Positions 1-64,000 of a stretch of DNA of 64,000 bases are shown here, piece by piece. This stretch comes from Pseudobutyrivibrio sp. ACV-2 (lineage in GTDB: Bacteria; Bacillota; Clostridia; Lachnospirales; Lachnospiraceae). The translations under genes and the position numbers were made by a program. Position 1 is the stretch's first letter. The number at the start of each line of letters is the position of its first letter. The notes under the pieces are model-generated. The model was not told the DNA's origin. It worked only from the letters and a program-made list of their open reading frames with translations, and searched no databases. The DNA is taken from positions 52,325 to 116,324 of the forward strand of contig NZ_FNQZ01000010.1 of assembly GCF_900107545.1 (NCBI RefSeq), read 5' to 3'.

Positions 1-385
1 CACCTATATTTCCTTCTACATCAACTCGTCTAAAGTTGTATGTATACATTTGCGCATCACATTCACTTTTAGCATCCTCAAGCAAAGTAAAAAAATCCTC
101 TGAAATCATATCATCGCTATCTACAAAGACAATCCATTTTCCCTTAGCAACTTCAAGCCCTGCGTTTCTTGCAGAAGAAAGGCCACCGTTTTCTTTATGA
201 ATAACCCTGCACCCTCCCTCATACTCTGCTGCAAATTCATCGCATATTTTTCCTGAATTATCAGTACTTCCATCATCAACTAAGATGATTTCATAATCCC
301 TAAAATTCTGTTTTGAAACAGAGCTTAGACAAGCTTTCAAATAAGATTCTGTATTATAAACCGGAATTATAACACTATATTCCAT
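1..385 (-). CDS. Glycosyltransferase family 2, partial (3' end outside window)
   Basis: Reading the minus strand from the ATG at 383-385 gives 128 codons that run off the left edge, so only the N-terminal catalytic half is present. It opens with MEYSVIIPVYNTESYL, the usual GT-A start, followed by ILVDDGSTDNS (nucleotide-sugar binding), NGGLSSARNAG and FVDSDD, the DxD-type metal-binding motif. These are standard GT2 signatures. The role is inferred as adding a sugar to a lipid-linked surface glycan on the inner face of the membrane; donor and acceptor cannot be told. It lies 18 nt downstream of the GT4 gene in the same direction, so it is probably the same operon. Confidence 0.85.
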   Translation of the reverse strand, partial: MEYSVIIPVYNTESYLKACLSSVSKQNFRDYEIILVDDGSTDNSGKICDEFAAEYEGGCRVIHKENGGLSSARNAGLEVAKGKWIVFVDSDDMISEDFFTLLEDAKSECDAQMYTYNFRRVDVEGNIG

Positions 386-403
386 TAACTCACTCTCTTT
401 AAA

Positions 404-1543
404 CTAATTAAAAAGCTTTTCAATTTCTGAGACTCTCTTATCAAAATCTATAATCTTTTTTCTCTCAGAAATTTTTTCTTTGTAGTAACTATGAAGTTCT
501 GGGTTATCCAGTACTCTTTTCATATTTTGGTAAATTCCGTCCACCCCTATCGGCATAACAATACCGTATTCGCTGTCACCTAAAAGTTCTCTAGCACCAG
601 AGCAGTCAGTTAAAAGCATAGGCACATCTAGAATTGCAGCTTCTTGACTTACCAACGAATACCCTTCGAATATAGAGCTTGAGATAAACCAATCCGCGAT
701 AGCCATGTATTTATATGGATTTTTTCTTCCACCTATAAATTTACAGCTCTTCGCACCTGTTTCTCTAAGGGTCTTCTGAATTCTTTCATATTCATCTCCA
801 CCCCATTTCCCTTTAGAGCCAATAACTATAATTTCAAAGTTATAACCCTCATCTTCAAGCATTTTAGCCGCCTGTATAAGAAGAGTGTATCCTTTCTGCT
901 CATTCAATCTACCTACAGAAATAAATCTTACCGGACGCTTTTCTTCAGGAAGATTCATTGAGTCAATATCTGTTACCAGTTCCTTGGATCTTTTTATTAT
1001 ATGATCCACATTTATTGGATTATATCTAACAATAAGATTTCCAGGGTTACCTATCACATCACTGACACCCTTTTTAACATCCTTGGCCACGCAGACAATA
1101 TTGTCGTACTTCTGCATAACCTTAACTTCGTTTTCTTCATTTCCAAATATATATTTTGAATCATAATGACTATTGTAATCAGTATGATTCCATGCAAATT
1201 TTTTAGGGATATTGTATCTGGTACCTCTCCAAAGAGGCCAACCATCCTTCATGCACAGCAGGACATCAAATCCCATGACATTTACCATATGCTCAACTAT
1301 GGCTCTGTATGGTTTTCTCAACCAAAACCAAAAACCTTTCTCAGCGTCAGGATCTTTTATCCATTTTGAAAGACTTAGGTACGCTACATCACTAGGATAA
1401 TAATCATAAAAACGTTTATCATAATCAAAGGTCATAATGGTAATATCATACTTTTTATGCCATGCCCACACTAAATCGTACATGAGCTTTTCTACCCCTC
1501 CGCCCACGACAATATCATTTGTAAACAGAATTTTTTTCTTCAT
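404..1543 (-). CDS. Glycosyltransferase family 4 (GT-B fold)
   Basis: A 379-residue protein. The N-terminal Rossmann domain has a GGGVEKLMYDLVWAWH segment at residues 14-29. The C-terminal domain has SVGRLNEQKGY near residue 210 and the retaining GT4 EX7E motif (EGYSLVSQE, near 297), which contacts the nucleotide-sugar donor. It is a close paralogue of the gene at 2402-3556; the two share most of their motifs and the same order of blocks, so one arose by duplication around the exporter permease. The start is preceded by AAGGAG. Donor and linkage are unknown; the context implies a cytoplasmic step in building an exported polysaccharide. Confidence 0.88.
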   Translation of the reverse strand: MKKKILFTNDIVVGGGVEKLMYDLVWAWHKKYDITIMTFDYDKRFYDYYPSDVAYLSLSKWIKDPDAEKGFWFWLRKPYRAIVEHMVNVMGFDVLLCMKDGWPLWRGTRYNIPKKFAWNHTDYNSHYDSKYIFGNEENEVKVMQKYDNIVCVAKDVKKGVSDVIGNPGNLIVRYNPINVDHIIKRSKELVTDIDSMNLPEEKRPVRFISVGRLNEQKGYTLLIQAAKMLEDEGYNFEIIVIGSKGKWGGDEYERIQKTLRETGAKSCKFIGGRKNPYKYMAIADWFISSSIFEGYSLVSQEAAILDVPMLLTDCSGARELLGDSEYGIVMPIGVDGIYQNMKRVLDNPELHSYYKEKISERKKIIDFDKRVSEIEKLFN

Positions 1544-1566
1544 AGCACTCCTTATTTTTTATACTC

Positions 1567-2409
1567 CTAGATAATATCTATGAAATCCTTTTCAGTCTGA
1601 TTAAACAATACTACTGCTGCCATTGTTAGCACCAATGTAAAAATAGTACTGTACAACAGAGCCAACACATTAATCTCTCCTGTACCTAACACGCAATAAC
1701 GAAATGCCTCTACAAAAGACGAAATTGGATTAATATATACCACTCCCTGAATAAATTCTGGCAACTGACTAGAAGAATATATAACAGGTGAAACATACAT
1801 CATCACTGTAGTAAGTAACCCCACCATATGCGAAAAATCTCTATATTTTATAGTTATACATGAAACAATCAGTCCCATCGCTGTTCCCATCATGGACATT
1901 AAAAATGCTATAGGTATAACAAACAGGATTTTTGCTCCTATCATCTGAGCATCTCCAGCCAAATAAAAGAATAGCCATGCAACCATAGTCACTATAAACT
2001 TGATTCCTACTCTTATAGCATTAAATAGGATATTTGCGATTGGCATTATAAGTCTTGGGAAATATACCTTGCCAAAAAGATAACTGTTTTCCAGCAGAAC
2101 TCCTGTATTGCTTCCAAAACAGCTAATAAAGAAATCCCATACCACACTTCCCGTCATGTAAAAAAGAAAATACGGTGTTCCATCCGATGAAAATTTACCT
2201 ACATATCCAAATACAAAGGAAAAAATTCCTGAATTGATAATTAAACTAAAAATCAACCATAATGGACCTAATATTGTCTGTTTATACTGAACCTCATAGT
2301 TTCTTTTAACTAAAGTCCACACTAATTCTCTGTATTTAATAATTTCCTTTACCGGCACCCTAAACAATGGAACCTTTGGCTCTATAACCGTTGTCCAATT
2401 CTTATTCAT
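1567..2409 (-). CDS. ABC-2 type polysaccharide exporter permease (Wzm/TagG-like)
   Basis: About 280 residues with six hydrophobic segments and the N-terminal amphipathic stretch (VWTLVKRNYEVQYKQTILGP) typical of Wzm/TagG permeases of O-antigen and teichoic-acid exporters. I place the start at the ATG at 2407-2409, which has GAGG six bases upstream. An in-frame TTG at 2421 would also be possible. With this start the gene overlaps the end of the upstream GT4 gene by 8 nt (ATGAATAA), which suggests translational coupling. The permease would form the membrane channel; its ATP-binding partner (Wzt) is not in the window and may lie to the left. Confidence 0.85.
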   Translation of the reverse strand: MNKNWTTVIEPKVPLFRVPVKEIIKYRELVWTLVKRNYEVQYKQTILGPLWLIFSLIINSGIFSFVFGYVGKFSSDGTPYFLFYMTGSVVWDFFISCFGSNTGVLLENSYLFGKVYFPRLIMPIANILFNAIRVGIKFIVTMVAWLFFYLAGDAQMIGAKILFVIPIAFLMSMMGTAMGLIVSCITIKYRDFSHMVGLLTTVMMYVSPVIYSSSQLPEFIQGVVYINPISSFVEAFRYCVLGTGEINVLALLYSTIFTLVLTMAAVVLFNQTEKDFIDII

Positions 2410-3556
2410 TTTCATCCTCAATCAACTTTTCAATTTCTCTAATACGTTCCTGATAAGTAATGATTTTCTTTCGCTCCATAATCTTGTTTTTGTAATATTC
2501 ATGAAGACTCGGGTCATCCATTACTCTCTTCATAGCTTTATAGATTCCTACAACATGTATTGGAGTAACAATTCCATACTCGCTGTCACCAAGCAGCTCT
2601 CTAACTCCTGAGCAGTCTGTAAGAATCATTGGAATATCAAGCAGTGCTGCTTCCTGGCTCACAAGAGAATATCCCTCATAAATAGAACTTGAAATAAACC
2701 AATCTGCAGCTGCAATATATTTGTATGAGTTTTGACGTGGTCCTATAAACTTACAACTGGTAACACCTGTTTTATATAATCTTTCCTGAATCTTCTCATA
2801 TTCATTGCCCCATGGTTCTCTTCCACCAATAACAATTACTTCGAAATTGTATCCTTCATCTTCCAGTGCTCTACAAGCTTCAATCAAAAGAGGATACCCC
2901 TTTTGATCATTAATTCTGCCTACACTGACAAATCTAAATGGTTGTTTATCCTTTGGTAATTCCAACGAATCAATATCCACTACCGGTTCCTTGGCCTTTT
3001 TTAATACATTCTCAATATTGATTGGATTGTATTTAACAATAAGATTCCCTGGGTCACCTATAACATCACATACACCTTTTTTTATATCCTGGGACACACA
3101 TATTATATTTTTAAACTGCTGCATGGCTTTGACTTCATTTTCTTTACTGCCAAAAATGTGCTCAGTGTAATAATGATTATTGTAATCTGTATGGTTCCAT
3201 GCATATTTCAAAGGAATATCGTATTTTAATGCACTTAATAGCGTTCCACCATCTTTCATACAAAGCAAAACATCAAAATTCATCTTTTTGATTTTGCCCA
3301 TAAAAGTACGCTCATATATTTTACGATTGATATAGCTATAGACATGAACAACGAAATTTGATTTATACTCCTTTGGAACGCTTTCAGAGATATATCTAAC
3401 ATCCGTAGGATACTGGTCGTAGAATGACTCATCATATTTATAGGTCATGACAGTGATGTCGTATTTTTCGTGCCATGCCCATACTAAATCATACATAAGT
3501 TTTTCCACGCCACCACCATAGGCTAAATCATTCATTATAAGAATTCTCTTTTTCAT
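2402..3556 (-). CDS. Glycosyltransferase family 4, paralogue of the 404-1543 gene
   Basis: 384 residues, GT-B fold. It has GGGVEKLMYDLVWAWH near residue 14, SVGRINDQKGY near residue 212 and EGYSLVSQE (EX7E) near residue 300. The differences from its paralogue concentrate in residues 50-100, the part of GT4 enzymes that usually contacts the acceptor, which is consistent with (but does not prove) a different acceptor. It lies 33 nt below the ACP gene and overlaps the permease gene. The direction and tight packing place it in the same operon. Confidence 0.88.
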   Translation of the reverse strand: MKKRILIMNDLAYGGGVEKLMYDLVWAWHEKYDITVMTYKYDESFYDQYPTDVRYISESVPKEYKSNFVVHVYSYINRKIYERTFMGKIKKMNFDVLLCMKDGGTLLSALKYDIPLKYAWNHTDYNNHYYTEHIFGSKENEVKAMQQFKNIICVSQDIKKGVCDVIGDPGNLIVKYNPINIENVLKKAKEPVVDIDSLELPKDKQPFRFVSVGRINDQKGYPLLIEACRALEDEGYNFEVIVIGGREPWGNEYEKIQERLYKTGVTSCKFIGPRQNSYKYIAAADWFISSSIYEGYSLVSQEAALLDIPMILTDCSGVRELLGDSEYGIVTPIHVVGIYKAMKRVMDDPSLHEYYKNKIMERKKIITYQERIREIEKLIEDENE

Positions 3557-3589
3557 TGATGGTTCCTTCTTTTATTCCTATAAAAATAA

Positions 3590-3826
3590 CTAATCCATTT
3601 TGCTCTCAGTTGTTTGAATGAGATCAGCAATGTTTCTTATTTTTGATAAATCATCAGACGAAAACTTAATTCCGTATTTCGCTTCAATATCTCCAATGAT
3701 CGTCATTATCTCAATCGATGAAAGACACAAGTCGTCTATCATCGCACTATCTAATGTAACTTCATCCTCTGGTATATCTGCTATATCAATTATTATTCCC
3801 TTAATTGATTCAAATAATTCATTCAT
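3590..3826 (-). CDS. Acyl carrier protein
   Basis: 78 residues, the usual ACP length, with an acidic four-helix pattern. The attachment motif reads DDLCLSSIEIM, so the likely phosphopantetheine serine is Ser37; the residue before it is Ser instead of the usual Asp. It sits directly upstream of an AMP-forming ligase and, further on, an acyltransferase-3, so it most likely carries an acid loaded by the ligase for transfer to a glycan. That makes it a dedicated carrier (compare DltC or NRPS-type carriers) and not the fatty-acid ACP. A decayed second copy lies at 5755-5830. Confidence 0.85.
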   Translation of the reverse strand: MNELFESIKGIIIDIADIPEDEVTLDSAMIDDLCLSSIEIMTIIGDIEAKYGIKFSSDDLSKIRNIADLIQTTESKMD

Positions 3827-3850
3827 TTTCTAATTCCTCCAACTATATAA

Positions 3851-5269
3851 CTATCGTTTAATCTTTCCACTTGCTGTTTTTTCGAACTCCGTTTCTCTAA
3901 ATTCTATAAAGTATATCTTTCTATATGCAGGCTGAGTTTGATTGAGGTTACTTATGTATTCCCTAATGTTCTGCTCATCCTGGTTATTTGCATACACCTC
4001 AATAGCAATTCGATCTTTTTTTTCGAAAACTTTACACTCTTTCACTAAAGGATTTTCGTATACCTTAGACTCGATTTCTTCTGGACTGACATTTTCCCCG
4101 CCAGAAAGAATGATTAAATTCTTTTTTCTTCCAGTAAGGTAAACATACCCATCCTCATCGATATAGCCCAAATCACCAGTATAAATTACTCCATCATTCA
4201 AACAGGCTTTTGTCTCTTTAGGGTTATTATAATACCCCAACATGTTGCTCTGTGATTTAACACATATTTCACCATCTATACAAAATATTTCTGTTCCATC
4301 TACTGCTTTGCCTATTGAATCAACATGTTTTCCCATATCATAATTTATTGCTGAAGCATTACCGCTTTCCGTCATACCATAAAATTGGCAAACCGTAATA
4401 TCGTTTTCCTTAAAAAGCTTCACGATATGTGGATCTATGCTTGCGCCACCTGAGCCAATATGTTTCGGGTTACCAATACGTTTTTTTTGTCCTCGTTTGA
4501 TAAAATTAGCCCACATTTTCATCATGGCGGGTGTTATAGTTGCATAATCCACTGTAATATTTTCTAAATCTGCTAAAATATGTTTAACATCTTTGCTCAT
4601 GCACATTGTGCAACCATACGAAGTCCAACTAAGCCAAAAACTAAGTCCCCCAATGTGGTATAGAGGGAAATTAGTATATGCCTTCAAATTCACCTCATTT
4701 CCTGCATTATTCACATATTCAAAAGGTAACAATGTTCTTATGCTTCCAAACAAGCTCATGGCTGATAGTGCTACACCTTTCGAAAAACTAGTTGTACCAG
4801 ATGTAAACAGTATAAGAGAAAGTTTTTCACCCTCGTCATCTACAAAATCATGTAATTCTTTTTCAGCAACAGAGTCAAAAATGTCATCAAATAACTGCTC
4901 TTCAATAATAATAGGCAAGTCTCTAAACGCTTTTTTCTCAGCCTGTTCTGAACAAATTACCAAATCACCATCAGCCTTTTTTACTGCGAACTTCAAATTT
5001 TCAGAGTTTTCATAATTATTCAAAGGAACAGCCACGGCACGAGAAAAAATAATCGCACTAAGAAGAACTATATATCTATAATCGCTATCTGCTAAAAGGC
5101 ATATATGTTTTCCTTCAATACGGCCAAGCTTTTCCTCTAACTGATATGCACATCTTCTAATGTCACGAAGATAATCTGAATATGTCCAATTGTCCACATT
5201 CGAGCCATCTAGCATCTTTACGGCTGTTACATCGTTATGGTTTTCTAGTAATTTTAAATATTGAAGCAC
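3851..5269 (-). CDS. AMP-forming acyl-CoA synthetase/ligase, cassette copy 1
   Basis: An ANL-superfamily adenylating enzyme. Visible motifs are the phosphate-binding LILFTSGTTSFSKG (about residue 155), QFYGMTESG, YTGDLGYIDEDG, TGRKKNLIILSGGENV and a C-terminal catalytic lysine in TASGKIKR. I choose the GTG at 5267-5269 as start because it aligns with the ATG of the paralogue at 7257 and yields the same length, 472 aa; a GTG three codons further upstream is also open. It probably activates a carboxylic acid with ATP and passes it to the adjacent ACP; the substrate is unknown. The start lies at the decayed end of an acyltransferase pseudogene. Confidence 0.88.
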   Translation of the reverse strand: MLQYLKLLENHNDVTAVKMLDGSNVDNWTYSDYLRDIRRCAYQLEEKLGRIEGKHICLLADSDYRYIVLLSAIIFSRAVAVPLNNYENSENLKFAVKKADGDLVICSEQAEKKAFRDLPIIIEEQLFDDIFDSVAEKELHDFVDDEGEKLSLILFTSGTTSFSKGVALSAMSLFGSIRTLLPFEYVNNAGNEVNLKAYTNFPLYHIGGLSFWLSWTSYGCTMCMSKDVKHILADLENITVDYATITPAMMKMWANFIKRGQKKRIGNPKHIGSGGASIDPHIVKLFKENDITVCQFYGMTESGNASAINYDMGKHVDSIGKAVDGTEIFCIDGEICVKSQSNMLGYYNNPKETKACLNDGVIYTGDLGYIDEDGYVYLTGRKKNLIILSGGENVSPEEIESKVYENPLVKECKVFEKKDRIAIEVYANNQDEQNIREYISNLNQTQPAYRKIYFIEFRETEFEKTASGKIKR

Positions 5270-5271
5270 TC

Positions 5272-5757
5272 CTATCACCCCCCCTTCTGCCTATTCGGCT
5301 TTTATATATTTCTATAAATTTTATCAACATCCTCAAAGCTATTGCTATCATTTCTACTGTGTGAATACACATAAAATATAGTGAATATCGTCCTAAATAT
5401 CTTATTGTGTTTGATATTTTTCCGCTAACTGACTTATCAACTCGCAAAAAAACATATGCCACACCTATTCCTAATAGACCATTTACCATAAAACTAATTG
5501 GTCCTAAAGAATAGCCATCATATCCTATTCCTGCCTTTATCCCTAAAATAGCTTGAATTGTATTAGGAATTGCCACTAGAAGTGCATATATACATATAGA
5601 TTCCTACTGTGCTCTGAAGTTAGCACTTTATTTTTTCTGATGTAGTAACCCATATAAACATCCAAAACTCCAACCAATCCCCGCGACAACCCAAAAGGAG
5701 TGAAACCTATAGCAAACAAGAGACTACCAATAATCACTAATCCCTTATAAATTACTT
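5272..5757 (-). pseudogene. Decayed acyltransferase-3 (C-terminal part), cassette duplicate
   Basis: An open stretch (5272-5576) encodes SLGPISFMVNGLLGIGV, YLGRYSLYFMCIHTVEMIA and KFIEIYKS. These match the end of the intact acyltransferase at 7260-8426, but the segment between the HTVEMIA and KFIEIYKS blocks (about 25-30 residues) is deleted. Bases 5580-5750 continue the match to the middle of that gene (for example around 7690-7830) but in disrupted frames. The N-terminal half is absent, and the sequence then runs into an ACP remnant. The copy lacks the catalytic N-terminal region and so must be non-functional. Confidence 0.85.
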
Positions 5758-5830
5758 AATTACTTAATTAGTTTTCCCTTTAATAGACTCAATGAGTTCA
5801 CCTATATTTCATTCATTCTCTATGTCCTCT
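5758..5830 (-). pseudogene. Acyl carrier protein remnant
   Basis: On the minus strand, just before the ligase at 5839, a stretch translates as ELIESIKGKTN and then stops. The intact ACP begins MNELFESIKGII. The surrounding bases, including the ATTCATTC region and the following start of the ligase, also match the ACP-ligase junction at 3780-3850. Only the first dozen codons survive and the phosphopantetheine site is gone. It marks the boundary of a tandem duplication of the ACP-ligase-acyltransferase cassette. Confidence 0.75.
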
Positions 5831-5838
5831 TTTGATTG

Positions 5839-7257
5839 CTAGCGTTTAATTTTTCCACTTGCCGTTTTATCAAATTCAGTATCCCTAAATTCTACAAAGT
5901 ATATCTTTTTATACGCTGGCTGCGTTTGATTGAGGTCGCTTATGTACTCCCTAATGCTCTGCTCATCCTGGTTATTGGCATACACTTCAATAGCAATTCG
6001 ATCTTTTTTCTCAAAAACTTTACACTCTTTAACTAGAGGGTTTTCATATACCTTAGATTCAATTTCCTCTGGACTAACATTTTCTCCTCCAGAGAGAATG
6101 ATTAAATTCTTTTTTCTTCCAGTAAGGTACACGTAACCAGCTTCATCTATGTAACCCAAATCGCCAGTGGAGATTACTCCGTCTTTCAGACAATCCTTAG
6201 TTTCTTCGGGGTTATTATAATAGCCAATCATGTTACTCCAAGATTTAATACATAATTCCCCATCAACAAAATTGATATCTACACCATCCATAGCTTTTCC
6301 TATTGAGTCAATGTGGTTTTCCATGTCATAATTTACCGTGACAAGATTACCAAGTTCAGTCATTCCATAACATTGAGCAACAGTGATATTATTATCCATA
6401 AAGAATTTACTGAGAGTAGGCTCAATCAACGCTCCACCAGATACCACATGTTTTGGATTACCTATACGTTTTTTTTGACCTCTCTTAATACAATTTACCC
6501 ACATTTTTAATATGGCAGGTGTCACAACTGCGTAATCAATGGTTATATTCTCTAAATCTGAAAGCATATGCTTAGGATCTTTACTCATACAAATTGTGCA
6601 ACCATTTTGAGTCCAACTGAGCCAAGCGAGAATTCCTCCAAGATGATACATAGGGAAATTAGTATACCCTATTGAATTTAAGGCATCTTCTGTACCATTC
6701 ATATACACAAGTGGAAGGAACTTTCTTTTATTTCCAAACAAGCTGAAAACTGATAATTCAACTCCCTTTGAAAGACTTGTGGTTCCAGAGGTAAATAAAA
6801 TAAGTGCTAATTTATTTGCCTCTTCATCTTTAAAATCAAATAATTCTTTTTCAAGTGGCGACACTGCCATACCATCAAATAGCGTCTCTTCGCTAACCAA
6901 TAGCAAATCCTTAAATGTGCTTTTCTCTGCATATTCTGAAAGAATTAAAATATCAGATTCAACTTGATTAACAGCAAATAATAAATTTTCAACGGTTTCT
7001 AAATTATTCAATGGAACAGCCACAGCGCGAGAAAAAATAATTGCACCAAGAAGAACCATGTATCGATAATCGGTATTGGCTAAGATACATATATGCCTCC
7101 CTTCAATAGGACCAAACTTTGCCTCCAGCTGATATGCACATCTTTTCATATCATGAAGATAATCTGAATAGGTCCAACTATCTACATTAGGACCATCTAA
7201 CATCTTCACAGCATATGCATCTTTATGGTTTTCAAGTGTTTTTAAATACTCTAGCAT
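5839..7257 (-). CDS. AMP-forming acyl-CoA synthetase/ligase, cassette copy 2
   Basis: 472 residues, paralogue of the ligase at 3851-5269. All ANL motifs are intact: LILFTSGTTSLSKG, QCYGMTELGN, STGDLGYIDEAG, TGRKKNLIILSGGENV and the terminal lysine in TASGKIKR. The C-terminal 130 residues are almost identical between the two copies. The central acid-binding part differs more (for example GGALIEP against GGASIDP), so substrates may differ slightly. No intact ACP lies beside it, so it would have to share the ACP at 3590. Two bases separate it from the acyltransferase upstream. Confidence 0.88.
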   Translation of the reverse strand: MLEYLKTLENHKDAYAVKMLDGPNVDSWTYSDYLHDMKRCAYQLEAKFGPIEGRHICILANTDYRYMVLLGAIIFSRAVAVPLNNLETVENLLFAVNQVESDILILSEYAEKSTFKDLLLVSEETLFDGMAVSPLEKELFDFKDEEANKLALILFTSGTTSLSKGVELSVFSLFGNKRKFLPLVYMNGTEDALNSIGYTNFPMYHLGGILAWLSWTQNGCTICMSKDPKHMLSDLENITIDYAVVTPAILKMWVNCIKRGQKKRIGNPKHVVSGGALIEPTLSKFFMDNNITVAQCYGMTELGNLVTVNYDMENHIDSIGKAMDGVDINFVDGELCIKSWSNMIGYYNNPEETKDCLKDGVISTGDLGYIDEAGYVYLTGRKKNLIILSGGENVSPEEIESKVYENPLVKECKVFEKKDRIAIEVYANNQDEQSIREYISDLNQTQPAYKKIYFVEFRDTEFDKTASGKIKR

Positions 7258-7259
7258 TC

Positions 7260-8426
7260 CTATCGACCCCCGCTTCTATACATATGACTTTTATAGATTT
7301 CTATAAATTTAACCAAAATCTTCAAAGCAATTACTATTATTATCAATCTGAAAATGTATAAAATTACAAAACCTAAAACTGGCTGATTAATCAACTTTTC
7401 AGCAATGACATACCAAGGAACAGCTATCATTTCTACAGTATGGATACACATAAAATATAATGAATATACTCCTAAATATCTCAAAGCGTTTGCTATCTTC
7501 CCATTAAACAGCTTATTAATTCTTAGAAAGACATATAACACACCTATTCCTAATAGGCCACTTTCTATATATGTTACTGGTCCTAAAGAATAAACATTAT
7601 CTGACATTTCGGTTATCATTCCCAATGCAACTAGAATAATATTAGGTATTATTACAAATGAAGTATAATTAAAGAGGTTTTTTCTACTATGCTGTGATGT
7701 CAGCGCTTTATTTTTCCTAATGTAATACCCCATATAAACATACAAAACTCCAACTAATCCTTGAGACAAGCAAAAAGGTGTGAAGTCCGTATAACTCAAT
7801 AGCCACCCTATGATTGATAAACCTAAAGCATAATATTTAATTTTTGCTTCATCGACAACACTTAATAAGATATTAAAAATGCCCAATGCCCAGAATAACG
7901 CTAAAATAAACCAAACAGGCCCATTAGCAAAGATGATAATGTTTTCAAATTGAACAGTTTGCGAAAATCCTAATAACATTCCAGCAAGTACTTTTAAACT
8001 TTCTTGAAAAGCACCAGGTAAGTACCTAAAGAAACAAAAATGAATAATAATGTTAAATAACACAGTAACAATAGTGGTCCATAAATAAGGCTTAATCAGC
8101 TCCTTCATCTCTAAAGAAAAATTCTTTAAAATTGGTCTTTTTCGAACACTATATCCTGACAAAATAAACATTGCTGGCATCAAAGAAGCTAATACAGCAC
8201 CTAAAACTGAAATACATATTCCAGCAATAATAGATTTTTCAAAAACAAATGGTATGTTTTTTAAAGTGCCTGATTCACTATACTTTGTGATAATATCAAT
8301 CATCAACATAGGAAAATTTGATCTGTTGTGCATTAGCACAATCAGCACCATTGCTATTCCTTTAAATAAGTCAAACATTCCAATGGATGTTGTAACCGGA
8401 CTATTCAACTTTCTGAATATTTTCAT
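7260..8426 (-). CDS. Acyltransferase family 3 membrane protein
   Basis: 388 residues with about ten membrane segments. The N-terminal part has FDLFKGIAMVLIVLMHNRS, with the histidine near residue 33 that is essential in the acyltransferase-3 family (OafA, WecH and relatives), and a downstream YSVRKRP arginine patch. The C-terminal YLGVYSLYFMCIHTVEMIA helix is characteristic. Enzymes of this family pass acyl groups across the membrane onto sugars. Its place behind an ACP and two AMP-ligases suggests it uses the acid activated by them. It is the first gene of this cassette; a 239-nt gap with a terminator lies upstream. Confidence 0.85.
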   Translation of the reverse strand: MKIFRKLNSPVTTSIGMFDLFKGIAMVLIVLMHNRSNFPMLMIDIITKYSESGTLKNIPFVFEKSIIAGICISVLGAVLASLMPAMFILSGYSVRKRPILKNFSLEMKELIKPYLWTTIVTVLFNIIIHFCFFRYLPGAFQESLKVLAGMLLGFSQTVQFENIIIFANGPVWFILALFWALGIFNILLSVVDEAKIKYYALGLSIIGWLLSYTDFTPFCLSQGLVGVLYVYMGYYIRKNKALTSQHSRKNLFNYTSFVIIPNIILVALGMITEMSDNVYSLGPVTYIESGLLGIGVLYVFLRINKLFNGKIANALRYLGVYSLYFMCIHTVEMIAVPWYVIAEKLINQPVLGFVILYIFRLIIIVIALKILVKFIEIYKSHMYRSGGR

Positions 8427-8623
8427 ATATTAAACCTCAGCTATCTTTAATTCGTTGTATTGTCACATAATGTAGCGTAATAAGCGTCGAATAGTATACC
8501 ATATTATTTTCATTTACATAATCGTAATAATGCACACATTTTATAACTCTGCAATTATTCTTTTATTCACCTTGTTATAATCTACTTACTTGCTAGGCAA
8601 CGATATAATTAAGTCAAAAAATA

Positions 8624-8660
8624 CACCCCAAAACTGCAATTATATTGCTGTATTGGGGTG
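8624..8660 (-). terminator. Rho-independent terminator after the 8666-10429 gene
   Basis: A long hairpin with outer arms CACCCCAA and TTGGGGTG and an inner GCAAT/ATTGC pairing. On the minus strand it is followed by TTTTTGACTT. It lies 6 nt past the stop of the membrane-protein gene, so the 404-8426 genes probably have their own promoter in 8427-8620. Confidence 0.8.
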
Positions 8661-8665
8661 ATATT

Positions 8666-10429
8666 TTATAATATCCTGTCTCTAAATAGTTCTTCATGAT
8701 GAGGGTATATTTCATCAAAATGCTTGGCTATAAGCTCCAAATCATTTATAGAATAATCCGATACTCTTTCATATATTTTAATCGTTAATCCACCATCAAT
8801 ATCGTAAGACTCAATTAGATTGTAATGTTTTCCAATATGTGATTCAGTGTTAATTATTTCAGTATTAATGTATCTAAGTATCTCTTCACCGTTGTTATAA
8901 GTACAACTAGGTGAGTTACACGCTAAAACATAATGAGCACTTAAGAAACTACTTGGAAAACCATCTCTTAAGTCCACATCAGACACAAACGAAGCACTCG
9001 GGGTGGCATTTATTATTTCAGGCAATCTTACATTTCTTATAGTATCCGAATTAAACAATTGCTCACCAACAGCAACATAGGTATCATTTTTTTCTTGGGT
9101 ACGAGAATTAATTGAATCCACTATTTTATTAACATTTACTATATCTTCTCTAACAAGAGGAAAATGCATATAGGACGCTTCTTTATATTCTCCTTCTTTC
9201 ATTATAAAATGTCCAAATCCAACAATTATAAAATCTACTACTAATAGTACAGTGAGTATATTTATCCGTACTTTTATCTTTTTCGATTCATTATAAAAAT
9301 CAAATATTAATATCTGTAGAATAAAGAATCCAGTGGCCCAAATTAAGCCATGTTGAATACCTGGTGTTTGGACATTCAAAAACGAACAAAAAGTAGAAAT
9401 AGTTAATATTAATATAATTACTAATTGATTTAAATACTTTCTATTTACAATACATATATATACTGAAACACAAAGAAGCACAACATGCATAACACTTTGG
9501 TATACCATAAGCGAAAGAAATGATACTATAAATGGTAATTTATAGGCTGTAAAAGCTTCACCATTTGACATAATAGTATTTAATAAAAAGTCTTTAAAAA
9601 ATATAAGTAGAACGCATAAACTAATCCCACCTATTTCCAAGAAATTAAAAACAGTAGTCTTTATAATCACATTAGACTTTTTCTCTTGCTTTATATAATC
9701 ATATATAGCTTTATAAATCATTGTAACGACATATCCCACTACGAAAAACAAAGCATATCTTCTGGATATCCAAGCTAAAAGTAGCAGTAAACTAACAAAG
9801 ACATTTCTAACATGATCAATTTTAGAAAAATCAAATTCTAGTAAATAAAAAATTGCTAATGAAATAGGTATAAGAATCGCTACATCTATCATTCCTCTAA
9901 GAAGTGCTCTATAGAATGTGCAATATATCACTCCTAGAAAAATAGATAGGCAAAATACAGAACTGGCATTTTTATTTGATAATAATCGAACAGCTAATAA
10001 ACCATGCAAAATAAGCGCTGGTGTCAAGAAAAAAAATGCTACTACTGTAACATAATTAACAAATCCAGCTCCGGTAAAATGCAAAGGCAACGCTATTACA
10101 GAAGGTAAATACGTGTTATAGTCATCAAAGTTAATAGAATACCAAAGTGATTTTAAACCATCCATAAAATTAACACTAAATAGCAGATTTGTCCTATCGA
10201 TAGAGTTCTTCCAGTATCCTGCCCAATCCCAAGTGTATATAGTATTATCTTGACTAACTGTAAATCGTACAAAGAAAATACAATATAATAGCAATCCAAT
10301 AACAATAAATACTTTTTTTATATCAATCGTATTGACAACCTTTTTTACTGCAACTTTAGCTGGTGAATGCCAAGTCACAATCGCTATGAATATATAAAAG
10401 GTTAGAAAATAAAAAATACTACTTATCAT
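8666..10429 (-). CDS. Large polytopic membrane protein, possibly GT-C glycosyltransferase-like
   Basis: 587 residues with a dozen or so hydrophobic helices in the first 450, then a soluble domain of roughly 130 residues. I use the ATG at 10427-10429 (MISSIFYFL) because AAGGAG stands eight bases before it; upstream in-frame starts lack a site. The topology, an N-terminal loop with DWAGYW, and a periplasmic-type tail resemble membrane glycosyltransferases of the GT-C class (PMT/ArnT-like), but no diagnostic motif is certain. Its neighbours are glycan genes. It is flanked by terminators on both sides and so is probably a single-gene transcript. Confidence 0.6.
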   Translation of the reverse strand: MISSIFYFLTFYIFIAIVTWHSPAKVAVKKVVNTIDIKKVFIVIGLLLYCIFFVRFTVSQDNTIYTWDWAGYWKNSIDRTNLLFSVNFMDGLKSLWYSINFDDYNTYLPSVIALPLHFTGAGFVNYVTVVAFFFLTPALILHGLLAVRLLSNKNASSVFCLSIFLGVIYCTFYRALLRGMIDVAILIPISLAIFYLLEFDFSKIDHVRNVFVSLLLLLAWISRRYALFFVVGYVVTMIYKAIYDYIKQEKKSNVIIKTTVFNFLEIGGISLCVLLIFFKDFLLNTIMSNGEAFTAYKLPFIVSFLSLMVYQSVMHVVLLCVSVYICIVNRKYLNQLVIILILTISTFCSFLNVQTPGIQHGLIWATGFFILQILIFDFYNESKKIKVRINILTVLLVVDFIIVGFGHFIMKEGEYKEASYMHFPLVREDIVNVNKIVDSINSRTQEKNDTYVAVGEQLFNSDTIRNVRLPEIINATPSASFVSDVDLRDGFPSSFLSAHYVLACNSPSCTYNNGEEILRYINTEIINTESHIGKHYNLIESYDIDGGLTIKIYERVSDYSINDLELIAKHFDEIYPHHEELFRDRIL

Positions 10430-10675
10430 TAAGCCGATCTCCTTATACCTGCCATACATAATATGCAACGAAATGCCCATGTATTATATCAGCATCTTTC
10501 AATTGTATAAGGGATAATTTTCCAGTTAATTGAAATAGTAATTTGTAAAATTTATATAAATATAAGCCAGTATTCGCCCAACTAGCAGCCACACTTTTTA
10601 AACTGTGTCAGATATTTATCACATAACAAAAAGTGCCTGCACCGAAGATGCATTGATTTATTTACGTCAAAAAAA

Positions 10676-10695
10676 GACACCGCATTCGCGGTGTC
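10676..10695 (-). terminator. Terminator of the GDPD gene
   Basis: Perfect 8-bp stem GACACCGC/GCGGTGTC with a four-base loop. On the minus strand it is followed by a run of seven T. A shorter T run on the other side makes it potentially bidirectional. Confidence 0.85.
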
Positions 10696-10742
10696 TTTTT
10701 GGTACTTCAGGCAACCCCATACCTGAAGTGGGTGAAATATGT

Positions 10743-11564
10743 TTACAACGCCCCCATGTCTACATAGTCAGTGATTACGCCATCCACACCTAAACGCTGC
10801 AGAGATAGCATCTGACCTTTTGTATCAGGAGTGTAGGAATAAACCTTTGATCCTGCTTCGTGAATTGCACGAACTGTCTTTGGTGTTAATGTCTTCATGT
10901 TTACGCCGTAGTACTCTGCCGGATATTTCGTTGGCAGAGTGGACTTACCGAATGAGGCAAGTTTCATGATTGGCTGTTCTGGATTAATTTGTTTTATTGT
11001 GGCAAGATAATCATAATTAAATGATAGAAATACTACTTTGTCTAAAAGTCCATATTGAACGAACTTGTTATAAACTGATGCAACAAAATCCGGATCATTG
11101 CCTATGTCTTTGAGCTCACAAAACAAGCGCATATTTGTTGAACCAAGCAAATCCAAAGTTTGGTCTAAGGTTGGGATTCGCTCTAATCTGAACTCCCTGC
11201 CGTACCATTCGCCAGCATCTAATTGCAGAAGTTCATCGTATGTATAATCAGCGATGGAGTTTTCTGTGCCGTCAAGTTTCTGTAAGGTGTCATCGTGGTA
11301 TATAACCAGCTCTCCATCTTTTGTTTTTCTAACATCAAACTCAACGGTTTTTGCTCCGTTGGCATACGCTCCGGCAAAAGCGCTAAGCGTATTTTCAGGA
11401 TATGCCCCAGAATATCCTCTGTGGGCTACTATTTGAACCACTATATCCTCATCAGCATTAGCAGGTAAATAGTTGAAGGTGTTCATGAGTATGCAAGAAC
11501 CAATCAGGGCAACCATGCTGACTGTGACTGTCCTTCTCAGCTTCGAAAGTAACTTACCCTTCAT
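10743..11564 (-). CDS. Secreted glycerophosphodiester phosphodiesterase
   Basis: 273 residues. The first 38 form a signal peptide (Lys/Arg-rich start, a hydrophobic core around residues 14-30, then PANAD). The mature enzyme shows the GDPD signature: VAHRGYSGAYPENTLSAF, VEFDVRKTKDGELVIYHDD with the metal-binding Glu/Asp and the second catalytic His, and LFCELKD further on. It would hydrolyse glycerophosphodiesters to glycerol 3-phosphate outside the membrane, releasing it from phospholipid head groups or glycerol-phosphate polymers. It is monocistronic: terminators lie on both sides. Its place between two glycan-export genes may hint at turnover of a glycerol-phosphate-modified surface polymer. 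Confidence 0.9.
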   Translation of the reverse strand: MKGKLLSKLRRTVTVSMVALIGSCILMNTFNYLPANADEDIVVQIVAHRGYSGAYPENTLSAFAGAYANGAKTVEFDVRKTKDGELVIYHDDTLQKLDGTENSIADYTYDELLQLDAGEWYGREFRLERIPTLDQTLDLLGSTNMRLFCELKDIGNDPDFVASVYNKFVQYGLLDKVVFLSFNYDYLATIKQINPEQPIMKLASFGKSTLPTKYPAEYYGVNMKTLTPKTVRAIHEAGSKVYSYTPDTKGQMLSLQRLGVDGVITDYVDMGAL

Positions 11565-11685
11565 AATATCAGGCCCCCTTTAATCTAGCTATATTTAATT
11601 TTAGCACAAGGTATTATTTTATGTTGTCTTTTAAAGATAAAATATTATCCGAAAACTTTCACAAATTTTAGTACAACTTGTCAAA

Positions 11686-11723
11686 AATAAGCTCTCTGAA
11701 CGATAACTTTCAGAGAGCTTATT
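11686..11723 (-). terminator. Terminator of the FkbH/permease operon
   Basis: Fifteen-base arms AATAAGCTCTCTGAA and TTCAGAGAGCTTATT. On the minus strand TTTTTGAC follows. It lies just past the stop of the ABC-2 permease. Confidence 0.85.
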
Positions 11724-11739
11724 AAATATTTGTGTTTTC

Positions 11740-12549
11740 CTATAAAACATCAGCAAACTGTGATTGGAGTTTCTTGAACACGTGGGTTCCAAGCACAAAC
11801 ATAATGATGGTAAGTATCCAGAAATATGCGGTCAAAGCCGGTCTTGTCCAAAATCCTGTCTGTGAAATGAAGGCATCTCGGTAACCACTTGTGATGTAAT
11901 ACATTGGGTTGAGCTTTAAAATCACAGCCAACCATTTTGGCATACTGCCAACCATTCCGTCGAAATTCCACATGATTGGTGTGGCCCAGACTCCTATCTG
12001 AAGGAATATGTTTACCAGTTGTGCCATATCTCTGAAGAATACACATAAAGAGCTGGTCAAATAGATGATTCCCACTGCAAGGGCCATCATTGAAAGTGAA
12101 TAATAAATCACCTGCAGGATGTAGAAACTAACTCCATATCCGTAAAGCAAGTAAACCACCAATGTAAATAATACGAAAAAGGCATGTACGAAAAGTGATG
12201 AAACCGCCTTTACGATTGGAAGAACATTGATGGGAAATACAACCTTTTTAACCAGATAGTTGTATTCCTGCAGCACCACAGTTCCTGCAGAAAGCACTTC
12301 ACTAAAATAAAACCAAGGTACAATACCGGCAGAAAGCCATAGTACGAATGGCGCCTGGATACCTGCTTTGGTACCCTGAGTGCCGGCATTTAATGCCTTG
12401 TCAAATACTATCCAGTATACTAACACTGTGACTACAGGCTGAACAAATGCCCATATGACACCTAGTGTGGAGCCTGCAAATTTCTGCTTAAAGTCGTTTT
12501 TGGCCAGTTTAGCAATTAATTTTTTGTTTGCAATTATATCTTTTAACAT
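11740..12549 (-). CDS. ABC-2 type polysaccharide/polyol-phosphate export permease
   Basis: 269 residues from the ATG at 12547-12549 (MLKDIIANKK), chosen because AAAGGA precedes it; the longer open frame to 12591 has no site. It has the Wzm/RfbA pattern: N-terminal KLAKNDFKQKFAGSTLGVIW, a hydrophobic core of about six helices and a C-terminal FKKLQSQFADVL. It is only distantly similar to the permease at 1567, so the two are not recent duplicates. The frame starts 33 nt past the FkbH-like gene. No ATPase partner is nearby, which is unusual because wzm and wzt are normally adjacent. Confidence 0.85.
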   Translation of the reverse strand: MLKDIIANKKLIAKLAKNDFKQKFAGSTLGVIWAFVQPVVTVLVYWIVFDKALNAGTQGTKAGIQAPFVLWLSAGIVPWFYFSEVLSAGTVVLQEYNYLVKKVVFPINVLPIVKAVSSLFVHAFFVLFTLVVYLLYGYGVSFYILQVIYYSLSMMALAVGIIYLTSSLCVFFRDMAQLVNIFLQIGVWATPIMWNFDGMVGSMPKWLAVILKLNPMYYITSGYRDAFISQTGFWTRPALTAYFWILTIIMFVLGTHVFKKLQSQFADVL

Positions 12550-12581
12550 AGTAATCCTTTGATTCTTTAAAATTCCAGTGT

Positions 12582-14357
12582 TTACTGGCATTTAATATGT
12601 TTATTTTGATTTTCATAGCTTGTCAGGTCAAGCTTCCAATCTGATGACCCATCAGGATTTTCGATGATAAGGTCAAATCCCATGTCGCCATAGAAGTTTT
12701 TAACCATCTTATTTTTCTCGGTTGGAAGGTAGTGACCGCGGAGTGTGGTCACACCTGCAGCCTTGCAGCGTTTAACCATCTCATCCATCATGGCGTATTC
12801 CATGTCACGTTTTAAAACTCTGCAGCTCATAAGCCAAAGTTCGATATCACATGCATCCCCATCAAACTTTCCGATGGCAATGCTCACTACACCATTGTCG
12901 CCAAATTTATCAATGAGCTTTCCATAGAGTGTGATATATCCAGCATCTGCTGCAGTAGCCTCGATTTCGGCCTGAGTATAGCGCTTTGTGGTGAGGTTGA
13001 ACTGGTTGGATTTGTTGGTCAACTGAGCAATGCGCGCCATGTAAACTGGTATGAAACTGTCAATCTCTGCCGTCATCTCAAGGGAGTCAAGATACTGACC
13101 GTAATCGGAAAAGCTACTTTGAAGCTTTGCTCTTGCTGCGTTTTCCTGATACATTTCATTTCTCTTTAAATCGTCTGCAGACAGGCTTGTGGTCTCGAAA
13201 AAGCCACTGCGGTCTATAGTCTGAATGTAAGAAGAAACACTGTCAAGCTCTGGGGCGCACACACCCTTTAGCTGTTCTGTAACAATGTGTCTTTCTGCTG
13301 GATTGTCATCCACAAAAACCAGGCTTTCCGGAAGCAACGTAAGCTCCGAGGCAATATCAGCAAAATTTTTATCCTTTGGATCCCAGTTTGCTTTGATGGA
13401 AATAAAATCATTTTCAGTGAATACACTATCCGGATGATTAATTCCTGCAATAGCATTTTCATGCTCGTTTTTTGAGTCAATATTCAAAATGACGCCAAGC
13501 TGTTGATGAGCCTTAAGGTATTGCTGGAACTCAGTGTAAGCCTGACCTTCTGCTTCCTCTGGACCAAGTGCGATGCCATCCACACCATCATCACCAATGA
13601 CACCACCCCAGAGAGTATTGTCCAAATCAAGTACAAATCCCTTTTTATTTTTACCAAAAATGGATTTAATAATGTTGGCAACATTAAAGGAAAGATATGG
13701 GATAGCTGGAACACACATAGCATATTTGTACATGTACCAGTATGAAGGCTCGGACCATTCCTTGAAGCCATAGTCAGCGGATATGTAATTCAAATCGCAG
13801 ATGTAAAAGTTTTCATGGGCCCTAGCATAGCTATAAAGCTTTTCATTTAAACGGTTTGTGAAACAGGTCGCTCCGCGGTAATCCCAGGCATCCATATTTC
13901 CCATAAGCCTGAAAAGTGGCATCTCGAAATTGTTCTGGATGATAGGACAATTGTATTTTTCAGCTAAACTGCTCCAGATTGTTTCGAATTTCTGATACTG
14001 TGCATTAAGCAACTCATCCACATCTGCTTCGCTCATGGCAAGGCTTGGGAATTCAGTGATATTGCGGTTGCTGGTGCATACATATATGATATCAGGAGCA
14101 AATTCTAAAAGCTCAGGATTGTCGAAAACTGCATCCTCGTAATATTTATTGTATTCGCTTTCGTAGAAGCTAGGGCGGATACCATTATTTAAAAGGAACA
14201 GCTCCATAATAAGCATTATGTTGGCGGTGGTGCTGCCTCCTAAGATGGCAATTTTCTTGTCGATAAATTTGGTATCTGAGGCTAAAAGCTCTTTTTTTAT
14301 TCGCTTTTTCTTTGAAAGTAAATAGTCCGCATCAAAGGGATATTCAAGTTCTTTCAT
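12582..14357 (-). CDS. FkbH-like HAD-superfamily protein with C-terminal GNAT-type domain
   Basis: 591 residues. The centre has the HAD motif FVLDLDNTLWGGVIGDDG (about residue 240), LNIDSKNEHE and FVDDNPAERHIV, all typical of FkbH. Residues 1-210 look like an SGNH-type domain (IAILGGSTTANIM). Residues 440-590 resemble a GNAT fold (QFNLTTKRY, SCRVLKRDMEYAMMDEMV). Characterised FkbH proteins take a phosphorylated three-carbon acid, dephosphorylate it and load glycerate onto an acyl carrier protein. That function here is inference, but an ACP and acyltransferase occur 6-9 kb downstream in the same glycan region. The start has AGGAGA upstream. Confidence 0.82.
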   Translation of the reverse strand: MKELEYPFDADYLLSKKKRIKKELLASDTKFIDKKIAILGGSTTANIMLIMELFLLNNGIRPSFYESEYNKYYEDAVFDNPELLEFAPDIIYVCTSNRNITEFPSLAMSEADVDELLNAQYQKFETIWSSLAEKYNCPIIQNNFEMPLFRLMGNMDAWDYRGATCFTNRLNEKLYSYARAHENFYICDLNYISADYGFKEWSEPSYWYMYKYAMCVPAIPYLSFNVANIIKSIFGKNKKGFVLDLDNTLWGGVIGDDGVDGIALGPEEAEGQAYTEFQQYLKAHQQLGVILNIDSKNEHENAIAGINHPDSVFTENDFISIKANWDPKDKNFADIASELTLLPESLVFVDDNPAERHIVTEQLKGVCAPELDSVSSYIQTIDRSGFFETTSLSADDLKRNEMYQENAARAKLQSSFSDYGQYLDSLEMTAEIDSFIPVYMARIAQLTNKSNQFNLTTKRYTQAEIEATAADAGYITLYGKLIDKFGDNGVVSIAIGKFDGDACDIELWLMSCRVLKRDMEYAMMDEMVKRCKAAGVTTLRGHYLPTEKNKMVKNFYGDMGFDLIIENPDGSSDWKLDLTSYENQNKHIKCQ

Positions 14358-14362
14358 AGGTT

Positions 14363-16330
14363 TTATCTCCTATTACATTTGTATATTATTACATCAGAGT
14401 TGACGTAAACGCTTTTAAGCTGTGGATTTGAATCCATGTAGTCTGGGTGAGACAACTTTGTCACCACTAAATAATCTATGTCATTTTCTTCTAGTGCATT
14501 CTGCTGCACCAGAGGGTCGTCACTAAAGAACAGATTATTGGTAGAAAGCATTTCTTCCACCTTTGATTCTGGTACATCTGAATAGTCATAACCCTCTAAA
14601 TAGCACTGACGCTCAGCAAATGCACTGGCATAAAAATAGATATTTCTGTAATCAAGCTCTTCTGAGAGCCTGTCCACAGCAAGCACAGAATCTGCTGGAG
14701 TATTGTCCCTCAGCCAGAAATATGCATCCATTGTATCACTGCTTACAAGATCTGCTCTATCCTCGGCTGGGGTATGGAAAATTACCATCTGATTGAAATC
14801 GTCCTGACAGTAATGAACCACATCTGCCACTAAAAGCAAGGTGCAGATGCAGAACCAGCCCTGCATTATTTTGAATATAGGTGTAAGACGGTTGGCCATA
14901 AGATATTTCATTGTACAGTAAAATATCAAGCCAGCGTTGGTAATCACAAAGTACACCTGTGATTGGCCTGGGACACTTATAAAAAGAAATCCGATTAAGC
15001 CCATAAGTGATGAACCGATAGCAAACCAGTCAAAAACATCGCCAATTACACCATCTTTAATGAGGGTCTGGAATTTGCCGATAGTGAATGCAACAAAAAG
15101 TGCTATACATGGGCCCATAATAAATAGCGCTGCAAGAATAACTGCAAGGATTACCCAAGGCATGGCCATATAGTCGATTCCAAGCTTGCTGAAAATCTGA
15201 CCTACTCTGCCGGATTCAAGTGTACCGGCGCAGGTAAGCTGCATGGCACGGTTGTTAGAACCTGATGAATGAAGCCCTACTGTTACACCAAAATAGATAA
15301 GGGCAAAGCCCAAGGTTAATGCCACGTTATATAAAAGCTGTTGCACATGGAAACGTTTAATTATTATCCACTCCACAACAAAAACAATCCAGGTGATAGC
15401 AACAAGCAAAATACCTGTTGTTCCCTTAAAGCCTGTGGCTGCTGCACCAAGCAAAAATATTGCTATAACATTCGTAAATACAAGCTTATCATACCATATT
15501 TCAGTAAGCACATCGATTGTGAGAATGGTTAGGCTCACTGCAAGTCCCATGGCGTTACCATTTCCAAAAAAATGATTATCCATCCATGAGAGTGGGAATC
15601 TGCCCCCCAACACGTTTAATGGAAGGAGGCATATTCCAGAGATAAGTAAACCGAAGCAGAAGAAAAAGTACTCGAAATTGTAGTAGGATTTAGCTCCGCG
15701 GATTCTTTCTCCCAATGTGATTAAAGCAAGGGTAAGAGGGAATGCACAAATCAATGCATTGCCGTTCATATAGACTGTGAATGCATCTGTAGCGAAGATA
15801 TGCTTGCACATTGCAAAAATCAGCTCATAAAAATAATGATAATAAAAGGTCAGACCTGAAATTCTGATATCCATCCCTGGGAATGAGCGACTGAGGGATA
15901 CTATGTTTCCTGTATGAAACAGGAAATCATGGTAGACCTGTGTGGTCTGGCCTGAAAATGCGAACAGATATTTAAGTTGAAAACTTAGTGCTGAAACAAT
16001 ATAGATAAACACGAAAATAATCAGATAGGTGAACCTGAAGTGTTCTCCTGCATTGAAAATGTATGGCTTACCTTTTTTGATGAAATATATCAGGCCTGCT
16101 GTAGATGTGAGTGGGCCTGCCAACATGATTAAACCATTTAGGCCAGCCAATGACTCTATGAAATAAAGGGCTGCCATGTACACAAAACCTATAAAAAATC
16201 CTGCCAGAAGTCTGGTTGAAAACTTGAATCTGCGGGGAAGTAAAATATCACAAAAAAGCATCCCTGGTAGTTGAATCCAAACGATGCAGTACGCTAAAAA
16301 TATTAATGTTGTGGAAATACTAAATGTCAT
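14363..16330 (-). CDS. Large polytopic membrane protein of a glycan cluster
   Basis: 655 residues with roughly twelve to fourteen hydrophobic segments through residue 510, then an extracytoplasmic domain (TPAEDRADLVSSDTMDAYFWLRD). The overall plan, many helices plus a C-terminal soluble domain beginning with a residue set such as WLRDNTPADSVLAVD, is common in GT-C-like or oligosaccharide-modifying membrane proteins. I cannot name a family with confidence. It is immediately upstream of the FkbH-like gene (5-nt gap) and shares its operon. GAGG precedes its ATG. Confidence 0.6.
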   Translation of the reverse strand: MTFSISTTLIFLAYCIVWIQLPGMLFCDILLPRRFKFSTRLLAGFFIGFVYMAALYFIESLAGLNGLIMLAGPLTSTAGLIYFIKKGKPYIFNAGEHFRFTYLIIFVFIYIVSALSFQLKYLFAFSGQTTQVYHDFLFHTGNIVSLSRSFPGMDIRISGLTFYYHYFYELIFAMCKHIFATDAFTVYMNGNALICAFPLTLALITLGERIRGAKSYYNFEYFFFCFGLLISGICLLPLNVLGGRFPLSWMDNHFFGNGNAMGLAVSLTILTIDVLTEIWYDKLVFTNVIAIFLLGAAATGFKGTTGILLVAITWIVFVVEWIIIKRFHVQQLLYNVALTLGFALIYFGVTVGLHSSGSNNRAMQLTCAGTLESGRVGQIFSKLGIDYMAMPWVILAVILAALFIMGPCIALFVAFTIGKFQTLIKDGVIGDVFDWFAIGSSLMGLIGFLFISVPGQSQVYFVITNAGLIFYCTMKYLMANRLTPIFKIMQGWFCICTLLLVADVVHYCQDDFNQMVIFHTPAEDRADLVSSDTMDAYFWLRDNTPADSVLAVDRLSEELDYRNIYFYASAFAERQCYLEGYDYSDVPESKVEEMLSTNNLFFSDDPLVQQNALEENDIDYLVVTKLSHPDYMDSNPQLKSVYVNSDVIIYKCNRR

Positions 16331-16375
16331 TACGTACCTCGATATAGTAGTGTATCTAGTGTATCTAAAGCCTTC

Positions 16376-16459
16376 GCTTGTTACGCTAACAAAGTTGATA
16401 TCTCTACGCTCAACTTAGAATGTTTCGCTTAAGAGATATCAACTTTGTTAGCTACAAGC
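16376..16459. repeat. 84-nt covarying palindrome, copy 1
   Basis: The outer arms are GCTTGT and ACAAGC. Inside them, after a small internal loop (TACG on one side), lies a perfect 20-bp stem running from CTAACAAAG through to ATCTCT. The apical loop is ACGCTCAACTTAGAATGTTTCGCTTA-like, with two changes from the other copies. The same element occurs at 19920-20003 and 29284-29367, each exactly 84 nt. It lies upstream of the 16330 gene and downstream of thymidine kinase. No open reading frame occupies it. Confidence 0.85.
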
Positions 16460-16532
16460 TTACTTTTTCTAGGATCCAACTCTGGTAGAGTTGATTCCGC
16501 GAAAAATTTATCTTTTAGCTATAAACGCTTAT

Positions 16533-17099
16533 TTATTCTGGACGGAGTTGTCCCAACTTAAAGTGTTTGCGGCATAACGCTATGTAGGAGTCGTTGGCTC
16601 CTAACATCACCTGAGGGCCGCTGCGAACTACGCCGTTTTCGTTGTAACGGGTGTTGCAGGTGGCTTTGCGGCCGCACCAGCATACAGTTTTCACTTCATG
16701 GATTACGTCAGCTATGGCAATCAGGCGCTTTGACCCTGGAAACAGTTCGTTTTTAAAATCGGCCCTGAGGCCATAAGCCACCACTGGTACATCCATAAAA
16801 TCTACAATATCAGATAGATAGTCTACCTGTTCAGGTGTGGCAAACTGCACCTCATCAACGATGATGCAGTCATATTTTTTAATCTCTTCCTCAGACATTT
16901 CTACCAAATCCTCTAGGAAGATACATTCGTTTTCTAAGCCTATACGAGAATGTACCACCCGTTCTCCATCCCTTGTATCCACTGCTGGCTTCACAAGAAG
17001 GGCGTTTTGGCCTACCTCCTGATAGTTGAAGTGTGTCATAAGTGCATTGGCTGTCTTGGATGACCCCATTGCTCCATAGTAAAAATATAGTTTTGCCAT
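16533..17099 (-). CDS. tdk: Thymidine kinase (type II)
   Basis: 188 residues from the ATG at 17097-17099 (MAKLYFYYGAMGSSKT). The longer open frame to 17192 has no ribosome site and would add 31 atypical residues. Motifs: Walker A GAMGSSKT, Walker B/lid CIIVDEVQFATPEQ, the zinc-binding cysteines CWCGRKATC plus a late CRKHF, and VMLGANDSYIALC for thymidine binding. It phosphorylates thymidine to dTMP in the salvage pathway. Length and order match type II kinases of Firmicutes. It stands alone between an 84-nt repeat and a TPR protein gene. Confidence 0.93.
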   Translation of the reverse strand: MAKLYFYYGAMGSSKTANALMTHFNYQEVGQNALLVKPAVDTRDGERVVHSRIGLENECIFLEDLVEMSEEEIKKYDCIIVDEVQFATPEQVDYLSDIVDFMDVPVVAYGLRADFKNELFPGSKRLIAIADVIHEVKTVCWCGRKATCNTRYNENGVVRSGPQVMLGANDSYIALCRKHFKLGQLRPE

Positions 17100-17199
17100 T
17101 TTATAAACTCCCGCACATAAATTGACAGAAGACCGATTAAATGTCTTCTGTCTAATTGATAACATTATAAATATTAAAGGCTTAACTGTCAAAAATGTT

Positions 17200-18252
17200 T
17201 CATTCCTTAAGCTGAATCTGGGAACGAAGATTTAGTGTGGTGATAAATGAGTGCCTTCCTTCTTCTGCCTTAATTGAATCAAACAGGAAATAGTTGTAAG
17301 CTGAATCTTTCATTTTTTCGAAATCACCTATTTCGCGATACATTTTAATCTTGAAGGTTTCCATGTGAAGCCTAAGATTCATGATATCCTCGTAATCATC
17401 AACTCCATCTATGCGCTCAAATATTTTTTCAAGCTCAACATAATCTTTGTCCTCAAGAAGTAGTGATACCAGTCCCACTATCTCATCAAAATGTCTGACG
17501 AAATCATTACACTGATAAAAGGCCTGAATACAAGCAATCTTGCTTTCATCTGATTTCTTTCTGTCTCCTGCATCGTGATAATAGTAAAATCTTGCAATGC
17601 ATACATCAAAGGCACTATCAAACTCAGGGTATAACCTGATTAGCATTTCCATATCTCGCAGTGTTTCTCTTGCTTCTTCAAATTTCTCAAGCTCCACAAA
17701 CTGCTTTGCAATCAAAGAATATTCTCCGATTAGAAATGTGTTTTTTATATATGGATCTTCGATATACCCACAGCATTCTACCGCTCTATAGTGATACTCC
17801 AGGCTTTCTACCATACCACCCATCTGCTCACATAAGGCTGCAAAATTGGAGCAAATCATGCCTTCCATAAAATAGAGCTTGTACTTTCGTGCACGACTAA
17901 TTCCGGTTAAATAGCATTCTTCGCTGGTGATGAAATGTCCTTCACTTCTAAAAATCGTACCCATCTCATTATAGCTCTGACATACCAGCATATGCTCTTC
18001 TGTTTGAGACAAACCATCTATTCCAGCAGAAAGATAATATAATGCCTGAGAAAAATCATTGTTCTGGCAGCTGGCATCTCCCAAGGTACAGCTGGCAAAG
18101 TCTTTAAGTAAGTCATCTCCCTGCTCCTGAGCCATATCAAATAAATCGCAGGCCAAGTCTAAGTGACGTTTGTTATCCACTTTTCTGACTGCATTTATTT
18201 CTTTTATATATTCTACTACTTCAGGTGATTTAAGATTAAATAACTCGCTCAC
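17200..18252 (-). CDS. TPR-repeat protein
   Basis: 350 residues composed of tandem helical hairpins of TPR type (FSQALYYLSAGIDGL, YNEMGTIFRSEGHFITSEECYLTGI, SNFAALCEQMGGMVESLEYHYRA, FEEARETLRDMEML). No catalytic domain is visible. In this bacterial family such repeats commonly form the sensory half of diguanylate cyclases. Here the chain stops at LNLRSQIQLKE, just where a coiled coil and GGDEF domain would usually follow, so it may be a free-standing scaffold or a shortened relative. No signal peptide; predicted cytoplasmic. Confidence 0.7.
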   Translation of the reverse strand: MSELFNLKSPEVVEYIKEINAVRKVDNKRHLDLACDLFDMAQEQGDDLLKDFASCTLGDASCQNNDFSQALYYLSAGIDGLSQTEEHMLVCQSYNEMGTIFRSEGHFITSEECYLTGISRARKYKLYFMEGMICSNFAALCEQMGGMVESLEYHYRAVECCGYIEDPYIKNTFLIGEYSLIAKQFVELEKFEEARETLRDMEMLIRLYPEFDSAFDVCIARFYYYHDAGDRKKSDESKIACIQAFYQCNDFVRHFDEIVGLVSLLLEDKDYVELEKIFERIDGVDDYEDIMNLRLHMETFKIKMYREIGDFEKMKDSAYNYFLFDSIKAEEGRHSFITTLNLRSQIQLKE

Positions 18253-18312
18253 TATTTAAATCCTCGCTATTTAAAAATGTCGATAACACTAATAGCAAAA
18301 TCTATATCTTAT

Positions 18313-19173
18313 TTAGTTCTGCAAATACAGAGCTGCAGTTAAAATACCATTATTAGCAGTTTCCCATACAACTATATTAGAATCGTATTTATTCACAAAT
18401 TTTAAATCCAAGGTATTTCCTGAGATTGTTGCATCCCATCCTGCTGGTAAATAATTTACAGGAAGTGAATGTGGATGACGCTCAGAAGCAGGAACCCCTG
18501 CAGTTTTCATAGCAGCATAAATAGTGGAAGAAACCTGACAAACTCCACCACCAATGCCAATAGCATGCTCCTTATTGATGAAAACAGGTGCATCTACAAA
18601 ACCGTTTGCTGCTGTGCGAGGTCCAATAGCCTTGTTGGCAGAGAAGGTCTTTCCTGGCTCCACAACCGTACCATTAACATGACCTGCTGCAATAGCAATG
18701 TTATTACCTCGTGGTGCCTCATGGTTATATTCTGTTGAATATATGCCTAAAAGCGTGTAGGTCTTTGGTACGACTATCTCTGTACCTGCAACAGGAATTC
18801 CATCTCTTCCTTCAAACTGTCCTACATTAGCGTAGTGATACACATATGCGAGCATATTGTCCCCATAAAGTATCTGAAGGTCCGGATTTTTCTGCATGTA
18901 ATCTGTGGCATTAAATGTAGCGCTGGCATTTCTGTTTTCGTAAATACCATGATAAATATAGTGATTTAATAGCCACAGCTGACTACCATTTGAATAAGCT
19001 GCCACATCAGGATAAAGTGTAGCATAGTAGTCTGCATCAAAAACCTTTGCGGCTGCCTGTAACTCATCATTTGAGGCTGCACTTACCGTAAGATTTGGCG
19101 ATACCGCAAATGCGATAATTACAAAAGTCATCGAGATAATAATTTTGGCAATATGCAATTGTATTTTTTCCAT
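18313..19173 (-). CDS. Secreted VanW-family protein with N-terminal DYYATLYPDV repeats
   Basis: 286 residues. A signal peptide spans residues 1-32 (MEKIQLHIAK followed by a hydrophobic core). Two short repeats follow, FDADYYATLYPDVAAY and FNATDYMQKNPDLQIL, each ending in a HY..HG/GQFEGR tail; this repeat type is common on Lachnospiraceae surface proteins. The C-terminal 150 residues are VanW: TFSANKAIGPRTA, GGGVCQVSSTIYAA and HPHSLPVNYLPAG. VanW is a domain of unknown function found beside peptidoglycan-binding modules and in vancomycin-resistance loci; resistance should not be inferred here. Start has GGGAGGGG upstream. Confidence 0.88.
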   Translation of the reverse strand: MEKIQLHIAKIIISMTFVIIAFAVSPNLTVSAASNDELQAAAKVFDADYYATLYPDVAAYSNGSQLWLLNHYIYHGIYENRNASATFNATDYMQKNPDLQILYGDNMLAYVYHYANVGQFEGRDGIPVAGTEIVVPKTYTLLGIYSTEYNHEAPRGNNIAIAAGHVNGTVVEPGKTFSANKAIGPRTAANGFVDAPVFINKEHAIGIGGGVCQVSSTIYAAMKTAGVPASERHPHSLPVNYLPAGWDATISGNTLDLKFVNKYDSNIVVWETANNGILTAALYLQN

Positions 19174-19240
19174 AAAACCCCTCCCAATATGTAAATCGTT
19201 TGATTAGTATGAATATTTTAACACTTTTGTAAATACAATA

Positions 19241-19266
19241 AAAGAGCGCCAAACTTGGCGCTCTTT
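19241..19266 (-). terminator. Terminator of the 19284-19766 gene
   Basis: AAAGAGCGCC AAACTT GGCGCTCTTT type hairpin, 17 nt past the stop codon; the A/T-rich arms make it usable in both directions. Confidence 0.85.
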
Positions 19267-19283
19267 AAAATTCTGTGAACTTT

Positions 19284-19766
19284 TTATTTGTTTTTATTCT
19301 GTTCTGCTTCGAGCTCTTTGCGCTTCTTTAACGCCCATGCTCTAAGGCCCTTTTTCTTTTTAGCTTCCACTGGAGCATTTCCTCCGCGAAGTCCTCTTAC
19401 CTTTGTGATGTAGAGACCAGAAACTGTAGCCTTAACTTCCTTTTTAACAGGAATCTGGTCGAAAATTTCTCCGTCAGCGATAAGTGTCATCATCTGTGGG
19501 CCAACCTTGGCCTTGACAACAGGTACTTTCATGCCCTTCTGATACCAAGGAACTGCATTCATCATCTGCTCTGGGAATCCTGCATCCTTGAACTTCATCA
19601 TCTTTTTATCGATGATAAGCATTGAAACCTGCTGTGCCATGGCATCCATCTGAACCTGCTGTTCAGCACGACGTGCCTCGGCTTTTTTCCCCATAAAATA
19701 TAAAGCAACGAATGCCGCAATCAATATCACAAGGATTACAAGCATAACGATTATTGGTGTGCTCAT
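19284..19766 (-). CDS. Small membrane-anchored protein of unknown function
   Basis: 160 residues. Residues 5-26 form one transmembrane helix (IIVMLVILVILIAAFVALYF). A basic coiled segment follows (GKKAEARRAEQQVQMDAMAQQ), then a globular part with FPEQMMNAVPWYQKGMKVPVV and a Lys-rich tail. I do not recognise the family. The layout resembles Lachnospiraceae single-pass proteins with a cytoplasmic domain. It has AGGAGG before the ATG and its own terminator, so it is probably monocistronic. Confidence 0.7.
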   Translation of the reverse strand: MSTPIIVMLVILVILIAAFVALYFMGKKAEARRAEQQVQMDAMAQQVSMLIIDKKMMKFKDAGFPEQMMNAVPWYQKGMKVPVVKAKVGPQMMTLIADGEIFDQIPVKKEVKATVSGLYITKVRGLRGGNAPVEAKKKKGLRAWALKKRKELEAEQNKNK

Positions 19767-20104
19767 ATTATATCCTCCTAACTACGGGGACCCTCTGAAT
19801 ATAGGGTCACAACTAGGTTATATCTTATCATGTTAGGGATGGAAAAGCAATATGTGTCGTGGCTAGCCCTTAGGCTGTGGCTCGCGTAGTTGAGATGGCT
19901 AGCCCTTAGGCTGTGGCTCGCCAGTTACGGTCACAAGCCCTAGGTCTCTACGCTCAGCTTAGAATGCTTCGCTTAAGAGACCTAGGGCTTGTTACCTACT
20001 GGCTATCTAGACTTTTGTCTAGAGGCGCAGCATTGTTATTTATTGGCTGTATAGACAAACGTCTAGAACGCGAACTTGTAATATGGTTGATTACCCTACG
20101 CATT
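19767..20104. repeat. 338-nt intergenic region made of repeats
   Basis: No gene seen. It holds a 25-nt direct repeat beginning GGCTAGCCCTTAGGCTG at 19861 and again at 19897 (period 36), the second copy abutting the 84-nt palindrome at 19920. Bases 20004-20070 contain two TCTAGAC/GTCTAG-like inverted motifs (CTAGACTTTTGTCTAG at 20007; ATAGACAAACGTCTAG at 20051). Confidence 0.7.
19920..20003. repeat. 84-nt covarying palindrome, copy 2
   Basis: Outer arms GCCAGT and ACTGGC; inner perfect stem ACAAGCCCTAGGTCTCT with its complement; apical loop ACGCTCAGCTTAGAATGC followed by TTCGCTTA. The loop is identical to copy 3, while the stem sequence differs completely from copy 1 and still pairs. It lies downstream of the glycogen phosphorylase stop codon. 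Confidence 0.85.
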
Positions 20105-22354
20105 TTATAGGTGCCAGATATCCTCGTTGTATTGAGCTATTGTACGGTCGCTTGAGAAGAAGCCTGCGTTGGCGATGTTTTTGATCATTTTGCGGCCCCA
20201 CTCTGTGCGGTCTTCGAATGCCTTGTATGCCTTTTCCTTTGTCTCGCAGTAATCCTTGAAGTCTGGGAATGTCATGAACCAGTCCTTATTTAAGAGCTCG
20301 TTGTAGAGACGCTCAAGGTTCTCTCGCTGGCCTACTTCCATGAGCTTGTCAGATACGATGAAGTCTACGCATTTCTTGAGGTTTGCGTCCTTCTCGTAGT
20401 AGTCGCGTGAGCAGTAGCTTGCGTCTGCATAGCGCTTGATTACTGTGTCTGAATCCTCACCGAAGATGAAGATGTTGTCATCGCCTACGAAATCGTGCAT
20501 CTCTACGTTTGCACCGTCCATAGTACCGATGGCTACGGCACCGTTGAGCATGAACTTCATGTTTGAAGTACCAGATGCTTCCTTAGAAGCAAGTGAAATC
20601 TGCTCGTGAATATCGCAAGCTGGAATAAGCTTCTCAGCAAGTGTTACGTTGTAGTTTTCAACCATAACTACATTGAGATATGGGCTAACCTCTGGATCCT
20701 TTGCAATGATTTCCTGGAGGCAGAGGATAAGGTGGATGATATCTTTTGCGATCACGTAAGCTGGAGCTGCCTTCGCACCAAAGATAACTGTGATTGGGCG
20801 AGCTGGCTTCTTGCCTTCCTTAATCTCGAAGTACTTGTTGATTACATAAAGTGCGTTCATCTGCTGACGCTTGTACTCGTGAAGTCTCTTAATCTGGATA
20901 TCGTAAACGCTGTTGTCATCGATTTCGATACCCTGTGTCTTTGCAAGGTATTTCTTGAGAACAGTCTTACGTGTATTCTTAACATCAAGGAACTTCTGAA
21001 CTACAGCATCATCGTTCATGAACTGCTCAAGCTTCTTTAGCTCTGTAGCGTCCTTCTTGAAGCCTGGTCCGATGAGCTCTTCGATAAGCTTTGAAAGCTC
21101 TGGGTTGCAATATAATAACCAACGACGGAATGTAATACCGTTTGTCTTGTTGTTGAATTTCTCTGGGTAGAGCTCATAGAACTTGTGAAGCTCTGTCTCC
21201 TTTAAAATCTCTGTGTGAAGAGCTGCAACACCATTGATTGAAATACCATAGTGAATATCCATGTGTGCCATGTGAACAAGTCCGTCTCTGATGATAGCAA
21301 CATCTGGATCTGCAACCTTTCTTGCTACGCGGTTGTGAAGCTCGCGGATAATAGGCATAAGCTGTGGGACAGCCTTCATCATGAAGTGGATTGGCCACTT
21401 CTCAAGGGCCTCAGCGAGGATTGTGTGGTTAGTGTAAGCTGTGCACTTAGAAACCACATCAATTGCCTCGTCCATTGTAAGACCACGAATCTGAAGGAGT
21501 CGAACTAACTCAGGAATAACCATTGAAGGGTGTGTATCATTAATCTGGATTACTGCATAATCAGCAAGGTCATAAAGGTTTGAGCCCTTTTCTACAGCCT
21601 CATCTAAAATGAGCTGTGCAGCGTTTGAAACCATGAAATACTGCTGATATACGCGAAGTAATCTTCCGTTGTCATCTGAATCATCCGGATAAAGGAAGAG
21701 AGTAAGGTTTTTTGTAAATGCAGCCTTATCGAAGCTAATGCCCTCGCCGATGATGCTCTCATCTACTGTGTCTACATCAAAAAGATGTAGCTTTGTTGTT
21801 ACTGAATCATAGCCTGTAACATCAATATCATACATGCGGGATGTAACATTGAAACCACCAAAATCTACCTGGTAAGTTCTCTCTGTCTTTGTCATCCAGC
21901 TGTGATGTCTCATCCATGGGTTTGGTTCTTCAGTCTGAAGATTGTTTTTAAATACCTGTTTGAAAAGACCCATATGATATGCAAGACCAACACCATCACC
22001 ATTAAGACCAAGTGTTGCGATTGAATCAAGGAAGCAAGCTGCAAGTCTACCAAGACCGCCGTTACCTAAAGATGGCTCAACTTCGATTTCCTCGATTTCA
22101 GCAAGTGACTTTCCGCAAGCCTCAAGCTCTGCCTTTACTTCATCATAAAGTCCAAGGTTAATAAGGTTATTTGATAAAAGCTTTCCGATAAGGAACTCTG
22201 CACTGATGTAGTAAAGCTTCTTCTTACCACCGGCAATTTCCTTATTCTTTGCCTGATCCTTTACATACTCTAAGAGACCAATGTAGATTTCTTCATTTGT
22301 ACACTGATCCATGTGACGACCAAATCTTACCTTGATATACTCGTTTGCTGTCAT
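20105..22354 (-). CDS. glgP: Glycogen phosphorylase
   Basis: 749 residues from the ATG at 22352-22354 ([12 protein letters not shown]), which has AGGAGG seven bases before it; the open frame extends 25 codons further but without a site. Motifs: [19 protein letters not shown] near residue 95, [31 protein letters not shown], and the pyridoxal-phosphate lysine in [15 protein letters not shown]. It releases glucose 1-phosphate from storage glycogen or maltodextrin. The length is a little short of the usual 800, typical of clostridial enzymes. The AraC-type regulator is divergent, 175 nt away, and might control it. Confidence 0.93.
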
Positions 22355-22478
22355 TTTATCCTCCTCATAAAAAGTGCTGATATGTTTTTTCTTTTGGGAT
22401 TGCTTGAAAATTTCTGAACACATCAGCAATTAACTATCAACTCTGATGACAGTATAATCTCGTTTACGTGATTTAGGC

Positions 22479-22508
22479 TTGCGCAATCGTATTAAAAAGT
22501 GATACTAT
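22479..22508 (+). promoter_or_regulatory. Possible promoter of the AraC-type regulator
   Basis: TTGCGC at 22479-22484 and TACTAT at 22503-22508 are separated by 18 nt and lie 22 nt before the ATG. The match is moderate. The 175-nt divergent region must also hold the glgP promoter on the minus strand. Confidence 0.4.
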
Positions 22509-22529
22509 TCTATCATCCTGGAGGTGCAT

Positions 22530-23402
22530 ATGTTAAATATTAATGATTATCAGGCCATTCATGAGAGGACCAGCCACTTCGATTACAACATTCCTTACAA
22601 CACATACCCATGTACTATTCCACTAGACTTCGAGTCGGTGCCACTACACTGGCATGAGGATGTGGAGTTTATTTACATAAAAAAAGGCCGTGGAATCCTT
22701 GTTATTGAAGGTGTTGAATATAATGTTTCAGCTGGAGATATTGCTTTTTTAATTCCTGGAAATATTCACGGAATTTTTCAATATGAAGATGACTCTATGG
22801 AATACGAAAATATTCTTTTCGATGAGAAAATGTTTTCTTCTTCCCTTGATGAATTTTATGATAGTTTTCTATTACCATTTTTCCAGAACACTGTAGATGT
22901 ACCTCACGTCTTTAGTCAGGGTGTACCAGGATACGAAAGTATTAAGCGATATTTAGATGCCAATGATAATATATCATCCCACCGGGAAGGTGCCTGGGGA
23001 CTGGCCATCAAGGGTAATCTGTATCTACTTTTATTTAATCTGGTTACTTTATATGAAGAGAAAATAGATGCTTCCAGCAAAAAGAATATAGATAAGCTCA
23101 AACCTGTCATCAAACACGTAGAATTACATTATAGCGAGCCTACCACTGTAGCTGATATGGCAGATATAGCCGGTTTCTCTGAGTCACACTTTATGCGATT
23201 TTTCAAGGAGACCTTCGGTGTAAGCTTTATCACCTATCTAAACGACTATAGACTTTCCATGGCAGCACGCCTGTTACTGTCTACGGAAGAGAATATTTTA
23301 GATATTTCTCAGGAAGTTGGGTTTGATAATCTGTCACATTTCAACAGACAGTTCAAGAAAAAATATAATAAGACGCCAAAAGAATATCGATTGAATCAGT
23401 GA
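22530..23402 (+). CDS. AraC-family transcriptional regulator with cupin sensor domain
   Basis: 290 residues from the ATG at 22530; GGAGG lies five bases before it, and a GTG six bases upstream is the alternative. Residues 30-110 form a cupin-type sugar-binding domain (VPLHWHEDVEFIYIKKGRG, IPGNIHGIF). Residues 195-290 hold the two AraC helix-turn-helix motifs: VADMADIAGFSESHFMRFFK and ILDISQEVGFDNLSHFNRQF, followed by KKYNKTPKEYR. It is the only intact plus-strand gene of the window. Typical members sense a mono- or oligosaccharide; the target is probably glgP or itself (inference from position). Confidence 0.9.
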   Translation: MLNINDYQAIHERTSHFDYNIPYNTYPCTIPLDFESVPLHWHEDVEFIYIKKGRGILVIEGVEYNVSAGDIAFLIPGNIHGIFQYEDDSMEYENILFDEKMFSSSLDEFYDSFLLPFFQNTVDVPHVFSQGVPGYESIKRYLDANDNISSHREGAWGLAIKGNLYLLLFNLVTLYEEKIDASSKKNIDKLKPVIKHVELHYSEPTTVADMADIAGFSESHFMRFFKETFGVSFITYLNDYRLSMAARLLLSTEENILDISQEVGFDNLSHFNRQFKKKYNKTPKEYRLNQ

Positions 23403-23407
23403 TTAAA

Positions 23408-23441
23408 AAATGCTGCCAGTTTTAAAGTGCTGGCAGCATTT
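23408..23441. terminator. Bidirectional terminator between convergent genes
   Basis: Twelve-base arms AAATGCTGCCAG and CTGGCAGCATTT with A runs on the left and T-rich sequence on the right. It serves the AraC regulator (plus) and the SGNH-type gene (minus). Confidence 0.88.
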
Positions 23442-23451
23442 CGTATTTACG

Positions 23452-24540
23452 TTATTTATTTAGTAGTGAAGAATAATCATAGTTCATGTAGAATTCTTTT
23501 TCTACGCTGATGTATTCTTCGTAATTATCTTTAGTTAATCTATCTGTGCCTGAGTAAAGCCAGCCGAGGATTTGAGAGTTAACCCAATCACCATGGTGAC
23601 ACTCGTCACTGTAGTTATCTAAGTTTGTGGTAAGATTAAACTCATTGTTGAAGGAATACAGATGAATGTTGTCGCATTCAAGCATCAATGAGATGGCGTA
23701 TTCCTCTGCAGCTATCCAGCGTTCCACTGTGCCCAGCTCCATCTGAGAGCCCCACCAGGCTATAGAGTATGGTGTCAGGTAATAGTAGAACTGCACATCC
23801 GGATTGGCCTTGGCCAAAGATACCACGTTTTGTATGATGTTGTCATGTACCATCTCTTTTACTTCATCTACAAATGGCTGAATCTCTTCAGGCGAATTGT
23901 ATTCTGCTCTATCCCCTAGCACGATATCTGAACCAAACTGTGCCTCTTCCATCCAGTTTGCATAATCATCAAAGCTTGTTATTCCAGTGGCAGCATCACC
24001 ACTTCTGGCTTCATCAAGCATCGGCAAACAAATATCAAATAGTATCTGTTTATTGAAAATGTATTTCACATCGTTGAATGGATTATTATCGTAGAGATAA
24101 TCGGGATATGAGCCCAGATCATTTCTTACTCTATCCTTATCATCCATCAGATACGCATAATCTAGTGGCCTGATGACAACCTTTAAATCCGGGTTGTATT
24201 TAATGGCTTTAGCTATGTTGTCGTTTTGCTCTTTGTAGGTTCCACCTGCAAATGGGACCTTGATAAAGCTTCCACCAAACAACTCCTCGGCCTCGCTGGT
24301 CTTGAAGTTTTCCGCCATGGATGTGCCTATAATCATTGAGTCATAGTCGAAGTGACGGATGATTCCATCATTTTGGCTGCGCTCGTTGTCCAGGGTGTAG
24401 TATAGGCTGGCCTGAGGCGCGTGGTAGTGGAAGTAGGGGTCTATGTAGATGATTGGGGTGGCAAGGGCACCTAAAATTAATACTATAATTAAGGCTGTTG
24501 CTAGCCACCATTTTTTTGTATTCAACATATAGTCTCTCAT
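23452..24540 (-). CDS. Membrane-anchored SGNH/AlgJ-DltD-like partner of the MBOAT acyltransferase
   Basis: 362 residues with one N-terminal membrane helix (residues 12-32, WLATALIIVLILGALATPI) and an extracytoplasmic domain. DSMIIGTSMAENFKTSE carries the Ser of an SGNH-like GTSMAENF block, and DECHHGDWVNSQILGWL near the end has a plausible Asp-x-x-His (DECH) catalytic pair. Proteins of this build sit beside MBOAT O-acyltransferases in AlgI-AlgJ or PatA-PatB type systems and take the acyl group on the outer side. Its start codon directly abuts the MBOAT stop. An alternative start is MLNTKKWW, four codons in. Confidence 0.78.
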   Translation of the reverse strand: MRDYMLNTKKWWLATALIIVLILGALATPIIYIDPYFHYHAPQASLYYTLDNERSQNDGIIRHFDYDSMIIGTSMAENFKTSEAEELFGGSFIKVPFAGGTYKEQNDNIAKAIKYNPDLKVVIRPLDYAYLMDDKDRVRNDLGSYPDYLYDNNPFNDVKYIFNKQILFDICLPMLDEARSGDAATGITSFDDYANWMEEAQFGSDIVLGDRAEYNSPEEIQPFVDEVKEMVHDNIIQNVVSLAKANPDVQFYYYLTPYSIAWWGSQMELGTVERWIAAEEYAISLMLECDNIHLYSFNNEFNLTTNLDNYSDECHHGDWVNSQILGWLYSGTDRLTKDNYEEYISVEKEFYMNYDYSSLLNK

Positions 24541-26064
24541 TTAGAAATTAAAATATAGGAATGTGCTGATTCCTGACAGGGATGCTATGGACCAGGATAA
24601 AAGGATTGCGGTCCAGAGCATGTTTTTTATGTTTGGTACGAACTGTCGCATTTTTTCTACTGAGTTTTTACAGCCAAGCACGATGAATAGCGCAAGATAG
24701 TAAAATACTCCAACATAGATAAATGGCAGCGAATTAGTCAGTGCCGTGCCGTCCCAGAAATAGTTAAGGCCTGGGATTTTGAAGGCTTCAAGTATGTGGA
24801 CATCTATCGGTGTGAAATCCACATAGAGAATCTGCTTTATTAATGAAATGGCATCACCTATTGTATTTGCTCTGAAAAATACAACTGACAATGTGAAAAA
24901 GCCCTGGGTAATCATCCAACCAAGTGCGGGATGAAGATTGTCAAAGAACTTTTTAAACATTCTGGTGACAATGCAGAATAAACCATTAAGCACCGACCAC
25001 AGCACAAAGGTCCAGGCTGCTCCATGCCAGAAACCACTAAGTAAAAATACTATAAACAAATTTATATATGTGCGGATATTTCCTTTTCGGCTACCACCCA
25101 AAGGAATGTACACATATCTGGTGAAAAATCTGCTAAGGGTCATATGCCAGCGATTCCAGAAATCTGTGATGGTAACAGCTTTATATGGGGAATTGAAATT
25201 CACTGGTAAATCAATGTTTAGCATTTTACCAAGTCCAATGGCCATATCGCAGTATCCACTAAAATCAAAATATAGCTGGAAGCAATATCCCACTGCTATA
25301 AGGATTGCATTTGTAGCTTGAAGTGTTGCCACATTTTCATAGCCCCAGTTTACCGCTATGCCGAATACATCCGCCAAGAGAACCTTTTTTCCCATACCTA
25401 TGGCAAACATATAAAGGCCCTTTGCCATGTTATCCCAGTTAAACTTCTTTTTGGATTTATCCAGAAGCTGTGGTATCAGCTCATCATGGGTCACTATAGG
25501 ACCTGCCACAAGCTGTGGGAAAAATGTGACATAGCATGCGTAAGTCAAAAAATCGTATTCTGGCACTTCGCCTCTAAATGTATCCACTATAAATGAAATC
25601 TGCTGGAATGTGAAAAAGCTGATTCCTAGTGGCAGTAAAATGTGAAGCAGCGGCCAATCCATTTTCATTATCGTATTTACGTTTTCAATAAAGAAGTCCA
25701 TGTACTTGAAATAAAATATTATTCCAAGATTGATGGCTACTCCAAATAGCATGATTGGCTTACACTTTTTTAGCCTGCCAAGAGATGAACCTGCCAGGTT
25801 TTGCAGTTCTTCATTTTCTGTGACTGCCTGAAGTATGGTGGCTCTCTGCATGCCTTTCATCCATCGGTAAAACAGAAAATTGATACATACACTGGAAATG
25901 ATTATCAGCAGATATGATGGATTAAAGTAGCCGTAAAACCACAGGGACATCCCTAGTAAAAAGGCATGTCCCAGTTTGTATTTTCCTGTGTGGTTGAGTG
26001 CAAAGTAGCCAAGTATGCACATTGGCATGAATAAAAATATGAATATATATGAATTGAATAACAT
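24541..26064 (-). CDS. MBOAT O-acyltransferase (AlgI/DltB-like)
   Basis: 507 residues, about eleven membrane helices. It carries the family signatures: FFPQLVAGPIVTHDELIPQL, the FDFSGYCDMAIGLGKM block, NFNSPYKAVTITDFWNRWHMTLSRFF, and SGFWHGAAWTFVLWS with the catalytic histidine near residue 320. It is predicted to bring an acyl group (usually acetyl) across the membrane for O-acylation of a surface polymer, with the downstream SGNH-like protein as final transferase. The polymer is unknown; two polysaccharide clusters lie on either side. It ends at the SGNH gene with no gap. Confidence 0.92.
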   Translation of the reverse strand: MLFNSYIFIFLFMPMCILGYFALNHTGKYKLGHAFLLGMSLWFYGYFNPSYLLIIISSVCINFLFYRWMKGMQRATILQAVTENEELQNLAGSSLGRLKKCKPIMLFGVAINLGIIFYFKYMDFFIENVNTIMKMDWPLLHILLPLGISFFTFQQISFIVDTFRGEVPEYDFLTYACYVTFFPQLVAGPIVTHDELIPQLLDKSKKKFNWDNMAKGLYMFAIGMGKKVLLADVFGIAVNWGYENVATLQATNAILIAVGYCFQLYFDFSGYCDMAIGLGKMLNIDLPVNFNSPYKAVTITDFWNRWHMTLSRFFTRYVYIPLGGSRKGNIRTYINLFIVFLLSGFWHGAAWTFVLWSVLNGLFCIVTRMFKKFFDNLHPALGWMITQGFFTLSVVFFRANTIGDAISLIKQILYVDFTPIDVHILEAFKIPGLNYFWDGTALTNSLPFIYVGVFYYLALFIVLGCKNSVEKMRQFVPNIKNMLWTAILLSWSIASLSGISTFLYFNF

Positions 26065-26068
26065 ATTA

Positions 26069-26113
26069 CCCTCATCCGGCCCGGTGGGCCACCTTCCCCC
26101 TCAGGGGGAAGGC
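26069..26113. repeat. CCTCATCC...CCTTCCCCC intergenic palindromic repeat, copy A
   Basis: CCCTCATCC, then GGCCCGGTGGGCC, then CCTTCCCCCTCAGGGGGAAGG, a GC-rich hairpin in AT-rich surroundings. The last module recurs at 36149-36167. The repeat lies between the MBOAT gene and metY. Confidence 0.75.
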
Positions 26114-26121
26114 TATGGCTT

Positions 26122-27396
26122 TTATTTTAATGCCTGCGCTATATCTGCGATTAGGTCAGAGCTGTCTTCAAGGCCGCAGGATACGCGGATAAGTCCTGCT
26201 GGAATTCCGGCTGCTTCTAGCTGCTCATCTGTCATCTGACGGTGGGTTGATGTAGCTGGATTTAAGCAGCAGCTTCTAGCATCTGCAACGTGTGTTTCGA
26301 TAGCGATAAGCTTGAGCTTTTTCATAAAGCTTTCTGCTGCACTACGTCCGCCTTCAAGCTCGAAGGATACTACGCCGCAGCCTCCCTTTGGAAGATACTT
26401 CTGGGCGATTTCATAGTATTTGTCACCTTCAAGTCCTGGGTATGTAACCTTTTTAACCTCTGGCTGTTCTGATAAGAATTTTGCAACAGCAAGTCCGTTT
26501 TCAACGTGACGTGGCATACGCACATGAAGTGATTCAAGGCCAAGGTTAAGTATGAATGCATGCTGTGGCGACTGGATGCAACCAAAATCTCTCATAAGCT
26601 GTGCTGTACATTTTGTAATGAAAGCACCTTCCTTGCCGAACTTCTCAGCGTATGTAATACCGTGATAGCTGTCATCTGGTGTACAAAGTCCTGGAAATTT
26701 ATCAGCGTGAGCCATCCAGTCGAATTTACCTGAATCTACGATGCAACCTCCTACTGCTGCGCCGTGACCATCCATGTATTTAGTTGTTGAATGAGTGACA
26801 ATATCTGCTCCCCACTCGATAGGTCTGCAGTTTACTGGTGTTGGGAATGTGTTGTCTACGATAAGTGGAACACCATGCTCATGTGCAGCCTTTGCAAATT
26901 TCTCGATGTCTAAAACTGTAAGTGCTGGATTTGCGATTGTCTCGCCAAATACTGCGCGAGTATTTTCCTGGAATGCTGCGTTAAGCTCTTCCTCTGATGC
27001 CATAGGATCGACAAATGTAACATCAACACCCATCTTTTTCATGGTTACAGCGATAAGGTTGAAGGTACCACCATAGATTGATGAGGATGCGACAATGTGG
27101 CTGCCGCATTCACAAATATTGAAAAGTGCAAAAAAGTTGGCTGCCTGTCCTGATGATGTAAGCATAGCTGCTGTACCACCCTCAAGAGCAGCAATCTTTG
27201 CAGCTACATAGTCATTAGTTGGATTTTGAAGACGTGTGTAGAAATAACCTTCTGCCTCAAGGTCAAAAAGCTTTCCCATGTCCTCGCTTGTATCATATTT
27301 AAAAGTAGTAGACTGAACTATTGGAATCTGACGTGGTTCGCCGTTTCCTGGAGTATAGCCAGCCTGTACACATTTTGTTCCAATTCCTTGATTCAT
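26122..27396 (-). CDS. metY: O-acetylhomoserine sulfhydrylase / aminocarboxypropyltransferase
   Basis: 424 residues from the ATG at 27394-27396 (MNQGIGTKCVQAGYTP), with AGGAGG seven bases upstream; the frame opens 11 codons earlier without a site. It belongs to the Cys/Met-metabolism PLP family: YTRLQNPTNDYVAAKIAALEGG, SSGQAANFFAL, VDNTFPTPVNCRP, and the cofactor lysine in THSTTKYMDGHGAAVGG. RVSCGLEDSSDLIADI closes the fold. It makes homocysteine from O-acetylhomoserine and sulfide, feeding methionine synthesis. It is separated from the EamA genes by a terminator, and I see no S-box riboswitch in the short leader. Confidence 0.9.
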   Translation of the reverse strand: MNQGIGTKCVQAGYTPGNGEPRQIPIVQSTTFKYDTSEDMGKLFDLEAEGYFYTRLQNPTNDYVAAKIAALEGGTAAMLTSSGQAANFFALFNICECGSHIVASSSIYGGTFNLIAVTMKKMGVDVTFVDPMASEEELNAAFQENTRAVFGETIANPALTVLDIEKFAKAAHEHGVPLIVDNTFPTPVNCRPIEWGADIVTHSTTKYMDGHGAAVGGCIVDSGKFDWMAHADKFPGLCTPDDSYHGITYAEKFGKEGAFITKCTAQLMRDFGCIQSPQHAFILNLGLESLHVRMPRHVENGLAVAKFLSEQPEVKKVTYPGLEGDKYYEIAQKYLPKGGCGVVSFELEGGRSAAESFMKKLKLIAIETHVADARSCCLNPATSTHRQMTDEQLEAAGIPAGLIRVSCGLEDSSDLIADIAQALK

Positions 27397-27420
27397 CTTT
27401 TTACCTCCTGTTAATAAAAT

Positions 27421-27448
27421 AAGGAGCATACAAAAAAGTACGCTCCTT
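27421..27448 (-). terminator. Terminator of the fnlA/EamA operon
   Basis: AAGGAGC...GCTCCTT stem with further GTAC/GTAT pairing and an A-rich loop. On the minus strand ATTTTATT follows. It lies between the EamA half-transporter stop and metY start. Confidence 0.75.
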
Positions 27449-27488
27449 ACACTTTATCATATTAAAGTAATAATTTAAACTCTATTTA

Positions 27489-27830
27489 CTAGATTCCAAA
27501 GCTGGCAATTACTATACCAACAATGATTACGAGCAATCCAAGCCCCTTCTTTTTGCTGATATGCTCACCCAGGAATATTTTTCCAAGGATTGCTACCCAT
27601 ATGTAACCTGTGGCTTCAAGGATAGGTCCTATAGAAAGCGGTACCATTTTGTAGCCAATTACCGAGCAAAGTGATGCTCCAAAGAAAACAATGTAAGCGC
27701 CCATAACCATTGGATTTAAATACTCAGCGATTTTGCTGGCATATTCTTTTTCAGCTGCCTTTTTCAATACAATCTGAGAGCATGAAGCAATGAATGTACC
27801 GGTGAGCATGATAAGTGCATATTTAAGCAT
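27489..27830 (-). CDS. Half-length EamA/SMR-type transporter subunit B
   Basis: 113 residues, four membrane helices: LIMLTGTFIASCSQIVLKKAA, MVMGAYIVFFGASLCSVIGY, LSIGPILEATGYIWVAILGK and LGLLVIIVGIVIASFGI. The glutamate in LEATGY and the final GxxLIxxGV-like helix match the EamA half fold. It overlaps its partner gene by 8 nt. Such split pairs (compare ArnE/ArnF) act as heterodimers that flip a lipid-linked sugar. Here the pair follows the FnlA gene, so a lipid-sugar substrate is plausible (inference). Confidence 0.78.
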   Translation of the reverse strand: MLKYALIMLTGTFIASCSQIVLKKAAEKEYASKIAEYLNPMVMGAYIVFFGASLCSVIGYKMVPLSIGPILEATGYIWVAILGKIFLGEHISKKKGLGLLVIIVGIVIASFGI

Positions 27831-28218
27831 TTTTCTTGCCCTCCTTTTTCTCTTTTTCTCCTGAGATTACTTCTTCATCTCCGCTAACCACAAGATAAAC
27901 ACCTGCTATAACTACGATAGCTCCGATGATTTTAGGTATGGTTATGCTTTCCTTGAAAATGATAGCCCCCCAAATCAGGCCCCAGATAGTTGTAGCAGCC
28001 TTGTTGGCATAGGTAGTAATCAAAGGTAGATGCTTTAATACCTGCTGCCATGCTATCGCATAGAAACCAAGAATGCATACTACTATTCCATAGAATAAAA
28101 TCCACTTTGGACTTAAAAAATCATACTGAGCAGCAGTTTTTGAGCAAATACTGTTTACAGAAAAAATCAGTATAATAACGTGAAGAATCGCGAACCACTT
28201 TATCGTATCTTTTTTCAT
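27823..28218 (-). CDS. Half-length EamA/SMR-type transporter subunit A
   Basis: 131 residues with four helices (WFAILHVIILIFSVNSICSKTAA, LFYGIVVCILGFYAIAWQQVLK, TIWGLIWGAIIFKESITIP, IIGAIVVIAGVYLVVS) and a charged tail (SGDEEVISGEKEKKEGKKNA). Its stop and the next start overlap. The start codon ATG lies at 28216-28218, and its last base is the first base of the fnlA stop codon, so all three genes are probably translated from one message. A substrate cannot be read from the sequence. Confidence 0.75.
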   Translation of the reverse strand: MKKDTIKWFAILHVIILIFSVNSICSKTAAQYDFLSPKWILFYGIVVCILGFYAIAWQQVLKHLPLITTYANKAATTIWGLIWGAIIFKESITIPKIIGAIVVIAGVYLVVSGDEEVISGEKEKKEGKKNA

Positions 28219-29261
28219 TATTTACCCCAATTCTCCAACATTTCTCTAACGTAATCTGTAGTCATGATTTTATCTACAGTACCCTGAACATCAAGGCGCT
28301 TTGTATTGTGTGATGTGTAAGAGTCTGATGCCATGGTATGAACCTCACCATCTACAAAGAACTTGTCATAGTTAAGGTCACGTCCATCTGGAAGAACTCG
28401 GTAGTAATCACCCATATCTACGGCACGAACGCACTCTTCATTAGTCATAAGTGTCTCGTAAAGCTTTTCGCCGTGACGAGTACCGATGATTTTTGTGCCT
28501 GTGTCACCAAAGAGCTGCTGAACAGCCTTTGCTAAATCTCCGATTGTAGAAGCATCTGACTTCTGAACAAAAAGGTCACCTGGCTCACCATGTTCGAAAG
28601 CAAACATAACAAGAGCAACTGCCTCATCAAGGTTCATAAGGAAACGAGTCATCTCTGGATCTGTGATGGTGATTGGGTTACCTGCCTTAATCTGATCGAT
28701 GAAAAGTGGAATAACTGAACCACGAGAGCACATAACATTACCGTAACGAGTGGTGCAGATAGTGGTTTTGCCTGCTGCAACACGTGCATTAGCACCGATT
28801 ACTTTTTCCATCATGGCCTTTGAAATACCCATGGCATTGATAGGGTAAGCTGCCTTGTCTGTTGAAAGACATACTACACGCTGAACGCCAGCTTCTACTG
28901 CTGCATGAAGTACATTGTCTGTACCCTCTACATTTGTACGAACTGCTTCCATTGGGAAGAACTCGCATGATGGAACCTGCTTAAGGGCAGCTGCATGGAA
29001 GATGAAATCAACACCTGGCATAGCATCCTGAACTGAGCGCATATTGCGAACATCGCCGATGTAAAATTTAACCTTGCCAGCAAGGTCTGGGTGCTCTGCC
29101 TGAAGCTGATGACGCATATCATCCTGCTTTTTCTCATCACGTGAGAAAATACGAATTTCCTTTAAATCTGAATCAAGGAAATGCTTAAGTACTGTAGAAC
29201 CGAATGAACCTGTTCCTCCTGTAATCATCAAAGTCTTGTCTTTAAATAATTCACAATTCAT
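28218..29261 (-). CDS. fnlA: UDP-GlcNAc 4,6-dehydratase/5-epimerase (CapE/FnlA-type)
   Basis: 347 residues, extended SDR fold. N-terminal MITGGTGSFGSTVLKHFL binds NAD(P). Then FSRDEKKQDDMRHQL, YIGDVRN, FHAAALKQVPSCEF and STDKAAYPINAMGISKAMMEK, which has Met in place of the usual catalytic Tyr, a hallmark of the CapE/FlaA1 group. It begins conversion of UDP-GlcNAc towards UDP-L-FucNAc. FnlC and FnlB enzymes lie at 29488 and 34695 on the same strand, though other genes are interleaved. AAGGAG precedes its start. An 84-nt palindrome stands between it and fnlC. Confidence 0.9.
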   Translation of the reverse strand: MNCELFKDKTLMITGGTGSFGSTVLKHFLDSDLKEIRIFSRDEKKQDDMRHQLQAEHPDLAGKVKFYIGDVRNMRSVQDAMPGVDFIFHAAALKQVPSCEFFPMEAVRTNVEGTDNVLHAAVEAGVQRVVCLSTDKAAYPINAMGISKAMMEKVIGANARVAAGKTTICTTRYGNVMCSRGSVIPLFIDQIKAGNPITITDPEMTRFLMNLDEAVALVMFAFEHGEPGDLFVQKSDASTIGDLAKAVQQLFGDTGTKIIGTRHGEKLYETLMTNEECVRAVDMGDYYRVLPDGRDLNYDKFFVDGEVHTMASDSYTSHNTKRLDVQGTVDKIMTTDYVREMLENWGK

Positions 29262-29283
29262 GATTTTTTATTCTCCTTAGTCC

Positions 29284-29367
29284 GCTGGTTACGCTAACAA
29301 GTCTGTGACCTCTACGCTCAGCTTAGAATGCTTCGCTTAAGAGGCCTCAGCCTTGTTAGCTACCAGC
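29284..29367. repeat. 84-nt covarying palindrome, copy 3
   Basis: Outer arms GCTGGT and ACCAGC, inner CTAACAAG/CTTGTTAG, then a partly mismatched segment and CCTCT/AGAGG. The apical loop is identical to copy 2. Bases 29366-29380 (GCTCATCTAATTATT) recur at 29415-29429 just outside. It lies between fnlC and fnlA. Confidence 0.85.
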
Positions 29368-29487
29368 TCATCTAATTATTTTTATTATCGACTCGCCAAG
29401 TTTTCTCCTGATTGGCTCATCTAATTATTAAAATTTATATATTAATTATTTATTAACTTACGCATTTATTTAAACGTGTACGACGGG

Positions 29488-30645
29488 TTAGATGTCCTTG
29501 CGCCAAACCATCTTGTCTACAACACGTGTGTAAGACTGGATGATTTTAACGACCTTTGTAGATACGTTTTCTTCTATGTAGTCTGGAACTGGAATGCCAT
29601 AATCTCCATTTTCGTTCATCTCTACCGCGGTATCTACAGCCTGAAGTAGTGAAAGCTCGTCGATTCCTGCAAGAATAAAGCATGCTTTATCAAGTGCTTC
29701 CGGACGTTCTGTGGATGTGCGGATGCACACTGCTGGGAATGGACGACCAATGCTTGTGAAAAAGCTTGATTCCTCTGGAAGTGTTCCAGAGTCTGAAACA
29801 ACTGCAAAGGCATTCATCTGCAAATGATTGTAATCGTGGAAGCCTAGTGGTTCATGCATACGTACCCTTGAGTCAAGCTTGAAGCCTGACGCCTCAAGGC
29901 GCTTTCTTGAACGTGGATGACAGCTGTAAAGGATTGGCATATCGTACTTTTCTGCAAGCTTGTTGATAGCTGTGAAAAGAGATGTGAAATTCTTTTCAGT
30001 GTCGATGTTTTCCTCACGATGTGCTGAGAGCAAAATGTATTTCTTTGGCTCTAGTCCAAGTTGTGTAAGTACACCGCTGGCTTCGATGGACTCAAGATTT
30101 TCGTGAAGAACTTCTGCCATAGGTGAACCTGTAACATAAGTGCGTTCCTTTGGAAGTCCACAATCTGCAAGATAACGGCGCGCATGCTCTGAATATGCAA
30201 GATTAACATCTGAAATAATATCGACGATGCGGCGATTGGTCTCTTCTGGAAGACACTCGTCTTTACATCTGTTTCCAGCTTCCATGTGAAATATAGGAAT
30301 ATGAAGTCGCTTTGCGGCGATTGCAGAAAGGCATGAATTAGTGTCTCCTAAAATCAAAAGGGCATTAGGCTGAATCTCAACCATGAGCTCATATGATTTA
30401 GCAATAATATTACCTACAGTCTGGCCAAGGTTATCTCCAACTGCGTCCATGTAGACTTCAGGATCATCCAACTGTAGATCTTTGAAAAATACTCCGTTAA
30501 GGTTGTAATCGTAATTCTGTCCGGTATGCGCCAGAACACAATCAAAGTATTTGCGGCATTTTTTAATCACGGCCGCCAGGCGAATGATTTCTGGTCGAGT
30601 GCCGACTATAATTAAAAGTTTTAATTTTCCGTTGTTTTGGAACAT
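29488..30645 (-). CDS. fnlC: UDP-N-acetylglucosamine 2-epimerase-like enzyme of FucNAc synthesis (CapG/FnlC)
   Basis: 385 residues, non-hydrolysing 2-epimerase (GT-B-like) family. IIVGTRPEIIRLAAVIK at the start, HTGQNYDYNLNGVFF, ILGDTNSCLSAIAA, HMEAGNRCKDECLPEETNRR (typical of the FnlC/WbjD branch, not of WecB) and SDSGTLPEESSFF for UDP binding. It converts the reduced 6-deoxy-talose intermediate to UDP-L-FucNAc. AAGAGG precedes the start. The assignment rests on the branch-specific motif and on the presence of FnlA and FnlB nearby. Confidence 0.88.
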   Translation of the reverse strand: MFQNNGKLKLLIIVGTRPEIIRLAAVIKKCRKYFDCVLAHTGQNYDYNLNGVFFKDLQLDDPEVYMDAVGDNLGQTVGNIIAKSYELMVEIQPNALLILGDTNSCLSAIAAKRLHIPIFHMEAGNRCKDECLPEETNRRIVDIISDVNLAYSEHARRYLADCGLPKERTYVTGSPMAEVLHENLESIEASGVLTQLGLEPKKYILLSAHREENIDTEKNFTSLFTAINKLAEKYDMPILYSCHPRSRKRLEASGFKLDSRVRMHEPLGFHDYNHLQMNAFAVVSDSGTLPEESSFFTSIGRPFPAVCIRTSTERPEALDKACFILAGIDELSLLQAVDTAVEMNENGDYGIPVPDYIEENVSTKVVKIIQSYTRVVDKMVWRKDI

Positions 30646-30698
30646 GATTTACCTCTTCTAAATATCTAGTCTCAATCCTACCAATTATATCACAACAA

Positions 30699-30730
30699 AA
30701 TGGGAAGTGCACTAATATGCACTTCCCATT
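30699..30730 (-). terminator. Terminator of the 30738-31139 gene
   Basis: AATGGGAAGTGCA and TGCACTTCCCATT form a perfect 13-bp stem with a six-base loop. On the minus strand TTTTGTTGTG follows. It splits the FucNAc genes into two transcripts. Confidence 0.85.
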
Positions 30731-30737
30731 ACATTCT

Positions 30738-31139
30738 TTATTTAAATAGTTTGCCAAGCTTTTGGAAAATACCCTTGTCCTTCTTTTTCTTTTCAAAGGA
30801 AAGCTTTGAGTATTTTGCCAAAGGATCCGCCTGGGCATCCAGACGCTCACGGAAAATCTGAATCCATACAACGTCCTCGTCCTTACCATGGACATCGTCG
30901 AATTTGGACTTACCCTGCTTTAGAACCTGATATCGTTCTCTGATGACTTCAAGCCTTTGATCGATACTCTCCCATTCCGGAATCAATTCCTTGGCCTCGT
31001 ACCATGCCTCTTTCATGCGCATGCGATAAGCCTGCACGCCATCCTTTTCCACGCCCAGCAACTCACAGAGCTGACAGTCAAAATCTAAATAAGCATCATA
31101 AAATCTTTCGTTTGTTCTTCTAGCTTTTGTTGTAGCCAT
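30738..31139 (-). CDS. Conserved cytoplasmic protein of unknown function
   Basis: 133 residues, no signal or membrane helix. The first 80 residues are helical and charged (MATTKARRTNERFYDAYLDF, DCQLCELLGVEKDGVQAYRMRM). The tail is strongly basic (FEKKKKDKGIFQKLGKLFK). I do not recognise a family. It starts 12 nt past the stop of the secreted transglutaminase-like gene and ends in a terminator, so it is the last gene of the transcript. GAGGCG precedes the ATG. Confidence 0.65.
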   Translation of the reverse strand: MATTKARRTNERFYDAYLDFDCQLCELLGVEKDGVQAYRMRMKEAWYEAKELIPEWESIDQRLEVIRERYQVLKQGKSKFDDVHGKDEDVVWIQIFRERLDAQADPLAKYSKLSFEKKKKDKGIFQKLGKLFK

Positions 31140-31151
31140 GTTTCGCCTCTT

Positions 31152-31754
31152 TTAATATAAAACACCTGCAGGAATGTTTATATTATACCATACACCATCG
31201 ACGTTGACCTTATTAGATTTTAAATCACTGTTTGTAATAGCCTCGATGCCAAGAGCATCCATGAAAAATTCAAAGGTTTCAGCATAGCCCTCGTCAGTAG
31301 TTGGGCCAGCAGTCATTGGGCCAACGATGTGATAACAGCTATTGTCTTTTGAAACACCATATGTGATATTTGTCTTCATCCAATTCTCAACGGCTTTAAC
31401 CTTTTCACCATCTGTCATAGTGTCATTTACGATGGTAGGAAGCACTGTAAGCGCAAATATCTTTGATGCAACGATAGTGCTCTCAGCATTTGCCTGTGAC
31501 TTTAAAACCTCGTCTGTTATTTTAACGATACGGCCTTCCTCAGCACCAAAAAGCTTGTAGTGATTATAAAGGACAGCCTTGTCATCACCTAATGCAGTCT
31601 TTACATCTGCATAACGGGTAGCGTAATCTGCTGCAGGGAAATTGTCCTCTGTGATGTCGTAGTTATAGACCTTTGCCTGAGCAACACCTGTACTACTAAC
31701 TAATGCAACAGCAGTAACTGTAAGACACAACACTCGTGCAAGTAATTTTTTCAT
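31152..31754 (-). CDS. Secreted transglutaminase-like protein, apparently without catalytic residues
   Basis: 200 residues. A signal peptide spans 1-27 (LLARVLCLTVTAVALVSSTGVAQA). One YPDV-type repeat follows (NFPAADYATRYADVKTALG ... YNHYKLFGAEEGR), the same repeat type as in the VanW protein. The rest has the frame of a small transglutaminase-like domain: DGEKVKAVENWMKTNITYG, then TTDEGYAETFEFFMDALGIE, then GVWYNINIP. In active members the EGYA block is preceded by the catalytic Cys and the domain has an HAWN histidine; here the Cys position is Asp and the His block is missing. A structural or binding role is more likely than catalysis. Confidence 0.65.
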   Translation of the reverse strand: MKKLLARVLCLTVTAVALVSSTGVAQAKVYNYDITEDNFPAADYATRYADVKTALGDDKAVLYNHYKLFGAEEGRIVKITDEVLKSQANAESTIVASKIFALTVLPTIVNDTMTDGEKVKAVENWMKTNITYGVSKDNSCYHIVGPMTAGPTTDEGYAETFEFFMDALGIEAITNSDLKSNKVNVDGVWYNINIPAGVLY

Positions 31755-31822
31755 AAGTAATTAACCCTCCTCGCTCATTCAAATGAAACATTTCTGTAAC
31801 AATTATACCACTAGTTACTCAT

Positions 31823-32995
31823 TTATTCAAATTTGTTCACTGCATCAATAACAGCATTGATTTCATCATCTGTAAGCTCTGGGAACATTGGGATTGTTAC
31901 TCCATGATCTGCTAAATCCTCTGCCACTGGGAAATCTCCATGCTTGTAGCCAAGACCTGCGAAGCAAGCCTGCTCATGCATTGGAACCGGGAAGTAAACA
32001 CCTGTAGAAATTCCCTTTTCCTCCATGTATGCTCTGAAGCGGCTTCTATCTGAAACCTTCATTGGGTATACATAGAAAATGTGCTCATTGTATTCTGCTA
32101 CAACTGGCTTTGTGAAAAGTGGATTTGTAATCTTTTCATTGTAAATAGCTGCAATCTGTCTTCTACGCTCATTCCATGCATCAAGATGTGGTAGCTTTAC
32201 TGCAAGCATTGCAGCCTGAAGAGCATCAAGTCGTGAGTTGAATCCTACAAGATAGTTATAGTATTTTGGAAGATTACCGTGGAAATCAATTTTGCTTTCG
32301 TCAAAATCCTGGCCATTTAATCTGGCATAGGTGTAAGCACCGTTAAGACCTGAGCCGTGAACACGGTATGCCATGCAGCCCTTGTATAAATCCTCATCGC
32401 TGGTAACAATGATGCCGGCATCACCTGCTGCACCAAGATTTTTGGTTGGGAAGAAGCTTACGCAAGCCACATCACCAAGTGAGCATGTGCGGCGTCCCTT
32501 ATATTTTGCTCCTGCTGCCTGTGCGCAGTCTTCGATAACAAGTGCGCCATGGGCATGAGCGATTTTAACTATTTCATCCATATCAGCAGCCTGACCATAG
32601 ATGTGAACAGGGATGACAGCTTTTGTTTTTTCTGTAAAAGCTGCCTCTAGCTTTGTGGCATCCATAGTGTAGGTCTGTGGATCAATGTCTACAAATACTG
32701 GTGTAGCACCTACCTGAGCAATAGCCTCAGCTGTTGAAACAAAGGTCATAGCAGTGGTGATAACTTCGTCGCCTGAGCCGATGCCTGCTGCAAGAAGTGC
32801 AATTACAAGGGCGTCTGTACCATTGCCTACGCCTACTGCATATTTTGCTCCGCAGTATTCTGCGAATTGCTTTTCAAAATCGGCTACCTTTGGGCCGAGG
32901 ATATATCCGCCTGAGTGAAGTACCTCAAGGGCGGCGTTGTCGAGCTCCTCTTGGAGAGAAGCGTATTGTCTCTGGACGTTCATTACTGGAATCAT
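31823..32995 (-). CDS. DegT/DnrJ/EryC1-family sugar aminotransferase
   Basis: 390 residues, PLP-dependent. VGNGTDALVIALLAAGIG, VFVDIDPQTYTMD, VIPVHIYGQAADMDEI, IEDCAQAAGAKYKGR, and FFPTKNLGAAGDAGI with the cofactor lysine. It closes with HIFYVYPM and PVPMHEQACFAGLGY, the pattern of nucleotide-sugar aminotransferases that act on 3- or 4-keto-6-deoxy sugars. It suggests a second amino sugar beside FucNAc in the polymer. AGGAGG precedes the start. Confidence 0.9.
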   Translation of the reverse strand: MIPVMNVQRQYASLQEELDNAALEVLHSGGYILGPKVADFEKQFAEYCGAKYAVGVGNGTDALVIALLAAGIGSGDEVITTAMTFVSTAEAIAQVGATPVFVDIDPQTYTMDATKLEAAFTEKTKAVIPVHIYGQAADMDEIVKIAHAHGALVIEDCAQAAGAKYKGRRTCSLGDVACVSFFPTKNLGAAGDAGIIVTSDEDLYKGCMAYRVHGSGLNGAYTYARLNGQDFDESKIDFHGNLPKYYNYLVGFNSRLDALQAAMLAVKLPHLDAWNERRRQIAAIYNEKITNPLFTKPVVAEYNEHIFYVYPMKVSDRSRFRAYMEEKGISTGVYFPVPMHEQACFAGLGYKHGDFPVAEDLADHGVTIPMFPELTDDEINAVIDAVNKFE

Positions 32996-33028
32996 TTCTT
33001 TTTCCTCCTAATATATGTAGGTTGTGTG

Positions 33029-33162
33029 AGTGTGCCATCGGAGTATCACATGCTCCCGGAGGCCACCTCCCATACTCAAGCAAGGGAACCTCCCCAAGGG
33101 GTCCCTCCTTACTTGGCATGGGGCCCTCCTCCTCGCGCTTGCCAAGGTTGAGTTGGCACACT
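33029..33162. repeat. 134-nt GC-rich intergenic palindrome
   Basis: Ends AGTGTGCCA and TGGCACACT are inverted. The inside carries GGAGGCCACCTCC, GGGAACCTCCCC, CCAAGGGGTCCCTCC and CATGGGGCCCTCC modules, which can pair in several ways. It fills the space between the flippase stop and the aminotransferase start. Confidence 0.65.
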
Positions 33163-33164
33163 TA

Positions 33165-34691
33165 TTACCTATTAATTCTAGATAGTAATCTATTTTTTAC
33201 GTATTCGACTTCATCAATTTTCACGATAAGTAATATCAACGCGTATCCTATTAAGGCGAGGGCGCCGGATAGGATGAAGGATGCGTATAGGTTAGTGACG
33301 AAGTGACGAATTATCGTAATTACGATTATCGCATATACGATACCTGGTATCTGTTTTAGGAGCACCGGTAGGTGACCTCTTAAGCTATAGTTTGGAATGT
33401 GTTTTTTCAACATTCTTGAATTAATCAAGAAATTTATTGTCAAGCTGATGGAGCTGGCAATTGAGATACCCATAATTCCTATGAACCGGGACAGCAGTAT
33501 ACTAAAGAAAATGTTGAAGCCTACTGCAAAAAATCCTGTAATCATAGGACCTTTGGTATCCTTAAATGAATACAATCCTCTTAGGATTATATCCCTTACG
33601 CCCATACTTGTAAAACCAGCTGCGTATCCTATCAATGCTGCACTTGTCATGGCAACAGATGACTCATCAAAATTTCCTCTTTTGAAAATAATAGTTACAA
33701 TGTCGCTGGCGCACATGCAGGCCACAATTGTAATAGGAATCAGCATGCATATCATGATGTTGATGGCCTGTCTCATTGTATCGGTAAGTTTTTCGTAATC
33801 TTCCTCAGCAGTGTAGGTTGAGAAATTTACGTATAGGATATCTACAACATTGTTTACCAAAATAATCGTAACAAAATCTTCCAAGGTGACAGCATACGAG
33901 AGGGCTGACACATTTCCATCTCCAAGCCCTGAGGAAAGTGCGTTATCCACAATCTTGTTTATCTGAGACACTGAGTTACCCACAAAAAGTGGTAATGCTG
34001 TGAGTAAAACTGTGCGAACCTCTGGTACATCCTTGAAGGCTACGAAGGTGAATTTAAAATATTTGCGACCTCGTATAAGAAGCAGTGCACCGAATATGAT
34101 GTAGCTGATGTACTGAGCCACAACCAGCGATGCAACCGCAAGTACCTGATACAAAAGCACACAGCTAAGGATGGTCACTACGCTTGTAATAAAGGACTCG
34201 GTACGGCTGACTACGAAATCTTTGTTGGCATCCATTAAAGTAGTCCACACTAGGGTGACTACTGCAAAAAGAAAGAATGGATAGCAAATCCGTAAATACG
34301 ATTGCAGTAAAAGTGATTCACTTGGGCTGTAGCTAGGTGCCAGCATGTGGGCTATCTGCGGAGTAAACATATAGGCAAACAGCAGCACCACTAGAACCAC
34401 CGGAAGCAGTAGCTCCAGACAGGCACTCAAAAGCTTTGAAGCTTCATCCCGCCCCTTTTGCACCAGGCAATGGGTATAGATGCTCACCATGGAAATGGTG
34501 ATAGCCCTGATAAATGCAGATGACAATGTGCCCACGAAATTGAAGGCCATGTAGTAAACATCTGTGGCACCGGTGGTACCAAAGAAATATGCCACTACCA
34601 TCTGCTTTACAAATCCAAGTACCTTGAAGCAAAGAGTTAAAACTGTAAGTACCATGGCGGTACTTACAATACTTTTAGAATTTTTACTCAT
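33165..34691 (-). CDS. MurJ/Wzx-like lipid-linked oligosaccharide flippase
   Basis: 508 residues, fourteen membrane helices of the MOP superfamily. Residues 10-50 read TAMVLTVLTLCFKVLGFVKQ and AYFFGTTGATDVYYMAF, a MviN/MurJ-type start. It has VGNSVSQINKIVDNALSSGLGDGNVSAL (compare SQINxxVD of MurJ) and a C-terminal R-rich end. MurJ proper and Wzx O-unit flippases both fit; the glycan cluster around it favours export of a lipid-linked repeat unit. It sits 3 nt after the fnlB gene. Confidence 0.82.
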   Translation of the reverse strand: MSKNSKSIVSTAMVLTVLTLCFKVLGFVKQMVVAYFFGTTGATDVYYMAFNFVGTLSSAFIRAITISMVSIYTHCLVQKGRDEASKLLSACLELLLPVVLVVLLFAYMFTPQIAHMLAPSYSPSESLLLQSYLRICYPFFLFAVVTLVWTTLMDANKDFVVSRTESFITSVVTILSCVLLYQVLAVASLVVAQYISYIIFGALLLIRGRKYFKFTFVAFKDVPEVRTVLLTALPLFVGNSVSQINKIVDNALSSGLGDGNVSALSYAVTLEDFVTIILVNNVVDILYVNFSTYTAEEDYEKLTDTMRQAINIMICMLIPITIVACMCASDIVTIIFKRGNFDESSVAMTSAALIGYAAGFTSMGVRDIILRGLYSFKDTKGPMITGFFAVGFNIFFSILLSRFIGIMGISIASSISLTINFLINSRMLKKHIPNYSLRGHLPVLLKQIPGIVYAIIVITIIRHFVTNLYASFILSGALALIGYALILLIVKIDEVEYVKNRLLSRINR

Positions 34692-34694
34692 ATT

Positions 34695-35918
34695 TTAAAC
34701 CTCTTCGAAATAGGTCTCTGGTTTCTGAGGGTTAAATAATTCATTGGCAAACATCAAGGTAACCATATCGTCTGTATCAGATAGGTTGATGATATTATGT
34801 GTGTAACCTGGAAGCATATAAACAGCTTGAAGCTTGTCTCCGCTGACCATGTATTCATGGATAGGATAAGGCTGTCCATTTTCATCGAGGCCTACCCTGC
34901 GTTGCTGAATCACTCCATGACCTGACACTACCATGAAAATCTCCCATTTGGTGTGGTGCCAGTGCTGCCCTTTAGTGATACCAGGCTTGCTGATATTTAC
35001 TGAAAACTGTCCGTGGTCAAAGGTCTTTAAAACTTCTGTGAATGAGCCTCGGTTATCAACCTTCATTTCTAAATCATATATGGCCTTTTCCTTTGGAAGA
35101 TAGCTAAGATAAGTGCTGTATAGTTTTTTAGCAAAGCTTCCATCAGTGATAGCTGGCATCATAAGTGTCTTTGGCTGAGCCACGAAGCTGTCTAGAAGTT
35201 CAACTATTTCACCTAAAGTGGCATGATGCGAAACTGGCACATAGCAGTATTTGCCTGCTGTATCAGGTGACACCTGTCCATCTTCATCGAAATCGCAGCG
35301 ATGCTCATTTCCCTGAAGGGCGCATACCATTTCATCTACCAAATCATCTATATATACAAGCTCAAGCTCTGTGCTTGGATCGTTTACTGTGATTTCAAGG
35401 TCGTTTGCCTTGTTGTTGCAGAAGGTGGCAACTGCTGAATTGTAATTTGGGCGGCACCATTTTCCGAAAAGATTTGGGAATCGGTATACCAAAACCTTAG
35501 CTCCTGTCTCCTGCTCATAATTGAAGAAAAGCTCCTCCCCTGCAAGCTTGCTCTGTCCATATTCGCTGCCTGCATAGCGGCCTAGAAGTGTAGCTTGTAT
35601 AGATGATGAAAGCATCACAGGACAAGTGTTGCCATGTTTTTTTAGTGTATCAAGCAATGTGCTGGCAAATCCAAAATTACCTGCCATGAATTCACTGTTG
35701 TCCTTTGGGCGGTTGACGCCTGCAAGATTGAATACGAAATCGCAATCACTGCAGTAACGGTCAAGCTCCTCTAAAGTTGAATCCTTGTCATATTCATATA
35801 TTGTGATTTCTTCATCGGAAAAACAATGGTATTTGTCTCTGCCATCAGACATGCATTTAAGTGTTTCTACTAAATTTTTTCCTACAAATCCGGCTGCGCC
35901 GGTTACTAGTATTTTCAA
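34695..35918 (-). CDS. fnlB: UDP-2-acetamido-2,6-dideoxy-hexulose reductase with cupin domain (CapF/FnlB)
   Basis: 407 residues. N-terminal SDR domain: VTGAAGFVGKNLVETL, FNLAGVNRPKDNSEF, SSSIQATLLGRYAGSEYGQSK, FPNLFGKWCRPNYNSAVATF. The C-terminal 110 residues are a cupin: GSFTEVLKTFDHGQFSVN, GQHWHHTKWEIFMVVSG (metal-binding HxHxxxxE-like) and DDMVTLMFANELF. This two-domain build is diagnostic for CapF. It reduces the FnlA product before FnlC acts. It is the first gene of the fnlB-flippase-aminotransferase transcript. Confidence 0.92.
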   Translation of the reverse strand: MKILVTGAAGFVGKNLVETLKCMSDGRDKYHCFSDEEITIYEYDKDSTLEELDRYCSDCDFVFNLAGVNRPKDNSEFMAGNFGFASTLLDTLKKHGNTCPVMLSSSIQATLLGRYAGSEYGQSKLAGEELFFNYEQETGAKVLVYRFPNLFGKWCRPNYNSAVATFCNNKANDLEITVNDPSTELELVYIDDLVDEMVCALQGNEHRCDFDEDGQVSPDTAGKYCYVPVSHHATLGEIVELLDSFVAQPKTLMMPAITDGSFAKKLYSTYLSYLPKEKAIYDLEMKVDNRGSFTEVLKTFDHGQFSVNISKPGITKGQHWHHTKWEIFMVVSGHGVIQQRRVGLDENGQPYPIHEYMVSGDKLQAVYMLPGYTHNIINLSDTDDMVTLMFANELFNPQKPETYFEEV

Positions 35919-35993
35919 AGTTTTTTCTCCTGACTAATTTTTTTACATAATCTTTTGTATTATAGCACATGTTTTATTTTATGGCATAAAAAA

Positions 35994-36015
35994 AGGCTTC
36001 CCTTTCGGGAAGCCT
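35994..36015 (-). terminator. Terminator of the phosphoglucomutase transcript
   Basis: AGGCTTCCC/GGGAAGCCT stem with a four-base loop; on the minus strand seven or more T follow. The intergenic repeat stands between it and the gene stop. Confidence 0.85.
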
Positions 36016-36168
36016 GGGCACCTCATCAGTCAGCTGGCGCTGACAGCTTGTCTCGCCTCCCGGCTCGGTCGTTGCTAAACAGGCTCCACTGGAGCCTAGC
36101 AACCCTCTATGGGAAGCCTGCCCTCATCCGTCAGCTAAAGCTGACACCTTCCCCCTCAGGGGGAAGGC
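36016..36168. repeat. Intergenic repeat block, copy B
   Basis: Two CTCATC(A/C)GTCAGCT modules (36022, 36124), the first with GCGCTGACAGCTT and the second with GCTGACACCTTCCCCC; between them a hairpin GTTGCT...AGGCTCC/GGAGCCT..AGCAAC. The end CCTTCCCCCTCAGGGGGAAGG equals that of copy A at 26093. Confidence 0.75.
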
Positions 36169-36169
36169 T

Positions 36170-37852
36170 TTAGGCGAATATTGGTTTTAGGGCATCAGCG
36201 AGCTTGTCTTTCATAGCCTGTGCTTCATCAAGGTCCTTACCCTTTGTAGTGAAGTAAGTCTTGATCTTTGGCTCTGTACCTGAAGGACGAACAACTACTG
36301 TGCTGCCATTCTCAAGGCCATAGATAAGTACGTTTGCTGATGGAAGACCTGTCTCTTCTGTGTTCTTGTAATCTGTAACCTTTGTTACAGCGATTCCTGC
36401 GAAATCAGCTGGTGGGTTCTCACGAAGTGAGCTCATGATACCAGCCATTGTGTCCATACCTGAAAGACCAGGGAACTCGAATGAGTCAACCTTGTTCAAG
36501 TAGCGGCCGTACTCTGCATAAATCTCCTCAAGACGCTGCTTGATAGAGCTTCCGATGCTGCGATAGTAAGCAGCCATCTCGCAGATAAGCATTGATCCGA
36601 TAACAGCATCCTTATCACGAACATAAGGACCTGCAAGGTATCCGTAAGACTCTTCGAAACCGAAGATAAATCTGTCTACCTCGCCATCTGCCTCAAGACC
36701 TGCAATCTGGTCACCAATCCACTTGAATCCAGTAAGAACTGAACGAAGCTCTACTCCGTAGTGCTCTGCAACTGCATCTGCAAGTGGTGTAGAAACAATA
36801 GACTTGACTGCTACAGGGTTCTTTGGCATTGTGCCCTTTTCGATACGACCTGCGCAGATATAATCAAGAAGAAGTACACCAACTTCATTACCAGAAACGA
36901 GCTCATAGCTGCCATCTGGACACTTCATAGCAATACCAACACGGTCAGCATCTGGGTCAGTAGCAAGCATAAGATCTGCTCCCTCTTCCTTTGCAAGCTC
37001 AAGACCAAGCTTAAGAGCGTCAAAGATTTCTGGGTTTGGATAGCTGCATGTAGTGAAGTATCCGTTTGGATATTCCTGCTCTGGAACGATTGTGATATCT
37101 GTGATACCGATATCGTTGAGTACGCGAGTAACTGGAACTAAGCCTGAGCCGTTAAGTGGGCTGTAAACAAGCTTAAGTCCTGCTGTCTTGCAAAGACCTG
37201 GACGAACCTGACGCTCTTCGATTGCTGCATAGAAAGCATCCTTGCAATCGTCGCCAACGAATTTGATAAGTCCCTTTTCAACACCCTCTGCAAATGACAT
37301 AACCTTTGCTCCTGTGAGGACGTCTGTCTTTTGAATCTCCGCATATACGATAGCTGCTGCATCATCTGTCATCTGGCATCCGTCTGGACCGTAAGCCTTG
37401 TAACCGTTGTACTTAGCTGGGTTGTGAGATGCTGTAACCATGATACCAGCGTTGCATTTATAGTAACGTGTAGCAAATGAAAGAGCAGGTACTGGCATAA
37501 GTGCATCGTAAATACGAACATTGATACCGTTTGCTGCAAGTACACCTGCTGCTGTCTTTGCGAATACATCGCTCTTAAGACGTGAGTCGTAGCTGATAGC
37601 TACTGTCTGATTGCCGCCCTGAGTCTTTACCCAGTTTGCAAGGCCCTGTGTAGCCTGACGAACCACGTAAATATTCATTCTGTTTGTACCAGCGCCAAGG
37701 ACACCACGAAGTCCAGCTGTACCGAATGCAAGTGCTACAGCGAATCTGTCCTTGATTTCTTCTTCATTTCCGTTGATTTTGTTAAGCTCTGGCTTAAGAT
37801 CGCAGTCCTCAAGATCTGCTTCAAGCCAACGCTTGTAATCATCCATATACAT
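36170..37852 (-). CDS. pgm: Phosphoglucomutase / phosphomannomutase
   Basis: 560 residues, alpha-D-phosphohexomutase family. The phosphoserine loop is VTASHNPAKYNGYK (about residue 140). The metal loop is ATDPDADRVG (near 300), the sugar-binding loop GFEESYGYL, and the phosphate-binding loop RPSGTEPKIKTYF at the C-terminus. It interconverts glucose 1- and 6-phosphate (perhaps also mannose phosphates). That links glycogen breakdown by the GlgP at 20 kb and supply of UDP-sugars for both polysaccharide loci. AGGAGATG precedes the start. Confidence 0.93.
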   Translation of the reverse strand: MYMDDYKRWLEADLEDCDLKPELNKINGNEEEIKDRFAVALAFGTAGLRGVLGAGTNRMNIYVVRQATQGLANWVKTQGGNQTVAISYDSRLKSDVFAKTAAGVLAANGINVRIYDALMPVPALSFATRYYKCNAGIMVTASHNPAKYNGYKAYGPDGCQMTDDAAAIVYAEIQKTDVLTGAKVMSFAEGVEKGLIKFVGDDCKDAFYAAIEERQVRPGLCKTAGLKLVYSPLNGSGLVPVTRVLNDIGITDITIVPEQEYPNGYFTTCSYPNPEIFDALKLGLELAKEEGADLMLATDPDADRVGIAMKCPDGSYELVSGNEVGVLLLDYICAGRIEKGTMPKNPVAVKSIVSTPLADAVAEHYGVELRSVLTGFKWIGDQIAGLEADGEVDRFIFGFEESYGYLAGPYVRDKDAVIGSMLICEMAAYYRSIGSSIKQRLEEIYAEYGRYLNKVDSFEFPGLSGMDTMAGIMSSLRENPPADFAGIAVTKVTDYKNTEETGLPSANVLIYGLENGSTVVVRPSGTEPKIKTYFTTKGKDLDEAQAMKDKLADALKPIFA

Positions 37853-37947
37853 ATCTTCTCATCTCCTCGTTTATTTTGCTAAAAAGCCTTTTTCATTTTA
37901 AGTTTTTAATGACTAACTGTCAACGATATAGGAAACTTTGTTATATA

Positions 37948-38005
37948 AATAATCCTGAGTGTCTATTTGGGTGATTGATGTCACCAAAAAGACCTCAGGA
38001 TTATT
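37948..38005 (-). terminator. Terminator after the Pfs gene
   Basis: Outer arms AATAATCCTGAG and CTCAGGATTATT with an inner GGGTGA/TCACC hairpin form one long stem 14 nt past the Pfs stop codon. Confidence 0.75.
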
Positions 38006-38018
38006 AGTTTCATATGAT

Positions 38019-38705
38019 TTAATTTAATCTTGATAAAACAGATAGTATTACAGAGATGGACTGCTCTGCGGCCTTACCAGCAAAGGTGTTATAGTCCATA
38101 GCGCTTCCGTCACCATCAGAAATAGAACGGATGATAGTAAATGGAATCTGATTGATGTAGCATACGTGAGCGATTGCTGCACCTTCCATATCTGCTGCAA
38201 TAGCATCAAATTTTACATGGATGTTGTTGCGCTGTTTATCTGTATCTACAAACAAGTCTCCAGATGCAATGATGCCTTCCTGATGATAGATTTCTTTTTC
38301 ATCGAGAACTTCACATACCAATTTATTAAGCTCTTTGTCTGCCTCGAAATTGATAACATTGATTCCGGAAATAAGACCTGCAGGATCACCGATGGCTGTA
38401 GTGTTCATATCATGCTGAACTGCTGAATTGGCAACAGCTACGTCAAGAACCTTAAGGTCTTTTACAAGTGAGCCTGCAACACCAATATTGATTACTTTTT
38501 CCACACCGAAGTGAAGAATCATAATCTCTGTGCACACGGCTGCGAACACTTTGCCCACACCGCTGACTGCGGCTACGATTTCTACGCCGTGGACATCACC
38601 TTTTATAAACTGGATACCACTGAGAGTTTCAATTTCTGCATTTTGGATAGATGGCTTGAGGTTTTCAATTTCCATCTGCATTGCGCCTATGATACCTATT
38701 CTCAT
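38019..38705 (-). CDS. mtnN: 5'-methylthioadenosine/S-adenosylhomocysteine nucleosidase
   Basis: 228 residues. GIIGAMQMEIENLKP at the start carries the catalytic Glu. VSGVGKVFAA, NIGVAGSLVK, IASGDLFVDT and AIAADMEGAAIAHVCYI (substrate-binding Met-Glu pair) follow. It cleaves S-adenosylhomocysteine and methylthioadenosine. Its LuxS neighbour, 15 nt upstream, uses the ribosylhomocysteine it makes, so the pair recycles the methyl-donor by-product and gives the AI-2 precursor. GGAGGAAAATAA precedes the ATG. Confidence 0.93.
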   Translation of the reverse strand: MRIGIIGAMQMEIENLKPSIQNAEIETLSGIQFIKGDVHGVEIVAAVSGVGKVFAAVCTEIMILHFGVEKVINIGVAGSLVKDLKVLDVAVANSAVQHDMNTTAIGDPAGLISGINVINFEADKELNKLVCEVLDEKEIYHQEGIIASGDLFVDTDKQRNNIHVKFDAIAADMEGAAIAHVCYINQIPFTIIRSISDGDGSAMDYNTFAGKAAEQSISVILSVLSRLN

Positions 38706-38720
38706 TTATTTTCCTCCTTT

Positions 38721-39245
38721 TTATGAATCGAAGAACTGGCTGCCGTCGCCGGTGACGAGGCGTTCGGTTTTTGGGTACTCGAAGATGAGCTGGTTGTCGC
38801 GGTTTGCTTCGAGGTATTCTACGAATTCTTTCGCATACCATTTTGCCATGCCCAGGTTGTGCATGAGGTAGTGACCGCAGTTTTCTGGTGTAGTGCCAGG
38901 TACTGTGTCGTTTGACTCTACTGATTTGTATGCATTTAAGATTAAATCGTAGATTTCCTCTGGCTTACGTCCACCCTTTAAAATGAGGTAGCAACCTGTG
39001 AGGCAGCCCATTGGTCCCCAGTAGATAACTTCATCCTTCCAGTCTGGGTCATTACGTAAATACGTAGCTATGATATGCTCTAAAGTATGCATTGCAGCAA
39101 CATCAAGTACTGGCTCTCTGTTTGGACGCTTCATTCTGATGTCATATGTGGTAACCAGGCTATCGCCTACCTGATCTTGTCTACTTAAAAATATTCCTGG
39201 AACAATTTTTGTATGATCCACGGAAAAGCTTGGGATTAATTCCAT
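38721..39245 (-). CDS. luxS: S-ribosylhomocysteine lyase (LuxS)
   Basis: 174 residues. SFSVDHTKIVPGIFLSRQD, DIRMKRPNREPV and the metal site HTLEH (residues 53-57) plus PMGCLTGCYLIL with the catalytic Cys. It makes homocysteine and 4,5-dihydroxy-2,3-pentanedione, the AI-2 precursor. A tail of about 15 residues (RLVTGDGSQFFDS) is slightly longer than usual. It precedes mtnN in the same direction, and a GC-rich repeat lies just upstream of it. Whether AI-2 signalling occurs cannot be told from the gene alone. Confidence 0.95.
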   Translation of the reverse strand: MELIPSFSVDHTKIVPGIFLSRQDQVGDSLVTTYDIRMKRPNREPVLDVAAMHTLEHIIATYLRNDPDWKDEVIYWGPMGCLTGCYLILKGGRKPEEIYDLILNAYKSVESNDTVPGTTPENCGHYLMHNLGMAKWYAKEFVEYLEANRDNQLIFEYPKTERLVTGDGSQFFDS

Positions 39246-39292
39246 TTGTTATCTCCTTTAAACTATATGTATTGGCTTGTTTTAGGTTACTG

Positions 39293-39382
39293 CCCTCATC
39301 CGTCAGCTAGCGCTGACACCTTCCCCCTCGCCGGGGTGGCAGATAATGCTAAAGCATTATCTCGTCCCCAGCGGGGGAAGGC
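39293..39382. repeat. Intergenic repeat block, copy C, with nested inverted repeat
   Basis: CCCTCATCCGTCAGCTAGCGCTGACACCTTCCCCC-like opening, then GATAATGCT/AGCATTATC as an inner palindrome, then CCCCAGCGGGGGAAGG. It separates luxS from the DJ-1 gene; the DJ-1 stop codon overlaps its end. Confidence 0.75.
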
Positions 39383-39927
39383 TAATATACAATTGATTTT
39401 GCTAGTTTTTCTGCTGCTTCATCACCTTGGAATGTGCGGATGATTTCAAGGGCGAATGGGATGGCTGTGCCCATGCCGCGGCTGGTGATGATGTGACCAT
39501 CGTGGCAAACAGCATCTGTTGATGTGTTGGCACCCTTAAGGTCTCCTTCCATTCCTGGATAGCAGGTGGCCTTTTTGCCCTCTAAGAGACCGGCTTTACC
39601 AAATACTGTAGGTGCTGCGCAGATGGCTGCCAGCCCCTTTTTTGATGTGTTGAATCCGTGAACCTGATCCATAAGAAGCTCACAGTTTCCAAGGTTCAGT
39701 GTACCTGGCATTCCGCCTGGGAGTACCAGCATATCTGCGTCATCAAAGTTTACAGTTTCGATAAGCTTGTCACAAACTGTAGTAATGCCGTGGCTTCCTG
39801 TCACCTTCTTTTCGCCGGTGATGGAAACTGTGTAAATGTCAATTCCTGCTCTGCGCAATAAATCTACCACTGTGAGAGCTTCGATTTCCTCATGGCCTTC
39901 TGCCATAAATATAAGTACCTTGCTCAT
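39382..39927 (-). CDS. DJ-1/PfpI (ThiJ/YajL-type) family protein
   Basis: 181 residues. VLIFMAEGHEEIEALTVVDLLRRAG is the usual start, with the Glu that supports the nucleophile. DADMLVLPGGMPGTLNL and AAICAAPTVFGKAGLL place the nucleophilic Cys near residue 107. TSRGMGTAIPFALEII closes the fold. YajL-like members protect against reactive carbonyls or act as chaperones; which of these applies here is open. CGGGAGG precedes the start. It ends inside the GC-rich repeat. Confidence 0.88.
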   Translation of the reverse strand: MSKVLIFMAEGHEEIEALTVVDLLRRAGIDIYTVSITGEKKVTGSHGITTVCDKLIETVNFDDADMLVLPGGMPGTLNLGNCELLMDQVHGFNTSKKGLAAICAAPTVFGKAGLLEGKKATCYPGMEGDLKGANTSTDAVCHDGHIITSRGMGTAIPFALEIIRTFQGDEAAEKLAKSIVY

Positions 39928-39979
39928 AAATTACCTCCCGTTCAGTCAACATATATCTGAATTGTAACATAATACTGCA

Positions 39980-41101
39980 TTAATTTTGTGTTTTTTGAGA
40001 TGTAAGTCTAATAATACTGATTGCGCCGCTTACAGCAAGGCCGAAATACCAGTAATATGGGTTGGTAAAGGCTTCCTCTTCTATGAAATAATATACATTA
40101 AATAGTGTAAATGCAGATAATAGCAATGTTTTTGTGAAAATGTCCACATTTTTATTAATAGAAAGCTGGATTGCGTCCTTGATGGTCAGAATCCAAAAAA
40201 TCAGTAATGGTACAAACACCATTATTCCAGACTCGCGACCATAGTCCAACATCATGTTACTGCTGGAATTCCGCTCAAATATCGTAAATGCGAAGTTGCC
40301 CCAGTGCTGGGTGAACATGAGATGGATGCCTTCTTTAAGTGCTTCCCAACGAAGGTCATGGATGTAGACCCATATGGCGATGACCGAAATTACAGCAAAT
40401 GCGCCAAATACTACTAGATGTTTGCATTTGTCTAAAGCTTTGTTTTTAGCTGCCAATTTGTAAAACACCAATATTATCAAGGAAATGGCAAATGCCGTCA
40501 CTGGAATAAATGAGAACAGAAATGTATTAATCGTGCTGTACTGACCATCCTTGAATGCCAGGAAATACAGCCCCGCATCTGAAAAAGCAGGATTCTGTCT
40601 GGTAAGGCGAAAATTTAAAAATCCATAATAGGTCATACCCACTGCGGTGGCTACAAATGCAAGTACCGCTCTCTCTGCCGAGGTGAATACACCGGTGGTC
40701 TTTTCTACTAATGGATTTGATACTTCAACTTGAGCCGGACCGTTTGGCGTGATTTTTGTAGCTGTTAAGTTCTTTTGGTTTGAGCGAACAGCCACTATGA
40801 ATTTACCAAACAGATACATAAGCACCGGCATGGCAAGTGTGGTAGGCACTCTCCAGGCCTTGCCTGTATGCTGATCCAGCATGGCTTTTATGATAAATGC
40901 TGCAAATAAAAACAGCAGATTAATATCGAATGGAAGCTTTCTTAAATAAATGCTTCTGGCCAGGATGAAAGCCCCCGCCAGAAGCATTATTCTTACATTT
41001 GTGATGAGTCCGTAGTACAGTCCAAAATGGGCAAGTACTACGCAGCACATCAAAAACAGTATATTTTTGTAATTTAATTTGGTCTTTATTGTTGATATCA
41101 T
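39980..41101 (-). CDS. Polytopic membrane protein, possible O-unit polymerase/ligase (Wzy/WaaL-like)
   Basis: 373 residues, ten or so membrane helices. A long loop around residue 280 reads FTQHWGNFAFTIFERNSSSN followed by MMLDYGRESGIMVFVPLLIF. That resembles the periplasmic loop of Wzy and WaaL proteins, where H/R-rich stretches bind the lipid-linked glycan. The family is too diverse to name by eye, but it lies 3 nt after the priming transferase, the normal place for Wzy. Start: GGAAATAGCTA before ATG. Confidence 0.65.
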   Translation of the reverse strand: MISTIKTKLNYKNILFLMCCVVLAHFGLYYGLITNVRIMLLAGAFILARSIYLRKLPFDINLLFLFAAFIIKAMLDQHTGKAWRVPTTLAMPVLMYLFGKFIVAVRSNQKNLTATKITPNGPAQVEVSNPLVEKTTGVFTSAERAVLAFVATAVGMTYYGFLNFRLTRQNPAFSDAGLYFLAFKDGQYSTINTFLFSFIPVTAFAISLIILVFYKLAAKNKALDKCKHLVVFGAFAVISVIAIWVYIHDLRWEALKEGIHLMFTQHWGNFAFTIFERNSSSNMMLDYGRESGIMVFVPLLIFWILTIKDAIQLSINKNVDIFTKTLLLSAFTLFNVYYFIEEEAFTNPYYWYFGLAVSGAISIIRLTSQKTQN

Positions 41102-41104
41102 TAG

Positions 41105-41953
41105 CTATTTCCTAAACTGCTTTTCATTTTCTATGGCGCCGGTGCCGCCTTCCACAACACTTTCGTCGCCTGTAAAAACTCCAATGGAGCCAAAGAAGCA
41201 TTTCAAATCCATGGCGATGCCCAGATTTTTGACATATTCCCCATCTAATCTTGCCTTATCAGGAATCTCAAGCTCGTCCCTGCCATTTATCTGTGCCCAT
41301 CCAGTAAGGCCTGGCTTAATGCTGTTGGCACCATATTTATCACGTTCGGCGGTGAGCACATCCTGATTCCACAGGCCTGGACGAGGGCCAACCACGCTCA
41401 TATTTCCAATAAAAATATCCCAAATCTGTGGCAACTCGTCAAGGGAATGTGCCCTGATGAATTTGCCGGCTTTGGTAATATATTGCTCTGGATTATCAAG
41501 CATGTGGGTAGGTCTGTCATGTGGTGTGCACATTTTCATTGACCTGAATTTGTGCAACTTGAAGTATCTTTTGTTTTGGCCTAAGCGCTTTTGGGTGAAA
41601 AGAATGGGACCTGGATCATCAATTAAAATCCATATGCTTAGGAATAAAAATACCGGGCTTAGGATAATCATTCCCGCAAGGCTCATGATAATGTCAAAAA
41701 AGCGTTTGATTACTAGCCCATAAAATGACGCCCTTCGAGATTCGTGTCCTACTGTCTTCAAATGCCCTTTTACTCCATCCGCATTTACGATATCATTTTC
41801 ATCCTCCACAAATACAACTGTTTGGCCCTCCAAAGGGTTTTGGTTTGATTTGTCATTTGCGTATATGCTAAAGGGCTTGTTTATTAACCCAAGAATACAA
41901 AGTATTAACGCTATGATGCCGATTATTTCAAGGATTAAAAGTAAAGTATTCAA
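41105..41953 (-). CDS. Priming sugar transferase (undecaprenyl-phosphate glycosyl-1-phosphate transferase)
   Basis: 282 residues. An N-terminal hydrophobic helix (LLLILEIIGIIALILCILG) and a region of low similarity are followed by the bacterial sugar-transferase domain: KRFFDIIMSLAGMIILSP, GPILFTQKRLGQNKRYFKLHKFRSM, AHSLDELPQIWDIFIGNMSVVGPRP and GLTGWAQINGRD. It would transfer a sugar phosphate to undecaprenyl phosphate and so start the repeat unit. With FnlABC nearby, UDP-FucNAc is a candidate donor, but UDP-Glc, UDP-Gal or a 6-deoxy sugar are equally possible. Confidence 0.9.
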   Translation of the reverse strand: MNTLLLILEIIGIIALILCILGLINKPFSIYANDKSNQNPLEGQTVVFVEDENDIVNADGVKGHLKTVGHESRRASFYGLVIKRFFDIIMSLAGMIILSPVFLFLSIWILIDDPGPILFTQKRLGQNKRYFKLHKFRSMKMCTPHDRPTHMLDNPEQYITKAGKFIRAHSLDELPQIWDIFIGNMSVVGPRPGLWNQDVLTAERDKYGANSIKPGLTGWAQINGRDELEIPDKARLDGEYVKNLGIAMDLKCFFGSIGVFTGDESVVEGGTGAIENEKQFRK

Positions 41954-41972
41954 AAAATGTCTCCTAATTTAA

Positions 41973-42950
41973 TTAATTATTGTAGCACTGACAGTGCATG
42001 ACTTTTGTTTTGGCTGGCACCTGAGCTCTGGCGGCCACCACTGCATTGCAGCCCACTTGCGAGTATTCACCTACAGTGCTGTCATGATTTATCACAGCCC
42101 CTGCATTGATGATGGTGGATTTTTCTATGGTGGTATCTCTATGTATCACTACGTTTTGCTCAATGATGCAGCCTGGGGCGATATGTGCAGCCTTGCTCAC
42201 TGTAGCCTTAGGATGTATTAGGGTGGCAAGATTCATCACACTATCAAGGCGTTCAGTTACTTCCTTTCGAATATCAGGATTTCCGATTGCCACCACATAA
42301 TCCGTATATACGTTTTTATATTTTTCCACTGAATCAATGGTATCTAGCGCATCTTCCGCGTTATCGTCCAAAGCTGCGATTTTGCTGTATCCGCATTCTT
42401 TAGCCAGTTCCTCTACCAGATGGCCATACTGACCATACCCAATGATTAGCAGTGATTTCTGCTCTAATGTAGCTGGCAATGGACGTTTTTTGGCTGTTAG
42501 TTCATCTACTTCTATTTTCATGATGCTAACAATACTGGACATACGCTCATCAAATGTAAAATCGTCGCGTCCTGTCTGAGTCTGCATCAATACGCGTAAT
42601 GCATGAGCTCGCTGCGCAACGTCATCTATGAGATGAACCTGGCCTCTGCCCATGATACATTCGTAGGTCATACCATATTGACATGCCATTTTACCAGGGA
42701 ATGGTGCCACGTTGCATTCCATGGTAAAACAGCAAGTCGGATTCTTTTTGATTACATCTATCTTGTAGCCCTTGGTGGCTCCGTGAAGCCATAGAATCAA
42801 TTTACCATTAGAATCATATTCAAAGCCATAATTTAAAGGCACCACGTATGGCATGCCATCGTCCACAAGCCCCAGATGGAGGTACTTGCAGGTGGATAGG
42901 ATTCTGTTTATTTCTTTTTGATCTGTTACTTCTAGTTCTCGGCGTGTCAT
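41973..42950 (-). CDS. Fusion of NimA-type flavin-binding domain and PglD/NeuD-type acetyltransferase
   Basis: 325 residues in one uninterrupted frame. Residues 1-160 form a pyridoxamine-oxidase-like split barrel of the NimA type (RELEVTDQKEINRIL, LHLGLVDDGMPYVVPLNYGF, WLHGATKGYKIDVIKKN, CNVAPFPGKMACQYGMTYEC). Residues 165-325 form an N-terminal Rossmann part (LLIIGYGQYGHLVEELAKE, DYVVAIGNPDIRK) and a left-handed beta helix (LIHPKATVSKAAHIAPGC, INAGAVINHDSTVGEYSQVG). The second half matches PglD/NeuD acetyltransferases, which act on UDP-sugars in glycan synthesis. The end (VMHCQCYNN) is shorter than usual. Confidence 0.85.
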   Translation of the reverse strand: MTRRELEVTDQKEINRILSTCKYLHLGLVDDGMPYVVPLNYGFEYDSNGKLILWLHGATKGYKIDVIKKNPTCCFTMECNVAPFPGKMACQYGMTYECIMGRGQVHLIDDVAQRAHALRVLMQTQTGRDDFTFDERMSSIVSIMKIEVDELTAKKRPLPATLEQKSLLIIGYGQYGHLVEELAKECGYSKIAALDDNAEDALDTIDSVEKYKNVYTDYVVAIGNPDIRKEVTERLDSVMNLATLIHPKATVSKAAHIAPGCIIEQNVVIHRDTTIEKSTIINAGAVINHDSTVGEYSQVGCNAVVAARAQVPAKTKVMHCQCYNN

Positions 42951-42979
42951 GTGGTTAAATTCCTTTTAATTTATAGTTT

Positions 42980-43618
42980 TTATCTTTGGATTTTTTCAAA
43001 ATCGGCCTTTGGATGCTTGCAAATAGGGCAGATAAAATCGTCTGGCAGTTCTTCACCAACCCATTCGTATCCGCATATGCGGCAGCGCCAGATGGTCTCA
43101 CCTTTTGGAGTGGTGCCGACAGCTTCTGGCTTTGGCTTGATATTGTCCTGATAGTAGCTGTAGGTGCAGGATGGTGTGCTATCCAACACTTCCATTGCTT
43201 TTGGCTCACAGATGAACAATGTGTGTGAACCTAAATCCACTGTATCTTTTACTTTAAGTGAAAAGTAGGCATTGGTGCCGGCTGTGATGTATGGAACACC
43301 ATTTTCAGCAGTTTTGTAGTTGGCCTCTGGGTAGTCAGCAAATTTGTCTACATCCCTGCCCGACTGGAACCCAAAATGCTTGAACAAATCAAAGCTGGCC
43401 GCTTCGCTGATGACTGATACATTGCAAACGCCAGTGGCTTTTACCATGTCGTGAGTGTAGTTAGCCTTGTTGATAGCTACTGTGATGGTGTTTGGCTCTG
43501 AGGCCGCCTGAATAGCAGTGTTAATAATGCAGCCGTTGATTTTATCCCCCTGAACAGCTGTGCAAACAAACAATCCGTAAGACAATTTATACATTGCTTT
43601 TGTGTTCATTTCCCCCAT
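42980..43618 (-). CDS. hrb: High-molecular-weight rubredoxin (flavin reductase domain plus rubredoxin)
   Basis: 212 residues. Residues 4-165 form a flavin-reductase-like split barrel (AMYKLSYGLFVCTAVQGDKI, TVAINKANYTHDMVKATG, VISEAASFDLFKHFGFQSGRD). Residues 170-212 form a rubredoxin: WRCRICGYEW and FICPICKHPKADF, the two CxxC iron ligands. The order matches clostridial Hrb, which passes electrons from NAD(P)H via FMN to flavodiiron oxygen or NO reductases. No FprA gene is nearby. AAGGAGG stands seven bases before the first ATG, so I take that start. Confidence 0.92.
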   Translation of the reverse strand: MGEMNTKAMYKLSYGLFVCTAVQGDKINGCIINTAIQAASEPNTITVAINKANYTHDMVKATGVCNVSVISEAASFDLFKHFGFQSGRDVDKFADYPEANYKTAENGVPYITAGTNAYFSLKVKDTVDLGSHTLFICEPKAMEVLDSTPSCTYSYYQDNIKPKPEAVGTTPKGETIWRCRICGYEWVGEELPDDFICPICKHPKADFEKIQR

Positions 43619-43731
43619 TACTAGTCCTCCTTCTCGTTTTGAGTTGTACTATGCTTAAAATAGAACTCATGTGTAGACTAATTATACTATATATTAAGTT
43701 GGAATGTACCTTTGTTTTTCCGGGTATACCC

Positions 43732-46710
43732 TTAATCCCTTGTGTTGTCGGTTTTTATCATCAGTTCGGAGGCGATTCTTTTGTCTTCTATCCTGATAAG
43801 GTTATCCCATACATCTGAGTCACCAAGTAAATTCATACCACCATGCCACACAAGCTTATCGTCAATTATGGCGAAGCATTCTTCCACTGATTCTTTTACA
43901 ATGACGTCTATCGCCACGGCTTTAAGCTCTTCAATCAATTGAATTACTGCAGATTGATTATCATATTTGTATACGTCCGGTGAGTTTGTAAGAACAGTAA
44001 CATAAACACCTTTTTCCTGCTGATTCTTTATGATTTGAATAAATCTTTCGACTTTTTTAGCACGTAGTTTAGGACTTGAAATCACAATTGTTTTTATTGC
44101 ATTTATAAGGTCTTGTTCAAATTGGTATTTGTAATCAGTCGAATCAAAAATATAATTTATCTCATCTTCGCCTATATCCATAGAGTCTTTGTGAGTAATC
44201 ATTTGGGCAAAAGCCTCATCTAGCATTGAAAAGCCAATTTTCTTATAAGTTTTTAGTCTTTTCCCAAACATCCTGTTAAAATATCGTATATGCGAATCAA
44301 CATAGTCATATACATAGACTGCCGCTTTGCCTTCATAATCTCGATTTAGGCGACCGACATATTGCTCTAGTCTGCCTTCAAATGATATTGGAGCCGCAAG
44401 CATTAGTGTATCTAATCTAGGAAAATCAAAACCTTCACCTATTTTTGAACCTGTTGCTATCAACAACATGGATTCCTTCTGTGGGACGGACTTCATATTT
44501 TCTCTTATTTCTCTATTTTCTTTATCAGTATTATCACCGTAATAAAGAAACACATGCTGTGCGTATTCTGCCAAATTGTCATGCAAGAGTTTTGCATGCT
44601 CCTTAGTTCTAGTTAATACAACAGGTGTCTGATGATTCTTAAGACATTTTTTCACATCATCAATTATCTGCTCATTTCTCAAATCATCATTTGCAATAAT
44701 ATCATACGCTTTATTAATATCAGTTTGGCTGCCGTTTTTATCAATAGCTCGGGTATATCTTGGGAGAAAATAATGCCCTATTCCTTGGTCTAAAGCACGC
44801 TCCGCAGCCGTGTACCGATGACGCATCGGTCCAAGATACAAAAAAATCAGTTTATCTAGCTCATCTCCCCTAATGGGAGTTGCAGAAACACCATACAAAT
44901 ATCTTGCATTTACTTTGTTTAAAACTGCTTGCCACATTGAAGATGCTGTGTGATGGCATTCGTCAACTATGACCATTCCGTAATTGTTGATGCTTTCAAG
45001 TATTTTCCCTTTTGAATATACTGAACCTATCATTGCCACATCTATAATGCCTGTTAATGTATTTTTACTACCATGCAACACTCCTATGGCACTATCTCTC
45101 TTTTTAGTTCGACCAGACTTAGTTTTATACTCAGGTGGTTCCTCATCAATAATAAGGAAACGCTGTAACTCAGATACCCACTGTTCTAACAAATCCTTAC
45201 TTTGGAGCAAGATTAAGGTATTAACCTTTCTTTTGCCGATAAGATAGGCACTAACAACTGTCTTGCCAAATGCTGTCGAGGCTGCTAGTACTCCATCTTC
45301 ATTTGCCAACAATTTTTCTGCGGCCAATTCCTGTTGCGTATGTAAATCGCCATTAAATGAGACTTTTATCGGTTTTCCATTGTTTCTCTCGTTCAATACT
45401 TCTGTTACAATACCTGCCTTTTTCGATTGTTCTATTATTTCTGACAACAATCCTCTAGGCACCTTTATATACCCTTCATAGTTATCCGCCGTATATATAA
45501 TTTTTGAATTTTTATAGTTTGACACCCCTATCCTCTGATTTTTATAATAAACAGGATTATCAAAGGTCGCCATACTCCTAATCTGATTCATTAAATGTGG
45601 CGTGATATTCAGAGTGTCAATATATACACCATCAGCTAGTACTAAATGTAATATTCCATTGACATCACGCTTATCAAATTTGTTCTTTCGTCTCCAAGGC
45701 ACCATCTTATATTCCGAATCTAAATTCTTAGATAGAGCCATAGTTCCCGTTAATTCTGATTGCCACTTTATAATATATTTGTCTATTATAGGTTCATCCA
45801 GCTTCTGAGTTCTTTCCAGCAAAACTTTCCACTGGTCAGGGTATGCATTCCAGTTTTCATCAACAAATGCACTGTTTCCATTTTTTAGCGCCTGTCCTTG
45901 AAGAGGAAGTGCTATCAGATTTCCTAAGCCATCTGAACAGTCCTGAGTAGGAAACATTCGATCATAATATGAAAAAGATTTAAGATTCACTGACATAGAA
46001 CCTTTATCCATTAGCAAAAATCCAAATCTTCTCGCTTTAGCAGCCGGTATTGGTGATTTGAAAAATATCCAGACATGAGCACCTTTACCTGAACGTGAGC
46101 GTTCTACCAGATGTGGTATACCATTCTGACTGCAAATAAGCCTTAAAGCATCTACTTCATCCTGCCATTCACATATAGAGAATTTAGTATCAGATGTTTC
46201 TTCATCGTGATTATCAAAATCAAACACAAGAAACCTGCAAGTACCATCAGCAAGTAACGGATAAACACCTATCGCATCTGTACAATCTTCTTTATACCCG
46301 ATCAAATGCTTTTTTATTATATCAACTGATAGAGAAGCATATTTCTGATTTGGGCAGGTTGCACACTCATGTGTTTCACCTCTTTGCCAGGGACATTTAC
46401 TTGCAGTCCATCTATTCTCGCAGATAGGATAGTACTGACCCTTAGTCGAGCGCTTAGCATAAACATCAGGTCTTCCCCAAAACATTCTATAAAATCCTTT
46501 TGTCATTTCGTCAGTTATAAACCTAGTTTGGATGCGTCCCCCTTGGTCATAATCATATTTTTCATTATTAGAAGTTCCCAAATCAAAAAAATCCGCAGTA
46601 TCATAGGGAATACCTGCGGATCTCAGTTTGGATTTTAGTTCTTTATTTTCTGCTAGTAATTGGCGAATTATGGTTCTGAGTGAATCAAGATTGTGTTGAA
46701 GTAGATTCAT
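43732..46710 (-). CDS. TOTE-type primase-helicase with C-terminal PLD-like nuclease domain
   Basis: 992 residues. Residues 1-40 form a coiled coil. Residues 60-330 contain a zinc knuckle-like set (CENRWTASKCPWQRGETHEC then CATCPNQ), FLVFDFDNHD (DxD of the archaeo-eukaryotic primase catalytic site) and RSGKGAHVWIFF. A superfamily-2 helicase follows, with motif I STAFGKTV, DECHH, SATPIRGDE and QYVGRLNRDY. The C-terminal 150 residues end with VEECFAIIDDKLVWHGGMN, a partial PLD-type nuclease motif. This domain chain is that of TOTE conflict-system proteins. It lies 65 nt downstream of an AAA ATPase gene with which it is probably co-transcribed. Confidence 0.82.
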   Translation of the reverse strand: MNLLQHNLDSLRTIIRQLLAENKELKSKLRSAGIPYDTADFFDLGTSNNEKYDYDQGGRIQTRFITDEMTKGFYRMFWGRPDVYAKRSTKGQYYPICENRWTASKCPWQRGETHECATCPNQKYASLSVDIIKKHLIGYKEDCTDAIGVYPLLADGTCRFLVFDFDNHDEETSDTKFSICEWQDEVDALRLICSQNGIPHLVERSRSGKGAHVWIFFKSPIPAAKARRFGFLLMDKGSMSVNLKSFSYYDRMFPTQDCSDGLGNLIALPLQGQALKNGNSAFVDENWNAYPDQWKVLLERTQKLDEPIIDKYIIKWQSELTGTMALSKNLDSEYKMVPWRRKNKFDKRDVNGILHLVLADGVYIDTLNITPHLMNQIRSMATFDNPVYYKNQRIGVSNYKNSKIIYTADNYEGYIKVPRGLLSEIIEQSKKAGIVTEVLNERNNGKPIKVSFNGDLHTQQELAAEKLLANEDGVLAASTAFGKTVVSAYLIGKRKVNTLILLQSKDLLEQWVSELQRFLIIDEEPPEYKTKSGRTKKRDSAIGVLHGSKNTLTGIIDVAMIGSVYSKGKILESINNYGMVIVDECHHTASSMWQAVLNKVNARYLYGVSATPIRGDELDKLIFLYLGPMRHRYTAAERALDQGIGHYFLPRYTRAIDKNGSQTDINKAYDIIANDDLRNEQIIDDVKKCLKNHQTPVVLTRTKEHAKLLHDNLAEYAQHVFLYYGDNTDKENREIRENMKSVPQKESMLLIATGSKIGEGFDFPRLDTLMLAAPISFEGRLEQYVGRLNRDYEGKAAVYVYDYVDSHIRYFNRMFGKRLKTYKKIGFSMLDEAFAQMITHKDSMDIGEDEINYIFDSTDYKYQFEQDLINAIKTIVISSPKLRAKKVERFIQIIKNQQEKGVYVTVLTNSPDVYKYDNQSAVIQLIEELKAVAIDVIVKESVEECFAIIDDKLVWHGGMNLLGDSDVWDNLIRIEDKRIASELMIKTDNTRD

Positions 46711-46775
46711 TTATAAGTTCCCCTATGGTAATTATATTTTAAAAGTTTCTATGGTATAAAACTGCTATATTATCT

Positions 46776-47810
46776 CTATCTCTGTTTCTCAACAAAATTA
46801 GAAAACCTAGGCAACAATAGTCCTATATAGCCATACTTACTAGTGTCTATTAACCCTTTTTTATCCAATCTATCACGATAAGTCGAAAACAGGCTGGAAG
46901 ACATATCTATCTTTTCCCGTAAATCTTTAATCTTTATTTCTTCCGCGCCATCTAATCCAAACAATACATTTCGATCTGTATCAGATAATTCTGACCATAT
47001 TTTTTGATAGACATACTCTTCCAAATACTGTTCATATTCCGGAATTACATCCTTTAATGATTTATCTGGATTTCTCCATTTAACATACCCTAATACCTGA
47101 TAGGCAAAGGCATAGCCTTTAGTTTCATCAGCCATTTCTTTTGCATCTTGATTATCTATTTTGAATATCGATTTATAGCTATCTATGATAGCACCTTTAT
47201 TCAACGGCAACATGTGAATTTTGGGTGCACGATAAAGAAATGTTAATGATTTCTCGTTTTGTAGCTGATATATATTTTCATATAATCCGGTCATAAGAAT
47301 AAAAATATCCAGTTCTTTTCTTATGTATATCTGAAAAGAATGGGCCAATACACGCATGGATTTATTATTTGTAACCTCATCTAATAATACTAATACTTTT
47401 TTCCCTTCTTTTTTCAAAAGTCCAAGCATAGTTTCGATGGCAGTGTCAATGCTGGTAAACTGATGACCACCTTCTACACTTATTCCAATGCCAAAGAAAG
47501 ACAAATCCAACTTTGCCTGTGCAAACAGCATGTGTGACTCCGGCAAATTGTATAATTTAGCCGCCAACTGTTCGAGCAAGTCTAGTTCTGGATTTAACTC
47601 GATGATTATCCACTTTTTGTCTTCTGATAATTGTTTGGCAATGCTAGTCATTAACACAGTCTTACCAGCACCTCTGACTCCTGTAATCATATACATCATA
47701 CAATTTGCAGGGTCAGCCGTGAAATTTTCAATCACCTCATTTGTTTGCTCAAGCCTGGAAATATATGTCAATGGCTGCTTTCCAAAGGAAAGTGTAAATG
47801 GGTTTGTCAT
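46776..47810 (-). CDS. AAA ATPase (ORC/STAND-like) upstream of the TOTE protein
   Basis: 344 residues. Walker A GVRGAGKTVLM (residue 45), Walker B VLVLLDEV (near 140), a sensor region LMTGLYENIYQLQ, then a C-terminal winged-helix part (IKDLREKIDMSSSLFSTYRDRLDKKGLID). This matches archaeal-type ATPases of the Orc/MalT kind that often serve as switch or loader modules in conflict systems. It has GGAG upstream. Five phased direct repeats lie within the 80 bases before its start (separate entry). It probably acts with the TOTE helicase. Confidence 0.78.
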   Translation of the reverse strand: MTNPFTLSFGKQPLTYISRLEQTNEVIENFTADPANCMMYMITGVRGAGKTVLMTSIAKQLSEDKKWIIIELNPELDLLEQLAAKLYNLPESHMLFAQAKLDLSFFGIGISVEGGHQFTSIDTAIETMLGLLKKEGKKVLVLLDEVTNNKSMRVLAHSFQIYIRKELDIFILMTGLYENIYQLQNEKSLTFLYRAPKIHMLPLNKGAIIDSYKSIFKIDNQDAKEMADETKGYAFAYQVLGYVKWRNPDKSLKDVIPEYEQYLEEYVYQKIWSELSDTDRNVLFGLDGAEEIKIKDLREKIDMSSSLFSTYRDRLDKKGLIDTSKYGYIGLLLPRFSNFVEKQR

Positions 47811-47819
47811 TCTTTCTCC

Positions 47820-47890
47820 TTCTATAACTTTTATATTTTTCTATAACTTTCTATAACTTTTTCTCTATTCTATAACTTTCTATAACTTTT
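47820..47890. repeat. Five phased direct repeats upstream of the AAA ATPase
   Basis: The word CTATAACTTT occurs at 47822, 47841, 47851, 47870 and 47880, so the start-to-start steps are 19, 10, 19, 10 (a 29-nt period). All five are in one orientation. They lie 10 to 80 bases before the ATPase start codon, where an operator would be. No spacers of CRISPR size and no cas gene are present. Confidence 0.85.
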
Positions 47891-47913
47891 AGCAAGAATG
47901 CAAACACTCATAT

Positions 47914-47949
47914 ATTAAAGTAAGCGCCTTGTGTGGCGCTTACTTTAAT
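47914..47949. terminator. Terminator-like hairpin of the sodA flank relic
   Basis: ATTAAAGTAAGCGCC and GGCGCTTACTTTAAT form a perfect 15-bp stem with loop TTGTGT. The sequence up to the loop, including CATATATTAAAGTAAGCGCC, is the same as at the end of the sodA2 locus (60281-60311). It could terminate the relic transcript, or the P-loop gene further upstream. Confidence 0.8.
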
Positions 47950-47957
47950 GATTTTTT

Positions 47958-48045
47958 GATTGTAAAATCCCCCCATTTTTATTTCTATGTTTGAAAATAA
48001 ATATGTGCTATGGTGAAGCATGAAGTAAGTATATCACATTATACA
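47958..48045 (-). other. sodA-type promoter and leader without a gene
   Basis: Reading the minus strand, TATACT at 48028-48033 (the -10 position), CATGCTTCACCATAGCA and GTTTGAAAAT...GGGGGGATTTTACAAT align nearly base by base with the sodA2 leader at 60959-61030 (TATAAT, CATGCTAAACCAAAGCA, GGAGGGGGTATTTACAAT). The start codon ATG is ATC here and the sequence runs directly into the hairpin at 47949. Thus the promoter, leader and terminator remain but the coding part is gone. It may be a deletion scar, or could be transcribed as a short non-coding RNA of about 110 nt. Confidence 0.7.
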
Positions 48046-48149
48046 AGAAATGGAGCGGCATGTAGTAATGGTGTTTGGATTATGATTTTTCTACAGCTTA
48101 TTCTCTATCGTTATTTTGTAATTAATTCATCTTTATCCCTTGTTCATGC

Positions 48150-49115
48150 TCAAACGTGAAAAAACCTTTCCAAAACGCTTTTAACATTCTTATCGCTCAA
48201 ATAAAATTTATTCAACGTTTTTTTATTATACTGAGATGGTTTACCATTTGTCTTATCAATTAAAATATCCGTGAAATAATTTTCCCAACTAAAATACTTT
48301 TCTGATTCAATGTAATTATATGGTTTCTCAAGTATAGTTCTGATTTCACTATCTTTCAGAACATCGGAATCTAAAAGCATCCATTCAAAGCTCTCGGGTA
48401 GGAAAAGTCTACATTCATTTTCAGATGTTAATTTGTAAACATTCGCCATCTCTGGTCCAAAAGCAGCACCATCTGCAATGATTAGCTCTTTGCTATTTGA
48501 ATTGTCCTTAGCAACTTTTAAGACATTTGATTTTCCATCAGAAGATATACATGCAATGTCATGGTCTTTACCAACCTTAGAAAAAAAATCAAAGCCAGAA
48601 TTAGAATCCTCTGTTATTATTACTTCATAGTCTTTAAGCCTTTTTGGGGAAATATCAACTGCTGAATACATACGTTCAAAATGATTATATGTTGTTTTTA
48701 GTGAACCATATTTTCCAGACGACTTCACTTCAAAAATGGCATCCACGCTATAAGGTATTTCATATAGATTATTTCTTGTTGCTATGACATAGTAATTATC
48801 TGTTTTCTTAATAAAAGACGCAAATTCTTTAGTTCTAACATATGATTCTCCTTCATCAATAAAAACGATTGAATCATGAATCGCACTCAAAAAAATCTTC
48901 CAATTATTACCTAAACCTGTCAGAGCCACGCAGTTCTTTTTACACACTAGTTCAACTCCGCTGGCTGTTCCTTGGCTTTGATAATCAATTATCATCGCTA
49001 CCAATGTCGTTTTACCAGTGCCACTATCACCACGTAAAATATTTATATTTCTCTCTATTTCAAATTCAAATCGAACTGCAGTGTTTTGAACCCGAATTTT
49101 ATACTTCCCCTTCAT
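48150..49115 (-). CDS. P-loop ATPase of unknown family, candidate conflict-system protein
   Basis: 321 residues. Walker A is GDSGTGKTTLVAMI (residue 29) and Walker B SIVFIDEGESYV (near 84). The C-terminal half has YEVIITEDSNSGFDFF and KELIIADGAAFGPEM, with acidic residues spaced roughly as in a TOPRIM-like fold; that reading is tentative. The start overlaps nothing; the DUF4869-like gene lies 3 nt upstream. I do not know a function. Its place in a defence-rich stretch, two-gene layout and NTPase start suggest a conflict system. Confidence 0.65.
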   Translation of the reverse strand: MKGKYKIRVQNTAVRFEFEIERNINILRGDSGTGKTTLVAMIIDYQSQGTASGVELVCKKNCVALTGLGNNWKIFLSAIHDSIVFIDEGESYVRTKEFASFIKKTDNYYVIATRNNLYEIPYSVDAIFEVKSSGKYGSLKTTYNHFERMYSAVDISPKRLKDYEVIITEDSNSGFDFFSKVGKDHDIACISSDGKSNVLKVAKDNSNSKELIIADGAAFGPEMANVYKLTSENECRLFLPESFEWMLLDSDVLKDSEIRTILEKPYNYIESEKYFSWENYFTDILIDKTNGKPSQYNKKTLNKFYLSDKNVKSVLERFFHV

Positions 49116-49118
49116 CCT

Positions 49119-49892
49119 CTATCCTCTGCAATATTTATCAGCAAGTTCTATATATTCTTCATAAGAATTAATCACTACATCTCCATTAACAATATATGCT
49201 TCAAAATCTTTTTTTGAAAAATCCATTGCATGATATAAGCCTATAAGAATATCTTTTTCTTTAATCATCTCCTCAATAAATGGGACACAATTATCTCCAC
49301 AGGTAGATGCATTAAACACCATATGAGGATTATTGTACATAAGCATTAATGTCTTTACTCCACCAGATAGCTTAGTCGGAGGCATTATTCCAAAAACAGG
49401 ACTTTCGATGGCATTTCCATTAATAACAATAGACTTGTCTACATCTCTTATTGCTTTCTTAATCTGTTCTTCTTCAAGCCATTCTGGTCTAAAAGTATTT
49501 CGAAAATATACTTCTGTATTATAAATAATCGATTCGTAGTAATCTCCAAATGCTATATTTAACCTGGGCAATAAAATATTGTTATTTTCACAATAGAGCT
49601 TAAAATAGTCAAGAAGTGACTTGAAAGATGGCATATGCTGATTCACTATAAGCCAGCATTTAAACTGATTTATACTTTTAAAATTTGTAAACTGCCCTTC
49701 TCCATTCAAATATTTCACTACTGCCCCAGTCGAGAAGGTATGCAGCATTTCAGATAGCATTTCACCATAAGTATCTTCCGCTTTTTTTACCTCATCTGCG
49801 CTTTCTCTATCACATAAGATTCTAGCAATTTCTAGAAACGTTTCTCTATTTATTATATGCTCCCCATCTTTTATGTCATAAACATTAAACAT
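49119..49892 (-). CDS. DUF4869-like protein paired with a P-loop ATPase
   Basis: 257 residues from the ATG at 49890-49892 (MFNVYDIKDG), which has AAAGGA in front; an ATG six codons further upstream is the alternative. A conserved block reads ESPVFGIMPPTKLSGGVKTL and FNASTCGDNCVPFIEEM, then LYHAMDFSKKDFEAYIVN. I recall this block from the uncharacterised DUF4869 family of Lachnospiraceae, but that match must be checked. No membrane helix or signal peptide is visible. The gap of 3 nt to the ATPase gene indicates an operon. Confidence 0.6.
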   Translation of the reverse strand: MFNVYDIKDGEHIINRETFLEIARILCDRESADEVKKAEDTYGEMLSEMLHTFSTGAVVKYLNGEGQFTNFKSINQFKCWLIVNQHMPSFKSLLDYFKLYCENNNILLPRLNIAFGDYYESIIYNTEVYFRNTFRPEWLEEEQIKKAIRDVDKSIVINGNAIESPVFGIMPPTKLSGGVKTLMLMYNNPHMVFNASTCGDNCVPFIEEMIKEKDILIGLYHAMDFSKKDFEAYIVNGDVVINSYEEYIELADKYCRG

Positions 49893-50088
49893 CTGCTTTT
49901 TCCTTTCCATGCATATGTTTCCCCGTTGATTTCAGTTGTGTAAAAACTCGTTTTAGTCTTGGCTAAATCTCGCCCAATTATTGGAGCAAATCCAATTAAT
50001 ATTAATAAAAATATAACTACCACTGCCCCGTGTACCAGAATAGATGTCAGTGAATCTTTAAGCTATGTGTGACGCATATATACTATAA

Positions 50089-51681
50089 TTACATTTTTAC
50101 CCTTTCTATCACGCATTCATGTCTTTTGGTATGCTCATCATAATTAATTCCAACAAGAAGAACATCTCCTGCATAGTCTAATAATTCAACTGGATAGTTT
50201 TTATTTTTAATCTGATCTAAAGCTGCCTCACCTGTTTTGTTCCATTTTAGTTCTATTACCATAGCCGGTAGAGGCGATGATTTTCTAGGGATATATACAA
50301 CATCTGCCACGCCTTTGCCCGATGGCAGTTCCTCTACCTTCTGGTATGAATCTGTGCAGCTGATGAAAGCAAACTTTATAACATATCTCAAAGCCTGCTC
50401 ATTATTGTAAAAAGTTGGTGCATATTCAGAACATCTAATCCTGTCAATTGCTGTTGAAACTGCCTCTCCGTCCAAAGCCAGTGCGTTACTGAAAAGTGCT
50501 TCTGAGCGAGCGACTAACTCAGTTAACCTTGATTTGCTCTCATTTTTTAGTAATGACTCGAACTCAGTTCTAACTTCCTTATTGGGAATATGCACTGTTT
50601 TTTCTCTGCTATCATATGATAAATATCCAAGATGGATCAGCAATGTCAAAACATCGTCCTTGCTGTTGAAGGTCTCAACGTCGTTATTGAAGTTATATAC
50701 ATCAACAGGGATTGTTTCTCCTGATATGAGTCGTGCTATATCCTCTTGCAGCCCTTTAAAATCCATATTTATATATGTAAAAAGTGTTTCCGCTGCAGTA
50801 GTCTTTCTCCAATAGGATTCCAATTTACCTCGCTCAATTGCCTGCATAACAGAATATGGGTTAAAAATAGGTCTATCGCCATCTAAAGAATATCCGTCAT
50901 ACCATGCCTTTAGCTCATTTGGACTAATGTCTTTCCCACTGTTTGCGCAAATATTATCGATATCATCCTCGGTAAATCCGGTAAATTCTGCGAAGCTGCC
51001 AGGATTAATGATAGTATACTCATCAAAATCTGAGACAGCTGATTCTGTTCCATCCTTTTTTATAGGGAGAATGCCAGTTATGTACGCTGCCGCGATAGCC
51101 CTAGATGTGAAATTACCGTTTTTAAACAGGCTTCTAAGTAAATTCAGATATGCATTCTGCACCTCATCGTTATCCTTAGCTTCTCGAATAATAGCATCCC
51201 ACTCATCTATAATAAAAATAATCTTTTTCCCGGTTAATTCAACGAACTGCAATATTATATTTGTAAATGTTTCCGTTAAATCAAGATTATCAATGCTTGC
51301 CCCCAGCTCTTTAACCACAGCATTTTGAATGTCGCCAACCACTGTAGATATATCTGAATTCGTGCTATTTATCGTTGATATAAAGCTGGTAATATCCAAA
51401 TATATTACATTATAATTATTCAGATGCGTCTCATAATCACGGTCATTTGCAATAGTGTAGGCAGCAAACAAATCATGTGAATCACAAGTACAGTCATAAT
51501 AGGCACACAGCATCTGAGCTGCATAGCTTTTTCCAAACCTTCTAGGTCGACTGACACAAATAAGATTACGCTTGGTCTCCAGTTTGGAATTTATGATGCT
51601 TATCAGCCCTGTTTTATCTATATATAATGATTTAATTATTCTTTTAAACTCTTCATTACCTGGATTTAGGTAATATCCCAT
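50089..51681 (-). CDS. AAA ATPase with PD-(D/E)XK nuclease-like C-terminus (AAA-ATPase_like/DUF1703), copy 1
   Basis: 530 residues. The N-terminus YYLNPGNEEFKRII, IDKTGLISIINS and the P-loop SRPRRFGKSYAAQMLC (near 42) define the AAA-ATPase-like family. FIIDEWDAIIREAKD is its Walker B. Residues 440-530 carry a PD-(D/E)XK-type core: GVADVVYIPR, AMVIELKWNKTGEAALDQI and DYAGDVLLVGINYD. Such proteins are abundant in gut Firmicutes and Bacteroidetes; a role in defence is suspected but unproven. A paralogue lies at 58481-60130. AAGGAGG precedes the ATG, with an extended -10 promoter and a dyad upstream. Confidence 0.85.
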   Translation of the reverse strand: MGYYLNPGNEEFKRIIKSLYIDKTGLISIINSKLETKRNLICVSRPRRFGKSYAAQMLCAYYDCTCDSHDLFAAYTIANDRDYETHLNNYNVIYLDITSFISTINSTNSDISTVVGDIQNAVVKELGASIDNLDLTETFTNIILQFVELTGKKIIFIIDEWDAIIREAKDNDEVQNAYLNLLRSLFKNGNFTSRAIAAAYITGILPIKKDGTESAVSDFDEYTIINPGSFAEFTGFTEDDIDNICANSGKDISPNELKAWYDGYSLDGDRPIFNPYSVMQAIERGKLESYWRKTTAAETLFTYINMDFKGLQEDIARLISGETIPVDVYNFNNDVETFNSKDDVLTLLIHLGYLSYDSREKTVHIPNKEVRTEFESLLKNESKSRLTELVARSEALFSNALALDGEAVSTAIDRIRCSEYAPTFYNNEQALRYVIKFAFISCTDSYQKVEELPSGKGVADVVYIPRKSSPLPAMVIELKWNKTGEAALDQIKNKNYPVELLDYAGDVLLVGINYDEHTKRHECVIERVKM

Positions 51682-51706
51682 TTGGTTGGCCTCCTTGGGT
51701 GATATA

Positions 51707-51746
51707 AAAAAGTATCGAAGAATATATCTCCGATACTTTTATTATA
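51707..51746 (-). promoter_or_regulatory. Extended -10 promoter abutting an inverted repeat, DUF1703 copy 1
   Basis: On the minus strand TGCTATAAT (-10 at 51741-51746) is followed at once by AAAAGTATCG, a short loop and CGATACTTTT (51707-51740), then a T run and the ribosome site. The dyad covers the expected transcription start. The same arrangement precedes the paralogue at 60165-60204. Confidence 0.6.
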
Positions 51747-51783
51747 GCATATAATCACTTTTTTTATTTCTTTTTAGGCTACC

Positions 51784-51945
51784 TTATTTGTGAATGTCAA
51801 TGAATTTGTTTACCGTCAGCCAGATGATTAGGGATGGAACTTTGAAATTTTTGGCTCGTGATGCGCTGCCATCCACAAAATGGTTGGCACCAACAACAAG
51901 CATAATAAAACCTACTACCATTAAAAGAATTATCATAATCATCAT
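51784..51945 (-). pseudogene. N-terminal fragment of a CaCA-type (YrbG) cation antiporter
   Basis: A 53-codon frame beginning MMIMIILLMVVGFIM and continuing LVVGANHFVDGSASRAK and VPSLIIWLTVNKF. The first helix, the G(A/S)xxxVxGAxxLA-like GANHFVDGSASRA and the VPSLIIGLTV-like block match the start of sodium/calcium exchangers, which would continue with AFGTSAPE. Here the frame breaks at IDIHK and stops. Nothing of the remaining 280 residues is found nearby. Confidence 0.65.
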
Positions 51946-52005
51946 GACTGTATGGTAGTAGGTTAATGTAAAGTCTTTGTAAAGTTTTCGTGAGATTTTT
52001 TCAGA

Positions 52006-52800
52006 TTAATCATTAGGTTTAATCATTAAATTTTCAGCTATTATAGATTTCTTAGAATATTTTAATGTGATGTAGCCAATAATGCTAAAAGCCACAGCCC
52101 CAATCAGATTTACCATCAAATCCTTCATAGTATCGATGATTCCAATGTCTAGGTAACCATTGCTTATCACGTAGGATTTACCGTCAGCTGTGTTGACGAT
52201 TGTGTCGGTAATATTTCCAATGAAGAATGGCATTCCTGAATTATCCGGGTCAAGGGTAACAGAGCCTATGTTTTGCACTATGAAATCCTTTTGCATGTCC
52301 AGATAGAAAAACTGGTCCATTGTAAATTCGAAAAATTCCCACATGACACCTACTGTCATAGAAAAACAAAATGCTACAAGCGTAAGATAAAATGGAGATA
52401 AATTGATGTTTTTGCTTCCTCGATTCAACAGGTAAATTAGCGAAAATCCAATGGCTGCACACAAGAACCCATTCATAGTGTGGAGCATTGTGTCCCAACC
52501 AGGAATTTTGACATAGTAATGATCTACCTCACCGAGAATTTCAGCCGCATAAATAAAACTAAAAATGATGGCTTGAAACACCGCCGGTATTTCTACTCTC
52601 ATTTTCTGTTGCAAAAAAGCTGGCATCAAAAACAGAATTAGTGACAACACGCATAATGCAGCACTTTCATAATTCTTTGTGAGAACACATCTAATTAAAG
52701 TCAAAATTACAAATGCCCGCAGAATAAGGTAAAATATGAAGGTTTTTCTGTTCTTTTTGTAGTCGTTTACTAGCGAATTCTTGTAATCCAGCAGTTTCAT
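52006..52800 (-). CDS. DUF2238/YjdF-like integral membrane protein
   Basis: 264 residues, about seven membrane helices. The pattern WDTMLHTMNGFLCAAIGFSL, TVGVMWEFFEFTMDQFF and GIIDTMKDLMVNLIGAVAFS fits the DUF2238/YjdF family, whose conserved His, Glu and Asp residues suggest a membrane-bound site. The function of the family is unknown. It is upstream of the CaCA fragment and downstream of sodA1 with 26 nt between. AGGGGGAG precedes the start. Confidence 0.7.
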   Translation of the reverse strand: MKLLDYKNSLVNDYKKNRKTFIFYLILRAFVILTLIRCVLTKNYESAALCVLSLILFLMPAFLQQKMRVEIPAVFQAIIFSFIYAAEILGEVDHYYVKIPGWDTMLHTMNGFLCAAIGFSLIYLLNRGSKNINLSPFYLTLVAFCFSMTVGVMWEFFEFTMDQFFYLDMQKDFIVQNIGSVTLDPDNSGMPFFIGNITDTIVNTADGKSYVISNGYLDIGIIDTMKDLMVNLIGAVAFSIIGYITLKYSKKSIIAENLMIKPND

Positions 52801-52826
52801 TTTGCTCCCCCTGTGTAGTCAGCACA

Positions 52827-53441
52827 TTATTTTATAATCTCCTCATATCTAGCGCTGACCTTACCCCAATCCAGGACTTCCCAGAATGCATTAATATAAT
52901 CTGGGCGTAAATTTTTATATTTTAAATAATAAGCATGTTCCCACACATCAAGAGCAACGAGAGGAATCATTCCTGTCCCCTCTGAGATAGGATTATCCTG
53001 ATTGTCTGTCTTGGAAACTGCAAGCACTCCAGATTTGTCTGTTGAAAGCCAAGCCCAGCCTGAACCAAACTGTGCTGCTGCAAGTTTTGTTATTTCTTCT
53101 TTACATGTTTCTAGACTGCCAAACTTTTTGTTGATAGCATCCGCAAGCTTGCCAGTTGGTGCCTTTGCTGGATTTGGAGAAAACATTTCAAAATAAAGAT
53201 TATGATTATAATAACCTCCGCCTTGGTTCTTGAGGCCCTGACGAAGTGAGGCATCTACAGTGTCCAGATGGGCCAATATTTCCTCCGCTGACTTGCCAGT
53301 CAAACCTGCTTTTTCAACCAAATCATTGAAGTTCTTTGTGTATGTAGCGTGATGCTTGCCATGATGAGTCTCAATTGTGATTTGGTCAATCCATGGTTCA
53401 AGAGCATCTGTTGCATAGTCTAGTTTAATCTGTTCAAACAT
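52827..53441 (-). CDS. sodA: Superoxide dismutase, Fe/Mn type, copy 1
   Basis: 204 residues. Metal ligands are visible: His in HHGKHHATY (residue 27-32), His in YYNHNLYFEMF (near 80), Asp in DVWEHAYYLKY (near 166) and His four residues later. AAAQFGSGWAWLS is the usual core. It dismutates superoxide in the cytoplasm. A second gene 7.5 kb away (60344-60958) is about 85 percent alike by eye. AAAGGAGG precedes the ATG. Confidence 0.93.
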   Translation of the reverse strand: MFEQIKLDYATDALEPWIDQITIETHHGKHHATYTKNFNDLVEKAGLTGKSAEEILAHLDTVDASLRQGLKNQGGGYYNHNLYFEMFSPNPAKAPTGKLADAINKKFGSLETCKEEITKLAAAQFGSGWAWLSTDKSGVLAVSKTDNQDNPISEGTGMIPLVALDVWEHAYYLKYKNLRPDYINAFWEVLDWGKVSARYEEIIK

Positions 53442-53477
53442 TGCAAATCCCTCCTTTGTGTGCTTGTGAAATAGTTA

Positions 53478-53506
53478 AAGCTGTGCCGAAGCACAGCTTA
53501 ATTATA
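53478..53506 (-). promoter_or_regulatory. sodA1 promoter with palindrome at the transcription start
   Basis: AAGCTGTGC/GCACAGCTT (53478-53499) with loop CGAA lies one base from TATAAT (53501-53506, minus strand). The palindrome would cover +1 and could be an operator or an mRNA 5' hairpin. sodA2 keeps a weaker version (ATGCT/AGCAT). Confidence 0.6.
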
Positions 53507-53553
53507 CTATATAATATGTAAATTCTGGGTAATATCTTTTGAGAAATAATACG

Positions 53554-53592
53554 AAAAAGGCTAGCGGTATATATTACTGCTAACCCTTTTTT
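53554..53592 (-). terminator. Terminator of the hicAB pair
   Basis: AAAAAGGCTAGC and GCTAACCCTTTTTT pair with one mismatch; on the minus strand T runs end the stem. It lies 12 nt past the hicB stop. Confidence 0.7.
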
Positions 53593-53604
53593 AAAAGACA
53601 AATT

Positions 53605-54030
53605 TTAATTTCTTAGATTATATTGTAAATTTAATATGTTTGCAATAGCATCCTGAAGCACTCTTGAATAATTCAAACCAGCTTCATCAGCCTTTACCGT
53701 CATCCAATATGGGACTGTGCAATTCTTCCTAACTGCGCGATTATCAAATTGTCTTCGGTATTCCTCCAAATCGACATCTACCATTGTCTGTAAACCATCT
53801 GAATAGTCAAAAATATCGTTATTCTTTTTTGCTTTCGCCACGGCTTGTTTATAGGTAGATACTTCTGGCAAACTATCCTCTTGTCCCATGCAAGCTAATC
53901 CAATGTAGTCTCTAGCCATTTCTATAGCATCTGCCAAATCCATCCCTTCTGTATAGCCATCCAAATCAGGAATATAAACCAAAAATACGTCACCAGATTG
54001 TTTAATTAATACCGGATATGCAACCTTCAT
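53605..54030 (-). CDS. hicB: HicB-like antitoxin
   Basis: 141 residues from the ATG at 54028-54030 (MKVAYPVLIKQSG), preceded by AAGGTG; the frame opens 14 codons earlier without a site. Residues 1-60 have the HicB fold (FLVYIPDLDGYTEGMDLADA, MARDYIGLACM). The C-terminus YSRVLQDAIANILNL looks like a ribbon-helix-helix DNA-binding element. It would neutralise HicA and repress the pair. The gene follows hicA by 34 nt. Confidence 0.85.
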   Translation of the reverse strand: MKVAYPVLIKQSGDVFLVYIPDLDGYTEGMDLADAIEMARDYIGLACMGQEDSLPEVSTYKQAVAKAKKNNDIFDYSDGLQTMVDVDLEEYRRQFDNRAVRKNCTVPYWMTVKADEAGLNYSRVLQDAIANILNLQYNLRN

Positions 54031-54064
54031 AATAACACCTTTCCACTCTTCCCCTACAGAAAAA

Positions 54065-54250
54065 TCAAGCAAGGTAGGGATTAAATCCTGCCTTCTTGAT
54101 AATCTGCTTAGCTGTTATCTCATTAAGCTCTCTGTGACGCGGTATCACGACCTGTGTTGTACCATTGGTATAAATATCATGACTACCGCCATTTCTGAGC
54201 AGATAAAAGCCAGCATTTTCAAGGCTTTTAATTAAAATTTGTCTTTTCAC
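54065..54250 (-). CDS. hicA: HicA-like mRNA interferase toxin
   Basis: 61 residues, the normal HicA length. MKRQILIKSLENAGFYLLRN, GGSHDIYTNG with the catalytic His, and VVIPRHRELNEITAKQIIKKAGF. HicA has a double-stranded RNA-binding fold and cleaves mRNA. The toxin-first order is common for hicAB. The start is near AGGTAACTGATG. The pair stands alone. Confidence 0.85.
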   Translation of the reverse strand: MKRQILIKSLENAGFYLLRNGGSHDIYTNGTTQVVIPRHRELNEITAKQIIKKAGFNPYLA

Positions 54251-54317
54251 ATCAGTTACCTCGAAAATGTTTATTCACTTATAATTATACGCATGCAATG
54301 CGCATTGTCAATGCTAT

Positions 54318-54533
54318 TTATCTTTCTTTTGAATATCTATTATTGATTTTATAAAGGCAACTACCATCATAATCATTAGGCAAGTTCATCGCGTAAACAT
54401 TAAACATATTATCATATTTGTATAATACTCTAAGTACATCCAATTCTGTTAATGATGTTTCATAAGCAATCATTTTAATCGTATATAATTCGCCATCTTG
54501 CATTAATTTTATGACTTTATCTTTTTTACTCAT
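54318..54533 (-). CDS. Small helical protein, possible winged-helix
   Basis: 71 residues from the ATG at 54531-54533 (MSKKDKVIKLMQDGELY), with AGGTGA five bases upstream. TIKMIAYETSLTELDVLRVLYKY reads as a helix-turn-helix. A longer frame to 54641 exists but its first ATG has no ribosome site; its extra residues may come from a gene fragment. I do not know the family. It lies between hicA and the tspO relic. Confidence 0.5.
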   Translation of the reverse strand: MSKKDKVIKLMQDGELYTIKMIAYETSLTELDVLRVLYKYDNMFNVYAMNLPNDYDGSCLYKINNRYSKER

Positions 54534-54650
54534 ACACTCACCTACTTTTTTCTTTACTATATCAAGATTTTCAAAATCATGTCCCCCCTCTGAGGACATA
54601 TTAGACAAACATCTATTTCGTACAATATCTTTAAATTTCATATGGGGTTA

Positions 54651-54911
54651 TGAAACAGCCAATGCTAGCGCCGCCTGATTGGCTATTCCCTATTGCATGG
54701 GCGGATTCATTATATCCTAATGGGTTTAGGTAGTTATTTCTTGATGGCCGCTTCAGCAGATACCCCAGGAAAGAAAAAAGCAAAGTTTGCTACAATGATG
54801 GTTTACTTTGTGCAGCTTGCTTTTAACTTTGCTTGGTCACTTATATTTTTTAACGCAGCACAGTACATGCTAGGAAGTATATATCGTAATTTCGTATTTG
54901 TCCTCACCTAA
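54651..54911 (+). pseudogene. Frameshifted, truncated TspO/MBR-family gene
   Basis: The first part (54651-54731) reads KQPMLAPPDWLFPIAWADSLY, like the TspO kP.laPP.w.Fp..W..LY block, and then shifts frame. The second part, in the frame that opens at 54693, reads YILMGLGSYFLM, MVYFVQLAFNFAWSLIFF and NAAQYMLG, the next two TspO helices. The end is missing (about 50 residues). It is one of only two plus-strand features of the window that once coded protein. Confidence 0.75.
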
Positions 54912-54932
54912 GTGTACACAGCCTGAGCCTGA

Positions 54933-55523
54933 TTATAAAAGTTTCTTCCCAATAATTGAGAGATTTCTATCCTTACACATCCTTCGATTTTCCTCAAACA
55001 TCAAATCAATTTCCTCATCACTTTTCAAATCATCATCTACCTTTTCTATTTTCACGTTATAATGTGCCAATAACGTCCAACACAATGCATTTGCAAAAGC
55101 TGATATAAATCTTGAATCTACTGCTGGTGCTAAAGTACCTTCAAATGAATATCTCCAATCCACAAATGCATTTGATATCAGTAATAGCTCATCTAGTACT
55201 TTACCTTCTTCTCTATATTCAGGCGCCTTCGTCAACAAATGATCCAAAACCTCAAACTGTAGTGAGTCAGGCAATAGCGAAAATAAAATATAAATATTAT
55301 GTCTTTTGTTGTATTGAATTCCACTGTTAATTAGAAGAGCCTTTATGGATAATTCTATCGAAAAACATCCATTCACAATTACTGGTACATCTATCATTAT
55401 TTCAAAAGGACACTCTTGTTTTGTCTGTTCCAGGGCAATATATGCATTATAGAATGCCTTTGCCCAAATAACTGATTGCAGCGCCTTATTATCCGTATTA
55501 TGTATCTTGGTCTCCATTTTCAT
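54933..55523 (-). CDS. HEPN-like protein of unknown function
   Basis: 196 residues. A HEPN-type helical pattern is seen: VNGCFSIELSIKALLINSGI, HNIYILFSLLPDSLQFEVLD, then FVDWRYSFEG. The RxxxxH ribonuclease motif of active HEPN domains is not clear. Several HEPN proteins sit in defence modules, some as toxins. It lies 65 nt downstream of the TOPRIM-like gene on the same strand, so it may be the third member of that module. AAGGGAG precedes the start. Confidence 0.65.
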   Translation of the reverse strand: MKMETKIHNTDNKALQSVIWAKAFYNAYIALEQTKQECPFEIMIDVPVIVNGCFSIELSIKALLINSGIQYNKRHNIYILFSLLPDSLQFEVLDHLLTKAPEYREEGKVLDELLLISNAFVDWRYSFEGTLAPAVDSRFISAFANALCWTLLAHYNVKIEKVDDDLKSDEEIDLMFEENRRMCKDRNLSIIGKKLL

Positions 55524-55588
55524 AGTTGTAACACTCCCTTCGCTTACTACAGAAAAACTATGTGCAATATTAAAGCCGTTTCAAATCA

Positions 55589-56299
55589 CTAATCTATTTT
55601 CCCAAACACCAACCCCAAATTACTGTACCGCTTCAACGAATTCGAGTCTTTTTCTATAAAAGCCCAAGTTTTCTTATAACTATCTATGACTGCAAATTCT
55701 GGATTTGTTATAAAAGCAACAAAAGCCTCCACTTCATCCTCATATTTCTCAGCAAAATCATCTGCCAATTCTTCCTTTTCTCTATCTGTGAACGCTTTTA
55801 GCTCTCCATATAAAACATGCTCTAGATTACAAGAATTATAATACACTCTGTATTTAATTCCGCCCTCACACAGAGATTCACACACTTTTCCAGTTAGATA
55901 TAGTTTTGTGAGGATACCCTTTTTACACTCATTTCGGGATATTATTCCATCTCTGTTATTTGTTTCAATTCTATCTTCATAATAAAATGGCTTCTCCGCA
56001 CTATCATTTTGAACAACGATATCCGTTTTCACAAAAGCACCATCAGTATCAACTAGATGGATAACCTCTTGTACATCCTCTGATTCATAACCATATCTAT
56101 CCATCGTCCTTTTTATTTGGTCGTTCAAGCGAGATATTATATTGTCTCGCGATACATGAGGCTCTGTAGTTATATCACCATGTATCACTAAAAATCTAAC
56201 TTCATCGGTCGAAAAATAATTCTGAAAAATGGTACCTAACGCAGCCTTATCCGATGGGCCTTCTACTATGAAAATAATAACCTTCTTCTTAAGATTCAC
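55589..56299 (-). CDS. TOPRIM-like protein paired with an AAA ATPase (OLD/AbiL/PARIS-like)
   Basis: About 236 residues. IIFIVEGPSDKAALGTIF carries the E..SD-type acidic residues and HLVDTDGAFV the DxDG of a TOPRIM domain. The frame opens at 56335; I prefer a GTG at 56299 (with a TTG next to it) because AGGCAGG precedes it. Either way it overlaps the end of the ATPase gene, so translation is coupled. TOPRIM with an OLD-type ATPase is the nuclease half of Old, RloB/AbiL-ii or AriB-type systems. Which of these is nearest cannot be read by eye. Confidence 0.7.
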   Translation of the reverse strand: MNLKKKVIIFIVEGPSDKAALGTIFQNYFSTDEVRFLVIHGDITTEPHVSRDNIISRLNDQIKRTMDRYGYESEDVQEVIHLVDTDGAFVKTDIVVQNDSAEKPFYYEDRIETNNRDGIISRNECKKGILTKLYLTGKVCESLCEGGIKYRVYYNSCNLEHVLYGELKAFTDREKEELADDFAEKYEDEVEAFVAFITNPEFAVIDSYKKTWAFIEKDSNSLKRYSNLGLVFGKID

Positions 56300-57680
56300 C
56301 AATGCTTCTACCTGCCTTTCTAAAAGCCCTAGCAATCTTTAAGCTATTGGTTTCATCATAAATCAGTTCATCTTGGCCCCCTAATGTGAGTGTCTTTATA
56401 TATTGTTTTCTAAAGTTGTTTGACTCACGCAAATTTTTCATTCGTATATATCGATTATCTGGATTAACCGTCGAAAACATAATATTCTCTTTATCTAACA
56501 TTTCAAGAGCACGAAGATTATGAGAAGTAAATAATAGTTGACCCTTTCCATCGGTATTAAAAATATCCAACAACTCACCAAGCATAAACTCAAATATTCC
56601 TGCATCAAGCTCATCAATTACCAAGCAAACAGAAGGCTCATTATAAGCCTGAATAAGGGCACTGAGAATGGAAATAATTTTAACTATGCCTTCAGATTCC
56701 ATTCTGATTGGTATTTCAGACTGTCCATCGCGTTTAGACATCAACTCAACCTTCCAACCATCTTCTCCTGAGTCAAGTGCTTGTTTTCCATGTTCTTTTA
56801 TAGAAATCTGAAGACCTGGAATAATTTTATTAATAACTAGATTTATTTGGCCAACTATTCCATATAATAATTGCTTTTCACGCAGAGGCAACGTAATTGG
56901 GTCCTTCATAAAAATAGGCAAATCCCCCTTACTTCCACCATCGCTTTCATCAAGTCTGAATGCCATTGGCAAAACTATTTGAGCAGTGATAACTCCTGAA
57001 TGAGAGCTCCTTATTACGAATAAATCTTTAACCGCATATTTGTATAATGTCGAAATAATAAATGCATAATCCTTAAAACCATTTAGATACTCTTTACAGA
57101 ATATTTCTCTACTACTCTCTCCGAATATATATGAGCAGTTGCTTTTTTCTGCCATTTTTTTTGCAACTATAATATCTGTTTTGTTTTCCTTATTTTCCTC
57201 AATAAGCTCCTGTACTCTAATGGCTGGCTTAAACACTTGCGAAGTATCATTTCGATCAAATTCCATAAATACTGTTTTATTTGTTCTTTTATCGCACTCA
57301 TTTTTTGCACAGCTAAGAGACTCTCGGATTATTACAACACTTCTATCTTCCTTTCTCAAAGATACCTTATATGTGACTTCATAAATCACTCGTTTTATAA
57401 AAATATTGTAATCAACTTCAATTTCAGCTGTCTCAGCATCCGCAGAAATATAGTCTGCTATCTCTTCATCTAATTTCTCGCCAAGAAATATCTGTTGAAG
57501 AAAATACATAACATCAACAACAGCAGTCTTTCCCGAACCATTTTGCCCATATATGCCAAGTACCTCCGAGTTATCTCTTATAAAAGATTTCCCAAGCGCT
57601 CCTGGCATAATTACTCTACCGTTAGTAACATTTTTAAAATTCTTTATTGTAAGTGCAGCTAATCTGACAATTGTGTTCAT
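56289..57680 (-). CDS. AAA15/OLD-type ATPase of a two- or three-gene module
   Basis: 463 residues. The ABC-type ATPase shows LGIYGQNGSGKTAVVDVMYF (Walker A, residue 40), LVIDELDAGIFEFML (Walker B near 350) and LLFTSHNLRALEML (H-loop). These match COG1106/AAA15 proteins such as RloA, AbiL-i or AriA. The central region is variable, as usual for sensors. AGGAGG lies ten bases before the ATG. An IS66 TnpA remnant stands upstream. I infer that it senses invading DNA and drives the TOPRIM protein. Confidence 0.75.
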   Translation of the reverse strand: MNTIVRLAALTIKNFKNVTNGRVIMPGALGKSFIRDNSEVLGIYGQNGSGKTAVVDVMYFLQQIFLGEKLDEEIADYISADAETAEIEVDYNIFIKRVIYEVTYKVSLRKEDRSVVIIRESLSCAKNECDKRTNKTVFMEFDRNDTSQVFKPAIRVQELIEENKENKTDIIVAKKMAEKSNCSYIFGESSREIFCKEYLNGFKDYAFIISTLYKYAVKDLFVIRSSHSGVITAQIVLPMAFRLDESDGGSKGDLPIFMKDPITLPLREKQLLYGIVGQINLVINKIIPGLQISIKEHGKQALDSGEDGWKVELMSKRDGQSEIPIRMESEGIVKIISILSALIQAYNEPSVCLVIDELDAGIFEFMLGELLDIFNTDGKGQLLFTSHNLRALEMLDKENIMFSTVNPDNRYIRMKNLRESNNFRKQYIKTLTLGGQDELIYDETNSLKIARAFRKAGRSIGES

Positions 57681-57686
57681 ATTTTT

Positions 57687-58112
57687 TCATCCTCCTGTTC
57701 GTATAATATCACAGCAAACAAAAAAAGCAAACATTTTTGGCAAAATCGTATAAAAAATACAGATCCAGCAAAAACGTTTGCTTTTATTTATTTTCTTTAT
57801 ATTAAATTTTATATATGGCTGAATTGAAGCTACTCCATACGTTACTGGTTTTGGTTCAGTAATAGCAGGTGATAGTTCAACAAAAGTCGGTTCACTAACA
57901 ATCATCTGATTAGATTCATCTGTAGTCTGAAGCTGGCTTGCGAAATAGTCCTGAACTCGTCGCATGTGATCATAGAAGGTTGGTGGTTTAATATCGTGAA
58001 GGGCACACCATTCACGAACTGTCATGTCTTTGGGTCTGGAATTGAAGTCTTTAACTTCTTCAACCCATTGCTGATAACGCATCTGTCTTTTTAAGGCAGC
58101 TGAATTTTTCAT
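57687..58112 (-). pseudogene. IS66-type TnpA remnant
   Basis: From the ATG at 58110-58112 (AGGAGG upstream) the frame reads LKRQMRYQQWVEEVKDFNSR then TVREWCALHDIKPPTFYDHM, the helix-turn-helix of IS66 accessory protein TnpA. After about residue 95 the sequence becomes hydrophobic and unlike TnpA (FCWICIFYTILPKMFAFFVC), so the 3' end is probably replaced. TnpB and TnpC are absent. Confidence 0.7.
57723..57785. terminator. Possible hairpin upstream of the OLD-type ATPase
   Basis: AAAAGCAAAC (57723-57732) and GTTTGCTTTT (57776-57785) are inverted across a 43-nt loop. It lies inside the non-native end of the TnpA frame. It may be a terminator that isolates the ATPase operon. Confidence 0.4.
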
Positions 58113-58187
58113 ATGAGTATATCCTCCTATATGTTCGGATTTTATGACTTGTATGAGAACTATGTCCATAGTTTCCATACAATCCAT

Positions 58188-58480
58188 AGTTGTTATACAG
58201 AATTATCTCAAATCCGAACAAATGGAACGAGGTACTGATGATTTACCGTTTACATAAGAACGAACTGTCCTGTCGCCCTAAATAGTCAAATATATCTTTT
58301 AGACTTTTAAATTTTATTTCGGGAATTGAATGCTATACCTAACCCCAAATATTATTTTTAACATTGTCTTCTTCCTTTATAGTTTTAAAAGGAATCTAAC
58401 TCTAAATATCCTAATTAAAAGACACTAACTAAATCTACGGAGAGATTTCTTCTTTACTGTCAATTTTCTCGCACCAAACT
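58188..58480. other. Non-coding stretch next to the TnpA remnant
   Basis: No gene or convincing repeat seen. The stretch AAATCCGAACAAATGG near 58209 and TATGTTCGGATTTTATG near 58131 are an inverted ATCCGAACA pair that straddles the TnpA start, possibly an operator or an IS end relic. Confidence 0.5.
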
Positions 58481-60130
58481 TTATCCCCTCATAATCCTAC
58501 AACTATGATGCTTATACCCCTCACTATCAGGTCTTACTTCTTTGTCATAATTTATTCCCACAAGAATTATATTTCCTTCGTATTTTTTCAATGCATCAGG
58601 ATACTTTTTATCTGTAATTTGACTCATTGCGGACTCTGCATCCTTGTTCCATTTTAACTCAATAAGAATAGCTGGCTTATCAGGGTACTTTGGAGATGGT
58701 ATGTACACCAAATCCGCATATCCTTTACCTGCTTGCATCTCTGGAATCAGTGTGTAGTATTCCTCCGCATTAAAATATGCTAAACGAACTGCATATGATA
58801 ACGCAGCTTCGCTATTATATGTTTGGTTACCAGCTCTCATGTGAGCCTCTTCTACCATTTTTGCAACAACAGCCTCATCTCCTGCCCATGTGGCTTCGAG
58901 TAGTTTCTGAGAATTATTTAATACTTGGAATAAGTAGTTCCACTCTTGATCTTGCGTCGTTTCCCTGAATACCTCTCTAACCTCTTTATTTGGAATAAAA
59001 ACTTCCTTACTATGGCTATCGTAGCCAAGATATCCTAAGTGGATGAGCAATGTAAAAATATCATCTTTTGAATTGAATGTTGTCATATCGTTTTGATATG
59101 TACTTACATTTACTGACACTCGGCCGCCATTCATTAATACTGCTACATCTTCTTTTAAACCATCAAAATTTCTACGTATGTACTCTTTTAATGCTTCTCC
59201 AGTCTCAGTTTCATTCCAATAATTACTAAAGGTCCCGGTTCTAATAGAATTTACAACAGACAATGGACTATAAATATGATATTCTTGTGGATTCACCTCG
59301 TGAGGTGGAACTACCCCAGTCAGGTGATAGCCGTCATACCAACATTTCAAATCGTCAAAATTACGTCCGTAATCTTTGCATTGCTGCAGTACTTCCTCAT
59401 CTGTAAACCCCACATATTCCGCCAACTGAGCAGGTTCTATCATTGAGTATTCGTCGAACATATTCAATGCCGAGTGCTCACCGTATTTCTTTATTGGAAG
59501 AATTCCTGTCATATAAGCCAATGCAATGTATGGTTCATCTTTCATCAAATCACGTAGGAAATCCAGATATCTTTTTTGCCCCTCCAAATCATTTTGAAGC
59601 TTTCGGAACACACAATCCCATTCGTCTATAACCATCACAAACTTCGTTTTGTTGGCAGCGTATATTTCTTCTAAGCTTGTATGCAAATCGTTAACATCTG
59701 AAAAATCAACGTCTGGAAAGGCATTCACAATATCCTTAGTAACTCTTTTATTTACTAATTCAATACAATCATCCACATTATCCTTGCCCTTGATAAATTT
59801 AACCATATCGATATGTATAACATTATATTTATTTAGATAAAGATCCCATTGTTGTTTTGGAATATATTTATGGTCATCGTTATTTATCTCAGGATTGAGC
59901 TTTTTATCTGCAAATATACTTCTGCTATCTGTAGAAATGTCGTAATACGCACCTATCATATCAGCAGCTATGGTCTTTCCAAATCTTCTAGGACGAGAAA
60001 CTGCCACATATTTCTGCTTTGTATCAATTACAGAATTAAGATAATCTATCATCCTTGTCTTATCTATGAAGATTTCTGATCGTATTGCTTCCTCAAACTT
60101 TTCTGTTCCTGGATTTAAATAGATACCCAT
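58481..60130 (-). CDS. AAA ATPase with PD-(D/E)XK nuclease-like C-terminus (DUF1703), copy 2
   Basis: 549 residues. GIYLNPGTEKFEEAI, FIDKTRMIDYLNS, P-loop SRPRRFGKTIAADMIGAY, Walker B FVMVIDEWDCVFRKLQND. The C-terminal part is GYADLVYIPS, AILIELKWNKDAESAM and YEGNIILVGINYD. It is a diverged paralogue of 50089-51681 with the same order of blocks, but with an insertion around residue 70 (KLNPEINNDDHKYIPKQQWD). The same promoter-dyad layout stands upstream. A common origin by duplication inside the accessory region, or two separate arrivals, are both open. Confidence 0.85.
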   Translation of the reverse strand: MGIYLNPGTEKFEEAIRSEIFIDKTRMIDYLNSVIDTKQKYVAVSRPRRFGKTIAADMIGAYYDISTDSRSIFADKKLNPEINNDDHKYIPKQQWDLYLNKYNVIHIDMVKFIKGKDNVDDCIELVNKRVTKDIVNAFPDVDFSDVNDLHTSLEEIYAANKTKFVMVIDEWDCVFRKLQNDLEGQKRYLDFLRDLMKDEPYIALAYMTGILPIKKYGEHSALNMFDEYSMIEPAQLAEYVGFTDEEVLQQCKDYGRNFDDLKCWYDGYHLTGVVPPHEVNPQEYHIYSPLSVVNSIRTGTFSNYWNETETGEALKEYIRRNFDGLKEDVAVLMNGGRVSVNVSTYQNDMTTFNSKDDIFTLLIHLGYLGYDSHSKEVFIPNKEVREVFRETTQDQEWNYLFQVLNNSQKLLEATWAGDEAVVAKMVEEAHMRAGNQTYNSEAALSYAVRLAYFNAEEYYTLIPEMQAGKGYADLVYIPSPKYPDKPAILIELKWNKDAESAMSQITDKKYPDALKKYEGNIILVGINYDKEVRPDSEGYKHHSCRIMRG

Positions 60131-60164
60131 ACCATTTTTCTCCGATGCGTGTTTAATATAAAAA

Positions 60165-60204
60165 ACAGTACCAAGGTTTATTTTAACCTTGATACTGTAT
60201 TATA
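60165..60204 (-). promoter_or_regulatory. Extended -10 promoter abutting an inverted repeat, DUF1703 copy 2
   Basis: On the minus strand TATGCTATAAT (-10 at 60199-60204) is followed by ACAGTATCAAGGTT, a short loop and AACCTTGGTACTGT, then TTTTTT. It shares TATGCTATAATA and AGTATC with the promoter of copy 1. Confidence 0.6.
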
Positions 60205-60280
60205 GCATAATATAGCCGATGTTTTCATGTTTTCTACATCCTGTGGAAGACTAAGCACTTACGACTGAAAACATTCATAT

Positions 60281-60312
60281 ATTAAAGTAAGCGCCTTTTT
60301 TGGCGCTTATTA
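60281..60312 (-). terminator. Terminator-like hairpin of sodA2
   Basis: ATTAAAGTAAGCGCC, six T, GGCGCTTATT. It lies 31 nt past the sodA2 stop codon. The left half equals that of the relic at 47914. Confidence 0.75.
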
Positions 60313-60343
60313 AAGTGGTTTTGCGATTATTACAAGATGTATT

Positions 60344-60958
60344 CTATCCAACTATCTGCTCGTATCTGGCACTCACTTTATCCCAATCAAGAATCTCCCA
60401 AAAGGCTCTGATGTAGTCTGGGCGTAGATTCTTGTATTTCAGATAGTAAGCGTGCTCCCACACATCTAATGCAATAAGTGGAATATGACCCGAACCTTCT
60501 GAAATAGGATTATCCTGATTTAAAGAATTTGAAACATATAGTTCTCCTGAATTATCTGTAGAAAGCCATGCCCATCCAGAACCAAACTGAGCTGCTGCAA
60601 GCTTTGATATTTCTTCTTTACAGTTATCTGTATTTCCAAATTTGTTATTTATAGCATCTGCCAGCTTTCCTGTTGGCGCTTTAGCTGGGTTAGGTGAGAA
60701 CATTTCAAAATATAGATTGTGGTTATAATATCCACCACCTTGATTCTTAAGTCCCTGGCGAATTGACTCATCTACTTTATCGAGGTTTCCTAGGATTTCC
60801 TCGACGGACTTATCAGTCAAACCGGCCTTTTCGACCAAATCATTAAAATTCTTTGTGTATGTCACATGATGCTTACCATAATGCGTCTCTATTGTAGCCT
60901 GATCAATCCATGGTTCCAGAGCGTTTGTGGCATAATCTAATTTTATTTGTTCAAACAT
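60344..60958 (-). CDS. Superoxide dismutase, Fe/Mn type, copy 2
   Basis: 204 residues. KHHVTYTKNF, YYNHNLYFEMF and DVWEHAYYLKY supply the four metal ligands. It differs from copy 1 mainly at 95-110 (LGNLDKVDESIRQG) and 125-150 (ELYVSNSLNQDN). GGAGGGGG precedes the ATG. The leader has TATAAT (61020-61025) with ATGCT/AGCAT in front of it. Why two cytoplasmic SODs are kept is unclear; different metals or conditions are possible. Confidence 0.93.
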   Translation of the reverse strand: MFEQIKLDYATNALEPWIDQATIETHYGKHHVTYTKNFNDLVEKAGLTDKSVEEILGNLDKVDESIRQGLKNQGGGYYNHNLYFEMFSPNPAKAPTGKLADAINNKFGNTDNCKEEISKLAAAQFGSGWAWLSTDNSGELYVSNSLNQDNPISEGSGHIPLIALDVWEHAYYLKYKNLRPDYIRAFWEILDWDKVSARYEQIVG

Positions 60959-60995
60959 TGTAAATACCCCCTCCTTTTTTGTTTGAAAAATAGTA

Positions 60996-61025
60996 AATGC
61001 TTTGGTTTAGCATGAATAAATTATA
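60996..61025 (-). promoter_or_regulatory. sodA2 promoter and weak dyad
   Basis: On the minus strand TATAAT (61020-61025) is followed after six bases by CATGCTAAACCAAAGCATT, a 5-bp dyad over the expected +1. The same leader, without a gene, occurs at 47958-48045. Confidence 0.6.
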
Positions 61026-61246
61026 CTACATTATAAAATATGTGAGCAGTATTATATAACGCCTTGGCATTCCATTTTTATCAAGAATTTTTTTAGATAA
61101 TATTGGCAAGTGTACATTTCTTAATCATATGTGGAAAAATAAAAACCTATATTCTCTTTTGTCATAAAACTCACTAAGAACATCACATTTAAGTATACGT
61201 TTTATCGTTTACCAACAGGCATCAATCTGCATTTAATACATCGATA

Positions 61247-62443
61247 TTAAATTGCATATGCCCCTCCTCTTAAAATCATCCCAAAATACATAAATCCATA
61301 GATAATATGTATTGCTAATATTCCCCATGTAAGATTATAGAAATTATTTTGCTTATCTTCCATCTCACGTAAAGATAAAAGTTTTCCTATACAAACCACA
61401 TATAGTACAAGTGATGCAAACATCATATTCCATCCCCAGTTACCATCCAACATTCGCATTCCGTTTTCAAGTAGAAAATGTTTTTGTATAAATGTTACTA
61501 CCTCGAACACCCATGCAAAACCAAAAATATAATCAAATAATCCTTCATGTATACATAAAATTGATACTAATGTAGGAAATAGATATGTAGCCAGAACCAT
61601 CCATTTAAAATATCCGCCATTTATCAGCTCTTTTATTACGCTAAAAGTAAGAACTATCCCAGAATCATTGTCCGCTGTATAAAGAACTTTATACTGATAT
61701 ATCAATGGGCACATACTCAATACAATTATAGCCAGCAGTATAATATATTTTTTTATATCTTTTTTTTGTATCATTGCAACAATAAAAAATATAAATACTG
61801 AAGGTGCAAATGCAACAATAAAGTTAGGTTTGAACATATTGGATAACACTAAGCTAACAAAAAATGCTATAAAATCTATTATTTTTATATCAACATTTCT
61901 GATAATTCTTATGTATACAACAATAGAAATCATAGCAAACAATCGCATAGCAATATATGTAGAATTGTGCCATGGCTGTGTTAAATACGATTGTATATAT
62001 GTATGTTCAAGCCTTACTAAATTACCAATCTCATCAGTCAAAAGGTAGAATGGAGTTTTTTCTGGGATATATAAAGAAGAAATAAAAAGAAGTGCAAACG
62101 AAAGAAATGTTATAATATTATAGTTCTTATTTACTACTTCTTTGTCAACTCTCACATCTATCGAGTACAATAATACTTTTCTTATTGCCACTCCAGTTGT
62201 TGATACAATTACTCCAATAAGAACAGCAATAGGCAAAGTACTATTTGAAATCCTATATAACAATATAATGATTAATGATAAAAGACTATATCCTTTGCCT
62301 GCTAAAGAATACTTAATATGAACAAGATAATCTGATGCAAACGTGACTCCATCAGAAGTTGTCATTTTATATGTTAAATATGATGTGATGTATGTCACCC
62401 ATAACCATAAAATGCTTTCCAAAAATCTACATCTATTTTTCAT
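61247..62443 (-). CDS. Polytopic membrane protein, possible glycan glycosyltransferase (Gtr-like)
   Basis: 398 residues, about ten membrane helices. The chain starts FLESILWLWVTYITSYLTYK and has a loop LTDEIGNLVRLEHTYIQSYL. It lies 59 nt downstream of a GtrB-like transferase gene, as the variable Gtr protein does in O-antigen glucosylation cassettes. I cannot identify the family. AAAGGGG precedes the start. The 3' side ends in an A/T-rich region with no clear terminator. Confidence 0.6.
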   Translation of the reverse strand: MKNRCRFLESILWLWVTYITSYLTYKMTTSDGVTFASDYLVHIKYSLAGKGYSLLSLIIILLYRISNSTLPIAVLIGVIVSTTGVAIRKVLLYSIDVRVDKEVVNKNYNIITFLSFALLFISSLYIPEKTPFYLLTDEIGNLVRLEHTYIQSYLTQPWHNSTYIAMRLFAMISIVVYIRIIRNVDIKIIDFIAFFVSLVLSNMFKPNFIVAFAPSVFIFFIVAMIQKKDIKKYIILLAIIVLSMCPLIYQYKVLYTADNDSGIVLTFSVIKELINGGYFKWMVLATYLFPTLVSILCIHEGLFDYIFGFAWVFEVVTFIQKHFLLENGMRMLDGNWGWNMMFASLVLYVVCIGKLLSLREMEDKQNNFYNLTWGILAIHIIYGFMYFGMILRGGAYAI

Positions 62444-62502
62444 TTTCCCCTTTTCTTGAGTAGTTTAATCTAAACTCTTCGTATCTATTTTTTATTATTT
62501 GA

Positions 62503-63435
62503 TTACATCTTATCTTTCTTAATTACACTCTTTATAACATATTGGGGTGAATTATTCATGTTTATATAAATTCTACCTACATACTCACCAATAAGACCTA
62601 ATACTAAAAGTATCATCCCTCCTAAAATAAGCATGATAGAAACAACAGAACTCCATCCTAACATTCTTGTAGGATCACTGAATTTTCTGATTATCACTAT
62701 AATTGCGTACACAAATCCTAGGATAGCGACAAATCCTCCACTATATGACGCCATTCTAAGTGGCAAAATAGAAAATGACGTAAATCCATTCATCCAAAGT
62801 CCAAGAAGCTTTTTCATGCTATAACCGGATTCACCAACCATACGCTCTCGATGGTTTACTTCTACATTGCAAATACTTTTTGTACTTCTTAGAACTAAAC
62901 CGATTACATAAGGGTACGCGCCCTTGTAATTGAGCATTTCATCTACGATAAATCTTTTAGCAGCAAAATAGCTTGAAACATAGAGTTCCTTTGGCTTGTT
63001 TAGCATGGTTTCTGTCATTTTTTTATTGACCCAGCTACCAAAATTTCTAAAACCAGAATGCTGTTTATGCTTGTACTCGGCATAAACAACATCATAGCCT
63101 TCATCTATTTTGTCCAGAAGCTTGTCTACCTCGTCAGCAGGTGTCTGACCATCATCATCCAGGCATACAACTACATCACCTGATACAAAGCTGAATCCAG
63201 CCATCAAAGCTGCGTGCTGACCAAAGTTTTTAGCATGGTCTATTCCAATGATATTTTCATTGTCTGCACAGAGCCTACGAATAACACTTAGTGTGCCATC
63301 AGGCGAACAGTCATTGACCAAAATGATTTCGTAAGTATGCTCTGTCATTTGCTGCATTTTATTTTGTATTTCGCTTACTACTATTTCCAGAGTTTTTTCA
63401 GATCTATAGCATGGTATTACAAAAGAAACTTTCAT
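62503..63435 (-). CDS. Glycosyltransferase family 2, undecaprenyl-phosphate type (GtrB/ArnC-like)
   Basis: 310 residues from the ATG at 63433-63435 with AAGGTG seven bases upstream. VSFVIPCYRSEKTLEIVV, ILVNDCSPDGTLSVI, DHAKNFGQHAALMAGF and LDDDGQTPADEV give the GT-A fold and DxD. Two membrane helices close the protein (SGGFVAILGFVYAIIVII; VVSIMLILGGMILLVLGLIG), then EYVGRIYINMNNSPQYV. It would load a sugar on undecaprenyl phosphate for outside use. The donor is unknown. Confidence 0.9.
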   Translation of the reverse strand: MKVSFVIPCYRSEKTLEIVVSEIQNKMQQMTEHTYEIILVNDCSPDGTLSVIRRLCADNENIIGIDHAKNFGQHAALMAGFSFVSGDVVVCLDDDGQTPADEVDKLLDKIDEGYDVVYAEYKHKQHSGFRNFGSWVNKKMTETMLNKPKELYVSSYFAAKRFIVDEMLNYKGAYPYVIGLVLRSTKSICNVEVNHRERMVGESGYSMKKLLGLWMNGFTSFSILPLRMASYSGGFVAILGFVYAIIVIIRKFSDPTRMLGWSSVVSIMLILGGMILLVLGLIGEYVGRIYINMNNSPQYVIKSVIKKDKM

Positions 63436-63446
63436 TTTCTGCACCT

Positions 63447-63971
63447 TCAATCCTTATATCTAGCCATAAAAATCACGTCATGATAGAGTCCATCTATACA
63501 AACATCGTCATGGAATAATCCCTCTTTTACAAACCCTGCATGCTCATAGGATTTGTATGCTCGAATGTTGTCAGATAAAACTCTTAAATATATTTTATGC
63601 ATACTCAAATGTGAAAAAGCATAGTCTACTATAAGTTCTGCAGCCTCGCGTCCTCGGCCACCTCCCAAATAGTCTTCCTCACCTATGAAAATGCCATATT
63701 CACCTTTGTGATTAACATTGTCAATATCCTGGATATACACGCAGCCGATTCTTTTATCATCCTGCTTATCCCAGATAATGTACTGAATGGCTTCACCTGT
63801 ATCCACATGGCACTTTATCCAGGCCTTTTGCCCTTCTATGGTAAATTCGCCACGGTATATATAGCGTTCTCTTACCAACTGACTATTACGCCAGCGGACA
63901 AAATCTGCCAAATCCTCATCTGAAATAGGGGTTAGATATATTTTTTCTCCGTCTATTCTCATATTTGCCAT
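63447..63971 (-). CDS. GNAT-family N-acetyltransferase (RimJ/RimL-like)
   Basis: 174 residues. RIDGEKIYLTPISDEDLADF and VRWRNSQLVRERYIYRG at the start, then IFIGEEDYLGGGRGREAAEL (acetyl-CoA loop) and INRAYKSYEHAGF-like DNIRAYKSYEHAGFVKEG near residue 130. This build is shared by ribosomal-protein acetyltransferases and by sugar N-acetyltransferases such as PseH or WecD. The position between glycan genes favours an amino-sugar substrate. Its ATG shares the A of the upstream TAA (TAATG), so it is coupled to that gene. Confidence 0.85.
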   Translation of the reverse strand: MANMRIDGEKIYLTPISDEDLADFVRWRNSQLVRERYIYRGEFTIEGQKAWIKCHVDTGEAIQYIIWDKQDDKRIGCVYIQDIDNVNHKGEYGIFIGEEDYLGGGRGREAAELIVDYAFSHLSMHKIYLRVLSDNIRAYKSYEHAGFVKEGLFHDDVCIDGLYHDVIFMARYKD

Positions 63972-64000
63972 TAGTTCTTGCTATAGAAATCCTTTACTGT
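63971..64000 (-). CDS. C-terminal end of an upstream gene, partial
   Basis: Only the last codons are in the window (VKDFYSKN and stop TAA), read from the right edge. The TAATG overlap with the GNAT gene supports a real coding end. No function can be given. Confidence 0.5.
   Translation of the reverse strand, partial: TVKDFYSKN

What the first reader, a model, noticed from the sequence alone, without database searches (positions are those of the whole stretch)
16376..29367. Three 84-nt palindromes with conserved loop and compensatory stems
Copies at 16376-16459, 19920-20003 and 29284-29367 are exactly 84 nt. The loop (ACGCTCAGCTTAGAATGC then TTCGCTTA) is nearly identical in all, while outer arms are GCTTGT/ACAAGC, GCCAGT/ACTGGC and GCTGGT/ACCAGC. 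Each is fully paired within its copy, so changes in one arm are matched in the other. A simple copied palindrome would keep stem and loop alike; pairing kept while sequence changes points to selection on structure, either as RNA or as a cruciform target. All lie outside genes, next to stop codons.
Basis: seen in the sequence. Interest (0 to 1): 0.75.

Follow-up and report, generated by a model that had tools for sequence, protein, structure and literature searches.

The report
Shape-keeping RNA hairpins hopping between genes
Three look-alike hairpins in this Pseudobutyrivibrio genome belong to a family of at least 61 copies here, and from a handful to more than a hundred in 26 of 28 sister species, that keeps its folded shape while its stem letters differ from copy to copy, so it likely works as RNA inside messages between genes and probably spreads like a tiny mobile element.

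Summary
In detail: three 84-nt hairpins sit at the stated coordinates. They fold far better than shuffled sequence (z -9.7, -9.9, -6.0). They are not a trio. A covariance model finds 61 matches with E below 1e-5 in this genome and 128 matches in one sister species. It matches 26 of 28 other Pseudobutyrivibrio genomes and none of 32 genomes of other genera. In 20 copies, 24 of 32 base pairs carry two-sided changes; no shuffle of 500 covaries as much. Wobble is strand-specific: G·U outnumbers A·C 197 to 29, so selection reads one single strand, most simply RNA. 148 of 231 copies lie in sense between codirectional genes, median 36 nt before a start codon; others sit in terminator tips. Species differ in presence, copies nest inside copies, and two-sided changes recur between species upstream of the same gene. 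No Rfam family reached its gathering score on an element in the stretches scanned. Best reading: a genus-specific dispersed repeat under RNA-structure selection, likely an mRNA stability or processing element. RNA function and spreading mechanism are inferred; structure, strand bias, location and turnover are shown. The mobiliser is unknown.

The parts
16376..16459 (-). Hairpin element copy 1 (84 nt), between a thymidine kinase gene and the 655-aa gene 14363-16330
   Evidence: (111.8 bits, model R1)
19920..20003 (-). Hairpin element copy 2 (84 nt, type-2 frame), between a carbohydrate phosphorylase gene and gene 19284-19766
   Evidence: (117.9 bits)
29284..29367 (-). Hairpin element copy 3 (84 nt, type-1 frame GAGC...GCGGACTAA), between a UDP-GlcNAc 2-epimerase gene and a polysaccharide biosynthesis gene
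   Evidence: (115.8 bits)
16402..16435 (-). Conserved class-A tip of copy 1 (CUCUUAAGCGA..UUGAGCGUAGAG; 5'GA/5'GA internal loop)
   Evidence: alignment A1
19946..19979 (-). Conserved class-A tip of copy 2
   Evidence: alignment A1
29310..29343 (-). Conserved class-A tip of copy 3
   Evidence: alignment A1
16380..16385 (-). CGUAAC, 3' side of the conserved basal internal loop of copy 1
   Evidence: alignment A1
16452..16455 (-). GUAG, 5' side of the conserved basal internal loop of copy 1
   Evidence: alignment A1
14363..16330 (-). Gene downstream of copy 1 (655 aa, no Pfam match)
16533..17192 (-). Gene upstream of copy 1: thymidine kinase (PF00265)
19284..19766 (-). Gene downstream of copy 2 (160 aa; DUF4330 below cut-off)
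20105..22429 (-). Gene upstream of copy 2: carbohydrate phosphorylase (PF00343)
28218..29261 (-). Gene downstream of copy 3: polysaccharide biosynthesis protein (PF02719)
29488..30645 (-). Gene upstream of copy 3: UDP-GlcNAc 2-epimerase (PF02350)

Best explanation
These are three copies of a dispersed, genus-specific family of hairpins whose base pairing is conserved in a strand-specific way while the stem letters change, so the family likely acts as RNA in the transcript, is predicted to tune the stability or processing of the mRNA between neighbouring genes, and probably spreads by being copied into the loops of other hairpins. Shown: the common architecture (outer stem; an internal loop of A opposite GUA; a stem with CAA/UUG, invariant in the first 20 copies; a tip, usually with a 5'GA/5'GA internal loop), covariation, the G·U over A·C excess on one strand, sense placement between codirectional genes, presence and absence between species, nesting, different tips on the same basal part, and placement in terminator tips in either orientation. 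Inferred: that the element is transcribed and folded, that a protein or RNase recognises the constant internal loop and tip, that the effect is on mRNA stability, processing or insulation, and that copying targets hairpin loops; no mobiliser was identified.
For: Covariation: 95.5% of 638 cells paired, 24 of 32 pairs with two-sided changes, 0 of 500 shuffles as high, slid controls 30-45% paired. Strand asymmetry: G·U 197 vs A·C 29 in 231 distinct copies; 61 vs 7 in 158 copies picked by a sequence pattern only. Copies upstream of the same gene in different species keep pairing through two-sided changes: 5 of 42 pairs (cysK), 5 of 43 and 12 of 28 (a peptidyl-prolyl isomerase gene), 14 of 45 (hbd). 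Placement: own genome 49 of 63 sense between codirectional genes vs 6 antisense; the random-position control is 1:1 by construction; 66 of 76 type-1-framed copies with a sense gene downstream lie 15-80 nt before its start. Spread: orthologous sites with and without the element for smpB, PPIase and hbd; nested copies; an identical 76-nt core at two sites about 1.38 Mb apart in G012; downstream of cysK a sense core in G013, an antisense core in G017 and a short loop in G027 within similar terminator stems.
Against: No expression data, no binding partner and no biochemical test. Downstream genes are too diverse to point to one regulon. Copies placed antisense to the genes still show the G·U bias on the element's own strand (17:4, n=26), which fits inheritance from sense copies but also a function of the element's own RNA. 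Pairing is loose next to the CAA/UUG: in the four pairs before it 450 of 632 cells are Watson-Crick and 137 are mismatches other than G·U or A·C. No clean target-site duplication was found in the site pairs compared. The model was trained on copies found by sequence and the 231 copies include orthologues, so counts are not independent events; reduces the training bias but uses the same loci.
Confidence: 0.55

Rival explanations
1. A purely selfish DNA element (MITE- or REP-like): single-stranded DNA hairpins recognised by a transposase keep the stem paired, and the placement near genes is only what selection tolerates.
For: High copy number, presence/absence, nesting and near-identical copies. 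GTAG at the 5' foot recalls GTAG-tagged REPs (passages of PMC3733652). A single-strand DNA target could also tolerate G·T. The bias persists in antisense copies.
Against: Y1 transposase domains are found in 10 of 29 genus genomes and RVT_1 reverse transcriptase domains in 15 of 29; neither is found in, among others, G008, G012, G017, G020 and G022, which carry 50, 36, 35, 21 and 33 exact-pattern copies. Other transposase families were not searched. No terminal duplication in compared sites. Strong sense bias between codirectional genes.
Confidence: 0.25
2. A cis-regulatory leader RNA (riboswitch or protein-controlled leader) of a large regulon, inherited vertically.
For: Sense position 15-80 nt before start codons; conserved internal loop and tip; loops conserved with helices covarying.
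Against: Downstream genes are diverse (protein starts listed; names such as atpE, smpB, der and era are my recognition of the sequences, not a family search). Copies nest, sit in terminators in both orientations and come and go between species. No Rfam family reached its gathering score on an element in the stretches scanned. No alternative terminator or RBS-sequestering fold was looked for systematically.
Confidence: 0.1
3. A DNA palindrome whose arms are kept matched by intra-palindrome template-switch correction, with no function in RNA.
For: Correction of one arm from the other would create matched changes in both arms; apparent hairpin loss between species is seen.
Against: Correction yields Watson-Crick pairs and no strand preference, but G·U exceeds A·C 197:29. 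The tip and basal loop are more conserved than the stem, and the GA/GA mismatches are kept.
Confidence: 0.05
4. Ordinary intrinsic transcription terminators with decorated tips.
For: 26 of 231 copies are classed as terminator-framed by a T-run after the outer stem; a looser T-run test gave 48 of 215; 41 of 231 lie at convergent gene ends.
Against: 135 of 231 copies are in type-1 or type-2 frames, and 98 of these lie 15-80 nt before a sense start codon; the same core occurs in both settings.
Confidence: 0.05

Closest known systems
BOX, RUP and SPRITE repeats of Streptococcus pneumoniae (PMC3049150, passages read)
   Same: Short structured repeats dispersed between genes; predicted to act when co-transcribed; repeats split by insertion of another repeat; one resembles a terminator.
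   Different: A different host; sequences were not compared here. The held main text has no word beginning compensatory or covari; here the stem differs from copy to copy while pairing is kept, and different tips occur on the same base.
Transcribed intergenic stem-loop repeats: nemis/Correia, ERIC, Ype, Efa (PMC1590033, abstract and passages)
   Same: Intergenic, co-transcribed, RNA hairpins proposed to change mRNA stability; RNase III processing at nemis is stated in a passage of PMC4524435.
   Different: Described as families of similar sequence; no strand-specific covariation of this kind appears in the passages I saw.
GTAG-tagged REPs and RAYT transposases (PMC3733652, passages; size from the abstract start)
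   Same: GTAG at one foot of a repeated extragenic hairpin.
   Different: 20-40 bp units tied to a tyrosine transposase; here 84 nt, GT of GTAG is base-paired, and several copy-rich genomes have no Y1 transposase hit.
Repetitive hairpin elements of mitochondrial genomes (sponge RHE, PMC2800124 section 22 and passages; LIMP, PMC4524435 passages)
   Same: Repeated, apparently mobile hairpins in intergenic regions.
   Different: In sponge RHEs stems are conserved and loops vary; here the opposite holds, as that paper says of other structured RNAs.

Membership tests
Any Rfam 15 family | Covariance-model match reaching the gathering score | tested here: not met
   Window 10000-35000 and 24 loci: nothing at gathering score on an element; three microRNA models match stems far below their gathering scores. 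The other loci were not scanned
GTAG REP / REPtron | GTAG tetranucleotide at one foot of the hairpin | tested here: met
   18 of 20 copies of A1 have GUAG; L005 has CUAG and L019 AUAG
GTAG REP / REPtron | 20-40 bp palindromic unit | tested here: not met
   84 nt in the window copies
GTAG REP / REPtron | Dedicated RAYT (Y1) transposase in the genome | tested here: not met
   Y1_Tnp domain in 10 of 29 genomes, no hit in several copy-rich genomes
MITE | Target-site duplication flanking the insertion | tested here: inconclusive
   Differing site pairs show no clean duplication; flanks there are 69-92% identical and some differences look like losses
MITE | Terminal inverted repeats shared with an autonomous element | not tested
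   No search for an autonomous partner with these ends was made
Riboswitch / cis-regulatory leader | Upstream of functionally related genes | tested here: not met
   Diverse downstream protein starts in the list, judged by eye
Structured RNA | Covarying helices with conserved loops | tested here: met
   R-scape not available
Structured RNA | Transcribed and folded in cells | not testable with these tools
   No RNA data at hand
Intrinsic terminator | Stem followed by a T-run | tested here: not met
   Met by a minority only: 26 of 231 copies; 48 of 215 by a looser test

The most novel reading that the evidence does not exclude
A bacterial SINE-like element: a short RNA-structured parasite, partly domesticated, that inserts its core into the loops of existing mRNA hairpins and terminators, nests in its own copies, exchanges tips, and survives only while its RNA fold is kept, spreading in hosts in which neither a Y1 transposase nor a reverse transcriptase gene was found.
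Probability: 0.3. Interest if true: 0.85.

Novelty: new variant of a known kind. Interest (0 to 1): 0.68.

Why it matters
Small dispersed palindromes are common in bacteria, but to my knowledge it is rarely clear whether RNA or DNA is the selected form. Here the sequences speak to that: stem letters change, pairing is kept, and the wobble pair allowed on one strand is the one that accumulates. Because the same gene can be compared with, without and (downstream of cysK) with an inverted core in sister species, the family is a ready-made experiment on how an mRNA hairpin between two cistrons affects expression, and on how hairpins can spread into other hairpins without an obvious transposase. 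It is also a large RNA family for which the Rfam 15 scans made here found no entry.

Tried and rejected
Rejected: chance palindromes; cruciform or arm-correction alone; phage or plasmid origin: five pattern hits in viral contigs give no model match at E up to 1 and do not fold as the element, and one window copy has no match among plasmids. Y1 transposase or RVT_1 reverse transcriptase as a required present-day mobiliser: presence does not follow copy number. A precise insertion boundary with target-site duplication: not obtained; the site pairs mix gains, losses and tandem copies. Pattern hits L016 and L022 do not form the hairpin and were dropped. Five opposite-strand model hits on true copies were dropped, and identical cores were counted once, before counting (291 alignment rows gave 231 distinct copies). 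In one search the sets were chosen by similar arrangement; hits left out are L206 and L210 (hbd) and L178, L184, L191, L195, L201, L204 (PPIase). The first gene caller truncated genes and was replaced. Literature: searches combining Pseudobutyrivibrio or Butyrivibrio with repeat/hairpin, intergenic/palindromic, structured RNA/motif/noncoding, repetitive element, or riboswitch gave listings (titles and abstract starts; for only 12 of 1,162) in which I saw no description of this family. Only open-licence papers are held.
Full report
OBSERVATION. The three palindromes are exactly where stated and 84 nt each. On the minus strand they fold to -43.8, -53.5 and -44.3 kcal/mol, beyond all 200 dinucleotide shuffles. 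They share two constant regions: a basal internal loop (GUAG on the 5' side, CGUAAC on the 3' side) and a tip (CUCUUAAGCGAAGC..AAGCUGAGCGUAGAG in consensus) with a 5'GA/5'GA internal loop. The stem between them differs between copies. Copy 1 breaks none of 32 consensus pairs, copy 2 one, copy 3 two plus one G·U. So the arms are complementary within each copy, but 'fully paired' overlooks the constant internal loops.

FAMILY AND RANGE. A 15-base tip pattern with up to 2 mismatches has 22 hits in the own genome; 20 form the hairpin. A covariance model R1 built from those 20 gives 62 matches at E up to 1, 61 of them below 1e-5, although only 150 of 1303 first-look candidates were scored. One sister genome, G003, has 128 matches at E up to 1, all but five below 1e-5, again with 150 candidates scored. 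Among 60 relatives, 26 of 28 genomes of the same genus have matches and 0 of 32 of other genera (stricter filters, 61 candidates scored per genome). In a family-wide sample 2 of 397 genomes match, both of this genus, but only 9 candidates per genome were scored there. An exact sequence pattern with a free inner part hits 27 of 29 genus genomes with 3 to 76 copies each, against 0 or 1 per genome and strand for the reversed pattern. A tip pattern across GTDB species hits 25 loci, all titled Pseudobutyrivibrio. The two genus members without copies, G007 and G021, are the most divergent by SmpB identity (82% and 76%) and are 86% and 83% complete.

SELECTION ON PAIRING, ON ONE STRAND. In the 20-copy alignment 24 of 32 pairs have two-sided changes, 95.5% of 638 cells pair, and the covariation score 0.576 compares with 0.171 for shuffles (0 of 500 as high) and 0.036-0.092 for slid partners. 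Relatedness can inflate such counts, so two further tests were made. First, copies upstream of the same gene in different species show two-sided changes: 5 of 42 pairs (cysK, 7 species), 5 of 43 and 12 of 28 (PPIase, 6 species each), 14 of 45 (hbd, 8 species); the last set includes the outer nested stem. Some of these pairs also have unpaired members. Orthology rests on the flanking gene, and independent insertion at the same place is not excluded. Second, mutation on a DNA palindrome is strand-symmetric and should give G·T and A·C mismatches equally. Observed over 231 distinct copies: 6787 Watson-Crick cells, 197 G·U, 29 A·C, 283 other. Among 158 copies chosen only by a pattern that ignores the tested pairs the count is 61 G·U to 7 A·C, with 733 Watson-Crick and 147 other cells of 948; the other cells are mostly A·A, A·G and U·U in the four pairs before the CAA. 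The favoured strand is the one carrying GUAG...CGUAAC. Selection therefore acts on a single-stranded form of this strand, RNA being the simplest.

PLACEMENT. With a simple gene caller of my own, 49 of 63 own-genome copies lie in sense between two codirectional genes, 6 antisense, 5 at convergent ends, 1 divergent, 2 lacking a neighbour; the random intergenic control takes both strands of each position, so sense and antisense are equal by construction (1517 each of 3470), with 296 divergent. Over 231 copies from all loci: 148 sense, 26 antisense, 41 convergent, 4 divergent, 12 lacking a neighbour; for the sense class the median distance to the next start codon is 36 nt and to the preceding stop codon 58 nt. 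Examples are copies between atpB and atpE, ilvD and ilvB, rnr and smpB, thiolase and hbd (translations); these gene names, and cysK and PPIase, are my recognition of the sequences, not a family search. Two recurrent frames surround the core, TGAGC..GCGGACTAA (89 of 231) and ATAGC..GCGAG (46 of 231); 26 are terminator-like with a T-run and 70 are unclassed. In the window all three copies are in sense.

TURNOVER. Orthologous intergenic regions differ in carrying the element. rnr-smpB has 2 nt between stop and start in G010 and a full element in G000, G026 and G008; G015 appears to have lost it but keeps the GAGCCAAAACCTA flank. Copies nest: a type-2 core inside a type-1 frame at hbd and PPIase, and copies inside copies in G003 (L138, L143). 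Different tips occur on the same basal part: class A, a GAGUAUAGCGAAAGCGAU tip in this species, and GGAGCCAAUCUCGCGACGG tips elsewhere. An identical 76-nt core lies at two sites about 1.38 Mb apart in G012, and two own-genome copies are 98% identical (L093, L095). Downstream of cysK, 28 loci were read: five carry a full core (G012, G020, G016, G013, G017), G010 a truncated one, and the rest none that I recognise. Within similar stems, G013 has the core in sense, G017 in antisense, and G027 a short loop that may itself be a remnant. A core also sits, in antisense, in the hairpin that follows a T-box leader (L295). So the movable unit appears to be the core, placed at hairpin tips; this is inference from comparisons, since no insertion was seen happening.

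MOBILISER. Y1 transposase domains occur in 10 of 29 genomes and RVT_1 reverse transcriptase domains in 15 of 29; G008, G012, G017, G020 and G022, with 50, 36, 35, 21 and 33 exact-pattern copies, have neither. The five viral contigs with a pattern match do not carry the element, and one window copy has no match among plasmids. Spread by host replication or recombination between hairpins, or by a lost mobiliser, fits; other transposase families were not searched.

MECHANISM. The element keeps loops and changes helices, as functional RNAs do, and opposite to sponge mitochondrial hairpin repeats, in which stems are conserved and loops vary (PMC2800124 section 22). Its position between cistrons, shortly before start codons, resembles transcribed repeats proposed to change mRNA stability (PMC1590033 passages). 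I therefore commit to an mRNA-level stability, processing or insulating hairpin read by a protein or RNase through the constant internal loop and tip; that step is inferred. One result cuts the other way: copies lying antisense to genes keep the G·U bias on the element's own strand (17:4), which may be inheritance from sense copies or may mean that the element's own RNA matters for its spread.

LIMITS. Candidate caps make copy numbers lower bounds. Gene calls are home-made. Loci were gathered partly by the model itself, and the 231 copies include orthologues. No expression data were available. Literature was limited to open-licence papers; papers were read as passages, abstracts or the one section named.

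Noticed in passing
L211, L213, L221, L223, L225, L227 (upstream of hbd in G017, G012, G016, G019, G008, G015): The same outer frame (AAGTGAG...CGGACTAAA) encloses a quite different, G-rich, apparently structured interior instead of the hairpin core; no Rfam match on it in the five of these six loci that were scanned (L227 was not).
   Followed up: partly
L280:916-1028 and flanks, minus strand: A core sits in the middle of another apparently structured sequence just upstream of an FMN riboswitch.
   Followed up: no
window 19860-19885 and 19896-19921: A 26-nt unit (TGGCTAGCCCTTAGGCTGTGGCTCGC) is repeated next to copy 2; it extends the type-2 flank of the element.
   Followed up: no
window 11601-11810: Sub-threshold matches to the histidine operon leader model on both strands (E 0.12 and 0.21), suggesting another long palindrome.
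   Followed up: no
L106:1501-1670: One class-B copy in this genome has a second hairpin inserted in its tip.
   Followed up: no
G026 C13 near 159.8 kb (L260, about 14740-14940) versus G008 C5 near 227.4 kb (L264): Tandem copies of one hairpin in G026; in G008 the first copy lacks its inside, leaving the two feet.
   Followed up: partly
G000:C4:3195-3524 and G010:C1:2476082-2476408: Y1 transposase-like genes in open frames of 217 and 216 aa, of RAYT-like length; the RAYT label is recalled, not tested.
   Followed up: no
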